Positions 1 to 42,177 of a stretch of 42,177 nucleotides of DNA are shown here, piece after piece. Each line of letters begins with the position of its first letter. The first letter of the stretch is position 1. The stretch covers positions 1 to 42,177 of the IMG/VR virus record IMGVR_UViG_3300036801_000076, one strand, 5' to 3'. Under the pieces are notes generated by a model. The model had not been told where the DNA came from. It did no database searches and saw only the letters and a program-made list of their open reading frames with translations. The stretch is from a virus. The position numbers and the translations under genes were made by a program.

Positions 1-10
1 ACCAAAAATA

Positions 11-28
11 GCCCCGGGGGGCATTTTT
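11..28 (+). terminator. GC hairpin followed by T-tract at left end
   Basis: A short self-complementary run, GCCC/GGGC with a small loop, is followed directly by ATTTTT. It lies ahead of the first gene. It could terminate transcription running round from the other end when the genome is circular, or be part of the packaging-end region. The stem is very short, so this is tentative. Confidence 0.35.
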
Positions 29-67
29 CCACAAACAATCTACGTCGAAGGGAGGGGAAAGCCGACT

Positions 68-415
68 ATGGCCAGACGAAAGGCCACAGATCGCAGTGGA
101 AAGCGACGCAGACCGGCTACCTCGCCCGAACTCCGAGAACAGGAACTCGCTTCGCAGGCTTACGACCTCGCTGAAGAGCAGATCCAATCGGGGACGGCGT
201 CGTCGCAGGTCCTCACGCACTTCCTCAAGATGGGCTCGACCCGGGAACGCCTCGAGCAACAGAGGATCGCACACGAGAACGAGCTCCTGCAGGTCAAGCG
301 CGAGGCCATAGCAAGCCAAGCGCGCGTAGAGGAGCTGTACATGCAGGCCCTCGACGCCATGCGCTCGTACTCGGGGCGCGCGGAGGAGACCGAGGCAGAC
401 GATGAGAGCGGTTAG
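68..415 (+). CDS. terS: Small terminase subunit (probable)
   Basis: A 115-residue basic protein with an arginine/lysine-rich start followed by a long predicted helix (about residues 20-95) with heptad-like spacing. Small terminase subunits recognise the packaging site and load the large subunit. The first position in the genome, the size, the helical character and the phrase TASSQVLTHFLKMG near residue 43 match the gp1-type protein that opens many actinophage genomes. The ATG at 68 follows a GGGAGGGG ribosome site at 50-57. The 3' end overlaps the HNH gene by 14 bases. The large subunit lies about 3 kb downstream, separated by lysis and head genes. Assignment is by position and remembered family pattern, not by a catalytic motif. 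Confidence 0.6.
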   Translation: MARRKATDRSGKRRRPATSPELREQELASQAYDLAEEQIQSGTASSQVLTHFLKMGSTRERLEQQRIAHENELLQVKREAIASQARVEELYMQALDAMRSYSGRAEETEADDESG

Positions 416-815
416 ATCGTACTCGGAGGTACGCAGGCTGGGCACCTTCGACGAGCGATTCGAGTACCTGATGCTCCGTGGGCTGGTGGCCGAGGCCACG
501 TTCGGCTTCGACAGGTGGATGAATCAGAACTTCTACACCTCCCGCGACTGGCATCGGGTGCGCGACATCGTCATCGTCCGTGACCACGGATGCGACTTGG
601 GCGTCAGAGGACACGACATCCACGTCGGGATCCTGGTTCATCACATGAATCCGCTGACCGTCAAGGACATCGAGAACGGCGAGCCGTGGATCCTCGATCC
701 CGAGTACCTGATCACCACCAGCCATCGCACTCATAATGCGATCCACTACGGCAATCGGAATCTTCTCCCGAAAGTCACACTGGTTCGCACGGCTGGAGAC
801 ACAAAGCTGTGGTGA
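402..815 (+). CDS. HNH endonuclease
   Basis: A 137-residue protein with an HNH-type metal-binding arrangement: a Cys/Asp segment near residues 60-72 (VRDHGCDLG), the paired histidines H80-H81 followed by MNP, and a C-terminal SHRTHNAIHYG stretch (108-117) supplying Asn and His ligands. HNH proteins beside terminase genes are known in HK97-like phages, where they help cos cleavage and packaging. The position between the small terminase and the rest of the packaging module suggests the same role here. It starts inside the end of the small terminase gene, and its stop overlaps the GTG start of the endolysin, so the three are probably translationally coupled. Confidence 0.75.
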   Translation: MRAVRSYSEVRRLGTFDERFEYLMLRGLVAEATFGFDRWMNQNFYTSRDWHRVRDIVIVRDHGCDLGVRGHDIHVGILVHHMNPLTVKDIENGEPWILDPEYLITTSHRTHNAIHYGNRNLLPKVTLVRTAGDTKLW

Positions 816-1708
816 TAGATCCCGAATGGGACCACCTCATCAAGAAGCAACGCAGAGAAGAACTCGAGCGACGGATCGGACAGACCGATCAAGGAGGCGA
901 CTGGCTGGCAAGAGTCAGGCGCATCGGAAAGGACAGAATGAGGACGCTGAATCACGGAATGAAGGGCGCTGACGTCGCCAAGCTCCAGACGGCGATCAAC
1001 ACTCGGCTCAGGAGCCGGTTCGCCCCCAACCACACCGTCAAGGTCGACGGCGTCTTCGGGCCCAAGACACGCGCCTCCATGGCATACGCCTGCTACCTGC
1101 TGGGCATCCCCATGAAGACCATCAAGGGGATCAAGACCGGCGGCATCTCGGCCGACGAGCAGGAGTTCGTGCTCAACCCGGGCAAGCGCAACAAGACGCA
1201 GCTCTCCACGGGCAAGAAGCGCGTCGCCGCGCACCGCAAGGCGCTGGCCAAGCTGGAGGAGCAGCGCAAGAAGGCGGGAGCGAAGCGCAAGCGGATCGTG
1301 GAGGAGGCCTCGAAGGCCGCGGCCAACTACCGCAAGAACCCGGGCGCCTACCACTACCTCGCCGGTGGAGTGGCCAACACGGTCTACCTCCAGCCGACGC
1401 CGCGGAACTGGCGCTCGGACTGCTCGCAGTTCGCCGCCTCCGTCTACAAGGGCGCCGGTCTGCCGTCTCCGGCCTCGGTCCCGCACGAGTGGGCCTCGAC
1501 CTTCACCATGGTCAAGTGCCCGGAGGCCAAGGTCGTCTCGCGCGCGGAGCGCAAGCCCGGCTGCCTGGGCCTGTACGGCTCCCGCACCGCCCCGCACCAC
1601 GTCGAGATCTGGTGCGGCGACAGGTTCATCGGCCACGGCTCGCCGCCGATCGACTCCCTCACCCCGGGCGAGCCCGACTACTACCTCGACTTCACGTTCC
1701 TCGACTAG
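809..1708 (+). CDS. Endolysin: peptidoglycan-binding domain plus NlpC/P60-like peptidase
   Basis: A 299-residue lysin. Residues about 48-100 form a PG_binding_1-type domain (NHGMKGADVAKLQ, then VDGVFGPKTRASM). A lysine-rich helical linker runs to about 185. The C-terminal third looks like an NlpC/P60 cysteine peptidase, with C205 in SDCSQFAA as candidate nucleophile, H264 in APHHVEIW, and a further His in GHGSPPID (276). It should cut peptide stems of host peptidoglycan at the end of infection. The GTG at 809 overlaps the HNH stop; an internal ATG at 938 is an alternative start that keeps both domains. Lysins usually sit near the holin, but here the holin is some 21 kb away. Confidence 0.8.
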   Translation: MVIDPEWDHLIKKQRREELERRIGQTDQGGDWLARVRRIGKDRMRTLNHGMKGADVAKLQTAINTRLRSRFAPNHTVKVDGVFGPKTRASMAYACYLLGIPMKTIKGIKTGGISADEQEFVLNPGKRNKTQLSTGKKRVAAHRKALAKLEEQRKKAGAKRKRIVEEASKAAANYRKNPGAYHYLAGGVANTVYLQPTPRNWRSDCSQFAASVYKGAGLPSPASVPHEWASTFTMVKCPEAKVVSRAERKPGCLGLYGSRTAPHHVEIWCGDRFIGHGSPPIDSLTPGEPDYYLDFTFLD

Positions 1709-1722
1709 AAGGAGAAGCGCAC

Positions 1723-1920
1723 ATGACCGACGAGACGCAGGGGCCGCCCGAGGACTACGAGCCCCAGGTGCCGTTGGAGCCCGATCAGGCCACGTCCATG
1801 CAGGAGCGCGAGGACGACCTGATCGCGTCGGCCGAGGCCGAGATGCCCGACGTCAAGGACGACAGGGACGGCGACGCCGACGCCGGCGACGACGACGTGG
1901 AGGACAACGAGCCCGAGTAG
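1723..1920 (+). CDS. Small acidic protein, unknown
   Basis: A 65-residue protein, extremely acidic, with its last 20 residues almost all Asp/Glu/Gly/Ala. No catalytic motif or membrane segment is visible. The ATG is preceded by AAGGAGAAG at 1709-1717. It lies between the endolysin and the head connector. Highly acidic small proteins in head modules can act as scaffolds, DNA mimics or chaperones, but nothing in the sequence separates these options. The longer open frame from 1489 overlaps the endolysin in another frame and is not used. Confidence 0.6.
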   Translation: MTDETQGPPEDYEPQVPLEPDQATSMQEREDDLIASAEAEMPDVKDDRDGDADAGDDDVEDNEPE

Positions 1921-1955
1921 CACCCAACCCGGCCCACCCGTGAAAGGAGGTGGAG

Positions 1956-2342
1956 ATGGAAGAGAGCATTCTCATCAGCACGAAGAAGATCTTGAACGTG
2001 AGCACGGACGACACCTCGTTCGATCTCGACATCATCACGTTCATCAACTCGGCCTTCTCCAACCTCCATGATCTCGGCATCGGCCCGATCGAAGGCTTCT
2101 CGATCGAGGACGACGAGGCCACCTGGGCCGACTTCGGAGACGTCCCCCTGTGGATCCTGTCTCTGGTCAAGACGAGCATCTTCCTCCGAGTGCGGATGCT
2201 CTTCGACCCCCCGGCCACGTCGTATTTGCAGGGGGCGGTCCAGAGGCAGATCGACGAACACGACTGGAGGCTCTCGGTGAACCGGGAAGCGACGGGCTGG
2301 GTCGATCCGAATCCGCCGGTGGTGGTTCTCGATGGCGAGTAA
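1956..2342 (+). CDS. Head-tail connector (gp6-like adaptor), probable
   Basis: A 128-residue protein with a mostly helical pattern (STKKILNVSTDDTSFDLDII, then VKTSIFLRVRMLFDPP). This resembles phage gp6-like adaptor proteins that attach under the portal and extend the DNA channel toward the tail. Such proteins begin with helices that bind portal and contain a conserved LRVRMLFDPP-like segment. The ATG at 1956 follows AAAGGAGG (1943-1950) at ideal distance; the GTG at 1950 sits inside that ribosome site and is not the start. The gene overlaps the next by 11 bases. It is placed before the portal, whereas in HK97 the adaptor follows the capsid gene. Confidence 0.5.
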   Translation: MEESILISTKKILNVSTDDTSFDLDIITFINSAFSNLHDLGIGPIEGFSIEDDEATWADFGDVPLWILSLVKTSIFLRVRMLFDPPATSYLQGAVQRQIDEHDWRLSVNREATGWVDPNPPVVVLDGE

Positions 2343-3300
2343 CCTCGTCATCGTGGCCATCCCGGCCGAGGACGACTACGTCTGGAAGATCTCCAGCGAG
2401 AAGAAGCCTCACATGACGCTGCTGTTCCTCGGCGATGCCATGTCGAACCCGAACGTCACCAAGATCCAGGGCTTCCTGGAGCACGCGGTCAACATCCTCG
2501 AGATCGGTCCGTTCGGGCTGTCCGTCGATTACCGCGGGACCCTCGGCGCCGACGAGGCCGACGTCCTGTTCTTCCGCGACGACTGGTCACTTCGGCGGAT
2601 CGCCGAGTTCCGCGGCCAGCTCCTCAAGAACGACGCCATTCGTCGGGCCTATGACTCGACCGAGCAGTTCGACGGGCCGTGGCAGCCGCATCTCACCTTG
2701 GGCTACCCGCTCGCGCCCGCGCACGAGGACGATCGTGACTATCCTGGCATCCGCTGGGTGGAGTTCGATCGGATCGCGCTGTGGTACGGCGACTTCGAGG
2801 GCCCGGAGTTCCGTCTGCAGTATCCCAACTACGACCTCGCGGAGGTGGCCTGGGGCGTGAGCACCACGGCGGAGAAGGGTGCCGAGTTCCTCGAGCACTA
2901 CGGAGTCAAGGGTATGCACTGGGGCGTCCGCAAGGAGCGCACCGCCCCGGCGGCGACCGGCGTCAAGGTGACATCCGTCGTCAAGAACCCGAAGAATCGC
3001 AAGACCAAGATCAAGGCCGAGGGCGGTCACAACCATCCGGCCACCGAGGACGCTCTGCGCGTCGCCGAGGCTCGGCAGAAGCTGAAGAAGAGCGGCTCGC
3101 ACTCCCTGACCAACGACGAGCTCCGCGATGTCGCCAACCGACTCAACCTCGAGCAGCAGGTCAGCGACCTCGAGAAGCGGCGCCGTACGGGAATCGGCAA
3201 GCAGTTCGTCGATCAACAGAAGGGCGTGGCCAAGACGGCCGCGCTGAAGAAGACCGCTCAGGTCTCGGCCAAGGGAGCAGCCGTGGCGCTGGCCTTGTAG
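2332..3300 (+). CDS. 2H phosphoesterase-like protein fused to HYGVK-motif structural segment
   Basis: A 322-residue protein with two parts. Residues 1-165 contain the paired motifs of the 2H phosphoesterase/RNA-ligase fold: HMTLLFLG (H27) and HLTLGYPL (H120), the two catalytic His-x-Thr pairs. Enzymes of this fold open cyclic phosphates or cut 2'-5' RNA linkages. Residues 187-201 carry FLEHYGVKGMHWGVR, a short motif I know from phage head-associated proteins. The rest is a lysine/alanine-rich helical tail ending in AAVALAL. The position, between connector and large terminase, suggests a virion-associated or morphogenetic protein. The substrate is unknown; an RNA-damage-control or anti-defence role is inference only. 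Confidence 0.65.
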   Translation: MASNLVIVAIPAEDDYVWKISSEKKPHMTLLFLGDAMSNPNVTKIQGFLEHAVNILEIGPFGLSVDYRGTLGADEADVLFFRDDWSLRRIAEFRGQLLKNDAIRRAYDSTEQFDGPWQPHLTLGYPLAPAHEDDRDYPGIRWVEFDRIALWYGDFEGPEFRLQYPNYDLAEVAWGVSTTAEKGAEFLEHYGVKGMHWGVRKERTAPAATGVKVTSVVKNPKNRKTKIKAEGGHNHPATEDALRVAEARQKLKKSGSHSLTNDELRDVANRLNLEQQVSDLEKRRRTGIGKQFVDQQKGVAKTAALKKTAQVSAKGAAVALAL

Positions 3301-3312
3301 AAAGGGGGTCTC

Positions 3313-5058
3313 ATGGGGCTGTCCAATACCGCAGTACCGGTCTACTACGGGCAGTTCCGTGAGGCAGTGATCCGCGGGGACATTCCGGTCAACCGGGAAG
3401 TCTCCATGGAGATGAACCGCATCGATTCGCTGATCGAAAACCCGAACTTCTACTACGACGATCAGGCGGTGGAGGGATTCGTCCGCTTCTGCGAGGGGGA
3501 GATGACCCTCACGGATGGCGGCGACCTCCACCTCCTGTTCACGTTCAAGCTGTGGTCGGAGCAGATCTTCGGGTGGTACTACTTCGTCGAACGCTCGGTC
3601 TACGTTCCGTCCGACGGCGATCGCGGTGGGCACTACGAGACGAGGACGATCAAGAAGCGGCTCACGGTCAAGCAGTATCTGATCGTGGCTCGAGGCGCGG
3701 CCAAGTCGATGTACGCCGCGCTGATCCAGGCCTACTTCATGACGGTCGATACGGCGACCACCCATCAGATCACAACGGCCCCGACCATGAAGCAGGCGGA
3801 AGAGGTCATGTCGCCCATCCGCACTGCCATAACTCGTGCTCGGGGTCCGTTGTTCAAGTTCCTGACCGAAGGGTCGATGCAGAACACGACGGGATCTCGG
3901 TTCCTTCGGCAGAAGCTGGCATCGACGAAGAAGGGAATCGAGAACTTCCTCACCGGATCGCTGTTCGAGATCCGGCCGATGGCGATCAACAAGCTTCAGG
4001 GTCTTCGCACCAAGGTTGCCACGATCGACGAATGGCTGTCCGGCGATCTCCGCGAGGACGTCATCGGAGCTGTCGAGCAGGGCGCGTCCAAATTGGACGA
4101 CTACCTGATCATCGCGATCAGTTCGGAGGGCACGGTCCGGGCTGGATCAGGCGACACCATCAAAATGGAACTCGCGGACATCCTCAAGGGCGAGTACAAC
4201 GCCCCGCATGTCTCGATCTGGCACTACAAACTCGACGATCTGGAGGAAGTCGGCGATCCGTCGACCTGGCTGAAGGCCAATCCCAACCTCGGACAGACCG
4301 TCACCTACGAGACCTACCAGTTGGATGTCGAGCGTGCGGAGAAGGCCCCCGCGGCTCGCAACGACATCCTCGCCAAGCGGTTCGGTATTCCGATGGAGGG
4401 CTACACCTACTTCTTCACCTACGAGGAGACGATCCCACATCGCCGCCGGGACTTCTGGCAGATGGTGTGCGCGATGGGCGGAGATCTCTCTCAGGGTGAC
4501 GACTTCTGCGCCTTCACCTTCCTGTTCCCTCTGGGGCACGAGAAATTCGGGGTAAAGACCCGAAGCTACATCACCGAACGTACGCTGATGCTCCTTCAGC
4601 CCGCCATGCGGGCGAAGTACGAGGAGTTCGTCAACGAAGGGTCCCTGCACGTCATGCCGGGTACGGTGCTCGACATGATGGAGGTCTACGAGGACCTCGA
4701 CGCCCACATCATCGCCCAACAGTACGACGTCCGCGCGCTCGGGTACGACCCGTACAACGCCAAGGAGTTCGTCGAACGCTGGGAGGCCGAGAACGGCCCG
4801 TTCGGGATCGAGAAGGTCCTGCAGGGAGCCAAGACCGAGTCCGTTCCGCTGGGCGAGCTGAAGAAGCTCTCCGAGGACCGCTTCCTCATCTTCGACGAGC
4901 TCCTTATGCAGTTTGCCATGGGCAACGCCATCACCATGGAGGACACCAACGGCAACCGCAAGCTCCTGAAGAAGCGGCAAGAGGAGAAGATCGACAACGT
5001 GGCGGCCCTGATGGACGCCTACATCGCGTACAAGGCCAACAAGGAGGCATTCGAGTGA
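3313..5058 (+). CDS. terL: Large terminase subunit
   Basis: A 581-residue packaging motor of the HK97/Terminase_1 type. The N-terminal ATPase has Walker A RGAAKS (127-132) and Walker B VATIDEW with D239-E240. The C-terminal nuclease has an RNase H-like set of acids: D391 in GGDLSQGDD, D479 in LGYDPYN, and a likely third in IDNVAALMDA (D561 or D568). It pumps DNA into the prohead through the portal and cuts it at the packaging site. The ATG follows AAAGGGGGTCTC. The gene sits directly before the portal, the usual order. Length and motif spacing are normal. Confidence 0.93.
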   Translation: MGLSNTAVPVYYGQFREAVIRGDIPVNREVSMEMNRIDSLIENPNFYYDDQAVEGFVRFCEGEMTLTDGGDLHLLFTFKLWSEQIFGWYYFVERSVYVPSDGDRGGHYETRTIKKRLTVKQYLIVARGAAKSMYAALIQAYFMTVDTATTHQITTAPTMKQAEEVMSPIRTAITRARGPLFKFLTEGSMQNTTGSRFLRQKLASTKKGIENFLTGSLFEIRPMAINKLQGLRTKVATIDEWLSGDLREDVIGAVEQGASKLDDYLIIAISSEGTVRAGSGDTIKMELADILKGEYNAPHVSIWHYKLDDLEEVGDPSTWLKANPNLGQTVTYETYQLDVERAEKAPAARNDILAKRFGIPMEGYTYFFTYEETIPHRRRDFWQMVCAMGGDLSQGDDFCAFTFLFPLGHEKFGVKTRSYITERTLMLLQPAMRAKYEEFVNEGSLHVMPGTVLDMMEVYEDLDAHIIAQQYDVRALGYDPYNAKEFVERWEAENGPFGIEKVLQGAKTESVPLGELKKLSEDRFLIFDELLMQFAMGNAITMEDTNGNRKLLKKRQEEKIDNVAALMDAYIAYKANKEAFE

Positions 5059-5073
5059 GGGAGGTGAGAACAG

Positions 5074-6375
5074 ATGCCCACCATCGGTGAGCGGATTCGG
5101 CACGCTTGGAACGCATTCAGCGGGAACGATCCGCTGAAGTCCTACAGCAGAGAGCTCGGGTCCGCCTCCTCCATCGGCGGGCGCCAGGATCGCCAACGGT
5201 TGTTCTACGCGGGCGAGCGGTCGATCATCTCCTCGATCTACACCCGACTGTGCATCGATTGCGCGGGAGTGGACGTTCGCCACGTGCGGCGCGATGACCA
5301 GGATCGATATTTGGACGACATCGACAGCGGCCTCAACAACTGCCTCACGGTCGAGGCGAACATCGACCAGGGGCCGCGGCATTTCCGCCAAGACATCGTC
5401 CAGACCCTGTGCGACAAGGGCGTGGCCGCCATCGTTCCGGTGGACACGACGATCAGCCCGGTGACTTCGGGCGGCTACGACATCCTCACCATGCGTGTCG
5501 GTGAGATCACCGCCTGGTACCCGAAGCACATCCGGGTCATGCTCTACAACGAAACGCTCGGCCAACGCCAGGAGATCACCGTCCCCAAGTCGACGGTGGC
5601 CATCGTGGAGAACCCGCTCTACTCCGTGATGAACGAGCCGAACTCGACTCTTCAGCGGTTGATCGCCAAGCTGAACCTGCTGGATTCCGTCGACACGCAG
5701 TCGGCATCGGGCAAGCTGGACCTCATCATCCAGCTTCCGTACGTGATCAAGTCCGAGGCTCGTCGTCAGCAGGCCGAACAGCGCCGCAAGGACATCGAGT
5801 TCCAGCTCAAGGGCAGCCAGTACGGCATCGCCTACACGGATGGAACCGAGAAGATCACGCAGCTCAACCGCCCGGCCGAGAACAACCTCATGGCTCAGAT
5901 CGAGTATCTGACCAACCTCCTGTACGTACAGCTCGGCCTCACCGCCGAGGTCATGAACGGGACGGCGGACGAGCCGACGATGCTGAACTACCGGAGCCGG
6001 ACGATCGAGCCCATCCTCGATGCGATCGTCGAAGCCATGCGGCGCAACTTCCTCACCAAGACGGCGCGCACGCAGAAGCAGTGGATCCTGTACTTCATCA
6101 ACCCGTTCAAGCTGATTCCGATCGGCGGAGACGGCGGAATCGCGGACATTGCGGACAAGTTCTCCCGCAACGAGATCCTGTCGTCCAACGAGCTTCGTGG
6201 GATCGTCGGATTCCGGCCTTCCACAGAGCCCAAGGCTGATCAGCTGGTCAACTCCAACATGCCGCAGGGCGACACCGGAGTGCCACCGGCCGATGACGGC
6301 GTGGACGAAACCGCGCTGGACCAGCAGACGCAGGACGCGCTGGACCAGGCCGACGCGGCCATGGGAGGCGGATAG
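5074..6375 (+). CDS. Portal protein
   Basis: A 433-residue protein with the layout of HK97/SPP1-type portals: an N-terminal region ending in the helix AGERSIISSIYTRLCIDCAG, a central basic stretch SEARRQQAEQRRKDIEFQL (about 228-246), and TAEVMNGTADEPTMLNY followed by the long crown/stem helices. Portals form the twelve-part ring at one capsid vertex through which DNA passes. The C-terminal tail is Asp/Gln-rich. The ATG at 5074 has GGGAGGTGAG upstream, and the stop codon overlaps the GTG of the next gene. Position right after the large terminase supports the call. Confidence 0.88.
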   Translation: MPTIGERIRHAWNAFSGNDPLKSYSRELGSASSIGGRQDRQRLFYAGERSIISSIYTRLCIDCAGVDVRHVRRDDQDRYLDDIDSGLNNCLTVEANIDQGPRHFRQDIVQTLCDKGVAAIVPVDTTISPVTSGGYDILTMRVGEITAWYPKHIRVMLYNETLGQRQEITVPKSTVAIVENPLYSVMNEPNSTLQRLIAKLNLLDSVDTQSASGKLDLIIQLPYVIKSEARRQQAEQRRKDIEFQLKGSQYGIAYTDGTEKITQLNRPAENNLMAQIEYLTNLLYVQLGLTAEVMNGTADEPTMLNYRSRTIEPILDAIVEAMRRNFLTKTARTQKQWILYFINPFKLIPIGGDGGIADIADKFSRNEILSSNELRGIVGFRPSTEPKADQLVNSNMPQGDTGVPPADDGVDETALDQQTQDALDQADAAMGGG

Positions 6376-6923
6376 TGAAGCTTCCCGACGGCACGATCCT
6401 GATGGACGGAGATCTGCAGCACCGGGCTCCGTATGATCCGACCAAGGCTCACGAGTATTACATTCGGACGAGGAAGCTTCACCCTCGCCAAGGGGGAGCC
6501 CAGAAGCCGAGTGGTATCGGGGCCGCAGCCAAGGCCGTGGTCAAGGCCAATCCGGTGACGGCGCAGAAGGCCAAGGCACAGGCTCGTGTCACCTCTCTGC
6601 AGAAGAAGCTCACCGAGCTTCAGGACGCGCTCAAGCGGAAGCTGGCCGCAGAGCAGAAGGACAAGAAGGCGCCAACGTCGGCCGATAAGGCCAAGCGAGC
6701 CAAAGAAGCCAAGAAGTATCGCAAGTCTCACAAGCAGGAGCTCGCGAACAAGGCGAGGGAGAAGACCGCCAAGACCGGCGGAGGCTCTGGAACCAAGACG
6801 TCTGACCTCACCAAGTCGGAAGCTGCCGGTGGTGGGTCGATCAAGGAGATCCGAGCGGCGATCACGACGGTGCAGACCGCTCTGACCGCAGCCAAGGCTC
6901 GACTACACGCTCTCGGCGGCTAA
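6375..6923 (+). CDS. Basic coiled-coil head-module protein (possible scaffold)
   Basis: A 182-residue, Lys/Ala-rich, mostly helical protein. Residues about 10-40 contain HRAPYDPTKAHEYYIRTRKL, a DP-x-KAHEYY-type motif I recognise from phage head-associated proteins. The remainder has strong coiled-coil character (QARVTSLQKKLTELQDALKR and KEIRAAITTVQTALTAAKAR) separated by a Gly/Ser/Thr linker. The position between portal and protease-capsid fusion is where scaffolding proteins usually lie, so a scaffold or internal head protein is the best guess. The GTG start overlaps the portal stop. No catalytic residues are visible. Confidence 0.55.
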   Translation: MKLPDGTILMDGDLQHRAPYDPTKAHEYYIRTRKLHPRQGGAQKPSGIGAAAKAVVKANPVTAQKAKAQARVTSLQKKLTELQDALKRKLAAEQKDKKAPTSADKAKRAKEAKKYRKSHKQELANKAREKTAKTGGGSGTKTSDLTKSEAAGGGSIKEIRAAITTVQTALTAAKARLHALGG

Positions 6924-6953
6924 AGAGCCGAAGAACAGAAAGGAACCGTCAAA

Positions 6954-9035
6954 ATGGGAGATAAGTCCCACCTGGGCTTCGGCGACTTCTCGCTGGAGAA
7001 CAGCCTGATGCACTCGGCCGTCGCTGCCCCGCCGAAGGCGGACTTCAGCGGCTGGGCGACGAAGGCCAACCTGAAGTGCTCGGACGGCCGGACCATCCTG
7101 CCGGACGCGTTCGCGCATCAGGACAAGGCCAAGGTGCCTCTGGTCTGGGCGCACGGCCACGACGAGCCGTCGAACGTGCTCGGGCACGCCGTCCTGGAGT
7201 CGAAGGACGGCAGCGTCTACGCCTACGGGTACTTCAACGACACCGACTCGGCGCAGAACGCCAAGACGCTGGTGGAGCACGGCGACATCAGCTACCTGTC
7301 GATCTTCGCAAATCAGCTGGTCGAGAAGGCCAAGCAGGTCTCGCACGGCATCATCCGGGAGCTCTCGCTGGTCCTGGCCGGTGCCAACCCCGGCGCGATG
7401 ATCGACAACATCGAGCTGCAGCACTCCGACGGCGACATGGTCACCCTCGAGGACGAGGCCGTGATCTACACCGGCGAGAAGCTGAGCCACGGGGACGGCT
7501 CGGCCAAGAAGGACGACGACAAGGCCGACGAGGACGGCCCGTCCGTCCAGGACGTCTACGACGAGATGTCCCCGGAGCAGAAGGAGGTCGTCCACTACAT
7601 GGTGGGGGCCGCCATCGACAGCAACGCCACCACCGACGATCCCGACAAGACGGCCGCGCACTCGGCGACCGGCCCTGACGACAAGGAGACCCGCACCATG
7701 AGCAGGAACGTCTTCGAGAGCCAGCAGCCGGGCGGCGTCTCCGGCAAGGAGAAGCAGCGGCTCACGCTCTCCCACGAGGACGCCCAGGGCATCATGGCCG
7801 ATGCCGTCCGCACCGGCTCCCTCAAGGAGGCCGTCCAGAAGTACGCCCTGCAGCACGGAATCGACAACATCGATCTCCTGTTCCCGGACGCGCGGACGGT
7901 CACCGACCAGCCCGATCTCGATTCGCGACGGATGGCCTGGGTCGTCTCGGTCATCAACGGGACGCGGCACAGCCCGTTCTCCCGCATCAAGTCCCTGGTC
8001 GCGGACATCACCCACGACGAGGCGCGGGCCAAGGGCTACATCAAGGGCTCCTTCAAGAAGGAGGAGTGGGTCTCGCTGGCCAAGCGGATCACCACGCCGA
8101 CCACGGTCTACAAGAAGCAGAAGCTCGATCGCGACGACATCGTCGACATCGTCGACCTCGACGTCGTGGCCTGGCTCAAGGCCGAGATGCGCCTCATGCT
8201 GGACGAGGAGATCGCGCGCGCGATCCTGATCGGCGACGGCCGCGAGGTCGACGACGAGGACAAGATCCGCGACCCCGCAGGGGCCAACGACGGTGCGGGC
8301 ATCCGCTCGATCGTCAACGATCACGACCTGTACGCACCGAAGATCGACCTCGTGGTCCCGGATGACGCGTCCGGCAACAACACCATCATCGACGCGATCG
8401 TGTCGAACATGTCCCTCTACAAGGGCACCGGGCAGCCGACGTTCTACACGACGCAGGCGTTCCTGACCAAGCTGCTGCTCACACGCGACGGCATGAATCG
8501 GCGCATGTACCGCACGGCGTCGGACCTGGCCTCCGAGCTGGGCGTCTCCAACATCGTCGCGGTCGAGGTCATGGAGGACGAGGTCGACCTCGTCGGCGTC
8601 ATCGTCAACTTGTCGGACTACACGTGCGGCGCCGACCAGGGCGGCGACGTGACGATGTTCGACGACTTCGACATCGACTACAACCAGTACAAGTACCTGA
8701 TCGAGGGCCGCATGTCCGGCGCGCTGACCAAGATCCGGTCGGCGCTCGTGCTGCGCAAGGTCGCGTCCGGGGCCACGCTGAAGGAGCCGGTGGAGCCCAC
8801 CTTCGATCCGGCCACGGGCGAGATCACGGTCCCGACCACGGTGGGCGTGTCGTACCGCGACGAGGACGGCAACGTCGTCTCCGGCTCGACGGTCACCGTG
8901 CCCGCGGGCGAGCAGCAGACGATCACCGCGGTGCCGACGGCGGGGAACTACTTCGCCACCAGCGCCGACTCGTCGTGGACGTTCACCCACCGCGGCGCCC
9001 CGACCGGCCGCGACGCCACCGCGCCCGGCGCCTAG
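6954..9035 (+). CDS. Prohead protease-major capsid protein fusion
   Basis: A 693-residue polyprotein. Residues about 1-160 match a U35-type prohead protease: HGHDEPSNVLGHA (candidate H67 or H69) and GDISYLSIFA (candidate S116), plus the IRELSLVLAGANPGA segment typical of these serine proteases. An acidic linker (about 160-245) leads to an HK97-fold major capsid protein (about 249-605; IDNIDLLFPDAR, later GRMSGALTKIRSALVLRKV near its end). The last 85 residues look like an extra Ig-like beta domain (TVGVSYRDEDGNVVSGSTV), perhaps a surface decoration. The protease would trim the head proteins and itself during maturation. M249 at 7698 could serve as a separate capsid start. Confidence 0.85.
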   Translation: MGDKSHLGFGDFSLENSLMHSAVAAPPKADFSGWATKANLKCSDGRTILPDAFAHQDKAKVPLVWAHGHDEPSNVLGHAVLESKDGSVYAYGYFNDTDSAQNAKTLVEHGDISYLSIFANQLVEKAKQVSHGIIRELSLVLAGANPGAMIDNIELQHSDGDMVTLEDEAVIYTGEKLSHGDGSAKKDDDKADEDGPSVQDVYDEMSPEQKEVVHYMVGAAIDSNATTDDPDKTAAHSATGPDDKETRTMSRNVFESQQPGGVSGKEKQRLTLSHEDAQGIMADAVRTGSLKEAVQKYALQHGIDNIDLLFPDARTVTDQPDLDSRRMAWVVSVINGTRHSPFSRIKSLVADITHDEARAKGYIKGSFKKEEWVSLAKRITTPTTVYKKQKLDRDDIVDIVDLDVVAWLKAEMRLMLDEEIARAILIGDGREVDDEDKIRDPAGANDGAGIRSIVNDHDLYAPKIDLVVPDDASGNNTIIDAIVSNMSLYKGTGQPTFYTTQAFLTKLLLTRDGMNRRMYRTASDLASELGVSNIVAVEVMEDEVDLVGVIVNLSDYTCGADQGGDVTMFDDFDIDYNQYKYLIEGRMSGALTKIRSALVLRKVASGATLKEPVEPTFDPATGEITVPTTVGVSYRDEDGNVVSGSTVTVPAGEQQTITAVPTAGNYFATSADSSWTFTHRGAPTGRDATAPGA
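7683..7700 (+). promoter_or_regulatory. Possible internal ribosome site and start for separate capsid protein
   Basis: AAGGAG at 7683-7688, followed nine bases later by an in-frame ATG (7698), lies inside the protease-capsid gene just where the capsid domain begins (MSRNVFESQQ). This would allow a stand-alone capsid subunit to be made in excess of the fused protease, as needed in particles with hundreds of capsid copies. The match may be chance, since GAG/AAG codons often create such sites. Confidence 0.4.
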
Positions 9036-9050
9036 GCCCTTCGCGGGCCT

Positions 9051-9380
9051 ATGAGGTTCCACGGAAAGGTCGGGTACGGCGAATCCGTGGAAGCGGCACC
9101 TGGTGTGTTCACCGATCAGATCACCGAGTTCTCATATTTCGGCGATGTGATCCGGGATTCGCGCAGCGCCTCACAGGGTGAGACGGTGAATCCGGATATT
9201 TCGGTGGGAAACCAGATCAGCATCGTGGCGGATGAACAAGCGAGGGAGCACTTCTTCGCTATTCGCTACGTGGAGTGGCAGGGGGTGTTGTGGACGGTTC
9301 CGACTGTCGAGATACAGCACCCCCGTCTGCTCCTCAGCCTTGGGGAGGTGTATCATGGCCCCGCGGCTGATGCTCCATGA
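9051..9380 (+). CDS. Head-tail stopper (head closure), probable
   Basis: A 109-residue beta-rich protein (MRFHGKVGYGES, EFSYFGDVIRDSR, SVGNQISIVADEQAREHFFAIRYVEWQGVLWTVPTVE). This resembles head-closure proteins that cap the adaptor ring and dock the tail. In particular, the alternation of strands and the YVEWxGVLWTV phrase are familiar from actinophage genes in this position. It directly follows the capsid gene and overlaps the next gene by 26 bases. No clear ribosome site precedes the ATG beyond CCTTCGCGGG, so translation may depend on coupling to the capsid gene 15 bases upstream. Confidence 0.55.
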   Translation: MRFHGKVGYGESVEAAPGVFTDQITEFSYFGDVIRDSRSASQGETVNPDISVGNQISIVADEQAREHFFAIRYVEWQGVLWTVPTVEIQHPRLLLSLGEVYHGPAADAP

Positions 9381-9654
9381 GCTGCTGAAGGCCGTCACTG
9401 ACGACGTATATTTCCAGCCGCCCGAGAACATCAAGATCGAATACCCCTGCATCGTCTACACGCAGGATCTCGGGCAGACGTATCACGCCGACAACCGGCC
9501 CTACTGGTTCGCCAAGCGGTACCAGGTGACGGTCATCGACCGGAATCCCGACAGCACTCTGCCAGATCAGGTGGCGGAGTTCCCCACGTGCTCGATGACC
9601 CAGTCGTACATGGTGGACGGACTCCATCACTGGGTCTACACCCTCTTCTTCTGA
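9355..9654 (+). CDS. Tail terminator / tail completion protein, probable
   Basis: A 99-residue protein starting MAPRLMLHELLKAVTDDVYF with a helix-then-sheet pattern ending in VDGLHHWVYTLFF. Tail terminators of this fold (gpU-like) cap the tail tube and join it to the head. The position between stopper and major tail protein is the standard one. The ATG at 9355 follows GGGGAGGTGTATC. An in-frame upstream start at 9232 would overlap the stopper for about 150 bases and is less likely. Confidence 0.55.
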   Translation: MAPRLMLHELLKAVTDDVYFQPPENIKIEYPCIVYTQDLGQTYHADNRPYWFAKRYQVTVIDRNPDSTLPDQVAEFPTCSMTQSYMVDGLHHWVYTLFF

Positions 9655-9671
9655 AAGGAAGTGAACTCCGA

Positions 9672-10349
9672 ATGACGGCACTGGCATGGGACCAGGTCGG
9701 TGAGCGCATCTTCGAGACGGGCGTCGACAAGGGCGTCCTCTACACCCCGGATGAGACCGGGGTCTACGCCTCGGGCGTGGCCTGGAACGGTCTCACCACG
9801 GTGACGGAGTCCCCCGCGGGCGCCGACGCCAGCCCGCAGTACGCGGACAACATCAAGTACCTCAACCTGATCGCCGCCGAGACCTTCGGCGCCACGATCG
9901 AGGCCTTCACCTACCCCGAGGAGTTCTCGGTGATGGACGGCACCGCCGTCCCGACCCCGGGCGTGGCGGTGGGCCAGCAGGGCCGCAAGGTCTTCGGTCT
10001 GTGCTACCGCACACGGCTGGGCAACGACATCGACGGGACGGACCACGGCTACCGACTGCATCTCGTCTACGGCGCCCAGGCGGCTCCGTCGGAGAAGGCC
10101 TACGGCACGATCAACGACTCGCCCGAGGCGATCGCGTTCTCGTGGGAGGTCACCACGACGCCGGCCCCGGTCAACGGCTTCCCCGACCTGAAGCCGACTT
10201 CGCTCATCGTGGTCGACTCGACCAAGGTGGACGTCGACGCCCTGGCAACGCTGGAAGCGGCGCTGTTCGGCGGCCCGGCCGCGGGCGACGACCCGCATCT
10301 CCCGCTTCCGGGAGAGGTCATCACCATGCTGACCCCGGTGGGCGGCTAG
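9672..10349 (+). CDS. Major tail protein (tube subunit), copy 1
   Basis: A 225-residue beta-rich protein beginning MTALAWDQVGERIFETGVD, with a phage-tail-tube pattern and the phrase GNDIDGTDHGYRLHLVYG near the middle. It should stack into the hexameric rings of the tail tube. A second gene at 10947 encodes a clear relative with the same first 20 residues and the same central phrase. This copy lacks the longer C-terminal extension of the other. The start at 9672 follows AAAGGAAGTGAA, which is in better context than an upstream in-frame start at 9588 that overlaps the terminator gene. Confidence 0.82.
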   Translation: MTALAWDQVGERIFETGVDKGVLYTPDETGVYASGVAWNGLTTVTESPAGADASPQYADNIKYLNLIAAETFGATIEAFTYPEEFSVMDGTAVPTPGVAVGQQGRKVFGLCYRTRLGNDIDGTDHGYRLHLVYGAQAAPSEKAYGTINDSPEAIAFSWEVTTTPAPVNGFPDLKPTSLIVVDSTKVDVDALATLEAALFGGPAAGDDPHLPLPGEVITMLTPVGG

Positions 10350-10391
10350 TTCCCCCTCCCGAGAGGGCCGTCTGACGGAAAGGACCAGAGG

Positions 10392-10934
10392 ATGCTCGAG
10401 ATAACAGTCGGAGGTATCGAGTCGTACGACGAAAGCGGTCAGGAATTCGTCGTCCTCGGAGGTACGATCCTTCGCCTGGAGCATTCTCTGGTCTCACTGT
10501 CAAAATGGGAGGCGACCTACGAGAAGCCGTTCCTGGGCAAGATCGAGAAGACAACAGAAGAGGTGCTCGGCTACATCCGAGCAATGGCGATCGACGAAAA
10601 ACCCCCGGGGCAACTTTTCCAGGAACTCTCCGAATTGAACATCTCGGAGATAAACGACTACATCGACGCCAAGATGACGGCGACCTGGTTCCGTGATCCC
10701 CCGGGAGAGTCGAGAAGCCAGGAAGTCATCACCGCGGAGCTCATCTACTACTGGATGATCATGTTCAACATTCCGTTCGAGTGCCAGCACTGGCATCTCA
10801 ACCGGCTGTTCACGCTCATCCGGGTGTGCGGCATCAAGCAGGCCAAGCCGAAGAAGATGACTCGTAGTGAAGCCGCAGCACGACAGAGAGAGCTGAATTC
10901 CCAGCGGCGCGCACAGCTGGGGACAAAGGGCTAG
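10392..10934 (+). CDS. Probable tail assembly chaperone
   Basis: A 180-residue protein with a beta-rich start followed by helices (LRLEHSLVSLSKWEATYEK, then EEVLGYIRAM) and a positively charged C-terminus rich in Arg/Gln (KKMTRSEAAARQRELNSQRR). Tail assembly chaperones guard the tape measure before tube assembly, and the LSKWEA/YEKPFLG segment resembles proteins given that role in related phages. Usually they are made in two versions through a frameshift; here no overlapping open frame continues beyond the stop, and the next gene is the second tail tube protein. The role is therefore by resemblance and position. The ATG follows GAAAGGACCAGAGG. Confidence 0.45.
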   Translation: MLEITVGGIESYDESGQEFVVLGGTILRLEHSLVSLSKWEATYEKPFLGKIEKTTEEVLGYIRAMAIDEKPPGQLFQELSELNISEINDYIDAKMTATWFRDPPGESRSQEVITAELIYYWMIMFNIPFECQHWHLNRLFTLIRVCGIKQAKPKKMTRSEAAARQRELNSQRRAQLGTKG

Positions 10935-10946
10935 AAAGGAGGTGGC

Positions 10947-11747
10947 ATGACGGCGCTCGCCTGGGACAAGACCGGAGAGCGGATCTATCAGACAGGCGTG
11001 GATCGGGGGGTGCTCTACCTCCAGGATGGCAGAGCTGTGGCTTGGAACGGCCTCACCTCGGTGGAGGAAGACCCGTCGCCGGAGCTGTCGCAGTTCTACC
11101 TCGACGGGGTGAAGTATCTCCAGAGTGTGGCTCCGGGGGACTTTTCCGGTCAACTGAAAGCCTTCACCTACCCGGACGAATTCGACAGCGTTCAGGGCGT
11201 CGAGTCCATTGTCTCCGGGCTGGCCTACCACGATCAGTCGTTCCAGTCCTTCGGGCTGTCCTATCGGACCCTGATCGGGAACGATCTGGACGGCACGGAC
11301 CACGGCTACAGGATCCACGTCCTTTATGACCTGATGGCGATTCCGAGCAGCGTCGCCTTCGAGTCGCTGAAGGATCAGAGCTCGCCCTCCGAGTTCTCCT
11401 GGTCTCTGAGCGGGACCCCTGTGTTGGTCGACAAACATCGCCCGACCGTGCATATTTCCATCGACACGAGGACCGCCGATCCGGGGTTGGTGGCAACCCT
11501 CGAGCAGATCCTCTACGGATCGCCGACATCCAACGCCAGACTTCCGTCGATCCCCGAGATCGACGCACTGTTCGGCTCCCTGGGCACGCTGCTCATCATC
11601 GACAATGGCGATGGAACCTGGACGGCTATCGACTCGGCCGACAACTACATCACCATGCTCGACGACACGACCTTCCAGATCGACAACGCCGACGCGACGT
11701 TCCTCGATGCGTCGACGTACACGATCTCCACGACGAACTCGGAGTAA
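10947..11747 (+). CDS. Second major tail protein with C-terminal extension
   Basis: A 266-residue relative of the tube protein at 9672. It shares MTALAWDxxGERI at the start, the VAWNGLT segment, the FTYPDEF segment and GNDLDGTDHGYRIHVLYD. The tube domain ends near residue 205. About 60 extra residues follow (LLIIDNGDGTWTAIDSADNY, then repeated short strands with TFQIDNADATF), an Asp/Thr-rich beta extension likely exposed on the tail surface. AAAGGAGGTGGC precedes the ATG. The two copies may build different segments of the tail, or this one may decorate or replace some tube rings. Confidence 0.75.
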   Translation: MTALAWDKTGERIYQTGVDRGVLYLQDGRAVAWNGLTSVEEDPSPELSQFYLDGVKYLQSVAPGDFSGQLKAFTYPDEFDSVQGVESIVSGLAYHDQSFQSFGLSYRTLIGNDLDGTDHGYRIHVLYDLMAIPSSVAFESLKDQSSPSEFSWSLSGTPVLVDKHRPTVHISIDTRTADPGLVATLEQILYGSPTSNARLPSIPEIDALFGSLGTLLIIDNGDGTWTAIDSADNYITMLDDTTFQIDNADATFLDASTYTISTTNSE

Positions 11748-11756
11748 GGAGGTGAA

Positions 11757-13508
11757 ATGACAACGGTAACCGGACTCACGGCCGAGCGGATGCTCGCCAT
11801 CGAGGCGGAGTCAGTCATCGATGGCGACATCGTGGGGGACAACCTGATCCTCACGAAGCACGACGGCACGCAGATCAACGCCGGGAACGTGCGAGGCAAT
11901 CCCGGACCCATTGGACCGGCAGGACAGGATCTCGCTGTCCTCGCCGCCGCAGGAGTGCTCGACGTCGGCGCCGTCGGGCAGATCCGCGCGGGACGTCAGC
12001 TCACCGCTGTCGATTTCACGAACATGGGGCTCTCTGCTCCCATCGCGTTGTGGAATCTCTCGGACCTGAGCGACGCCAGCGGAAACGGCCACGCCCTGAA
12101 CAACAAGGGAGCCATTCCGTTCGGAATCGGGATCAATGGTGTCGCCAACAGCGCCGCGCAGTTTGCTGGTTCGGCGGCGCAGGCGCTCTACATCCCGGAT
12201 ACCGGAGCAAACGATCCGTTTCGGATCCGGGTCGGATCGCTCGGCTGCTGGCTCAAGACGCCGAGGCGAGGGATCGCACAGGTCATCATGGGAAAGTGGT
12301 CTTCGTCGGTGGCGGGCGTGAACGCCTATACGTTGATCATCGATTCCGTCTCGAACAAGTTGGGATTCTTCCAGTCGTCCACCGGATCGGATTCCAACAG
12401 CAACCTCGGTAGTTCCGATGTGTGTGACGATCGCTGGCATCATGCAGTAGTCACGTTCGACGGGAACATGATCAAGCTCTACCTGGACGGGAACCTCGAC
12501 GTCGTCTGTCCGGTGGGGAACCTGCTGAACCCCGGCGCGGCGCCGTTCAACGTCGGGTCGCATACGGCGGACGCCGCCACAGCCCCGCTGGCCCCATGGG
12601 TTGGCCGACTCGACGAGGTGTTCGTCACCGGAGACATCCTCACTGCGACACAGATTCGGAATCTGTACTGCGCCAGGGTCTCTCATACCCTGGGGGCACT
12701 TCCGTCACGAGCCACCCTCAACGTCAGGCGACGTCGCAGAGGAGCTTCGCTGGTGGCAGGGGATTTCCCGGCTCAACCTCTGCGTCTCTACAATTTCTCG
12801 GGTGGTTCGCTGGGTGATGAGGGTTCCGGCGGAGTGGCTCTGGTCAATACAGGCGCGGCCATGCCTGTGGCTGGGGCAGATGGTACAGCGGGCAATGCCT
12901 TCAACTTCGCGGGGGCACAGAACTTGGCGTCGACCGATGCGGGTCTTCCCGCAGGCGTGGTAACACGCTCTTACGGATGCTGGTTCAAGACGGCGTCTCT
13001 GTTGGGATGCGGGATCATCGGCTGGGGAACGATCAGCACGGGTGATGTTCGTCTGTTCATCAACGCGGGAGTCATCACCTGCTACAACGCGGTGGATCAG
13101 TTCACAACTCCATTCCTCGCCGACGGCATGTGGCATCAGGCCATTGTCGTAGAGGACAACGGCGCCATCGACGGCACGAAACGCAAGCTCTACCTGGACG
13201 GAAAGCTGCTCGGCAGCTCCACGGTCCTAAATCCGATTGTTCTGGCCGGAGCTGGACATTTCGTGATCGGGAACCATCCTTCGGGAACTGGAGCACCGTT
13301 CATCGGTCAGATCGATGCCGTGTTCGTCTGCGATCGTGCCCTGACGTTCGAACAGGTCATTGCCCTGTACGCCAAGGGCACGCAAGCGCACGCCCGGTCG
13401 CCGAAGAACGCCGGTGACCACATCGAGGCCATGAGCGCGACGGATCTCCTTGTCGCATTCGACTCGATCGACTCGGTTTCCCAGATCGATCTGACGGTGG
13501 CGGCATGA
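11757..13508 (+). CDS. Tail adhesion protein with two LamG-like domains
   Basis: A 583-residue protein. Residues 1-60 are an attachment-like start ending in the short collagen-like GNPGPIGPAGQ. Two similar concanavalin/LamG domains follow (about 95-310 and 335-560). Each has the pattern 'W/YNLS/FSGG...GNA/GTAGNAFNFAG', then GCWFKT or GCWLKT, WHHAVVTFDG or WHQAIVVED, KLYLDG, and IGQIDAVFV or VGRLDEVFV. LamG domains bind sugars, so this is a candidate host-surface receptor-binding or tail-decorating protein. The start follows TAAGGAGGTGAA. Its place upstream of the tape measure is unusual for a receptor-binding protein. Confidence 0.72.
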   Translation: MTTVTGLTAERMLAIEAESVIDGDIVGDNLILTKHDGTQINAGNVRGNPGPIGPAGQDLAVLAAAGVLDVGAVGQIRAGRQLTAVDFTNMGLSAPIALWNLSDLSDASGNGHALNNKGAIPFGIGINGVANSAAQFAGSAAQALYIPDTGANDPFRIRVGSLGCWLKTPRRGIAQVIMGKWSSSVAGVNAYTLIIDSVSNKLGFFQSSTGSDSNSNLGSSDVCDDRWHHAVVTFDGNMIKLYLDGNLDVVCPVGNLLNPGAAPFNVGSHTADAATAPLAPWVGRLDEVFVTGDILTATQIRNLYCARVSHTLGALPSRATLNVRRRRRGASLVAGDFPAQPLRLYNFSGGSLGDEGSGGVALVNTGAAMPVAGADGTAGNAFNFAGAQNLASTDAGLPAGVVTRSYGCWFKTASLLGCGIIGWGTISTGDVRLFINAGVITCYNAVDQFTTPFLADGMWHQAIVVEDNGAIDGTKRKLYLDGKLLGSSTVLNPIVLAGAGHFVIGNHPSGTGAPFIGQIDAVFVCDRALTFEQVIALYAKGTQAHARSPKNAGDHIEAMSATDLLVAFDSIDSVSQIDLTVAA

Positions 13509-13825
13509 GGTCTAGCTCACAGGATCAAGCGGGAACGATCACGTTCGGCGGTCGGTTCTTGGTGACCTCGAACGCTCCGATCGCCATCGGGGGACCGTCA
13601 GCTATCCCGTTCACGATTCAGCGCACCGGAATTGGCCAGGTCATGATCCATTTCGACCCGGCTCTGGTGTCGCAGGAAGTGATGGCCAGCTCCGATTACG
13701 GCCCGGTGGTCCCCTGGAACCTGGGTCCGGGAGCGTTCGGGCTGAACTGCTACACCATGGCGAGCGCTCTCACCGATGCAGCTACCGTCTCGTTCACTGC
13801 AACCGTGCGTCGGATGGGCGCATAA
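13505..13825 (+). CDS. Small beta-rich tail-region protein, unknown
   Basis: A 106-residue protein with alternating strands (GTITFGGRFLVTSN, AIPFTIQRTGIGQVMIHFDP, AATVSFTATVRRMGA) and no helices of note. It starts inside the stop of the LamG gene (ATGA overlap), so it is translated together with that protein. I do not recognise a family. The coupling suggests it is a partner, cap or chaperone of the LamG adhesin, but this is inference. Confidence 0.6.
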   Translation: MRSSSQDQAGTITFGGRFLVTSNAPIAIGGPSAIPFTIQRTGIGQVMIHFDPALVSQEVMASSDYGPVVPWNLGPGAFGLNCYTMASALTDAATVSFTATVRRMGA

Positions 13826-13836
13826 GGAGGACCGCC

Positions 13837-14178
13837 TTGACCGACGGATATTTGGCGATTTCCGAGATCGCCGACGACGAGTTCATGCAGAAGCGAGTGA
13901 CCGCCTGCGTCATTCAGCAGCTGGAGGCCGGGAACACGCCCAAGCTCGCCATGGGCGTGATGGTCGTCCCCGGGGTGCTCCCCGCCACCGACTGGGTCGA
14001 CAAGAACCGCTACGTCTGGGCCGCTTCCCCCAGCTGGGGCGAGAAGTGGAAGTACGCCCAGGACTCCCACAACGCCGACGCCAGTTACCAGCCTGGCGCC
14101 GACGACGCGGCGATCACCGACGCGGACATCCTGGCCACGGTACAGCACCTCCTCGGGCCCGATCAGCCCGCCGAGTAG
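13837..14178 (+). CDS. Tail-region protein, unknown
   Basis: A 113-residue protein, MTDGYLAISEIADDEFMQKRVTACVIQQL and onward. The first half is helical; the second holds aromatic residues (WVDKNRYVWAASPSWGEKW) and ends with ADILATVQHLLGP. It uses a TTG start six bases after a perfect AGGAGG (13825-13830). I recognise the pattern from actinophage tail operons but not a defined function. It sits between two candidate adhesion genes, which suggests a virion role. Confidence 0.6.
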   Translation: MTDGYLAISEIADDEFMQKRVTACVIQQLEAGNTPKLAMGVMVVPGVLPATDWVDKNRYVWAASPSWGEKWKYAQDSHNADASYQPGADDAAITDADILATVQHLLGPDQPAE

Positions 14179-14181
14179 CCC

Positions 14182-15057
14182 ATGCGCTTCGGTCTCTCGG
14201 GGAGCATGATCCAACTGCCCCCGCAGATCGTGAAGTTCGCGGCCAGCGGGATTTTCTCCCCGGAGGATTATCTCGCCAAGGGGTATACCGGCTTCGATGT
14301 CATCTGCATCGGGGCTGGTGGGGGAGCAGGCGGCGGGATCAACACGGCGAACACCGGCACTCTGATCCGGAGCTTCGGGGGTGCCGGAGGCGGAGGCGGG
14401 CTGCATCGCGTGCAAGGGCTCCTGGCCAGTCTGCCCGCGGCTGTCGCGATCGTGGTGGGTGCTGGAGGCGCATCCGGTGCCGACAACGATCACGACCCGA
14501 CCCTGACCACCGACGGAATCGATGGGGGATATTCATCCTTCAACGAGAATACGTGTTCTGCCTCCGGAGGAAAGGGTGGAAAAAGGGTTCAATCGAACTC
14601 CCTCGCGGCCGCCACGCAAGCCGACGGCGGAGATGGTGGACTCGGCGACAGGACAGTGGCCGGAGGAGGCGCTGCCGGTGGTACGGCCGGAACGCCGTCA
14701 CCTGCTGGCCCGGGTGTTGCTGGTACTCCGGGCCAGGACGGATCGTGGAACGGTGAGGTAGGGGCTGGCGGAGGCGGAGGAGCCGGAGGAGTGGGCAAAT
14801 TCGGCTCCGGGGGAATTACCGCCAATGCAGCTACTACAGGCGGTCGTGGGTCGTACAACCCCGGCGATCTCTCGGTCTACGGGACAGGTGACGTCCCCGC
14901 GGCCGACGCTGGCGGATCGGGCGCCCAGAACGTCATTCCCGGCGGAGCGGGAGGAGCCAAAGCAGCACCGCTCAATGGGCTCCCTATCGTCTTCGGGAAG
15001 TCCAAGACCGCTCACGCCGCCGGGGACAACGGCGCGGTCGTCCTCCTGGTCACCTGA
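14182..15057 (+). CDS. Glycine-rich tail protein
   Basis: A 291-residue protein. After a 45-residue non-repetitive start (IVKFAASGIFSPEDY, then YTGFDVICIGAGGGAGGG) it is dominated by runs such as GGAGGGGG, GAGGGGGAGGVG and GGAGGAKAAP. It ends with HAAGDNGAVVLLVT, the closing strand typical of the glycine-rich tail-tip or receptor-binding domains of phages. Such domains fold as polyglycine II bundles and often set host range. It starts 3 bases after the previous stop. An in-frame ATG at 14206 is an alternative start. Its stop overlaps the next ATG. Confidence 0.7.
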   Translation: MRFGLSGSMIQLPPQIVKFAASGIFSPEDYLAKGYTGFDVICIGAGGGAGGGINTANTGTLIRSFGGAGGGGGLHRVQGLLASLPAAVAIVVGAGGASGADNDHDPTLTTDGIDGGYSSFNENTCSASGGKGGKRVQSNSLAAATQADGGDGGLGDRTVAGGGAAGGTAGTPSPAGPGVAGTPGQDGSWNGEVGAGGGGGAGGVGKFGSGGITANAATTGGRGSYNPGDLSVYGTGDVPAADAGGSGAQNVIPGGAGGAKAAPLNGLPIVFGKSKTAHAAGDNGAVVLLVT

Positions 15058-15431
15058 TGATCACCATCAAGTCGCGCGGGTCCTTCCAGAACACAGATCG
15101 CTTCTTGACCAAGCTGTCCAAGAGCGACATATTTGCCACTCTGGAGAAGTATGGATCGAGAGGCGTGGCTGTTCTGGCAGCGGCGACACCGACCGAATCA
15201 GGCGAGACAGCTGCCTCCTGGACCTACGAAGTGGTGCGACGCAAGGGGTACTACTCCATCATCTGGAAGAACATCCACGAAGCCGCAGGCAGACCGATCG
15301 CCATCCTGCTGCAGTACGGGCACGGAACCGGGACTGGCGGGTACGTCCCGGGCCGGGATTACATCAATCCGGCCATCCGTCCCATATTTGACCAAATCGC
15401 CGCCGAGGCATGGAAGGAGGTGACCAAGTAG
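15057..15431 (+). CDS. HK97 gp10-like tail completion protein
   Basis: A 124-residue protein resembling gp10-type neck/tail completion proteins: an N-terminal helix region (FLTKLSKSDIFATLEKYGSR), a conserved AATPTESGETAASWTYEV segment, and GHGTGTGGYVPGRDYINPAIRPIFD near the end. The middle AxTPxxTGxxAxSW and late Y/G-H-G-T/Pa-RP phrases are the usual signature. These proteins sit at the head-tail junction. Here the gene lies immediately before the tape measure, separated from the other connector genes by about 5.4 kb. The start overlaps the stop of the glycine-rich gene. Confidence 0.65.
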   Translation: MITIKSRGSFQNTDRFLTKLSKSDIFATLEKYGSRGVAVLAAATPTESGETAASWTYEVVRRKGYYSIIWKNIHEAAGRPIAILLQYGHGTGTGGYVPGRDYINPAIRPIFDQIAAEAWKEVTK

Positions 15432-18400
15432 TGGCCGAAGTTGACGATCGCGTTGTCGCGATGAGTTTCGAGAACGACAAGTTCGAGTCCGGCGTCTCGA
15501 AGACCATGAGCACGCTGGAGAAGCTGAAGGCAGCGTTGAAGTTCGAGAACGCAAGCAAGGGGCTGACTGATCTCGAGGACGCGTCCAACAAGGTCACGCT
15601 TGGTCACATCGCCTCGGCGGTCGATTCGATCAAGTCGAAGTTCACCGCTCTGAAGCTGGTGGGAATCCAGGTTCTGGGCAACATCGTCACCGCTGCCGTC
15701 TCCGCTGGCGCAAGGCTGGTGAAGTCTCTCACGCTGGATCCGCTGACCGCCGGGTTCAAGAACTACGAGACGCAGATCAACGCGGTCCAGACCATCCTGG
15801 CGAATACCGGCCTCAAGGGCAAGAAGGGCCTGGGCCAGGTCAACTCCGCGCTGGCCGATCTGAACACGTACGCCAACAAGACGGTGTACAACTTCTCCGA
15901 GATGGCCAGGAACATCGGCACCTTCACGGCGGCCGGTGTCAAGCTGCGTCCGGCAGTGAACGCGATCAAGGGCATCGCCAACCTGGCAGCCTTGTCGGGG
16001 TCGAATTCGCAGCAGGCCTCGAGCGCGATGTACCAGTTGTCTCAGGCCATCGCCGCGGGGCAGGTGCACCTGCAGGACTGGAACTCGGTGGTCAACGCCG
16101 GTATGGGTGGCGCCGTCTTCCAGAAGGCGCTCATGCGCACCGGCGAAGCCATGGGCACGATCTCCAAGGGCGCCTATAAGGTCGACAAGGCCACGGGCAA
16201 GGCCACGATCAGCGGCGAATCCTTCCGACAGTCGATCCAGTCCAAGCCGGGTCAGACGTCATGGCTGACTTCCGACGTCCTGACCAAGACGCTGGCGCAG
16301 TTCACCGGTGACCTTTCCGACGCTCAGCTCAAGTCGGAGGGCTTCACCAAGTCGCAGATCAAGGCGATTCAGGCTCAGGCTCAGGTCGCCCTTCATGCCG
16401 CGACGAACATCAAGACCGTCACCCAGCTGTCGCAGGCGCTGAAGGAAGAAGTGGCCACGGCCTGGGGCGCCATCTTCAAGACCATCTTTGGCGACATCAA
16501 CCAGGCCACCTCCATATTCTCGAAGGCGCACATCGTCCTCGAGAACGCCCTCACCGGCCCGATCTACAGCCTGAACAAGCTGTTGCAGGATTGGTCCAAG
16601 CTGGGAGGCAGGGACAAGGCCATCGACGCGATCAAGAACGCCTTCGCGGCGCTCGGATCGGTCATGAAGCCGCTGGGAAGTGCGTTCCGTGAGATCTTCC
16701 CGCCCGCCACGGGCAAAGAGCTCTACAACATCACGGTCGCCATCGACAACCTGTTCAAGAAGCTCACGCTCGGCCCGAAGTCCTCGGACGAGCTCAAGCG
16801 GTCGTTCGCTGGGCTCTTCGCCATCCTGGACATCGGCAAGCAGCTCTTGGGTGGCATATTCACGGTTCTGGGCAAGGTGTTCGGCGCCTTCCTCGGCGGT
16901 TCCGGCTCGATCCTGACGGTCACCGGCAGTCTCGGCGACTTCCTGGTCTCGGTCGACAAGTCCCTGAAGCAGGGCAACCGGCTCCATAACTTCTTCTCGA
17001 AGCTGGGCGACGCGCTGGCTGCTCCGGTCAAGCTCCTGGTCAGGCTGAAGGACGTCATCATCGGCCTGTTCGCCGGGTTCGAGCCCAAGATGGCCGACGG
17101 CGTCTCCACGGCCCTGGGCGACATGGGGAAGAAGCTTTCTCCGATGTCCAAGGTCATGGACGGTGTCGATAAGGCGTGGCAGAAGTTCCTCGGGACACTG
17201 GGCAAGGCAGGTCAGATCCTGCAGCCGGTGGTCCAGAGCATCGCCAACTTCTTCAGCGACATCGGACCGGCCATCGCCAAGGCCATCTCGACCACGAACT
17301 TCAGCGGCGTGTTCGAGGTCATCAAGGTCGGCCTGCTCGGTGGCATATTCGTCACCCTGCGCAAGTTTCTCAAGGGGGGAATCCTCAAGGGCCTCGGCGG
17401 AGGCATCCTGGGCAACATCAGCGAGTCGTTCGACGCTCTGACCGGTTCGCTGACCGCTCTGCAGACCAACATCAAGGCCAAGACCCTGCAGACCATTGCC
17501 ATCGCGGTGGCGCTGCTCACGGCCTCTGTGGTGGCTCTGTCGTTTATCGACGCCAAGAAGCTCAACACGGCGATGTCCGCCATGACGATCGCGTTCGGTC
17601 AGTTGCTGGGCGCAATGGCGATCCTGACCAACATCAGCAAGTCGGCCGGGTTCATCAAGCTCCCGTTCATCGCGGCGGGGCTGGTGGCACTGTCGACGGC
17701 GATCCTCATCCTTACCGGTGCGGTGAAGAACCTCTCCGGTCTGAGCTGGGATCAGCTGGCCAAGGGGTTGGGCGGCGTGTCCGTCCTGCTGATCGGGATC
17801 TCCAGGGCCTCCGGGCCGCTGTCGAAGAACTCGGCCGGAATGATCAGCGCGGGTGTAGGGATCGCCGCCATCGCGGTGGCGATGAAGATCCTGGCCAGTG
17901 CGATCGCCGACTTCGGTGGGATGAGCTTCACCGAGATCGGCAAGGGTCTGGGCACGATCGCCGCGGCGCTGGTGACGATCGCCCTAGCGTCCAAGCTGTT
18001 TCCGTCCGGCGGCATGGTCTCGATCGGGGTCGGCCTCATCGGGGTCGCAGCCGGTCTGAACCTCTTGGCCAAGGCTGTCGCGGCGTTTGGGAACCTCGAC
18101 CTGAGCACCATCGCCAAGGGGATCGGTGCGATCGCGGTTTCCATGGGTGTCATCGCCGTGGCCATGTGGGCCATGCCTCCGGGTCTCCCGCTGATGGCTG
18201 CCGGGCTGATCCTGGTCTCGGTCGCCCTGAAGGGGATCGCCAAGGCGGTCTCCGACTTTGGCGGCATGTCGATCGGGGAGCTGGCCAAGGGACTCTTGTC
18301 GATGGCTGCGGCATTGGCCATCCTGGCCGCCGCGCTCATCTTCATGGAGGGATCACTTCCGGGAGCCGCTGCGCTCGTCGTGGCCGCTGCCGGATTGACG

Positions 18401-20062
18401 CTGCTGGCTCCGGCCATGAAGTCCCTGGGCAGTCAATCCTGGGGATCGATCATCAAGGGCCTGGTGGCACTGGCTGGTGCTCTGGTGATTCTGGGTGTCG
18501 CGAGCATTGTCCTGGCCCCGGTGGCTCCGGCGCTGCTGGCCCTTGGGGCGGCCATGCTGCTCATCGGCGGTGGCCTGGCCCTGGCGGGTGTGGGTATCTC
18601 ACTCATCGGTGCTGGTCTTAGTGCCATCGCCGTCTCCGGTCCGATCGCCCTTGGAATCATGGTCAAGGCGCTGATCGACTTCGCCGGGGCCCTTCCCAAG
18701 GTTGTCGGGTCGTTCGTGGACGGCCTGATTCAGATCGTCACTCACATTGCCAATGCGGCGCCGCAGTTCGTCACCGCCCTGGGGAAGATCCTGGTGGCGC
18801 TGTCGAAGGCGGTCATCGCGGCGGCTCCGAATCTGGCCAACGCATTCATCGCGCTGATCTCTGCCGGGCTCAAGGTCATCTCGACGATGGCTCCGCAGTT
18901 GATCTCGGCCGGATGGGATCTTCTGAAAGCACTTCTCCGGGGGGTCCAGAACAACATCGCCGACGTGGTCCGCATGGCGGCGGGGATCATCACCACGATC
19001 CTCACCACGCTGGCGAGCAAGGCGGGATCGATCGTCTCGGCCGGGGCCAAGGCCCTGGGGAGCTTCCTGCTGGGCATCGCCAACAACGTGGGGCAGATCA
19101 TCGCCGCAGGCGTGGCAATCGTGGTCAGCGTGATCACAGGGGTGGGCAACAGCGCCGGGAAACTGGTCAAGGCCGGTGCCAGCGCCGTGAGCTCGTTCCT
19201 GAGCGCATTCGGCGATGCGGCGAACACGATCATCAAGGCCGGTACCACGATGATCGCCAACGTCATCACCGGAGTGGGCAACGATGCCACCAAGCTGGTG
19301 AAGTCGGCGGCGAATGCGGTGGGTAAGTTCATCAACTCCGTCTCGAACGAGGCGGTGAAGCTGATCGACGAGGGCGCTCAGGCGATCCTGAACTTCCTCA
19401 ACGGCGTGGACGCGGCGGTCAAGAAGTACGAGCCGCGCATCATTGCCGCGGGAGTCAACATCGGCAAGGACATAATCGCCGGTGCGCTTCAGGGCCTGTC
19501 TGGTGCGGCCGGTCAGATTGTGGCCAAGGTAGAGGGGATATTTGGCGACGCCCTCAGGGCGGCGAAACACAAGCTGGGTATCCACTCGCCATCGACCGAG
19601 TTCGCCGAAGTCGGCAAGTTCATGATGCTCGGTGTGGTGCAGGGACTGAACGACAACGCCATATCTGTCAACCGGTCGCTCGGGGACACCTCGGACGGCA
19701 TGGTCGATGTCATGGTCAAGTCCCTGAGTAAGGTTCCGGACATGCTGGACGGTCTCGTGAACTTCGACCCGACCATCACGCCGGTACTGGATCTGTCGAG
19801 CGTGAAGTCAGGCGCTCAGCAGATGAGTGACATCCTGGCGAAGACTCCGGTCGACGCCGTGGCGTCTCTCGGGCAGGCGTCTTCGATCTCGGCCTCGCAG
19901 GTGGCCAAACAGCAGGAAGAGGCGGCCCCGTCTTCGCAACCGGCTCCGAACATCAGCTTCGAGCAGAACAACTACTCACCCGCGGCCCTCACCCCGGTGG
20001 AGGTCTACCGTCAGACGAAGAATCAGCTCTCGCAGCTGAGGAAAGTCGTCATCCCGACCTGA
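15431..20062 (+). CDS. Tape measure protein
   Basis: A 1543-residue protein, the longest in the window, which fixes tail length and is ejected with DNA. The N-terminus (DRVVAMSFENDKFESGVSKT and a coiled-coil stretch) and the ANTGLKGKKGLGQVNSALADLN region match tape measure proteins. The middle (about residues 690-1110) is a chain of hydrophobic Ala/Gly/Ile/Leu segments able to cross membranes. The C-terminal HKLGIHSPSTEFAEVGKFM is the common phage phrase near the end of tape measures. The GTG at 15431 follows AAGGAGG at 15414-15420; the ATG at 15410 lies before that site and is rejected. At one base pair per about 0.31 nm, a tail of roughly 200 nm is expected (inference from family scaling). 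Confidence 0.92.
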   Translation: MAEVDDRVVAMSFENDKFESGVSKTMSTLEKLKAALKFENASKGLTDLEDASNKVTLGHIASAVDSIKSKFTALKLVGIQVLGNIVTAAVSAGARLVKSLTLDPLTAGFKNYETQINAVQTILANTGLKGKKGLGQVNSALADLNTYANKTVYNFSEMARNIGTFTAAGVKLRPAVNAIKGIANLAALSGSNSQQASSAMYQLSQAIAAGQVHLQDWNSVVNAGMGGAVFQKALMRTGEAMGTISKGAYKVDKATGKATISGESFRQSIQSKPGQTSWLTSDVLTKTLAQFTGDLSDAQLKSEGFTKSQIKAIQAQAQVALHAATNIKTVTQLSQALKEEVATAWGAIFKTIFGDINQATSIFSKAHIVLENALTGPIYSLNKLLQDWSKLGGRDKAIDAIKNAFAALGSVMKPLGSAFREIFPPATGKELYNITVAIDNLFKKLTLGPKSSDELKRSFAGLFAILDIGKQLLGGIFTVLGKVFGAFLGGSGSILTVTGSLGDFLVSVDKSLKQGNRLHNFFSKLGDALAAPVKLLVRLKDVIIGLFAGFEPKMADGVSTALGDMGKKLSPMSKVMDGVDKAWQKFLGTLGKAGQILQPVVQSIANFFSDIGPAIAKAISTTNFSGVFEVIKVGLLGGIFVTLRKFLKGGILKGLGGGILGNISESFDALTGSLTALQTNIKAKTLQTIAIAVALLTASVVALSFIDAKKLNTAMSAMTIAFGQLLGAMAILTNISKSAGFIKLPFIAAGLVALSTAILILTGAVKNLSGLSWDQLAKGLGGVSVLLIGISRASGPLSKNSAGMISAGVGIAAIAVAMKILASAIADFGGMSFTEIGKGLGTIAAALVTIALASKLFPSGGMVSIGVGLIGVAAGLNLLAKAVAAFGNLDLSTIAKGIGAIAVSMGVIAVAMWAMPPGLPLMAAGLILVSVALKGIAKAVSDFGGMSIGELAKGLLSMAAALAILAAALIFMEGSLPGAAALVVAAAGLTLLAPAMKSLGSQSWGSIIKGLVALAGALVILGVASIVLAPVAPALLALGAAMLLIGGGLALAGVGISLIGAGLSAIAVSGPIALGIMVKALIDFAGALPKVVGSFVDGLIQIVTHIANAAPQFVTALGKILVALSKAVIAAAPNLANAFIALISAGLKVISTMAPQLISAGWDLLKALLRGVQNNIADVVRMAAGIITTILTTLASKAGSIVSAGAKALGSFLLGIANNVGQIIAAGVAIVVSVITGVGNSAGKLVKAGASAVSSFLSAFGDAANTIIKAGTTMIANVITGVGNDATKLVKSAANAVGKFINSVSNEAVKLIDEGAQAILNFLNGVDAAVKKYEPRIIAAGVNIGKDIIAGALQGLSGAAGQIVAKVEGIFGDALRAAKHKLGIHSPSTEFAEVGKFMMLGVVQGLNDNAISVNRSLGDTSDGMVDVMVKSLSKVPDMLDGLVNFDPTITPVLDLSSVKSGAQQMSDILAKTPVDAVASLGQASSISASQVAKQQEEAAPSSQPAPNISFEQNNYSPAALTPVEVYRQTKNQLSQLRKVVIPT

Positions 20063-20068
20063 CTTCAT

Positions 20069-20088
20069 GGCCCCCTTCGGGGGGCTTT
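20069..20088 (+). terminator. Hairpin after tape measure gene
   Basis: A CCCCC-TTCG-GGGGG stem-loop closed by a stable tetraloop is followed by CTTTG. It lies seven bases past the tape measure stop. The T-tract is only three bases, so it could be a weak terminator or an mRNA-stabilising element that sets the ratio of tape measure to downstream tail tip mRNA. Confidence 0.5.
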
Positions 20089-20125
20089 GAGGTCATATTT
20101 CGCAGAAAGGAGGTCCAGGCGCATC

Positions 20126-20959
20126 GTGTTGACAGCCTTCAAGGCATACAGCGCGTGGCTATCGGCTCAGGAACTCCCCGTGAGCGATCAGGGGAGGGCG
20201 GAGACGGATCCGATTCAGATCCGCGACATCAGCGGGTTGGAGCCCGTCAAGGCCAACGTCAACACCACGCCCTTCGGATCGGTTGACGGAGAAGCTTTTA
20301 CGGGCGCGAGCGTCCCCAAGCGCAACATCGTCATCACCTTCGGACTGAATCCCGACTGGGATACCTGGACGATCCGGAGCCTGCGTCGTCTGCTCGAGTC
20401 ATATTTCATGCCCAAGCAGGCGACCAAGCTGGAATTCGAGAGCGATGACATGTCCACGGTGCAGATCGCGGGCTACGTCGAGAGCTTCGAGCCGAACCTC
20501 TTCAGCAAGGATCCCGAGATCCAGGTCTCGGTCATCTGCCCCGATCCATATTTCACCGCGATCGATCCTGTCGTGGCGACTGGCCTGTCCAGCGACGAGC
20601 CTAAGGAGATCGACTACTCCGGAACCATCGAGACCGGCTTCGTCCTCGAGGTCAGCTTCGCCAACGGCCTTTCGCCCACCCTCATCACGGTGGACACGGG
20701 GAACAACGCTCCGGCGGACTTCTCCATGCTGGCCTCGGTCGATGCCTCCAAGTATCTGATGGCGAGCTCTGTGCAGGGAAAGAAGTTCGTGCAGAACGTC
20801 GCCTTCGCCGACGGGAGGACCACCAACCTTCTGAACGCGATCCAGCCAGGGTACTTCTGGCCCACGCTTCAACCGGGCGTGAACATGTTCGATCTCGTCT
20901 CGGACGTCGGCGTCCAGGACTGGCAGCTGACATACTTCGAACGGTTCGGGGGGTTGTGA
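20126..20959 (+). CDS. Distal tail protein (Dit-like)
   Basis: A 277-residue protein placed right after the tape measure, where distal tail proteins lie. It has the siphophage tail-component pattern: an N-terminal beta domain with a loop-rich start, PKRNIVITFGLNPDWDTW near residue 76, RSLRRLLESYF, and an IQVSVICPDPYFTA segment that is the characteristic end of the N-terminal Dit domain. A galectin-like C-terminal half follows. It forms the hexameric hub at the tube end. The start is the GTG at 20126 (or TTG at 20129) after AAAGGAGGTCC, with somewhat wide spacing. The stop overlaps the next start. Confidence 0.72.
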   Translation: MLTAFKAYSAWLSAQELPVSDQGRAETDPIQIRDISGLEPVKANVNTTPFGSVDGEAFTGASVPKRNIVITFGLNPDWDTWTIRSLRRLLESYFMPKQATKLEFESDDMSTVQIAGYVESFEPNLFSKDPEIQVSVICPDPYFTAIDPVVATGLSSDEPKEIDYSGTIETGFVLEVSFANGLSPTLITVDTGNNAPADFSMLASVDASKYLMASSVQGKKFVQNVAFADGRTTNLLNAIQPGYFWPTLQPGVNMFDLVSDVGVQDWQLTYFERFGGL

Positions 20960-22089
20960 TGGAGCTCTTCACCTTGGATCGGAGCTTCATCCGGCAGGAC
21001 GTCGTGGACGTCTTCGAGTCCGCGATCTGGACCGACCGGTACTACGGCGACGGCGATGTCCAGCTGAACGTGCCCGCCACGCCTGACAACCTGATGCTCC
21101 TGGCCGATGGGACGTTCCTCGGTCGGGTCGGGTCGAACGAGATCATGATCCTCGAGACGCAGGACATCGAGAAGGGGATCGCGGAGATCACGGGGATCTC
21201 TCTCACGCAGTGGCTGAACAACCGGTTTATCCGGACAACACCCGCTCATGAGGACAGGTACTGGTATCTCTCAGGGCTTCCTGCCGGTCAGCTGATGAGC
21301 CAGATCGTCTACAACATGTGCTGCGCTGGAAGTCCGTTCCTGAGTGGTGCCATCCCGATGGGCGTGTTCAATCCCGGAGAGCTGATCATCCCCGGTCTGA
21401 CTGTGGGCGATTACGACGGGATCGGGAGCGCTACCAGCCTGGCTGTGCCGTATGGGCCGGTTTACGACGCCCTGAGGGACATCGGCACGACGTATCAGAT
21501 CGGGATGCAGGTCGTCCTCGATCACGCCGATGCGAACGGCTTCAAGCTGGTGTACCGGACATACCGAGGGCTCGACCGCACCAGCACGCAGCAAGTGAAC
21601 CCCACAGTCCGGTTCTCTCCGGACATGGATTCGTTGGCGAACATCAAGGAGCTCAACTCCATCGCCTCGCTCAAGACGTTGGCATACGTCTACGCTCCGT
21701 CCAATCCCAACGGACTGGCGACGACGCCGGGACAGGACGAGCTGTTCAACCTCGAAGGGGGATACAGCGGCTTCGACCTCAGGGCGCTCCTGGTCTTCGC
21801 CGACGATCTGACCACGGACAACGTGGGTAGCGACGCCGCATCGCTTCTCAACGTCCTGAACAGCCGGGCCGTCAGCGCTCTGGACGACAACAAGACCCAG
21901 CACGCCGTGGACGGGGAGATCATCCAGACCTCTCAGTATCAGTACGGGGTGCACTACAACCTCGGCGACATCATCGAGATGATCGCCTACAGCGGAGTCA
22001 TACAACGCGCTCGAGTAACTGAGTACATCCATTCGCAGGATGACTCCGGGGAGACGGCATACCCCACTCTGGCGGCTACAGCGAGCTAG
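20959..22089 (+). CDS. Tail hub protein, ReqiPepy6 Gp37-like
   Basis: A 376-residue protein. The start MELFTLDRSFIRQDVVDVFES, the following WTDRYYGDGDVQLNVPAT segment, and the strand pattern GRVGSNEIMILETQ fit the Siphovirus Gp37-like family. This family corresponds to the N-terminal baseplate hub domain of tail-associated lysin proteins. It would close the tube below the Dit ring and hold the tail tip. No lysozyme or peptidase domain follows, so this is a hub without an obvious lytic part. The ATG overlaps the previous stop (TGATG). Confidence 0.7.
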   Translation: MELFTLDRSFIRQDVVDVFESAIWTDRYYGDGDVQLNVPATPDNLMLLADGTFLGRVGSNEIMILETQDIEKGIAEITGISLTQWLNNRFIRTTPAHEDRYWYLSGLPAGQLMSQIVYNMCCAGSPFLSGAIPMGVFNPGELIIPGLTVGDYDGIGSATSLAVPYGPVYDALRDIGTTYQIGMQVVLDHADANGFKLVYRTYRGLDRTSTQQVNPTVRFSPDMDSLANIKELNSIASLKTLAYVYAPSNPNGLATTPGQDELFNLEGGYSGFDLRALLVFADDLTTDNVGSDAASLLNVLNSRAVSALDDNKTQHAVDGEIIQTSQYQYGVHYNLGDIIEMIAYSGVIQRARVTEYIHSQDDSGETAYPTLAATAS

Positions 22090-22102
22090 AACGGGAGGTG
22101 AA

Positions 22103-22525
22103 GTGGAAAACAACGATCCAACCTGGATTCTGGTCATCGGTGTCGTCTTCGGACCACTATTGACCTACATCATCGCAGCACGGCGGCTGTCGGGGAAGAT
22201 CAAAAACACCGACGCCACTGAGCTCTGGGCGGAATCTCGATCGATCCGCGAGTGGTCTACCGAACGGGTGGAGAAGCTCACAGAGGACATCGAGGAGCTT
22301 CGGCACCGGATGGCCGAGCTCGAGCATGTGAACGGACAGCTGGCTGACGACAATCGGCGGCTCACCGCTGAAAATTACCATCTGCGAAACCTTCTGGATC
22401 AGGAACGGGCATTCAACGATCGCCTGAAGTGGGAGGCCGAGCACTCTCTCGGACGGAGGGGAACCGACAAACATTTTCTCGAGGAAGGGGAACAGGATGG
22501 CCACACCCGAGACCCGGGGGAATGA
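22103..22525 (+). CDS. Membrane-anchored coiled-coil protein
   Basis: A 140-residue protein with one membrane segment near the N-terminus (WILVIGVVFGPLLTYIIAA, residues 8-26), then a long coiled coil (about 48-115; EKLTEDIEELRHRMAELEH). The GTG start follows GGGAGGTGAA. The topology resembles small phage spanin- or holin-associated proteins, and it starts a group of three small membrane proteins between the tail tip and the holin. A role in lysis is plausible by position but there is no diagnostic motif. Confidence 0.65.
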   Translation: MENNDPTWILVIGVVFGPLLTYIIAARRLSGKIKNTDATELWAESRSIREWSTERVEKLTEDIEELRHRMAELEHVNGQLADDNRRLTAENYHLRNLLDQERAFNDRLKWEAEHSLGRRGTDKHFLEEGEQDGHTRDPGE

Positions 22526-22820
22526 GACGGCCACCGCTCTGCGTAAGACGCTGAGATGGTTGGTCGTCGCGACGGTGATCCTATACGTCGCCGTGGTGGG
22601 AGCAGGGTTCTACGTCTGGAACAATTCGCGCAACACCAAGCACGCGCTCTGCACGTATCGAGCGGACCTGATCAGCCGAGTGATTGCCTCGACCAAGTTC
22701 CTCAGCGATCATCCGCAAGGAATCCCAGGAGTCAGCGTGAAGACCTTTACCGACTCGATCAACAACCAGCAGCACGCGATTCTGGCCCTCAGGAGCCTGA
22801 ACTGCAAAGATCAACCGTAG
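22497..22820 (+). CDS. Single-pass membrane protein, unknown
   Basis: A 107-residue protein with one hydrophobic segment (LRWLVVATVILYVAVVGAGFYVW, about 19-41) and a soluble C-terminal part containing two cysteines (HALCTYRADLIS and LRSLNCKDQP) that could form a disulfide if exported. It overlaps the preceding gene by 29 bases and lies eight bases before the holin gene. This suggests a lysis-cassette member such as an antiholin or accessory protein; unproven. Confidence 0.65.
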   Translation: MATPETRGNETATALRKTLRWLVVATVILYVAVVGAGFYVWNNSRNTKHALCTYRADLISRVIASTKFLSDHPQGIPGVSVKTFTDSINNQQHAILALRSLNCKDQP

Positions 22821-22827
22821 GAGAAAC

Positions 22828-23220
22828 ATGATCACCGGAAAAATGTATGACGTCCTCAAGTTCATCGCGCTGGTGGCGTTGCCTGCTCTGGGCGCGCTGT
22901 ACTTCGCCCTGGCCGGGATCTGGAACCTGCCCTCGCCCGAGCAGGTCGTGGGGACGATCACCGTGGTCGACACGGCGCTGGGAGGTCTGCTTCACGTCTC
23001 GTCGCAGAGCTTCAACTCCTCGACGGCTTCTGGAACGCTGGGGATCCACGAGACCGAAGAGGGCAAGATGTACAACCTCGAGATCCACGACGATCCCGAG
23101 CTGGAACTGGACGGCAAGAAGCGGGTCGTGTTCAACGTGAAGAAGACGAAGGAGCCGGCCAAGCCGAGTACGACCCGTTCGCGGGCGAAGGCGGCGAGGA
23201 AGAACGCGACGACCAAGTAA
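22828..23220 (+). CDS. Holin, Dp-1 type
   Basis: A 130-residue protein beginning MITGKMYDVLKFIALVALP with two membrane segments (about 9-30 and 38-57; VGTITVVDTALGGLLHVSS). The sequence KxYDVLKFIALVxLPAL followed by YFALAGIWxLP and QVVGTIT is the recognisable pattern of Dp-1-like phage holins. It would open the membrane so that the endolysin at 809 reaches the wall. The C-terminal tail is longer than usual and very basic (TTRSRAKAARKNATTK), as in regulated holins. The ATG follows AGGAGAAAC. Confidence 0.82.
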   Translation: MITGKMYDVLKFIALVALPALGALYFALAGIWNLPSPEQVVGTITVVDTALGGLLHVSSQSFNSSTASGTLGIHETEEGKMYNLEIHDDPELELDGKKRVVFNVKKTKEPAKPSTTRSRAKAARKNATTK

Positions 23221-23299
23221 GCTGTTCCTGGTCTACGTCGCGCTACTGACCTCGTTCGCCATCCTGCTGTATCTCATAGGGACTAACTTCGCAGCCTAA
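23219..23299 (+). other. Hydrophobic reading frame without a standard start
   Basis: Directly after the holin stop, in the +1 frame, the bases read KLFLVYVALLTSFAILLYLI and on to GTNFAA and a stop, a convincing membrane segment. Back to the previous in-frame stop at 23138 there is no ATG, GTG or TTG. Upstream this frame codes an arginine-rich run typical of an unused frame. A rare CTG start (23222), a frameshift from the holin, or a decayed gene are possible. The last bases are shared with the first repeated cassette element. Confidence 0.25.
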
Positions 23300-23322
23300 A
23301 CACGGGCTTATATGAAACCCCC
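23288..23322 (+). promoter_or_regulatory. Repeated cassette element, copy A
   Basis: TTCGCAG, then 14 bases including AAACACGGGC, then TATATG and AAACCCCC. The TCGCAG-N14-TATATG spacing is identical in five copies, each ahead of a small gene. The GGG and CCC flanking TTATATGAA can pair into a short hairpin. Likely a promoter or leader element. Confidence 0.55.
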
Positions 23323-23336
23323 TATGAAGGAGACCC

Positions 23337-23618
23337 ATGTTCCTCAATCCGAAACCGAAGACTCATCTTCAGGTCGAGATCGACAACGTCCTGTTCCAGA
23401 TGGCAGCTCATCCTGCCGACTCCGACGAATACGCCGTGATGCTGGATCGGGTGAAGACGCTCAAGAAGCTGCAGTCAGAAGACAAGACGCAGCGGCCGAG
23501 CGCCGACACCATGATCCTCGCCACGACGAACATCCTCGGAATCGCGATGATCCTCCGTCACGAACAGCTCAACGTCATCACGTCCAAAGCCCTGAGCTTC
23601 GTGATCAAACCGAGATAA
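23337..23618 (+). CDS. Conserved small phage protein, likely membrane-associated
   Basis: A 93-residue protein: MFLNPKPKTHLQVEIDNVLF, a helical section (DEYAVMLDRVKTLKKLQ), and a more hydrophobic end (MILATTNILGIAMILRHEQL, then NVITSKALSFVIKPR). The ILGIAMILRHE...NVITSKALSFV ending is one I recognise as common among actinophages with no known function. It is expressed as its own cassette: repeated element copy A upstream, AAGGAGACCC ribosome site, and a strong terminator downstream. Confidence 0.7.
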   Translation: MFLNPKPKTHLQVEIDNVLFQMAAHPADSDEYAVMLDRVKTLKKLQSEDKTQRPSADTMILATTNILGIAMILRHEQLNVITSKALSFVIKPR

Positions 23619-23638
23619 CACCGAACTTCAAGAGATTC

Positions 23639-23673
23639 AAAGCGCGAGCCCCTCACGGGGCTTTCGCTTTTTC
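23639..23673 (+). terminator. Intrinsic terminator
   Basis: AAGCGcGAGCCCC pairs with GGGGCTtTCGCTT around a TCAC loop and runs into TTTTT. This is a strong rho-independent terminator ending the 23337 gene, 21 bases before the next repeated element. Confidence 0.85.
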
Positions 23674-23693
23674 TACACGGACTGTCTTTTTTT

Positions 23694-23728
23694 CTCGCAG
23701 CGGAAACACGGACTTATATGAAACCCCC
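23694..23728 (+). promoter_or_regulatory. Repeated cassette element, copy B
   Basis: CTCGCAG, 14 bases (CGGAAACACGGACT), TATATG, AAACCCCC. It lies just after a T-rich stretch and 20 bases before the next gene start. The ATG inside TATATG happens to be in frame with the gene here, but is not preceded by a ribosome site. Confidence 0.6.
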
Positions 23729-23747
23729 ACCTAATCAAAGGATTGCC

Positions 23748-23960
23748 ATGCGCAACCGTCATTTTCAGGTGAAGCTCGTCAAGGACCAACCGTCCGATCA
23801 GATCAGCGCAACCGAAGCCCCCAAGAACAGCCCCGAGACAATCGTCATCGAGAGCGTTCGCGGAGTGGCTCCGTATGCGCTCGGCCTGTTCGTGGCCGCC
23901 AAGTCCGTCAACCTGCTTTACCGAGTGGCACTGCACACCGCCGAAACCAAGATCAAGTGA
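23748..23960 (+). CDS. Small cassette protein, unknown
   Basis: A 70-residue protein, MRNRHFQVKLVKDQPSDQIS, with a moderately hydrophobic second half (VRGVAPYALGLFVAAKSVNL). The pattern IVIESVRG...LFVAAKSVNLLYRV resembles the IVVGVGAW...LVAAKARPITDRI part of the 26848 gene, so the two may be distant relatives. AAAGGATTGCC precedes the ATG. It is a single-gene cassette with its own upstream element and terminator. Confidence 0.6.
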   Translation: MRNRHFQVKLVKDQPSDQISATEAPKNSPETIVIESVRGVAPYALGLFVAAKSVNLLYRVALHTAETKIK

Positions 23961-23963
23961 AGT

Positions 23964-23998
23964 AAAGCTAAGACCCTGTCATGGGGTTTTAGCTTTGC
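23964..23998 (+). terminator. Intrinsic terminator
   Basis: AAAGCTAAgACCC pairs with GGGGTTTTAGCTTT across TGTCAT, a long stem right after the stop codon. The T-tract is formed by the 3' arm itself. Confidence 0.75.
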
Positions 23999-24032
23999 CT
24001 CGCAGAGAAAACAAGGGGTTATATGAAACCCC
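23999..24032 (+). promoter_or_regulatory. Repeated cassette element, copy C
   Basis: CTCGCAG, 14 bases (AGAAAACAAGGGGT), TATATG, AAACCCC. Here GGGGTT and AACCCC form a perfect six-base-pair hairpin with ATATGA as loop, supporting an RNA-level leader structure as well as a promoter role. Confidence 0.6.
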
Positions 24033-24050
24033 ACCACTCTAAGGAGCACC

Positions 24051-24269
24051 ATGCACCACGAGATCGACAACCCCGAGAACGAGAACTTCAACACGAAGCG
24101 TTCGAAGCTGAAGAAGATCGTCGACGTTGCCGGTACGACCGCCATCTTCGGAGGCGGCGCCGCCATCACCGTCGCTTCGATCTACTTCGGCCTTCGCACG
24201 CAGAAGATGAACCTCGAGACCGCCAAGCTGACCCTCGAGGCCGCCAAGGCCAACCTCCCCAGCGAGTAG
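24051..24269 (+). CDS. Small membrane protein with C-terminal helix
   Basis: A 72-residue protein: a polar N-terminus, one membrane segment (DVAGTTAIFGGGAAITVASIYF fits residues 25-46 in part), then an amphipathic helix (MNLETAKLTLEAAKANLPSE). No family recognised. Encoded as an isolated cassette with AAGGAGCACC ribosome site, repeated element upstream and terminator downstream. Confidence 0.65.
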   Translation: MHHEIDNPENENFNTKRSKLKKIVDVAGTTAIFGGGAAITVASIYFGLRTQKMNLETAKLTLEAAKANLPSE

Positions 24270-24275
24270 TAGTTC

Positions 24276-24308
24276 AGCCGACAACCCCCACAAGGGGTTT
24301 AGGCTTTT
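24276..24308 (+). terminator. Intrinsic terminator
   Basis: AGCCgacAACCCC pairs with GGGGTTTaGGCT around CACAA and is followed by TTTT. It ends the 24051 cassette, four bases before the next repeated element. Confidence 0.8.
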
Positions 24309-24312
24309 CCGC

Positions 24313-24339
24313 CTCGCAGAGAATACACGCTTTTATATG
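24313..24339 (+). promoter_or_regulatory. Repeated cassette element, copy D
   Basis: CTCGCAG, 14 bases (AGAATACACGCTTT), TATATG. The usual AAACCCC block is replaced by the arm of a strong hairpin with T-tract (next entry). It precedes a multi-gene unit rather than a single gene. Confidence 0.55.
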
Positions 24340-24373
24340 AGAACCGAATTCCGGTTCTCTTTTCTTTTTTCTC
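24339..24373 (+). terminator. Leader terminator / possible attenuator
   Basis: GAGAACCG pairs perfectly with CGGTTCTC around a five-base loop and is followed by TTTTCTTTTTT. It lies between repeated element copy D and the first gene of the 24395-26723 unit. If transcription begins at the element, this hairpin would stop most transcripts before the genes unless relieved. Confidence 0.65.
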
Positions 24374-24394
24374 CCACTCCCAAAGGAACGAATC

Positions 24395-24772
24395 ATGATC
24401 AAGCTCAACCGCTCCGTCTCCCTCGCCATCGGCGTTGCTCTACTCATCCTCGGCGCCATCGGCCCGTGGATCACCATTCTCGGTGGTCTCGTCAACGGCG
24501 GTCCCACGAACTCCACCGAGGTCGGGATCGTCGTGTTCGGCGGCATCGCCGTCATCATCGTGTCCGCGCTCACGAAGTTCAAGATGCGCGCGTTCTCAAT
24601 CGTCGTCGGCGCGTTGGTCCTGGCCGAGGCGATCCACGTCCTCGTCAAGATTCCGTCTGCCAACTCCACCGAGCTCGGCGACGTCGTCTCGGCTGGCTGG
24701 GGTCTGTATATGTCGATGATCGCCGGGGCGTACCTGGTGGCTTCGACGTGGATCATCAAGCCCGTCAAGTAG
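24395..24772 (+). CDS. Multi-pass membrane protein, unknown
   Basis: A 125-residue protein with about four membrane segments: 9-30 (SLAIGVALLILGAIGPW), 42-60 (VGIVVFGGIAVIIVSAL), 66-83, and 104-120 (GLYMSMIAGAYLVASTW). The short loops are slightly charged. No family recognised. The ribosome site is AAAGGAACG. It begins a run of small membrane-associated genes that may share the copy D leader. Confidence 0.65.
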   Translation: MIKLNRSVSLAIGVALLILGAIGPWITILGGLVNGGPTNSTEVGIVVFGGIAVIIVSALTKFKMRAFSIVVGALVLAEAIHVLVKIPSANSTELGDVVSAGWGLYMSMIAGAYLVASTWIIKPVK

Positions 24773-24789
24773 TACCCACAGGAGACCGT

Positions 24790-24945
24790 ATGCGCCAACT
24801 GAAGGCCCAGCGGATATACAAAATTGTCCTGCTCTATGCCAACACGATGACCCGCACCGTCACGGTGAAGGCCGCATCTCGTGAAGTGGCGGAGGACAGG
24901 GCTCTGAAGCGGAACCCTTCCGCACTAGGAGTGAAACATGCGTAG
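24790..24945 (+). CDS. Small basic protein, unknown
   Basis: A 51-residue protein, MRQLKAQRIYKIVLLYANTM and onward, with beta-strand-like halves and the phrase TVKAASREVAEDRALKRNP. This pattern (strand, then 'A-S-R-E-xAExxAL') recalls small phage proteins that bind nucleic acid or partners, but I cannot name a family. AGGAGACC precedes the ATG. It overlaps the next gene by eight bases. Confidence 0.5.
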   Translation: MRQLKAQRIYKIVLLYANTMTRTVTVKAASREVAEDRALKRNPSALGVKHA

Positions 24946-25048
24946 GAAGTATGGCCTCGGCTCCTTCCTGTTCGACAGCCTGATGACCGTATTCACCTGC
25001 GGTTTCTGGCTGATCTGGATCTTCGTCCGCGAGATGAGGGCCCGATGA
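24938..25048 (+). CDS. Single-pass membrane peptide
   Basis: A 36-residue peptide with a membrane segment (SLMTVFTCGFWLIWIFV) between two basic ends (MRRKYG and REMRAR). AGGAGTGAAAC precedes the ATG. It overlaps both neighbours, which supports it as a real coupled gene. Function unknown; possibly a small membrane-potential or holin-like modulator. Confidence 0.5.
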   Translation: MRRKYGLGSFLFDSLMTVFTCGFWLIWIFVREMRAR

Positions 25049-25848
25049 TGGACCTGCACGGCATCCGTGATGTGACGGAGAAGTTCGTGAAGGACAACGC
25101 GACGACGCTGCTCACGGCCGGTGGCGTCGTCGGCACCGTGGGGACAGCAATCCTCTCCTGGCGTTCCGGATTCCGATCCGCGGAGAAGCTTCAGGAAGAG
25201 ATGCAGGTGGCCCGACGTCAGATCATCACCGAGGAAGATCGGGATCCCGCGATCGTGGAGCTTCCGCTCTCGACGAAGATCAGGACCGTCTGGCCCGAGA
25301 TCCTTCCGCCGTTGGCCTCCGGCTCGATCACGGTCTTCAGCATCGTGTTCGCCAACCGGATGTCGGCTCAGAAGGCGGCCGCCCTGGCCGCGGCCTATGG
25401 GCTCACGCAGGACCGGCTGAAGGAGTACCAGGACAAGGTCGCCACCAAGCTGACCGGTCCGAAGCAGCAGGCCATCGTCGACGAGGTGGCGCAGGATCGG
25501 GTCCGCGGCAATCCGCCTGATGCCCAGGTGCTGATCCTGAGCGGAAACGACGTCCTGTGCTACGACCAGTACACCGGGCGGTACTTCCAGAGCTCGGTGG
25601 AGAAGATCCGCCGGGCCGAGAACGAGGTCAACGCCGATCTGTTCCACCACCAGTACGCGAGCGCCAGCTCGTTCTACGACAAGGTCGGCCTCGCTCCGAC
25701 CACGCTGACCGACATGTTCGGCTGGAACCAGGGGACGACCGGCCCCATGGAGCTGCGCTTCTCGACGGTGATGGCAACGGACGAGAAGCCGTGCATCGCC
25801 ATCGACTTCGTGGTCCCGCCTCAGCCCGACTACAACCAGCTGTACTAG
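25045..25848 (+). CDS. DUF6353-like phage membrane protein, copy 1
   Basis: A 267-residue protein. An N-terminal membrane segment (TTLLTAGGVVGTVGTAILSW, about 20-39) and a second around residues 86-104 (LPPLASGSITVFSIVFA) are followed by NRMSAQKAAALAAAYGLTQD, a helix, and a C-terminal beta-rich domain with FYDKVGLAPTTLTDMFGWN and IDFVVPPQPDYNQLY. The layout matches the uncharacterised phage family I know as DUF6353. A longer relative is encoded at 27979. The tandem ATGATG leaves the first residue uncertain. Confidence 0.65.
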   Translation: MMDLHGIRDVTEKFVKDNATTLLTAGGVVGTVGTAILSWRSGFRSAEKLQEEMQVARRQIITEEDRDPAIVELPLSTKIRTVWPEILPPLASGSITVFSIVFANRMSAQKAAALAAAYGLTQDRLKEYQDKVATKLTGPKQQAIVDEVAQDRVRGNPPDAQVLILSGNDVLCYDQYTGRYFQSSVEKIRRAENEVNADLFHHQYASASSFYDKVGLAPTTLTDMFGWNQGTTGPMELRFSTVMATDEKPCIAIDFVVPPQPDYNQLY

Positions 25849-25857
25849 GAGACCGAC

Positions 25858-25941
25858 ATGAAGAAGCTCATCATCTGCCTGATCATCGGCGGCACCGCCG
25901 CCCTGATCGCCTACTGGATCAACCAGCAGGACGAGGCCTAG
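25858..25941 (+). CDS. 27-residue membrane peptide
   Basis: MKKLIICLIIGGTAALIAYW then INQQDEA: two lysines, one membrane segment, and an acidic tail. It is preceded by AGGAGACCGAC and lies nine bases after the previous stop and nine before the next start, so it fits the operon. Too short for family assignment. Confidence 0.5.
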   Translation: MKKLIICLIIGGTAALIAYWINQQDEA

Positions 25942-25950
25942 CCGGCGACC

Positions 25951-26154
25951 ATGCCCAACGGGGACGGATTGTGCCAGGTGACGTTGCTGCCAGCTCAGCT
26001 TCGTTACCTGGCGTCCCTGGCCGAGGCGGGCGGTGGCGCCATCGCCGTCTCGCAGTCCGGGAGCACCATCCACATCAAGACCGGCCGACGCAATTTCTGC
26101 ATCGATGCACACGGTCTGCCGATCAAAGATCCAAACCAGGAGCGCCTGTGCTAA
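25951..26154 (+). CDS. Small soluble protein, unknown
   Basis: A 67-residue protein: a helix (LPAQLRYLASLAEAGG), then strands (AIAVSQSGSTIHIKTGR, NFCIDAHGLPI). It carries three cysteines. No clear ribosome site, so translation may be coupled to the upstream peptide. It overlaps the next gene by seven bases. Family not recognised. Confidence 0.5.
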   Translation: MPNGDGLCQVTLLPAQLRYLASLAEAGGGAIAVSQSGSTIHIKTGRRNFCIDAHGLPIKDPNQERLC

Positions 26155-26723
26155 AGAAGCAGATCACCTACACCGACTTCAACGGTGACAAGCAGACCGA
26201 GACCTTCTACTTCCACCTGTCGAAGGCCGACCTCATCCAGATGGAGGTCTCCAGGAAGGGCGGCATGGAGAAGTGGCTCGAGCGGATCGTCGAGGCCAAT
26301 GACGGAGCCGCGATCCTCAACGAGGTGCGCGGGCTGATCCTGATGGCGTACGGGAAGAAGACCGAGGACGGCCGCGGGTTCATCAAGAACCAGGCGACGC
26401 GCGAGGAGTTCGAGTCATCCGAGGCGTTCTCCACCCTTCTGATGGAGGTCTGCACGGACGCCGACAAGCTGGCCGACTTCTTCAACGGCATCATCCCTCA
26501 CGACCTGGCCCAGGAAGTGGCCCAGATGACGTCGGCGAAGGAGACGCCTGACGTTCCGGTGGTGGCCGCCAAGTCCGTGGACGAGGTCGAAGCTCGCCGC
26601 AACGTCTTCGAGAAGACCGCCAAGCAGCGCATGCTCAGCCGCGCGGAGGTCATCGAGATGGACCACGACGAGCTCACGAGCGGGCTGGCCGAGGGGCGCT
26701 ACGTGATCGGCCCCGGCGAGTAG
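26148..26723 (+). CDS. Conserved phage protein resembling tail-assembly chaperone family
   Basis: A 191-residue protein starting LKKQITYTDFNGDKQTETFY, then FHLSKADLIQMEVSRKGGME, RGLILMAYGKKTEDGRGFIK and a C-terminal acidic/Gln helix with KQRMLSRAEVIEM. Proteins with this exact layout occur widely in phages of Gram-positive hosts, often near tail genes, and I associate them with tail assembly chaperones. Here it is far from the tail module and among membrane proteins, so the role is uncertain. The GTG at 26148 has AGGAG six bases upstream and overlaps the preceding stop. Confidence 0.6.
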   Translation: MLKKQITYTDFNGDKQTETFYFHLSKADLIQMEVSRKGGMEKWLERIVEANDGAAILNEVRGLILMAYGKKTEDGRGFIKNQATREEFESSEAFSTLLMEVCTDADKLADFFNGIIPHDLAQEVAQMTSAKETPDVPVVAAKSVDEVEARRNVFEKTAKQRMLSRAEVIEMDHDELTSGLAEGRYVIGPGE

Positions 26724-26750
26724 TACAAGTTGCAGTACAGGGGGTTTCAG

Positions 26751-26784
26751 CCCGGGGAGTGTTCGTGTCAGCGGCCTCCCCGGG
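26751..26784 (+). terminator. Long GC hairpin ending the membrane-gene unit
   Basis: CCCGGGGAG and CTCCCCGGG form a perfect nine-base-pair stem around a 16-base loop, 27 bases after the stop of the 26148 gene. It is followed by TCTCCTGCC and not by a T-run, so it may be a terminator of non-classical type or an mRNA-protecting structure. Confidence 0.55.
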
Positions 26785-26793
26785 TCTCCTGCC

Positions 26794-26828
26794 CTCGCAG
26801 GAAAAACAAGGGCTTATATGAAACCCCC
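26794..26828 (+). promoter_or_regulatory. Repeated cassette element, copy E
   Basis: CTCGCAG, 14 bases (GAAAAACAAGGGCT), TATATG, AAACCCCC. It is nearly identical to copies A-C though 2.8 kb away, and again stands just before a ribosome site and a small gene. Confidence 0.6.
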
Positions 26829-26847
26829 TATTCAAAAGGAGTACCAA

Positions 26848-27108
26848 ATGCAGATCCCCACCACTAAGACCGAGATCGCCAAGAAGGCTCTTCAGATGAT
26901 CGTCGCCGCGAAGACGGCGAGCATTGTTCAGGATCAGGTCACCGAGCGCACAGAGCTCGACGAAGACAACATCGTTGTCGGCGTCGGAGCCTGGGCTGTC
27001 GGCCACCTGGTTGCTGCCAAGGCTCGTCCCATCACGGACCGCATCGTCGAAGACACCGTCGAGGCGTACCAGTCCTGGCGCGAGAACCGCAAGAAGTCCG
27101 CCGAGTAG
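26848..27108 (+). CDS. Small cassette protein, unknown
   Basis: An 86-residue protein: MQIPTTKTEIAKKALQMIVA, then an acidic middle, then VGVGAWAVGHLVAAKARPIT and a helical tail (VEAYQSWRENRKKSAE). The central motif resembles the 23748 protein, suggesting an old duplication of the cassette. The ATG at 26848 has AAAAGGAGTACC upstream; the longer frame from TATATG at 26818 is rejected as a start because that element precedes other genes out of frame. Confidence 0.6.
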   Translation: MQIPTTKTEIAKKALQMIVAAKTASIVQDQVTERTELDEDNIVVGVGAWAVGHLVAAKARPITDRIVEDTVEAYQSWRENRKKSAE

Positions 27109-27118
27109 CAAGTTCAAG

Positions 27119-27152
27119 CTGAGAGTCCCCAACACGGACTTTCAGTTTTTCC
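27119..27152 (+). terminator. Intrinsic terminator
   Basis: CTGAgAGTCC pairs with GGACTtTCAG around CCAACAC and runs into TTTTT. It closes the copy E cassette. Confidence 0.85.
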
Positions 27153-27171
27153 AAATTTCGAGAGAGGACTT

Positions 27172-27786
27172 ATGGACACATTCCCGCCCAACAGCCAGAA
27201 GTCGAAGGCGGCGCCTCCGACGCCCCGGCGAGTCGAACGCGTCACCTCCGCTGGAGCTGTTCGGCGCAGGAAGCCGCTCGGCAGGCAGTTCAAGCACACC
27301 TTCTTCAACGGTGACGGCCGCTCCGCACTGGAGTACATGGTCTACAGCGTCGCCCTCCCTGCCTTCAAGGAGATGATGCTCGACGCCGCCACCTCCGGCT
27401 TCGAGCGTCTGATCTACGGCGACAGCAGGCCCAAGCGTTCTGGCCCTTCGGGGCCGCTGGGCCACGTGGCCTACAACAAGATGCGTCAACCGTACGGGTC
27501 CGACGTTTCTCCCGTGCGTACGTCACGACCGAGCCGTGCCCGGCACGACTTCGGAGAACTCATCATCGCCTCGCGCGCCGAGGCAGAGGAGGTTCTCGAC
27601 CGTATGTACGACCTGATCTCGAAGTACGACTCCGCCAGCGTGGCCGATCTGTACGAGCTCACGGGCATCGAGAGCGCCCACACTGACCACAAGTGGGGCT
27701 GGAGGGAGCTCCATGGGTCCTCGTTCGGGAGGGTCCGCGGTGGCGGCTACCTCCTCAACCTTCCGGAGCCGGTGCCTCTCGACTGA
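27172..27786 (+). CDS. Conserved phage protein, unknown function
   Basis: A 204-residue protein. It has a basic N-terminus (PNSQKSKAAPPTPRRVERV), a helical middle (SALEYMVYSVALPAFKEMML), a Ser/Pro/Arg linker, and a C-terminal domain with GELIIASRAEAEEVLDRMYD, SKYDSASVADLYELTGI and HKWGWRELHGSSFGRVRGGG. The same domain order is common in phages of Firmicutes and Actinobacteria, always without known function. The start follows GAGAGGACTT. It begins the longer transcription unit that runs into the replication genes. Confidence 0.7.
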   Translation: MDTFPPNSQKSKAAPPTPRRVERVTSAGAVRRRKPLGRQFKHTFFNGDGRSALEYMVYSVALPAFKEMMLDAATSGFERLIYGDSRPKRSGPSGPLGHVAYNKMRQPYGSDVSPVRTSRPSRARHDFGELIIASRAEAEEVLDRMYDLISKYDSASVADLYELTGIESAHTDHKWGWRELHGSSFGRVRGGGYLLNLPEPVPLD

Positions 27787-27788
27787 TC

Positions 27789-27965
27789 ATGACCGACGCC
27801 GAGAAGCGCAAGTTTGTCTCGGACCTGTATCCGGGACGTAAGTGGAAGCGCTTGGTGGACAAGATGAGCGTATCCCAGGTCTTCGCGATCTGGAAGAAAG
27901 AGCAGCTGAAGCTCCAACCGCCGGACCCCAAGCCCAAAAACGACAAGAACGACATTCCGTTCTAG
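27789..27965 (+). CDS. Small helical phage protein
   Basis: A 58-residue protein: RKFVSDLYPGRKWKRLVDKM, SVSQVFAIWKKEQ, then a proline/lysine tail. The short helical domain DLYPGxKWKxxVDKMSxxQVxAI is familiar as a small stand-alone phage protein or as an appendage to other phage proteins. No function known. The ATG begins two bases after the previous stop, so it depends on coupling. Confidence 0.6.
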   Translation: MTDAEKRKFVSDLYPGRKWKRLVDKMSVSQVFAIWKKEQLKLQPPDPKPKNDKNDIPF

Positions 27966-27978
27966 AGAGGCACAAGCT

Positions 27979-28896
27979 ATGAAGTTCGTTCCGAAGGCGG
28001 TGAGCCGAAGGGTCGGGCAGCAGTTGCTGTCGACCCGAGAGGTCTCGCCATCGTTGCTGTTCGGAGTCGGGGTGTTCGGCATGGTCGGCGCCACCGTGCT
28101 CGCCTGCCGGGCCACGCTGAAGGTCGAGCCGGTCATCGAGACCGCTCAGAACGACCTGGCCGTGGCGCAGGAGATGACGGCGGAGCCCGAGTACACCACC
28201 CAGGATCACCGCGAGACCGTCGGCCGCGTCTACGTCAAGTCGGGCCTCGCTCTGGCTCGCCTGTACGCCCCGTCCGTTCTTCTCGGCGCCGCATCGATCG
28301 GCTGCCTGACCAAGTCCCACAACATCCTCATGCAGCGCAACGCCGCGCTGACCGCCGCCTACATCGCCGTCGACCAGGCGTTCAAGGAGTACCGCGAGCG
28401 GGTCGTCGACAAGTACGGCGAGGACCAGGATCGGGAGTTCCGGTACGAGTCCGAGGTGGTGGAGATCATCACCCCCTCGGGAAAACTCAACACCGAGCTC
28501 CGCGTCGCTCCCGGCGCGGCCTCGCAGTATGCGCGCTTCTTCGACGAATACTCGAAGGAGTGGTCGAAGGAACCCGAGTACAACCTCGTGTTCCTGCGCT
28601 GCCAGCAGCAGTGGGCGAACGACATGCTCCACATGCGCGGCCACATGTTCCTGAACGAGATCTACGACCGGCTGGGTCTCGAGCGTTCGCAAGCTGGGTC
28701 CGTTGTCGGATGGAAGATCTCCGACGACGGCGACAACTTCATCGACTTCGGGATCTACACCGACCGCAGCATGTCGGCCACCCGCGACTTCGTCAACGGC
28801 CGGGAGGGGTCGGTCCTTCTCGACTTCAACGTCGACGGTCTCATCTGGGACAAGATCGATGAGAAGGGCAAGGAGCGCATCAGATGGCAGAGCTGA
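27979..28896 (+). CDS. DUF6353-like phage membrane protein, copy 2
   Basis: A 305-residue protein with two membrane segments (about 26-46, SLLFGVGVFGMVGATVLAC; and 98-114, LYAPSVLLGAASIGCL). It continues with HNILMQRNAALTAAYIAVDQ, an acidic helix, then a beta-rich C-terminus with EIYDRLGLERSQAGSVVGWK. The order and wording parallel copy 1 at 25045 (ALTAAY..., YDKVGL...GWN). The ribosome site is AGAGGCACAAGC. It overlaps the following membrane protein gene by 13 bases; the pair may act together at the host membrane. Confidence 0.68.
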   Translation: MKFVPKAVSRRVGQQLLSTREVSPSLLFGVGVFGMVGATVLACRATLKVEPVIETAQNDLAVAQEMTAEPEYTTQDHRETVGRVYVKSGLALARLYAPSVLLGAASIGCLTKSHNILMQRNAALTAAYIAVDQAFKEYRERVVDKYGEDQDREFRYESEVVEIITPSGKLNTELRVAPGAASQYARFFDEYSKEWSKEPEYNLVFLRCQQQWANDMLHMRGHMFLNEIYDRLGLERSQAGSVVGWKISDDGDNFIDFGIYTDRSMSATRDFVNGREGSVLLDFNVDGLIWDKIDEKGKERIRWQS

Positions 28897-29660
28897 CCGA
28901 GGTGGCTGAAGAGGTCGCCGACGTCGTCGAGGAGGCCATCGATGACGGCATCTACATCAAGGGCTGGGTCGGCTTCGTCATGACCGCGGTCGGCGCCGGT
29001 GTCGGCGCCTTCGTCGGCTACCGGGTGGCCCAGCGTCGTCTGCGCGACGAGTACGCCCGGGAAGCCGAGACCGAGATCGACCAGATGCGAGAGCACTTCC
29101 GGGCTCGCCTCATGGTCCGGGAGTCCAAGCCCGAGATCACCGACCTGAACCAGCGGGTCGAGCAGCTGGGCTACGCATCGACACCCAAGGAGAAGTCCAC
29201 GGAGGAGAAGGCGGCAGGGCCGGGGGATCCGAATACCTCCGTCGTGCCGCAGGACATCCGCAACGTCTTCGACACGGCACAGGACAAGGACCACGAGTGG
29301 GACTACGAGATCGAGGAGGCCATCCGGGCCGAGCTCGGCGACCGGCCGCACGTGATCCACGTCGACGAGCGACACGAGACGGAGAACGAGGAGATCACCC
29401 TCACGTACTACGAGGGCGACGACGTCCTGTGTGACATGCAGGACAACATCATCGACAACCCGGATGCGGTCGTCGGTGAGGCCAACCTGAGTCGCTTCGG
29501 CCACGGCTCGGGCGACAGGAACATCGTCTACATCCGGAACCCCGTGCTGCACACCGACATCGAGGTGTGCCTCTCGACCGGTACCTACGCGGAGGAGGTC
29601 CATGGGCTCAAGCACAGCGACGTCCCGCCGCGGAGGCGACGACGATCGCGAGAGGAGTGA
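28884..29660 (+). CDS. Membrane protein with coiled coil, conserved in phages
   Basis: A 258-residue protein: an acidic start (LTEVAEEVADVVEEAID), one membrane segment (GFVMTAVGAGVGAFVGYRVA, about 30-49), a charged coiled coil, a linker, and a C-terminal domain with ITLTYYEGDDVLCDMQDNII and NIVYIRNPVLHTDIEVCLS. The tail is arginine-rich (PPRRRRRSREE). The C-terminal domain is found in many phages beside the DUF6353 protein. Function unknown. It overlaps the next gene by 59 bases. Confidence 0.65.
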   Translation: MAELTEVAEEVADVVEEAIDDGIYIKGWVGFVMTAVGAGVGAFVGYRVAQRRLRDEYAREAETEIDQMREHFRARLMVRESKPEITDLNQRVEQLGYASTPKEKSTEEKAAGPGDPNTSVVPQDIRNVFDTAQDKDHEWDYEIEEAIRAELGDRPHVIHVDERHETENEEITLTYYEGDDVLCDMQDNIIDNPDAVVGEANLSRFGHGSGDRNIVYIRNPVLHTDIEVCLSTGTYAEEVHGLKHSDVPPRRRRRSREE

Positions 29661-30171
29661 CCCGCTAGGGGAAGCATATTTCCACTGGCTGGTCGAGCAG
29701 GTCCGAGAGGAGGGACACCAGCGGAAGACGTACTGGGACCTCCTCAAGATCATGCACACCGCAGAGTTCGTCTGGCTCGTCCCGAACGATGACAATCGTA
29801 TCTCGGACGGGCTGGACCTCCGGACCGAGTTCCTCAACGAGCAGGAGGAACGTGAGAGTACGGTCGATGGGCCCTGCTCGGTCCTCGAGGTGATGGTGGG
29901 TCTCTCCCGTCGGGTGGCATTCCTGGCGGGAGGGAATGCCGAGGGCTGGGCCTGGCAGCTCATGTGCAATCTCGAATTGCACAAACATCACGATCCGCTG
30001 CGTCGTCCCCGAACGGTGACGCAGATTCTCCATGCTCTGGTGTGGAGACTCTATGACCCTGATGGGTCAGGTGGGTTTTTTCCTCTTGGCTTTCCCAAGC
30101 AGGACCAGCGGAAGGTCGAGATCTGGTATCAGATGGCCGAGTACGTGCAGGAGATTCACCCCGAGTATTAG
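29602..30171 (+). CDS. Conserved phage protein preceding the replication gene
   Basis: A 189-residue protein. After a charged start come DPLGEAYFHWLVEQVREEGH, TYWDLLKIMHTAEFVWLVPN, DDNRISDGLDLRTEFLNEQ and SVLEVMVGLSRRVAFLAGG, ending GFFPLGFPKQDQRKVEIWYQ. It is mostly helical and rich in aromatic residues. I recognise this strongly conserved sequence from many phages, regularly next to DNA replication genes, with no assigned activity. It begins within the previous gene (long 59-base overlap); alternative starts further downstream would cut conserved residues. Confidence 0.68.
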   Translation: MGSSTATSRRGGDDDRERSDPLGEAYFHWLVEQVREEGHQRKTYWDLLKIMHTAEFVWLVPNDDNRISDGLDLRTEFLNEQEERESTVDGPCSVLEVMVGLSRRVAFLAGGNAEGWAWQLMCNLELHKHHDPLRRPRTVTQILHALVWRLYDPDGSGGFFPLGFPKQDQRKVEIWYQMAEYVQEIHPEY

Positions 30172-30183
30172 AAAGGAGGTGTA

Positions 30184-33100
30184 GTGGACTTCTATCAGAT
30201 CCGTGAAAAGGAGCTGAAATCCGGGAAGATCGAGCTGTATCCGGACTTCACCGTGGGGCGATCGGCGGATCTGATGATCCGCGGAGGCAAGTTCTACGCG
30301 ATCTGGGACGAAGCGAAAGGGCTGTGGTCGCAGGATCCACTGGATGTGCGGAATCTGGTGGATCAGGATCTGAGAGAACAGGCTGCGGCCAGGTTCGACC
30401 AGACCAAGCAATACTGCCAGATCAGAACCCTGGGGTCATACGGCAACGGCGCCTGGAAGGAGTTCAAGAAGTACGAGCGGGAGACCCCGGACGTCTGGTA
30501 CCCGCTCAACACCAAGGTGATATTTGCCAACACCGAGGTGAAGAAGACGGACTACGCCAGTCGCAGGCTGCCGTATTCGCTCGAAGACGGTGATATCTCG
30601 GCGTGGGACGAGCTGGTGTCACTGCTCTACGATCCGGAGGAGCGGCACAAGTTCGAGTGGGCAATCGGCTCGATCGTGGCGGGGGACTCGAAGAAGATTC
30701 AGAAGTTCCTCGTGTTCTACGGGCAGTCGGGGATAGGGAAGTCGACGATCCTCAGGGTGATCGAGCAGATGTTCGATGGGTACGACGCCCACTTCGACGG
30801 CAAGGCTCTCGGATCGAGCAACGGGCAATTCGCCACTTCGGTGTTCAAGAACCACCCACTGGTCGCCATTCAGCACGACGGCGACCTGAGCCGGATCGAG
30901 GACAACACCCGGCTGAACTCGATCATCGCGCACGAGCCGATGTCGATCAACGAGAAGTACAAGACGGACTACACCGCATCGATCGATGCGATGCTGTTCA
31001 TGGCGTCGAACCAACCGGTGAAGATCTCCGATTCGAAGTCGGGGATCCTGCGTCGTCTGATCGACGTACGCCCTACGGGGCTGACGTTCACACCGAAGAA
31101 GTACGACGTCCTGATGGGCAAGATCTCGTTTGAGCTCGGGGCGATCGCGTATCACTGCCTGCAGGTCTATCTGACCGCGGGCCCTAAGTATTACAACGAC
31201 TACCGGCCCACCGAGATGATGTTGCAGACGGATCCGTTCTACAACTTCATCGAGGACCACTTCGACATATTCACCCATCAGCAGTACGTCACCCTGAGGC
31301 AGGCCTGGGACCTGTACAAGGAGTGGTGCGAGCGTACGGGGGTGGACAAACCGCGTCCGATGTACCGGATCCGGGCGGACCTGGAATCATATTTTCAGCA
31401 CTTCCACGAGCGGATGTTCGTGGACGGGGAGAACCTTCGCAGCGTCTACGAGGGATTCATCGGCGACAAGTTCAAGGCGCCGAAGGATGGCAACGGCGCA
31501 TACATCCTCGTGCTGGAGGAGACCGACTCGCTGCTCGACGAGGAGATGACGCACCAGCCGGCCCAGCTGGCCAAGCCGGATGGGACTCCGGCACGCAAAT
31601 GGTCCAACGTCCGGACCAAGCTGTTGGACATCAACTCCTCAGAGTTGCACTGGCTGAGGATGCCGCCGAACCACATCGTCATAGACTTCGACCTGAAGGA
31701 CGTCAATGGGACGAAGGCGTTGGAGAGGAACCTCGAGGCTGCCAGCCACTGGCCGAGCTCGTACGCCGAGATCAGCAAGAGCGGGGACGGGATCCATCTG
31801 CACTACGTGTACGAGGGAGACACGACCCAGCTGGCGTCGTCATATTCGTCAGGCATCGAGGTGAAGACGTTTCACGAGGACGCTTCATTGCGCAGGAGGT
31901 TGTCACGATGCAACGCGATACCGATCGCCAGCATCAGCAGCGGCCTGCCGCTAAAGAAAAAGGAGAAGATGCTCAAGTCCAAGACGATCAACACCGAGAA
32001 GGGGCTCAGGGAACTGATCGGGCGCAACATGCGCAAGGAGATCCACCCTGGTACAAAGCCCTCGATCGACTTCATCAAGAAGATCCTGGACGACGCGTAC
32101 GAGTCGGGTATCGCGTACGACGTAAGCGATCTGAGGCCGAGGATGATCGCCTTCGCCAACAACTCCACGAATCAGGCGGCCAATTCTCTCAAGATCGTAA
32201 GAGAGATGAAGTGGGCCTCCGAAACCCCCGGGGAGGATTTTCCGGCAGATGTTTCCGTGCCGGTGGACGACGAGCGTCTGGCCTTCTTCGACGTCGAGGT
32301 GTACAAGAACCTCTTCGTAATCTGCTGGAAGTTCCAAGGGGCGGACGAAGTCGTTCGGATGATCAATCCGTCACCCGCCGAAATCCAGCAGCTGTTCAAG
32401 CTCAAACTGGTGGGTTTCTACAACCGCCGGTACGACAACCACATCGTCTACGCCGCCTCGATGGGGACAACGACGGAAGAGCTGTTTCGGCTCAGCGCCA
32501 AGCTGATCGAGGGGAACAGGGGTGCGGCATTCGGCGCCGCGTACAACCTGTCCTATGCGGACATCTGGGACTTCTCGTCAGAGAAGATGGGCTTGAAGAA
32601 GTTCGAGATCAAGCTCGGCATTCTCCACATGGAACTCGATCTGCCCTGGGACGAGCCCGTGGACGAGAAGGACTGGGAGCGCGTGGTGGAGTATTGCTGC
32701 AACGACGTACGCGCCACCGAGGCGGTCTTCGAGGATAGGAAGGGCGACTTCGTCGCTCGCCAGATCCTCGCAGAGCTCTCCGGGCTGAGCGTCAACGACT
32801 CCACCCAGGCCCACACGGCCAAGATCATATTCGGGGACGACAAGCGCCCGCAGAAGAAGTTCGTCTACACGGACCTCTCGACGGAGTTCCCCGGATACAA
32901 GTTCGAGCTCGGCAAGAGCTACTACCAAGGCGAAGAGCCTGGCGAAGGCGGATACGTCTACGCCGAGCCCGGCATGTACGAGAACGTCGTGGTCATGGAT
33001 GTCATATCCATGCACCCCACCAGCATCGAGATCCTCAATCTATTCGGTCCATACACTCAAAATTTCTCGGATCTCAAGACCGCGCGTGTGCACATCAAAC

Positions 33101-33954
33101 ACGGCGACTTCGACGAAGCCCGGCGTATGCTGGACGGTCGACTGGCGCCTTATTTGGAAGATGAGTCCACCGCGGAGCAGCTGGCGTATGCGCTGAAGAT
33201 CGTGGTCAACACGGTCTACGGCCTGACCTCGGCCAAGTTCGACAACGCGTTCCGCGACATCCGCAACGTGGACAACATCGCGGCCAAGCGCGGTGCGCTG
33301 TTCATGATCGACCTGAAGAACTACCTCCAAGACGAAGGGTACCAGGTCATCCACATCAAGACGGACTCGGTGAAGGTGCCGAGTGGGGATCCCATGATCA
33401 TCGCCAAGATCCTGGCGTTCGGCAAGATGTGGGGCTACGACTTCGAGCACGAGGTGACGTACGACAAGTTCGTCCTCGTGAACGACGCCGTGTACGTGGC
33501 CGGTCTGAAGAAGATCCCGTGGGACGAGAAGTTCCCTGGCTACGACTGGAGCGCCACGGGAGCGCAGTTCGCTCACCCCTACGTGTTCAAGACCCTGTTC
33601 TCGGGAGAGGAGATCGAGTTCAAGGACATGTGCGAGGCGCGGAGTGTCCTCAAGGGCACGATGTATCTCGACATGCGCGGTTCGGATCTGGATCAGCCGG
33701 ACCACACCAAGATGCGCCACGTCGGAAAGACCGGGCTGTTCGTGCCGGTTCTGGAGGGCGGCGGCGTACTGTACCGCGTGAACGACGACAAGTATTACGC
33801 GGTGGCAGGAACGAAGGGTCATCTATGGATGGAGGCGCATATCGCCGAAGGCCTGGATGATGTCAAGATCGACATGTCATATTTCGAGAAACTGCAGAAG
33901 GAAGCGGTCGAGACGATCGACAACTTCGGCGACTTCCACGAGTTCGTCCGATAA
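30184..33954 (+). CDS. SF3 helicase - AEP primase - family B DNA polymerase fusion
   Basis: A 1256-residue replication protein. SF3/D5-like helicase (about 130-400): Walker A GQSGIGKST (180-188), acidic Walker B at QHDGD (230-234), sensor MASNQP (273-278). Archaeo-eukaryotic primase-like domain (about 430-590): IDFDLKD with D501/D503, SKSGDGIHLH (531-540), GIEVKTF with E559. Family B polymerase (about 695-1256): exonuclease motifs FDVEVY (D703, E705), NRRYD (747-751), YCCND (837-841); polymerase motif A DVISMHPTS (D939), motif B KIVVNTVYG (1005-1013), motif C IKTDS (1058-1062), where Lys1059 replaces the first Asp of the usual DTDS. The GTG start follows AAAGGAGGTGTA. It should unwind, prime, copy and proofread phage DNA. 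Confidence 0.88.
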   Translation: MDFYQIREKELKSGKIELYPDFTVGRSADLMIRGGKFYAIWDEAKGLWSQDPLDVRNLVDQDLREQAAARFDQTKQYCQIRTLGSYGNGAWKEFKKYERETPDVWYPLNTKVIFANTEVKKTDYASRRLPYSLEDGDISAWDELVSLLYDPEERHKFEWAIGSIVAGDSKKIQKFLVFYGQSGIGKSTILRVIEQMFDGYDAHFDGKALGSSNGQFATSVFKNHPLVAIQHDGDLSRIEDNTRLNSIIAHEPMSINEKYKTDYTASIDAMLFMASNQPVKISDSKSGILRRLIDVRPTGLTFTPKKYDVLMGKISFELGAIAYHCLQVYLTAGPKYYNDYRPTEMMLQTDPFYNFIEDHFDIFTHQQYVTLRQAWDLYKEWCERTGVDKPRPMYRIRADLESYFQHFHERMFVDGENLRSVYEGFIGDKFKAPKDGNGAYILVLEETDSLLDEEMTHQPAQLAKPDGTPARKWSNVRTKLLDINSSELHWLRMPPNHIVIDFDLKDVNGTKALERNLEAASHWPSSYAEISKSGDGIHLHYVYEGDTTQLASSYSSGIEVKTFHEDASLRRRLSRCNAIPIASISSGLPLKKKEKMLKSKTINTEKGLRELIGRNMRKEIHPGTKPSIDFIKKILDDAYESGIAYDVSDLRPRMIAFANNSTNQAANSLKIVREMKWASETPGEDFPADVSVPVDDERLAFFDVEVYKNLFVICWKFQGADEVVRMINPSPAEIQQLFKLKLVGFYNRRYDNHIVYAASMGTTTEELFRLSAKLIEGNRGAAFGAAYNLSYADIWDFSSEKMGLKKFEIKLGILHMELDLPWDEPVDEKDWERVVEYCCNDVRATEAVFEDRKGDFVARQILAELSGLSVNDSTQAHTAKIIFGDDKRPQKKFVYTDLSTEFPGYKFELGKSYYQGEEPGEGGYVYAEPGMYENVVVMDVISMHPTSIEILNLFGPYTQNFSDLKTARVHIKHGDFDEARRMLDGRLAPYLEDESTAEQLAYALKIVVNTVYGLTSAKFDNAFRDIRNVDNIAAKRGALFMIDLKNYLQDEGYQVIHIKTDSVKVPSGDPMIIAKILAFGKMWGYDFEHEVTYDKFVLVNDAVYVAGLKKIPWDEKFPGYDWSATGAQFAHPYVFKTLFSGEEIEFKDMCEARSVLKGTMYLDMRGSDLDQPDHTKMRHVGKTGLFVPVLEGGGVLYRVNDDKYYAVAGTKGHLWMEAHIAEGLDDVKIDMSYFEKLQKEAVETIDNFGDFHEFVR

Positions 33955-33962
33955 GGAGCGCG

Positions 33963-34100
33963 ATGTTGGTCAAGAAGTCCACCACCGGCCTGGGGATGAC
34001 TATTCTCATCGGGCTGGCCGTGAGTCAGATCGTGTACAACGCGATATTCCACCCTGTGCGCTCATACAAACTGTGGGTGTACAAGCAGAGCTGGTACTAG
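33963..34100 (+). CDS. 45-residue membrane peptide
   Basis: A 45-residue peptide with a membrane segment (GMTILIGLAVSQIVYNAIF) between a basic start (MLVKKSTTG) and an aromatic, basic end (YKLWVYKQSWY). AAGGAGCG precedes the ATG. It sits eight bases after the replication gene. No homologues recalled. Confidence 0.5.
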   Translation: MLVKKSTTGLGMTILIGLAVSQIVYNAIFHPVRSYKLWVYKQSWY

Positions 34101-34115
34101 AGACGAAGAGATCCA

Positions 34116-34331
34116 GTGGAAATCCGACCGATGGTGCTCCGTCAGGAGCTCATGGATGTGTATCGAGAGGTACAGTCCCAGATCGACGAAGTGACTGAAG
34201 AGGCCAGAGGTATGGCCATCAGTCCCCGTAAACTGCGTGACAAGAATGGAACTTTGGTGATGATCCCGCTGCTGGCAGCGCGGGTGCAGATCCTCCACTC
34301 CCTGGTCATGCTGAACAAGAAGGAGAGCTGA
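34116..34331 (+). CDS. Small helical protein, unknown
   Basis: A 71-residue helical protein (LRQELMDVYREVQSQIDEVT, then LLAARVQILHSLVMLNKKES). GTG start after AGACGAAGAG; its stop overlaps the next ATG. The coupling to the following probable ssDNA-binding protein suggests a replication-linked partner. No family recognised. Confidence 0.55.
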   Translation: MEIRPMVLRQELMDVYREVQSQIDEVTEEARGMAISPRKLRDKNGTLVMIPLLAARVQILHSLVMLNKKES

Positions 34332-34801
34332 TGGTCGAGAGCGGAACCCTGGTCAAGATGGAGGGTGTGACGATCATCTTCCGCAATTTCACGGGGAAGG
34401 AGGGAAAGTACAACAAGGAGGGGAACAAGAACTTCGCCGTCCTGCTCGACGAGGAGACGGCGCAGGCGATGGCCGCCGACGAGTGGAACGTCAAGTGGCT
34501 GAAGCCGCGGGAGGACGACGAGGAGGAGATCGAGCAGCCCTACCTACCGGTCGAGGTCGAGTACAAGAAGGGGCGGCCGCCGATGGTGGCCATGATCACC
34601 TCGCGAGGGAGAACGAACCTCAACGAGGACTCCATCGTCGATCTCGACAACGTCGACATCCTCAACGTCGACATGATCGTCCGGGCGTATCACTGGGAGG
34701 TGAACGGGAAGGAGGGCGTCAAGGCGTACCTCAAGACCATGTTCGTCACCATCGAGGAGGACGAACTGGAGAAGAAGTACGCGGAGCTCGACGCGCAGTG
34801 A
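34331..34801 (+). CDS. Probable ssDNA-binding (OB-fold) protein
   Basis: A 156-residue protein: a beta-rich core (VTIIFRNFTGKEGKYNKEGN, FAVLLDE, VAMITSRGRTNLNEDS, MIVRAYHWEVNGKEGVKAYL) with an acidic C-terminal tail (EEDELEKKYAELDAQ). Phage proteins with the IxFRNFxGKEGKxNxxGN and GVKAYLKxMxVTIxED phrases are widespread and are taken to be single-stranded DNA-binding proteins. The acidic end fits partner recruitment by SSB tails. Its place just after the replicative polymerase supports this. The stop overlaps the next GTG. Confidence 0.6.
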   Translation: MVESGTLVKMEGVTIIFRNFTGKEGKYNKEGNKNFAVLLDEETAQAMAADEWNVKWLKPREDDEEEIEQPYLPVEVEYKKGRPPMVAMITSRGRTNLNEDSIVDLDNVDILNVDMIVRAYHWEVNGKEGVKAYLKTMFVTIEEDELEKKYAELDAQ

Positions 34802-34983
34802 TCAACGACCCGTCGTACCCCTGGATCGTCAGGGCCTACTACGCCCGTGACGTCGAGCTACCCAAGCGGCCCGGAGGGCTGGCGACCGAAACGTCCCACC
34901 AGAACGAGATCTCGATGCTCCTCGAGGAGGAAGCCGCAAATGCCCGACCCGACATCGGACTCGTGACGGCGGGTCTTCGCTGA
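34798..34983 (+). CDS. Small conserved protein, unknown
   Basis: A 61-residue protein: INDPSYPWIVRAYYARDVEL, then a helical acidic end (EISMLLEEEAANARPD). The GTG start overlaps the previous stop and its own stop overlaps the next ATG. This tight coupling on both sides supports it. No family recognised. Confidence 0.5.
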   Translation: MINDPSYPWIVRAYYARDVELPKRPGGLATETSHQNEISMLLEEEAANARPDIGLVTAGLR

Positions 34984-35300
34984 TGGCGATCACTCCCATC
35001 AGATACGTCCGCAAGCCGATCTTCGTCGACGCGGTCAAGATCACCGAGCAGAACTTCGTCGAGGCGGCGAAGTGGTGCCACGGACAGATCCGCACGCAGG
35101 CCGAGGAGCTCCTGGTGGATCAGAACCTCGACGATCCCAAGATCCCTCGAACCTGTTTCATCCACGTGCGGGTGCAGAGCCCGAAGCACATCCGCCAGAC
35201 GAGGGCCTACGTCGGCGACTGGCTCCTCTACGCCGACCTGGGTGGATACAAGATCTACACCCAGAAGGCGTTCGATTCGTCGTTCGACGAGGTCGGATAG
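34983..35300 (+). CDS. Conserved small phage protein
   Basis: A 105-residue alpha/beta protein: RYVRKPIFVDAVKITEQNFV, EAAKWCHGQIRTQ, then RQTRAYVGDWLLYADLGGYK and IYTQKAFDSSFDEV. The VGDWLLY...YKxYxxKAFxxSF ending is a pattern common to many phage early-region proteins of unknown function. It is a compact domain with no catalytic signature. Confidence 0.65.
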   Translation: MAITPIRYVRKPIFVDAVKITEQNFVEAAKWCHGQIRTQAEELLVDQNLDDPKIPRTCFIHVRVQSPKHIRQTRAYVGDWLLYADLGGYKIYTQKAFDSSFDEVG

Positions 35301-35306
35301 GGCTCT

Positions 35307-35624
35307 GTGAGCCTCGTACAGGCAGTTCGGGTACTTCTGGCCGTCTTGGCGGTCGGAGTGCCCCACAGGGACCACAGATGGCCTCAGGTGCGTCCGTACA
35401 ACGCCAAGCTGAACCGGATGGCTTGGTGCGAGTCCACCGGGAGATGGCACATCGCCACCGGAAACGGGTTCTACGGAGGGCTGCAGTTCGATCTCCAGAC
35501 CTGGCATTCGGTCGGCGGGGTCGGCTATCCGCACCAGAACTCCGAGCTGGAGCAGAAGTACCGAGCGGTGATCCTGATCAGGCGCCGAGGATACGCTCCC
35601 TGGCCGATCTGCGGTTTTCGGTGA
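35307..35624 (+). CDS. Rpf-like transglycosylase (lysozyme-fold) with signal segment
   Basis: A 105-residue protein. A short hydrophobic start (VQAVRVLLAVLAVGV) could act as a signal or anchor. Residues 33-105 match the resuscitation-promoting factor domain: LNRMAWCESTGRWHIATGNG, FYGGLQFDLQTWHSVGG, EQKYRAVILIRRRGYAPWPIC. The conserved ones are Trp-Cys-Glu (catalytic Glu in CES), TGNGxYGGLQF, and the terminal WPxC that pairs with the first Cys. Such enzymes cut the glycan strand of actinobacterial peptidoglycan. It lies within the replication region, away from the endolysin and tail. It could aid DNA entry, or alter the wall of infected cells. The GTG start lacks a strong ribosome site. Confidence 0.75.
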   Translation: MSLVQAVRVLLAVLAVGVPHRDHRWPQVRPYNAKLNRMAWCESTGRWHIATGNGFYGGLQFDLQTWHSVGGVGYPHQNSELEQKYRAVILIRRRGYAPWPICGFR

Positions 35625-35719
35625 TCTGCCACTGCCTGAACAGCTCGCAGGTCATCGGCGTGATTCTGCTCATAATGGGCAGTGCGTTCGTGATCCTGGC
35701 GCTGCTCTGGCGTCGATGA
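35621..35719 (+). CDS. 32-residue membrane peptide coupled to Rpf-like gene
   Basis: ICHCLNSSQVIGVILLIMGS then AFVILALLWRR: a single strong membrane segment with a basic end. The GTG starts inside the stop codon of the Rpf-like gene, so it would be made together with it. A small holin-like or export-helper function for the wall enzyme is possible, but this is inference from position. Confidence 0.45.
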   Translation: MICHCLNSSQVIGVILLIMGSAFVILALLWRR

Positions 35720-35723
35720 TGTA

Positions 35724-35831
35724 ACCTGGGTGTGAGTTGACGGCGGCTTCGTTCTCCGCGGTCCTCTGCGAACACTGCGAGTTTCTCGGTCTCCTCGCCG
35801 TGGAGTGTGTCTGGGAGGCACAGCCCAGGAA
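35724..35831 (+). ncRNA. Possible structured RNA
   Basis: In the 200-base gap after the Rpf-like pair no reading frame is convincing, yet paired arms are present. CCTGGG (35725-35730) pairs with CCCAGG (35824-35829); inside, ACGGCG (35740-35745) pairs with CGCCGT (35796-35801); smaller stems are possible within, for example CGAG-TTT-CTCG. A strong terminator follows at once. This looks like a small structured transcript or a leader of the downstream 35919 unit. No known class is recognised and no promoter is clear. Confidence 0.35.
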
Positions 35832-35833
35832 AA

Positions 35834-35892
35834 CCTGTGAGGGCGTCTGAGTCTGCCGGGCTTGGGCGTCCTCACAGCAGGTTTTATTTTTT
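35834..35892 (+). terminator. Strong intrinsic terminator
   Basis: CCTGTGAGGGCG pairs with CGTCCTCACAG(C)AGG, one G-T pair and one bulge, around a 22-base loop and is followed by TTTTATTTTTTT. It separates the replication operon (and the possible RNA) from the helicase-nuclease-polymerase genes. Confidence 0.8.
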
Positions 35893-35918
35893 TCTCATGA
35901 AAGCGAAGAGGACTAGCA

Positions 35919-36161
35919 ATGAGATTCGGTAGACTCGGTAGGAGACGACGGGGGCCAGACCTATCAACTCTGGGCGAAGTTCTGGATTTCCTCCACCACA
36001 ACCCAGACAAGATGTACGTCACGCGGGACAAGAGAGGCGCTCTGATCTACTACCCGCCCGCTCGTGCGGTCATGTACATATCGGGCGACTTCGACGGCAC
36101 CGTCATCTGGTGCAACTTCGAACTGCACCGCCGGATGGTGCAACTGGAGCTGATGGAGTAA
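35919..36161 (+). CDS. Small basic-start protein, unknown
   Basis: An 80-residue protein: a highly basic start (MRFGRLGRRRRGPD), then TLGEVLDFLHHNPDKMYVTR, GALIYYPPARAVMYISGDFD and a helical end. It looks like a small alpha/beta domain. AAGAGGACTAGC precedes the ATG. It begins the unit after the terminator and overlaps the next start (TAATG). Confidence 0.55.
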   Translation: MRFGRLGRRRRGPDLSTLGEVLDFLHHNPDKMYVTRDKRGALIYYPPARAVMYISGDFDGTVIWCNFELHRRMVQLELME

Positions 36162-36286
36162 TGCGGCCACAGGAACGTGACGACCTGCGCAGGCTGCTGA
36201 AGCTGTTGCTCTGGCTGGCACCGCGTGACTGGCTGGCTCTCGGTCTGTACAAGCTGGCCGAGTGGATACAGGTCAAGGAGAGATAA
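36161..36286 (+). CDS. Small amphipathic helical protein, unknown
   Basis: A 41-residue protein, MRPQERDDLRRLLKLLLWLA, PRDWLALGLYKLAEWIQVKE and R. Leucine/tryptophan-rich amphipathic helices suggest membrane-surface or partner binding. The ATG shares its first base with the previous stop codon. Real because of the coupling and the ribosome-site spacing to the helicase downstream, but of unknown role. Confidence 0.5.
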   Translation: MRPQERDDLRRLLKLLLWLAPRDWLALGLYKLAEWIQVKER

Positions 36287-36301
36287 GAAAGGAGGTGGAT
36301 C

Positions 36302-37486
36302 ATGGATCCCACCCTACGGCCGCACCAGCAGGATGCACTGGGGCGACTTGAAAACGGCAACATCCTGTGGGGTGGGGTCGGATCGGGGAAGACTCGAGTT
36401 GCCCTGGCGTACTACGTTCAGCATGAGTCCCCCAAGCAGTTGATCGTGATCACGACGGCAAAGAAGCGGGACAGCCTGGACTGGGAGTCGGAGGCTGCCC
36501 GATTCACGATCGGCAAGGAACCGGCATCGTCTCGACACGGCACGATCGTCGTAGACAGCTGGAACAACCTCCACAAGTATCTGGAGGTCTCGAACCAGTT
36601 CTTCGTGTTCGACGAGCAGCGGCTGGTGGGATCTGGGCAGTGGGCCAAGTGGTTCCAGAAGATCGCGGACAAGAACAACTGGATCATGCTATCGGCTACG
36701 CCTGGGGACACTTGGCTGGATTACATCCCCGTGTTCCTGGCCAACGGGTTCTACCGCAACCGTACGCAGTTCAAGCGGGAGCACGTGATCTGGAAGCCGT
36801 ACATGAACTATCCGGTCGTGGATCGCTATGTAAACGTCCAGCGCCTCGTGAAGCTGCGACACCAGATCCTGGTCCACATGCCTTACGAGCGGGAGACGGT
36901 ACGACACCCGGTGAACATCTGGGTCGAGCACGACGAGGCCTTGATGGAGCAGGTGGACAAGGAGCTCTGGAACCCGTTCGAGGAGCGCCCGATTCAGGAC
37001 GTGGCGGAGAAGTTCTACCTGATGCGGAAGGTAGCGAACTCCGATCTGACTCGCCTGGAGGAGCTGAAGAAGCTGATCGAGCGTCATCGCCGCTTGATCG
37101 TCTTCTACAACTTCAACTACGAGCTGGCTGTCCTGCGCAGCCTGAAGGAAGAGGTAGAGTTCGCGGAGTGGAACGGCCACAAGCATCAAGACCTGCCCAG
37201 CGGGGACAAGTGGGTCTACGCGGTTCAGTACGCCGCAGGGGCCGAAGGCTGGAACTGCATCGAGACCGACGCAATCGCCTTCTGGAGCCTGACATATTCG
37301 TATAAACTGTGGGAGCAGGCCCACGGCAGAATTGACCGATTGAACACGCCGTACACAGATCTGTGGTATTACGCGTTCCGATCGAAGGCGAAGATCGACG
37401 CGGCCATCTGGAGGAGCTTGAAGGCGAAGAAAAACTTCCAAATGAGCGATTATGACAAGAAAAACTCGCAATTTGCGGGAAAGTGA
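36302..37486 (+). CDS. SF2 DNA helicase (SNF2/restriction-type ATPase)
   Basis: A 394-residue helicase: Q-motif-like LRPHQQDAL, Walker A GGVGSGKT (24-31), motif II DEQR (104-107, in the place of the usual DEAD/DEAH), motif III SATP (131-134), motif V AAGAEGWN (311-318) and motif VI QAHGRIDR (339-346). The two RecA-like lobes are complete with no added nuclease domain. Such phage helicases remodel DNA or displace proteins during replication or recombination. The start follows AAAGGAGGTGGATC. It is followed by AT-rich repeats and two nucleases, suggesting a replication/recombination group. Confidence 0.85.
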   Translation: MDPTLRPHQQDALGRLENGNILWGGVGSGKTRVALAYYVQHESPKQLIVITTAKKRDSLDWESEAARFTIGKEPASSRHGTIVVDSWNNLHKYLEVSNQFFVFDEQRLVGSGQWAKWFQKIADKNNWIMLSATPGDTWLDYIPVFLANGFYRNRTQFKREHVIWKPYMNYPVVDRYVNVQRLVKLRHQILVHMPYERETVRHPVNIWVEHDEALMEQVDKELWNPFEERPIQDVAEKFYLMRKVANSDLTRLEELKKLIERHRRLIVFYNFNYELAVLRSLKEEVEFAEWNGHKHQDLPSGDKWVYAVQYAAGAEGWNCIETDAIAFWSLTYSYKLWEQAHGRIDRLNTPYTDLWYYAFRSKAKIDAAIWRSLKAKKNFQMSDYDKKNSQFAGK

Positions 37487-37512
37487 CTCGTCAAAAACCA
37501 CATTTCGAGCCT

Positions 37513-37642
37513 AAAAAGTTTTTCAAAGCGTGTACGTAATATACTGTTTATGTCAGATAACCGGTATATTCTATACTTCCTTTACGCGCGTGGGGAAAAG
37601 TATAAGAATAGTATATTACCTATGACGTTTGAAAAACTTTTT
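37513..37642. repeat. AT-rich inverted repeat region
   Basis: Outer arms AAAAAGTTTTTCAAA (37513-37527) and TTTGAAAAACTTTTT (37628-37642) are perfect 15-base reverse complements. Inner arms GTAATATACT (37536-37545) and AGTATATTAC (37610-37619) are also perfect. The enclosed 64 bases also contain imperfect matches (GGTATATTCTATACTTCC against GGAAAAGTATAAGAATAG). The region is far richer in A and T than the rest of the window and holds no gene. Options are a replication origin, a protein-binding regulatory block, or the edge of an insertion. Confidence 0.75.
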
Positions 37643-37691
37643 GGGTATGGAATCGGATTTGACAAATGACGACCTCCACAAGGAGATGCTC

Positions 37692-38180
37692 ATGGCGTGG
37701 ACCCCAGTTCATGGGTTCCCAGGATACAGCGTAAACACACTTGGCCAGGTCCAACGAGATCGCAGCGGGCGGATTCAATCTCCTGCCGTCAATCAGTTCG
37801 GGACTGTCTATGTAGGGATGTACCGCGACTTCCACAAGTTCCATCGGTCTCTGGCCAAGCTGGTGGCGGACACCTTTCTGGATCCACCGAGAGACACGGC
37901 GTTCGACACGCCGATCAATCTGGACGGCGATCGCTACAACTGTTCCATAGCCAATCTGATGTGGAGACCCAGATGGTTTGCCATCCAGTACCACCATCAA
38001 TTCAAGGAACGCTACGTTAGGCCGATAGAGGAGGAGCTGAGAGCCAGAGAGACTCAAGAGGTGTTTCCAGGATCATGGGAAGCTGCGTGCCGTTATGGCC
38101 TATTGGAGCGAGACGTCGTCCTGAGCGTTGAGAACCATGCGCCCGTATGGCCCAGCTACATACATTTCTATCTCGCATAA
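37692..38180 (+). CDS. NUMOD4 / HNH-like protein with altered HNH core
   Basis: A 162-residue protein. Residues 1-25 are a NUMOD4 DNA-binding segment (WTPVHGFPGYSVNTLGQVQ). Then a core like the homing HNH family: FHRSLAKLVADTFL, followed by TPINLDGDRYNCSIANLMWR. In active members the second motif reads 'VNHIDGxKxNN...NLEW'; here the catalytic His is replaced (INLDGD). It may therefore be a non-cutting DNA-binding protein or a decaying homing endonuclease. ATG 37692 follows AAGGAG; the earlier starts at 37629 and 37647 have no such site. Base composition is more AT-rich than its neighbours, and similar motifs flank it. Confidence 0.65.
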   Translation: MAWTPVHGFPGYSVNTLGQVQRDRSGRIQSPAVNQFGTVYVGMYRDFHKFHRSLAKLVADTFLDPPRDTAFDTPINLDGDRYNCSIANLMWRPRWFAIQYHHQFKERYVRPIEEELRARETQEVFPGSWEAACRYGLLERDVVLSVENHAPVWPSYIHFYLA

Positions 38181-38183
38181 AAA

Positions 38184-38195
38184 AGTATATTACCT
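38184..38195. repeat. Second copy of AGTATATTACCT
   Basis: The 12-base sequence AGTATATTACCT at 37610-37621 recurs exactly here, just past the stop of the NUMOD4 gene, so the gene is bracketed by the same motif in the same direction. The following bases hold a short direct repeat (TCGCGGAT twice within 20 bases) and are AT-rich up to the next ribosome site. Confidence 0.6.
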
Positions 38196-38271
38196 CGCGG
38201 ATAATTCGCGGATTTTTATAGAAGAGATAGGACATTTCCTAAATTTTTTCCGTCCTGGGAAAGGAGGACTG

Positions 38272-38589
38272 ATGACCGAGGCTGCTTTTCAGGGAAAGCT
38301 CACCCGTAAGCTGAAGCGGATGTTTCCCGGTTGTGTGGTCCTCAAGAACGATCCGCAGTACCAGCAGGGGATTCTCGATCTCACGCTTTTGTGGGGTGAA
38401 TGGTGGGCCATGCTCGAGGTCAAGGCCTCGCGTAGTGCCAGCCATCGTCCCAATCAGGACTTCTACGTCGAGCAGCTCGACAACATGAGCTTCGCGGCGT
38501 TCATCTATCCCGAGAACGAGGAGGAGGTGTTGCTTGCGCTTCAACAGGCATTCGCATCTCGAGGGTCAACACGCCTTTCTGTCGCCTAG
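38272..38589 (+). CDS. PD-(D/E)XK nuclease (VRR-NUC-like)
   Basis: A 105-residue nuclease of the compact VRR-NUC/Holliday-resolvase type: GILDLTLLWGEWWAMLEVKA, with D36 and the pair E49-x-K51 as metal-binding residues, and QDFYVEQLDNM after. Such enzymes cut branched or flap DNA. AAGGAGG lies four bases before the ATG at 38272. It overlaps the next nuclease gene by 56 bases in a different frame. Confidence 0.78.
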   Translation: MTEAAFQGKLTRKLKRMFPGCVVLKNDPQYQQGILDLTLLWGEWWAMLEVKASRSASHRPNQDFYVEQLDNMSFAAFIYPENEEEVLLALQQAFASRGSTRLSVA

Positions 38590-39094
38590 TACGTACCACT
38601 GGATCAACTACGACGAGGAGAAGCTTGCCTTTCGCTACAAGACGTTGCGAGCTGCGTTGGAGGGGATGGAACATCATCGTTACGCGGCCATCGCAATTGA
38701 AGAGCGTGAGATCCAGGACGACGAGACCACAACCGTGGGTCTGTACATCAACCAGTGCATTCAGTACCGGATGTCACCGGAGATGGTGCTGTACTACTCG
38801 CCGAATGCCTTCGGCACGGTAGACGCCATCGCTTATCGTTACCGGCGTCTGCGGATCTCCGATCTCAAGACGGGGGTCACTCGAGTGTCCGAACATCAGC
38901 TGGAGGTCTATGCTGCTCTGTTCTGTCTCGAGTATGGGATCGACCCGTTCTCCATGCGGGAGATCGAGCTCCGGATCTATCAGGATGACGTGTGCCGACC
39001 GTACGTCGGAGATCCTGGAGTGATCCGGGGCATCATGGACAAGATCGTTCGGTTCGATGATCTGCTCAATCAGCTCAGAGAGGAGGTGTCGTAG
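38534..39094 (+). CDS. Cas4/RecB-family exonuclease
   Basis: A 186-residue nuclease of the PD-(D/E)XK class: an N-terminal HxxLEGQHAFLSPSTYHWI segment, then VDAIAYRYRRLRISDLKTG, with D97, D110 and K112, and QLEVYAALF containing the following Gln/Tyr (Q122, Y126). These are the motifs of phage exonucleases related to Cas4 and RecB. It would resect DNA ends for recombination. The TTG at 38534 has GGAGG six bases upstream. Its stop shares a base with the next GTG. It has no Cys cluster, so it lacks the Fe-S centre of true Cas4. Confidence 0.75.
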   Translation: MRFNRHSHLEGQHAFLSPSTYHWINYDEEKLAFRYKTLRAALEGMEHHRYAAIAIEEREIQDDETTTVGLYINQCIQYRMSPEMVLYYSPNAFGTVDAIAYRYRRLRISDLKTGVTRVSEHQLEVYAALFCLEYGIDPFSMREIELRIYQDDVCRPYVGDPGVIRGIMDKIVRFDDLLNQLREEVS

Positions 39095-41838
39095 TGGTCG
39101 TTGTGAAGGCAGAAGATCATCTGAAGCATTACGGCACCAAGCGGCATTCCGGTCGCTATCCCTGGGGTTCGGGCAAGGATCCCATGCAGAGTGGAAGCGA
39201 CTTCCTCGCCGACATCGAATCCATGCGGAAGTCCGGTCTGTCGGACACCAAGATCGCCGAAGGCCTGGGCATCACCACGACACAGCTCCGAGCCCGCAAG
39301 TCGATCGCTCTGGCCGAGACGAAGCAGGCGAACATCCTCATGGCCCAGCGCCTGAAGGACAAGGGGCTGTCGAACGTCGCCATCGGACGACAGATGGGAC
39401 GCAACGAGTCCTACGTGCGTTCGCTGCTGGCTCCCGGAGAGAAGGACAAGGCCGACCAACTTCGCAGTATCGCCGACATGCTCAAGCGGCAGGTCGACGA
39501 GAAGAGCTACATCGACATCGGCGCAGGAACCGAGCTTGCGCTTCCGCTGAGTGACAATCCTTCGGCTACGATCGGCGTGGCGGCCACCAAGTTCCGGACT
39601 GCTGTGGCCATGCTGAAGGAAGAGGGATACATGACCCATGAGGTCCTGATCCCACAGCTCGGCACAAAGGACATGACGAGGGTTCTGGTTCTGGCCAAGC
39701 CTGGAACCACTCAGCGCGATGCCTGGATGAACAGGCACAACATCGCCCTGATCAACGAGCGTTCGGAAGACCATGGGCGTGAAGGCTCCTGGATCGAGCC
39801 TCGTCCGCCTCTTTCCATGTCCTCCAAGCGAATTGCGATTCGCTATGGAAACGAAGGCGGTTCGGACAAGGACGGAATGATCGAGATCCGTCCTGGTGCC
39901 AAGGATCTGGACATGGGCTCTGCCCGCTACGCGCAGGTCCGGATTCTGGTCGACGGCACGCACTACCTCAAGGGCATGGCCGTCTACAACGACAAGCTTC
40001 CGCCCGGTACGGACATCGTCTTCAACACGAACAAGAGCAAGTCCGGTAGCAAGCTCGACGTGATGAAGGAAGTGAATCGCACCAAGGAGGGAAACGTCGA
40101 TCTGGAGAACCCCTTCGGAGCGGCGATCAAGCCTGGTGGCCAACGTGGCCATCTGAACATCCTTCGCGAAGAGGGCGACTGGGACCAGTGGAAGAACAAG
40201 CTGCCTTCCCAGATGCTCTCCAAGCAGAGTCCCGATTTGATCAAGCGTCAGCTCGATCGTACGTTCGAACGGCGTAAGCAGGAATTCGATGAGATCTCGT
40301 CTCTGACCAATCCTGCGGTCAAGCGGAAGCTCCTGAAGAGCTTCTCTGACGCTACGGACTCTTCGTCCGTGCATCTCGAAGCGGCCAACATGCCCCATCA
40401 GGCGACGAAGGTCCTGTTGCCGATTCCGTCGCTGAAGGAGAACGAGGTGTTCGCTCCCTCGTTCGAGAACGGAACGCGTCTGGCTCTGGTCCGATTCCCG
40501 CATGGTGGGACGTTCGAGATTCCCGATGTCGTCGTCAACAACAAGAATCGCGAAGCCCGCTCGATCATGGGGCACAACGCGACAGATGCGATCGGAATCC
40601 ATCCCAAGGTCGCAGAACGTCTGTCCGGAGCCGATTTCGACGGCGATCACGTCATCGCGATCCCGAACAACCGAGGCGAAGTCAAGAGCACTCCTGCTCT
40701 GGAAGGTCTGAAAGGGTTCGATCCCAAGCACTCGTTCCCGCCGTATGACGGAATGAAGACCGTCGATGGTGGAGTGTGGAGCGAGAAGCTGAAGAAGCCC
40801 GTCTATGGTGAGGAAGGCCCTCGGCCCGTCTTCATGCAGCGTCAGATGGGTGATGTTTCGAACCTGATCACCGACATGACCATCAAGGGCGCCTCTACTC
40901 CGGAGCTCGCTCGTGCAGTACGTCATTCCATGGTGGTCATCGATTCGGAGAAGCACAGTCTGGACATCAAGTCCTCGGCTCGTGACAACAACATCTCTGC
41001 GCTCAAGGTGAAGTATCAGGGAAGTGCTCGATCTGGGGCATCGACGCTTCTGAGTAAGGCTGGCGCAGAAGAACGAGTCAATGTCCGTCGTCAGAGGCGG
41101 GCCAATGAGGGCGGTCCGATCGATCCCGCTACGGGCAAGAAGATGTTCGTCGATACCGGTGCCACATACGTGGATCGGAAGACGGGCAAGACCGTGCTCA
41201 AGACCTTCAAGACCGAGAGACTGGCGGTTACGGACAACGCCCACGATCTCTCTTCTGGTACGCCTCAGGAAGAGCTCTACGCCGATCACTCCAATCGGCT
41301 CAAGGCCTTGGCCAACACCGCTCGTAAAGAGATGATTACGGTCAAGTCGATCCCCTACTCCGAATCATCCAAGCGGATCTACGCAGAAGAGGTCACCTCC
41401 CTCGACCGAAAGCTGACCGCTGCCAAGAAGAACGCCCCCCTCGAACGTCAAGCTCAGGTCATCGGGAACAAGGTGTACCATCAGAAGGTGCGTGCCAATC
41501 CTGACATGGGTGACGACGAGAAGAGGAAGATCAAGAATCAAGCGTTGGCGGAAGCCCGTGTGAGAGTCGGTGCTCACAAGGATCCGATCGAGATCGAAGG
41601 TCGTGAGTGGGAAGCGATCCAAGCAGGCGCTATCTCCAATCACAAGCTCGAAGAGATCCTGGACAATGGCAAGATCGAGCAGATCAAGCAACTGGCCATG
41701 CCGTCTACCAAGAAGCTGATGTCGCCCACCAACACAGCCAGGGCCAAGCAGATGCTGGATGCTGGGTTCACACAGGCTGAGGTGGCCAAGCAACTGGGCG
41801 TGTCACTGACCACGCTCAAGACTGGACTCGAGGAATGA
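39094..41838 (+). CDS. Predicted single-chain two-barrel RNA polymerase with HTH domains
   Basis: A 914-residue protein. Residues 9-28 carry the HYGTKRHSGRYPWGSG motif. HTH-like segments follow at about 48-70 (DTKIAEGLGITTTQLRARKS) and 92-112. Residues 290-325 (YLKGMAVYNDKLPPGTDIVF) resemble the barrel of bacterial RNA polymerase beta subunit (xxKGxI...DGTPVDIVLN...S). Residues 500-523 (IHPKVAERLSGADFDGDHV) match the beta' catalytic barrel (LHPLVCTAFNADFDGDQM) with D514, D516, D518 as Mg ligands. A third HTH segment ends the chain (892-911, FTQAEVAKQLGVSLTTLKTG). Both barrels in one chain is the design of YonO and crAss-phage polymerases. K293 fits one of the two catalytic lysines; I cannot place the other. 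Confidence 0.7.
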   Translation: MVVVKAEDHLKHYGTKRHSGRYPWGSGKDPMQSGSDFLADIESMRKSGLSDTKIAEGLGITTTQLRARKSIALAETKQANILMAQRLKDKGLSNVAIGRQMGRNESYVRSLLAPGEKDKADQLRSIADMLKRQVDEKSYIDIGAGTELALPLSDNPSATIGVAATKFRTAVAMLKEEGYMTHEVLIPQLGTKDMTRVLVLAKPGTTQRDAWMNRHNIALINERSEDHGREGSWIEPRPPLSMSSKRIAIRYGNEGGSDKDGMIEIRPGAKDLDMGSARYAQVRILVDGTHYLKGMAVYNDKLPPGTDIVFNTNKSKSGSKLDVMKEVNRTKEGNVDLENPFGAAIKPGGQRGHLNILREEGDWDQWKNKLPSQMLSKQSPDLIKRQLDRTFERRKQEFDEISSLTNPAVKRKLLKSFSDATDSSSVHLEAANMPHQATKVLLPIPSLKENEVFAPSFENGTRLALVRFPHGGTFEIPDVVVNNKNREARSIMGHNATDAIGIHPKVAERLSGADFDGDHVIAIPNNRGEVKSTPALEGLKGFDPKHSFPPYDGMKTVDGGVWSEKLKKPVYGEEGPRPVFMQRQMGDVSNLITDMTIKGASTPELARAVRHSMVVIDSEKHSLDIKSSARDNNISALKVKYQGSARSGASTLLSKAGAEERVNVRRQRRANEGGPIDPATGKKMFVDTGATYVDRKTGKTVLKTFKTERLAVTDNAHDLSSGTPQEELYADHSNRLKALANTARKEMITVKSIPYSESSKRIYAEEVTSLDRKLTAAKKNAPLERQAQVIGNKVYHQKVRANPDMGDDEKRKIKNQALAEARVRVGAHKDPIEIEGREWEAIQAGAISNHKLEEILDNGKIEQIKQLAMPSTKKLMSPTNTARAKQMLDAGFTQAEVAKQLGVSLTTLKTGLEE

Positions 41839-41839
41839 G

Positions 41840-42091
41840 GTGAACAACACAGAGAGCTACATGCTCACGACAGTGGACAATCCATGGGATCCGTTCACGC
41901 AGTTCGATCAGTGGTACACATGGGACGTTGCGAATGGGTACCACTCCTCTGCACTACTGGCACGAGTTACTAGAACTTCTGATGAATTGTCGGAGGCCGA
42001 CCAGCACTTCGCGATTCAGGTAGCGATCGACGAGATCGTCCAGGAGAACGTGTCAGGAATGCATCGAAAAGTTTTGGGGAACGCAATCTAA
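41840..42091 (+). CDS. Conserved small phage protein
   Basis: An 83-residue protein: NNTESYMLTTVDNPWDPFTQ, FDQWYTWDVANGYHSSALLA, RVTRTSDELSEADQHFAIQV. The pattern 'NNTxSYMLTTVDNPxxPFTQFDxWYxxD...GYHxxxLLARxxRTSDELSEAD' is one of the most widely conserved small proteins of phages of Gram-positive bacteria. No function is known. The GTG begins two bases after the previous stop. An acidic, aromatic surface suggests a protein-binding role. Confidence 0.72.
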   Translation: MNNTESYMLTTVDNPWDPFTQFDQWYTWDVANGYHSSALLARVTRTSDELSEADQHFAIQVAIDEIVQENVSGMHRKVLGNAI

Positions 42092-42141
42092 ATCAGAAAC
42101 ACGAAACAAGAAAGCAAAAACCAAAACGAAAAAGGTAGAGG

Positions 42142-42169
42142 GGGGGGTGCCCGAAATTTTGCACCCCCC
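42142..42169. terminator. Strong GC hairpin at right end
   Basis: GGGGGGTGC and GCACCCCCC form a perfect nine-base-pair stem around CCGAAATTTT. It follows the last gene after about 50 bases of A-rich sequence and ends eight bases from the edge of the window. There is no T-tract after it. It may terminate the long rightward transcript or mark the packaging end. Confidence 0.6.
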
Positions 42170-42177
42170 TGTTGCAT

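Follow-up and report, generated by a model that had tools for sequence, protein, structure and literature searches.

The virus record analysed here (the window, a whole IMG/VR record of 42,177 bases) encodes a single 1256-residue protein (30184–33954, + strand) in which an N-terminal SF3 helicase is followed by an AEP-type primase, then by a small helical domain and finally by a family B DNA polymerase (PolB) with an exonuclease. We consider it very probable that this protein is the replicative enzyme of the phage, a HelPrimPolB replicase of the type represented by GP55 of Lactococcus phage 1706. Domain content and order, conservation of the catalytic residues and the invariance of a lysine in polymerase motif C were all observed directly; we infer that the protein replicates the phage genome.

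The reading frame runs without a stop from a GTG start codon at 30184 to the stop codon at 33954, as seen by reading through the window, and is immediately preceded by a strong ribosome-binding site, AAAGGAGGTG. Together with this site, the skew in GC content between codon positions (0.55, 0.35 and 0.845 for positions one to three) indicates that the frame behaves like a real gene. The phrog_4210 profile matched residues 1–1255 (1869 bits), which is the whole chain. A preliminary description had placed a helicase, a primase and a proofreading PolB in one uninterrupted 1256-residue chain; all motifs that it named are present in the translation, its ranges (helicase, 130–400; primase, 430–590; PolB, 695–1256) agree with the domains found and, given the frame and the full-length profile match, the claim stands. 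A tblastn search with the replicase returned 448 phage records, 252 of which contain homologues that span 80% or more of the chain, and IMG/VR provided a further 24 plus at least 80 loci with the same single chain. As the same single chain recurs in these 252 phage records and the IMG/VR loci, the fusion is neither a chance event nor a sequencing error that hides a stop between the domains, one of the two flaws that the description had singled out as fatal.

The N-terminal domain (residues ~122–415; 30547–31428, + strand) is a D5/DUF5906-like SF3 helicase, as previously assigned, on the basis of matches to Pfam DUF5906 (E = 5e-12, above the cut-off) and to the D5-like primase-helicase PDB 7ola (E = 2e-6) as well as conservation. 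It contains a Walker A motif (residues 180–187, including K186), a Walker B-like IQHDGD motif (residues 229–234, including D232 and D234), a sensor residue (N276) and arginines at 290/291. Near the replicases of two other loci (L033, 3307–3759; L028, 2504–2959), we also found open reading frames of ~150 amino acids with similarity to the Walker A portion of the helicase domain; they are possibly paralogous fragments.

The following domain (residues ~436–605; 31489–31998, + strand) was identified as a PriS-like AEP primase catalytic domain using Foldseek, weak Pfam Prim-Pol matches and conservation. Pfam scans of the window protein by itself detected no AEP or PolB domain, so the assignments relied on profiles of the family and on predicted folds. 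The Prim-Pol and DNA_pol_B models weakly matched some other family members (Prim-Pol in 6 out of 28) but not the window protein, and a profile search with the primase segment found, among PDB sequences, nothing beyond chance matches to a lactococcin immunity protein. The segment had been proposed to be an AEP primase, a reading that hinged on a match to such enzymes: Foldseek comparison of its predicted structure (mean pLDDT of 88) with the PDB recovered ten AEP prim-pol structures, those of NrS-1 and pRN1, as the sole significant matches. The TM-scores to these solved structures were low (0.26–0.40), which indicates that the catalytic core alone is in common. In addition to the AEP fold, the segment possesses the hhhDhD motif (D501/D503), the sxH motif (H538, with H540) and the third acid (E559) of the superfamily; D501/D503, H538 and E559 are invariant among the homologues aligned. 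Alignment with GP55 and helices in the model place a helical domain directly after the primase (residues ~606–680, approximate limits; 31999–32223, + strand), matching the aHD of GP55, with Y645 and F657 corresponding to GP55 Y655 and F667. Priming by GP55 is reported to be carried out by its AEP domain and to require the aHD (PMC12205980). The window protein has an AEP domain, distinct from its PolB domain, in which the motifs are intact; in primer-independent PolBs (piPolBs), the PolB domain initiates synthesis by itself and no dedicated primase is involved.

Motifs, conservation and fold matches identify the C-terminal part as a 3′–5′ exonuclease domain (residues ~700–890; 32281–32853, + strand) followed by a family B polymerase domain (32854–33951, + strand). 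The model of residues 692–1254 (mean pLDDT of 91) has the fold of a family B polymerase with exonuclease (Foldseek E = 4e-16), in line with the earlier assignment of this region. All three exonuclease motifs (ExoI, D703/E705; ExoII, D751; ExoIII, Y837/D841), polymerase motifs A (D939) and B (K1005–G1013) and the second aspartate of motif C (KTDS, 1059–1062) are present. The DTD form of motif C, with two aspartates (usual, although not strict, in PolBs), is absent: K1059 (codon at 33358–33360, + strand) replaces the first. Apart from this aspartate, the Exo and Pol motifs are intact, and they are near-invariant across about 186 homologues.

The preliminary description had correctly read K1059-TDS in place of DTDS and had called for an alignment of motif C among relatives. 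In that alignment, the residue is lysine in 186/186 homologues covering the column, including GP55, in which K1076 aligns with K1059 and motif C is also KTDS; T1060, D1061 and S1062 are likewise invariant among the homologues that cover those columns. Given that the lysine is invariant and that the active GP55 shares it, the 'missing' acid is no anomaly of the window sequence. A sequencing error at K1059 was also considered and is ruled out by the invariance across homologues. The role attributed here to D1061 is the one generally known for PolBs. The suggestion that D939 and D1061 suffice fits both the invariance of K1059 and the polymerase activity measured for the KTDS-bearing GP55, which together indicate that one motif C aspartate is enough. 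Related exonuclease-PolBs that stand alone, with no fused helicase or primase, have NTDA (Enterococcus phage phiSHEF4) or NTDG (Pseudomonas phage HHBS29_1 and crAss-like phage phi14:2) at this position; the phi14:2 polymerase gene (L041) is interrupted, and its motif was read in a single frame within the middle part of the gene. The first motif C aspartate is missing from all three of these relatives as well and, in the sample compared, a lysine at this position sets the fused group apart. Motif C has been described as divergent in both HelPrimPolB and crAss-like PolBs (PMC7544198), and the one-aspartate motif appears to be a fixed trait of the family. There is a small chance that the invariant lysine, rather than passively replacing the aspartate, contributes actively to a PolB active site of a distinct kind; it might, for instance, hold the RNA-primed end or the incoming nucleotide while the fused primase hands over.

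Phage homologues of the replicase are found mostly in actinophages, usually annotated as 'DNA primase/polymerase', but also in Rhodococcus phage ReqiPepy6, in phages of the human gut and saliva, and in Lactococcus phage 1706. The ReqiPepy6 record already mentions a primase domain together with PolB. Contigs of GTDB genomes, from bins assigned to Bacillota, Bacteroidota and others, also encode homologues. In the tree, the window protein falls among uncultivated viruses, close to the clades of Gordonia/Rhodococcus and Streptomyces phages and distant from Lactococcus. Gordonia phage Pherobrine gp63 and ReqiPepy6 gp072 are full-length homologues (57–60% identical), and the actinophage proteins differ from the window protein in sequence divergence and short insertions only. 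It had been stated that most phages split these functions, which agrees with phiSHEF4 (separate genes for prim-pol and PolB) and HHBS29_1 (separate primase, helicase and polymerase genes); the rarity that this implied, however, does not hold: the architecture, with its order and divergent motif C, had been described before, and the biochemistry of one homologue, GP55, is known. Similarly, the helicase–primase–polymerase order is indeed not the usual one, but it is what defines HelPrimPolB. The window protein is thus a further member of a known and already studied enzyme group, and its architecture is not new. On one bacterial contig (L198, 5992–10060), the replicase occupies two reading frames, one of them encoding the first 367 residues, and a second locus (L194, from 5989) also has the replicase in two frames; these splits may reflect natural fission, decay or sequence error.

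Several other readings of the protein can be weighed against a replicase of the GP55 type. The fusion has next to no chance of being an annotation or sequencing artefact of what are in reality two or three genes: such a reading could draw on the separate genes of the more distant phiSHEF4 and HHBS29_1 and on the helicase part of L198 with its own frame, yet the frame is single and full-length in 252 phage records as well as in almost every locus retrieved, and GP55 was purified as a single chain (PMC12205980). Alternatively, loss of the motif C aspartate may have inactivated the PolB or specialised it for a structural or translesion role, with another polymerase copying the genome. K1059 does stand where most PolBs have aspartate, and archaeal PolB2, with one motif C aspartate, was once thought to be inactive (PMC7544198). 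However, the near-invariance of the remaining Exo and Pol motifs, the activity of piPolBs that also lack the first aspartate (PMC7544198) and primer extension by GP55 at as little as 1.25 nM enzyme, which refutes the idea for this homologue (PMC12205980), make this reading very unlikely.

It is somewhat less improbable, but still unlikely, that the same enzyme mainly initiates replication in vivo, through priming and short extension, and that host DNA polymerase III performs the bulk of the synthesis. Pol alpha–primase has such an initiation role in eukaryotes, and a non-exhaustive scan of genes in the window named neither a sliding clamp nor a clamp loader. Conversely, the proofreading exonuclease is intact, and GP55 is reported to yield very long products and to displace strands (PMC12205980), both of which favour a replicase that extends its own primers over one confined to initiation.

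The window encodes a tailed-phage gene set (terminase, portal, head protease, major tail protein, tape measure and Dit), followed by the replicase, an SF2 helicase (36302–37486), an endonuclease, a Cas4-like exonuclease and an RNA-polymerase-like protein. The SF2 helicase could share in unwinding. The RNA-polymerase-like protein (39094–41838, + strand; 914 amino acids) contains HTH segments and the metal motif DFDGD, matches phrog_4291 'RNA-dependent RNA polymerase' (1220 bits) and is likely to be a single-chain QDE-1/YonO-like RNA polymerase; in Bilo and Pherobrine, the genes in the corresponding position carry no annotation beyond HTH DNA-binding protein. Directly upstream of the replicase (27172–30171, + strand) lie four genes that match phrog_4079, phrog_2152/DUF6353, phrog_4695 and phrog_4678, all of unknown function, and phages of Gordonia, Streptomyces and Rhodococcus also have genes of similar size ahead of the replicase.

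In the mechanism that we propose, the N-terminal SF3 domain would unwind DNA, the AEP and helical domains would synthesise a short RNA primer, which the C-terminal PolB would then extend, proofreading with its own exonuclease—all within one chain that is probably dimeric. In the polymerase active site, D939 of motif A would act with D1061 of motif C; throughout the family, lysine takes the place of the first motif C aspartate.

The NrS-1 and pRN1 ORF904 prim-pols have the AEP catalytic fold in common with the window primase domain. In these enzymes, a single active site serves for both priming and polymerisation, there is no PolB, and the primase precedes the helicase. The closer counterpart is HelPrimPolB, a PolB fused to an N-terminal SF3 helicase and PrimPol, named by Kazlauskas et al. 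2020 with citation of earlier work (PMC7544198); the window protein shares its domain order and divergent motif C, and no difference was found. Zhang et al. 2025 reported that GP55 is a dimer with helicase, RNA primase, polymerase and 3′–5′ exonuclease activities and de novo DNA synthesis, with a UTP/dTTP-dependent helicase and a primase that prefers GTP at CCAAC (PMC12205980). GP55 (1317 amino acids) has the same order of helicase, PriS-like primase, aHD and exonuclease-PolB as the window protein, which shares 40% identity with it over 1216 aligned residues and belongs to an actinophage/soil-virus clade far from the Lactococcus pair that contains GP55. The seven GP55 residues probed by mutation and compared here (K189, D509, Y655, F667, D712, E714 and D949) are all identical in the window protein (K186, D503, Y645, F657, D703, E705 and D939); GP55 is reported to be an efficient polymerase, and its motif A mutant D949A to have lost polymerase activity (PMC12205980). 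By analogy, the window protein probably has the activities and nucleotide preferences of GP55 (a UTP/dTTP helicase and GTP primer start), although an identity of 40% leaves room for differences in the nucleotides preferred, in the site of priming or in the oligomeric state. The findings indicate that the compact all-in-one replicase known from one Lactococcus phage also serves as replicase in this uncultivated, actinophage-like virus.

Follow-up and report, generated by a model that had tools for sequence, protein, structure and literature searches.

A phage single-chain two-barrel RNA polymerase framed by helix-turn-helix domains, and a repeated early-region element that it may read

How a one-chain relative of the cellular RNA polymerases (RNAPs) recognizes promoters without a sigma factor is a question raised by a gene at the right end, beside the genome terminus, of the phage DNA analyzed here (IMG/VR record IMGVR_UViG_3300036801_000076; called the window, 42,177 nt). 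The gene starts with GTG, its reading frame is unbroken, and the 914-amino-acid product belongs to a family that is not new and already present in databases, PHROG 4291, whose profile covers residues 4–913 with 1220 bits. Conservation was assessed in an alignment (A2) of 73 sequences, comprising the window protein and 72 relatives down to 43% identity to it. The gene, its domains and its neighbors are arranged as follows.

30184..33954, + strand: fusion of primase and DNA polymerase (phrog_4210) that is inherited together with the RNAP
38272..38589, + strand: VRR-Nuc nuclease that opens the presumed operon (start codon ATG at 38272; assigned by translation and synteny with annotated relatives, no Pfam match on the window copy)
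38534..39094, + strand: Cas4/RecB-like exonuclease, the gene preceding the RNAP (assigned by synteny with annotated relatives; its own Pfam match is only DUF2800)
39094..41838, + strand: predicted single-chain two-barrel RNAP, 914 aa, PHROG 4291
39202..39309, + strand: N-terminal helix-turn-helix (HTH) 1, residues ~37–72 (model helices 37–46, 51–57 and 62–89; phrog_3855 HTH match at 37–69, E 9.9e-6)
39340..39429, + strand: N-terminal HTH 2, residues ~83–112 (Pfam HTH_38 at 85–106, E 4.6e-4, below cut-off; phrog_7061 at 78–112, E 1.6e-6; model helices 94–101 and 105–112)
39808..40083, + strand: beta-type (DPBB-B) core, residues ~239–330, limits approximate (A2 invariant columns Q281, R283, K293 and G294; structural alignment range)
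40390..40668, + strand: beta'-type (DPBB-A) core, residues ~433–525 (weak match to the YonO family phrog_8308; residues 427–648 match the largest subunits of cellular enzymes at Z ~10)
40627..40647, + strand: catalytic loop GADFDGD with Asp triad, residues 512–518, invariant in 73 sequences
40825..40884, + strand: putative bridge-helix equivalent, residues 578–597, a single long helix in the model
40897..41019, + strand: putative trigger-loop equivalent, residues 602–642, candidate residue K620 (K620/H621 invariant in A2)
41725..41832, + strand: C-terminal HTH, residues 878–913 (HTH_23, E 3.6e-6, above cut-off)
41840..42091, + strand: small protein, 83 aa, phrog_4303, following the RNAP gene

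The original prediction had read two barrels in one chain from the sequence, on the plan of YonO and the crAss-like phage virion polymerase, and had proposed comparing a predicted structure with known enzymes. The structure predicted for the window protein (pLDDT 87) agrees with this, superposing over residues ~237–750 on maize RDR2 (7w84; Z 15.7, rmsd 4.3, 375 residues aligned), QDE-1 (2j7n; Z 15.2, rmsd 4.3, 364 aligned), P74-26 gp62 (Z 13.9, rmsd 4.7, 360 aligned) and P23-45 gp64 (Z 11.7, rmsd 4.4, 355 aligned). The largest subunits of cellular enzymes matched model residues 427–648 with Z ~10, and Foldseek matched the model to two-barrel RNAPs at E 1.3e-9. Judged by this predicted fold, the protein is a single-chain two-barrel RNAP of the same kind as the cellular multisubunit enzyme. 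Searched by sequence against the PDB, the window protein and the A2 profile returned only HTH and designed-repeat matches and no RNAP chain. The Pfam RdRP family PF05183 did not match the window protein at E ≤1, while seven of the 13 members of a smaller alignment (A1) matched it at E ≤0.05 (best 1.1e-4).

Both diagnostic regions were found where the original prediction had seen them. The beta'-type loop carries SGADFDGD at residues 511–518, with D514, F515, D516, G517 and D518 invariant in A2. The beta-type stretch (YAQVRILV..HYLKGMAVY..PPGTDIVFN) spans residues 279–325, and Q281, R283, K293, G294, P303, G305 and D307 are invariant there. M585, G586, N590, L591, I592, D594 and M595 are likewise invariant in the putative bridge helix. 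One expected lysine had appeared to be out of place. Thermus beta Lys838 and Lys846 correspond to Gln582 and Lys589 of RDR2, as described in PMC8713982, and by motif these would match Q281 and the invariant K293 of the window protein, so that one of the two beta lysines would be a glutamine, as in RDR2. The same source describes a lysine at the trigger-loop histidine position in RDR2, QDE-1 and phi14:2. From fold and residues together, catalysis is predicted with near certainty: the two barrels would form the active site, in which D514, D516 and D518 would hold magnesium while Q281 and K293 would contact the incoming nucleotide. Record labels such as "HTH DNA-binding" or, for the contig89 homolog, "tail fiber protein" would fit a catalytically dead structural or DNA-binding protein, but with the three aspartates and the other active-site residues invariant over such divergence we find this scarcely credible.

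A different doubt concerns the template. The best structural matches, QDE-1 and RDR2 (Z ~15), are eukaryotic RNA-silencing enzymes whereas the window RNAP is from a phage, and PHROG 4291, like RefSeq for its members, carries the label "RNA-dependent RNA polymerase". An RNA-templated polymerase acting in phage RNA metabolism, as this label has it, would fit these neighbors. However, QDE-1 accepts DNA templates too (PDB titles), phage enzymes of this fold are described as DNA-dependent (PMC5467207, PMC10770324), and the DNA-binding HTHs at both ends would have no obvious use on RNA. We consider an RNA template very improbable and infer that the template is DNA.

Kinship with YonO of SPbeta, also part of the original prediction, held for the plan and much less for the sequence. 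YonO is a phage single-chain two-barrel RNAP with an Asp triad (PMC5467207), like the window protein, and its family is a different one: phrog_8308, which YonO itself matches with 1220 bits, gave no full-length match to the window protein, aligning over residues 433–525 only (E 0.0015), and hhalign of the A2 profile against YonO alone yielded only a 19-column chance match. The P23-45 gp64 and P74-26 gp62 non-virion RNAPs share the phage single-chain fold, but their solved chains have 591–593 residues instead of 914, they do not match the window protein by sequence in the PDB searches, and their promoter motifs, as given in PMC10770324, are other than the element described below. According to that source, gp64 serves the early genes and some of the middle ones. 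Another single-chain two-barrel RNAP is gp66 of the crAss-like phage phi14:2 (PMC10770324, PMC8713982); its solved chain was not among the structural matches listed for our model, and crAss-like models in BFVD matched at E 0.14 only.

The window protein has three HTHs, two N-terminal and one C-terminal, as had been predicted from the sequence; profile matches support all three, HTH_38 at the N-terminus lying below cut-off, and the model has helices for both N-terminal ones. The range matched by QDE-1 and RDR2 begins at ~237, which places the N-terminal HTHs outside it. YonO has no Pfam match at E ≤0.1 and hence no HTH, unlike the window RNAP. HTH_23 and Sigma70_r4_2 matched all 13 A1 members (E ≤0.05, anywhere in the chain), the latter better in some relatives (best 2.5e-9), while on the window protein the sigma-70 region 4 profiles remained below cut-off (18.0 bits vs 24.1 and 17.8 vs 25.7).

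There are 250 matching phage records, 249 of them at ≥80% coverage, and many name the protein "helix-turn-helix DNA-binding protein". The window protein is a member of the family that is annotated as "HTH DNA-binding domain protein" in actinophages and as "RNA-dependent RNA polymerase" in the Lactococcus 1706 group, with no difference in kind. Its function is labeled solely by remote homology, and a literature search found no description of the family's activity or of the element described below, the element having been sought with broad terms that do not imply its absence. No match was found among 72,556 plasmid records. The single window protein searched against viral contigs returned one stretch and no relative; relatives in viral contigs were obtained with A1 (13 members) as the query. 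In the actinophage loci inspected, the order Cas4-type exonuclease, RNAP, small protein is the same as in the window, while in Lactococcus phages other genes (endolysin) precede the RNAP gene. By a crude ORF test, the small phrog_4303 protein follows the RNAP gene in 110 of the 130 relatives' loci with enough sequence. Its AF2 model (pLDDT 91) was compared with 144 PDB chains and resembled none of them notably (best Z 3.8).

The RNAP-bearing phages share an apparently new one-strand, multi-copy element before their early genes, CGCR-N7-CA-N5-YWWWAT-R. It is ~32 nt long in the form CGCR-N7-CA-N5-(TATAAT-like)-GARAC and lies about 50 bases upstream of early-gene start codons. The window copies are the following.

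23290..23321, + strand: promoter-like element 1, then a ribosome-binding site and ATG at 23337
23696..23727, + strand: promoter-like element 2, ATG at 23748
24001..24032, + strand: promoter-like element 3, ATG at 24051
24315..24346, + strand: promoter-like element 4, terminator-like hairpin directly after
26796..26827, + strand: promoter-like element 5, ATG at 26848
38196..38220, + strand: promoter-like element before the RNAP operon, differing from the pattern at one position and overlapping a hairpin

The five exact matches compare with a shuffle mean of 0.04, and none of 100 shuffles reached five. A matrix built from Rosa and Bilo scored five window sites at 16–27, the next best at 9.6; it missed the variants of 1706, P078 and FP_oengus. 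At one mismatch, 0.61 matches are expected by chance, so the RNAP-operon copy is weak evidence alone, and an element occurs at the equivalent place before the RNAP operon in relatives. The downstream part of the RNAP-operon element reads TATAATAGAAGGGATAGAA in place of TATAATGAGACCCC. A search for TATAATAGAAGGGATAGAA with up to 6 mismatches gave at most one good match per genome scanned, and the search was therefore widened to the general element. The pattern CGCA...TATATGAAACCCC had no match on the window, its spacing being wrong.

Applied to the intergenic sequences of Rosa, 1706, P078, FP_oengus, TieDye and Pepy6, de novo motif discovery found the element in all six phages, with log-likelihood gains of 136–285 against 77–86 in one shuffle each. 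A degenerate pattern scanned over ~633 kb (seven phages and 16 prophage regions, 13 of the latter with a match) gave 88 forward and no reverse matches, none for the reversed pattern and ~0.9 in shuffles; these counts may be biased by the pattern having been written after viewing the sites of all seven phages and several of the prophage regions. Phages 1706 and P078, whose elements lack the CGCR part, were for that reason left out of the scan, and the early regions analyzed did not include those of Petito, Inked, Serenabean and Count. The scan replaced a mask-and-EM search of the 16 prophage regions, which had recovered the element as a motif only in L320 and L322 and in several regions did no better than shuffles. 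In MT835485, a record unseen when the pattern was drawn, 12 elements lie on the DNA-polymerase strand and none on the other.

Among 36 RNAP-encoding IMG/VR records taken from 80 loci, including all 18 of ≥30 kb, the element was found within 3 mismatches in 24, including 16 of those 18 (the exceptions being G024 and G030), with 94 sites on the RNAP strand and none opposite; the reversed-pattern control gave one match. The strict pattern preceded the RNAP in only 11 of 65 loci from IMG/VR and in 54 of 80 from genomes. Conversely, 39 records of ≥30 kb, from 80 loci, bear the element, five of them also belonging to the RNAP-selected set; 32 encode the RNAP and 33 the primase-polymerase. The RNAP was found neither in the other seven nor in MT835485. 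Five of the seven end in the DNA polymerase or ~6 kb or less after it, and two (G042 and G064) have neither RNAP nor DNA polymerase. In MT835485, late genes and VRR/Cas4 were sought and were absent; judged by gene content, it is an incomplete scaffold. Across phage records, the primase-polymerase is found in 252 and the RNAP in 249 (≥80% coverage), and as the two are co-inherited, common descent may account for the association of the element with the RNAP.

The TATAAT-like hexamer raises the possibility that the element is a host sigma-A promoter. Only one of 117 sites has a TTGACA -35 box (≥5/6, at 15–19 nt) and one of 117 a TGn extension, so that the element does not have the makeup of such a promoter (-35 or TGn, plus TAnnnT). 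The -10 signature, defined by A in second and T in sixth place, occurs in 0 of 5 window, 0 of 11 FP_oengus and 14 of 38 prophage sites. In other phages the hexamer fits a sigma-A -10 at every site (Pepy6 15/15, contig89 5/5, 1706 12/12, P078 9/9) or at some (Rosa 2/6, Bilo 3/5, and TieDye 6/11, where five sites were entered one base out of register), and there host RNAP could read it. In the right half of the window, scanning for sigma-70 promoters gave three promoter-like sites, fewer than the shuffle mean of 5.0.

These fits bear on the reading in which host RNAP and a phage regulator use the -10-type element early, and the phage RNAP then transcribes late genes across cos, as in SPbeta, where YonO transcribes the late operon (PMC5467207). 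The place of the gene suits this: in the window and most relatives inspected it lies at the right terminus, and on the circular map the late genes come directly after it, while in FP_oengus the terminase gene follows ~6 kb after it. However, -35 and extended -10 are nearly absent, neither the window nor FP_oengus has a site with a valid -10, and no shared late promoter was seen, the shared left-end sequence resembling, by eye, part of a cos site. We consider a late-gene RNAP unlikely, though worth weighing.

One record label bears on where the enzyme acts. The homolog in phage 1706, orf75, is deposited as "structural protein", whereas "putative" is the label given in that phage to the terminase, to the portal and capsid, and to two tail genes. 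This label, the sole datum on presence in the virion, is repeated for the homolog in the Pepy6 record and would be unexpected for a late RNAP unless carried over. Outside the late genes, orf62 and orf71 of 1706 are also labeled "structural protein". The crAss-like RNAP phi14:2 gp66 is carried in the virion. Since the RNAP's own operon carries the element, the first dose of enzyme would have to come from outside, most likely from the virion. Alternatively, an early RNAP reading the element could be absent from the virion, a host-readable promoter making the first enzyme, followed by self-amplification. The divergent downstream part of the RNAP-operon element, with a perfect -10 in Pepy6 and Serenabean, would suit such a start, but the label of 1706 orf75 would be left unexplained, and we regard this course as rather improbable.

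We thus favor a DNA-dependent RNAP that is delivered by the virion and finds the element promoters with its own HTHs, a reading that as a whole we hold to be about evenly poised between right and wrong. The HTHs at both ends would replace a sigma factor and locate the phage's own early promoters, the element, which gives the suggested sigma-free recognition a concrete form without proving it. An injected virion RNAP, with delivery in the particle being probable, would start early transcription, and a variant element would drive the enzyme's own VRR-Nuc/Cas4/RNAP operon.

For YonO, the authors state that the promoter sequence and the need for other factors are still to be determined (PMC5467207). 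Here, a large family in culturable phages, whose hosts (Streptomyces, Lactococcus and Arthrobacter) are harmless, offers a polypeptide with DNA-binding domains and a candidate promoter in multiple copies per genome, so that an in vitro assay can address both at once. In the broadest form of this reading, which we put forward tentatively as somewhat less probable than not, a widespread lineage of actinobacterial and Firmicutes phages would, as infection begins, dispense with the RNAP and sigma of the host in favor of a virion-borne single-chain two-barrel RNAP with HTHs built in at both ends, reading a dedicated strand-specific early promoter that drifted with the enzyme across two host phyla; this would place sigma-free promoter finding inside the superfamily of the cellular RNAPs. 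If the favored reading is right, the gene would lose the labels "RNA-dependent RNA polymerase" and "HTH DNA-binding protein" that many phage records give it, the early genes of PHROG 4291 phages would be identified, and a compact orthogonal transcription system would become available.

The ORF at 39094–41838 (+) is unbroken and encodes a protein of 914 residues (in the following called RNAP), for which the original prediction had proposed a single-chain two-barrel RNA polymerase. The structure prediction suggested as a check was run with AlphaFold2 on an alignment of 73 sequences, the window protein and 72 relatives, and yielded a model with a mean pLDDT of 87.3 and a pTM of 0.79. Foldseek against the PDB returned QDE-1 as the top match (E 1.3e-9), and all 22 chains at E ≤ 0.001 were QDE-1, RDR2 or P74-26 gp62. 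With VIA-align, residues ~237–750 matched RDR2 (Z 15.7), QDE-1 (15.2), P74-26 gp62 (13.9) and P23-45 gp64 (11.7), followed by cellular largest subunits with Z ~10 over residues 427–648. Matches in BFVD were phage relatives, including the P23-45 protein (E 1.5e-5). D514, D516 and D518 are invariant in the 73-sequence alignment, as are the residues QVR...KG in the beta-type barrel, and Pfam RdRP was matched by sequence in 7 of the 13 members of a smaller alignment used as profile. The Z scores of 11.7–15.7 to two-barrel enzymes and these invariant residues bear out the proposed architecture, and we regard it as highly probable that the protein is an RNA polymerase, with predicted activity.

In Thermus RNAP, the beta lysines 838 and 846 touch the initiating nucleotide and correspond to Gln582 and Lys589 of RDR2, according to a section of PMC8713982. 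Invariant Q281 and K293 of RNAP, separated by a few more residues, match this RDR2 pair and would, by motif and order, be its counterparts, which agrees with the earlier remark that one expected lysine is not in its usual place. The same section describes a lysine in place of the trigger-loop histidine in RDR2, QDE-1 and phi14:2; matched likewise by motif and order, invariant K620 is a candidate for this lysine.

The only domains that Pfam assigned to RNAP were helix-turn-helix (HTH) domains. Two N-terminal and one C-terminal HTH had been claimed, and all three were recovered: the C-terminal one above the Pfam cut-off, one N-terminal domain by HTH profiles and model helices, and the second N-terminal domain by the model together with a match to one HTH PHROG. 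HTH_23 and Sigma70_r4_2 were matched by all 13 profile members (E ≤ 0.05, anywhere in the chain); YonO of SPbeta had no match in Pfam.

PHROG 4291 ("RNA-dependent RNA polymerase") covers residues 4–913 with 1220 bits; RNAP is a member of this family and of the two-barrel superfamily. Searching 50,697 phage records by tblastn, we found 250 with a match, 249 of them at ≥80% query coverage, with 37–54% identity for full-length matches. The hosts include Arthrobacter, Gordonia, Streptomyces, Lactococcus, Rhodococcus, Curtobacterium, Microbacterium and Faecalibacterium, and the homologs are recorded as "HTH DNA-binding domain protein", "hypothetical protein" or "RNA-dependent RNA polymerase". With the 13-member profile, we identified relatives in at least 511 viral-contig stretches and, among 84,980 genomes of bacteria and archaea, in 137 stretches. 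Lachnospiraceae, Oscillospiraceae and other Clostridia account for many of the 80 loci listed from these genomes; such loci presumably are prophages.

The window is a complete IMG/VR record of 42,177 bases with all assigned genes on the + strand. Its left end (1–45) is similar to that of seven relatives (CC..ATTTTTCC.CCGGGGG..TTTT), and its right end (42140–42177) resembles their G-tract/C-tract end minus the last ~9–10 bases, which are a 9-base 3′ cos overhang by the ReqiPepy6 annotation. The window therefore appears to be an almost complete genome of a cos phage. A 693-aa protein (6954–9035) combines protease and major capsid, with a head maturation protease profile over 28–637 and a major head protein profile over 347–586, and two phrog_2152 genes (25045–25848 and 27979–28896) occur in this one phage. 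Two AT-rich gaps, 37487–37628 (GC 0.36) and 38181–38271 (GC 0.31), share GTATATTACC; other repeated words lie at the same places in Petito (TTAATACACGGT), ReqiPepy6 (TTAATACCCTATA) and Count (GTGCCATAATT), possibly as iterons of a replication origin.

At the loci inspected, actinophage genomes end with genes for VRR-Nuc, a Cas4/RecB-type exonuclease, RNAP and a small protein, in this order. In Lactococcus phages, RNAP directly follows an endolysin or short gene. A crude ORF test recognised the small protein after RNAP in 110 of the 130 loci whose downstream sequence was long enough:

41840–42091, 83-aa small protein (phrog_4303) with a near-invariant TTVDNP...W...D motif

It was predicted with high confidence (pLDDT 91), gave no useful match in the PDB (best Z 3.8), and is a possible partner of RNAP.

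Reading intergenic gaps of the Streptomyces phages RosaAsantewaa and Bilo, we noticed that early genes are preceded by a repeated stretch resembling TCGCAAGATTTACATGGCTTATAATGAGACCCCTAC. A matrix built from 11 sites of this type found five window sites with scores of 16–27, the next best scoring 9.6:

23290 (start), + strand, element 1, matrix scan
23696 (start), + strand, element 2, matrix scan
24001 (start), + strand, element 3, matrix scan
24315 (start), + strand, element 4, matrix scan
26796 (start), + strand, element 5, matrix scan

The matrix found more sites in ReqiPepy6, contig89 and Count and did not pick up the variants of 1706, P078 and FP_oengus. By de novo search of intergenic DNA, the element was the best motif in RosaAsantewaa, 1706, P078, FP_oengus, TieDye and ReqiPepy6, with log-likelihood gains of 136–285 versus 77–86 for one shuffled set each. 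Its form drifts between phages: actinophages have TATAATGAGACCCC together with CGCA, P078 has TTTTACATACCCTATAATGA, 1706 has GTTTTACATA.ACTATAGTAGAAAGAAGG and FP_oengus has CGCGAAAAATTCAG..TGCTTTATGGAAGG, always with five nucleotides between CA and the hexamer. At four of the five window sites, a ribosome-binding site and ATG follow 47–52 nt from the element start, so that some listed ORF starts fall inside the element: 23312, 23718, 24023 and 26818 use an ATG within it, and the true starts are likely 23337 (other frame), 23748, 24051 (other frame) and 26848. At 24315–24370, element 4 and, directly after it, a strong terminator-like hairpin (24339–24359, then T-rich) lie together; this site is perhaps a promoter with immediate termination, giving a short RNA or serving as a control point.

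The window contains five copies of the pattern CGCR-N7-CA-N5-YWWWAT-R, a number reached by none of 100 dinucleotide shuffles. In ~633 kb from seven phages and 16 prophage regions, part of which had served to draw the pattern, there are 88 matches on the gene strand and none opposite, versus 0 for the reversed pattern and about 0.9 for block shuffles; the pattern is present in 13 of these prophage regions. In MT835485, not seen beforehand, all 12 matches are on the polymerase strand, and a scan of 30 kb of SPbeta found none. We also scanned 36 RNAP-encoding IMG/VR records (from 80 loci, all 18 of ≥30 kb included): ACANGNNNTATAATGAGACCCC was present within three mismatches in 24, among them 16 of the 18, with 94 sites on the RNAP strand, none opposite and one match of the reversed pattern.

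Conversely, the exact pattern was found in at least 120 stretches, and among the 80 loci listed, 32 of 39 element-bearing records of ≥30 kb encode RNAP, five of the 39 being also in the RNAP-selected set. Five of the remaining seven end in or within ~6 kb after a second gene, and two lack both:

30184–33954, + strand, 1256-aa primase-DNA polymerase fusion, in 252 phage records at ≥80% coverage

This primase-polymerase is encoded in 33 of the 39. Its nearly equal record number (252 versus 249 for RNAP) indicates that both genes define one phage lineage, and because it correlates with the element as well as RNAP does, inheritance within that lineage is the main alternative explanation for the association of element and RNAP.

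Host sigma-A was one of the readers weighed for the element. The hexamer has the TAnnnT signature at every site of ReqiPepy6, contig89, 1706 and P078, but lacks it at 5/5 window, 11/11 FP_oengus and 24/38 prophage sites, and a TTGACA at 15–19 nt (≥5/6 match) and a TGn extension were each seen at one of 117 aligned sites, which argues against this reader. The RNAP operon is itself preceded by an element variant, with one mismatch in the window; the strict pattern lies 5′ of it in 54 of 80 genome and 11 of 65 IMG/VR loci, with no occurrence on the opposite strand. Judged from sequence, the simplest reader would be RNAP itself.

An RNAP whose own operon carries the element would need a first dose from elsewhere, which points to the virion; a section of PMC10770324 describes such a precedent, the virion RNAP P23-45 gp96. 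Lactococcus phage 1706 was first deposited (EU081845) with its RNAP, orf75, labelled as "structural protein", in a record that uses "putative" for terminase, portal, capsid and two tail genes. This labelling suggests that orf75 was detected in 1706 particles. The ReqiPepy6 record cites the "structural protein" label, and the later RefSeq record of 1706 names orf75 RdRP. However, orf62 and orf71, which belong to the replication region and not to the late genes, bear the "structural protein" label too (loci L182, EU081845 49000–55597, and L019).

The protein family is already in databases; what is apparently new is the reading of its domains and the element, for which literature searches of open-access papers returned no description. 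By the PHROGs division, RNAP does not belong to the YonO family, although it would work alike. In contrast to the characterised single-chain RNA polymerases, it has DNA-binding domains at both ends and comes with a matching candidate early promoter.
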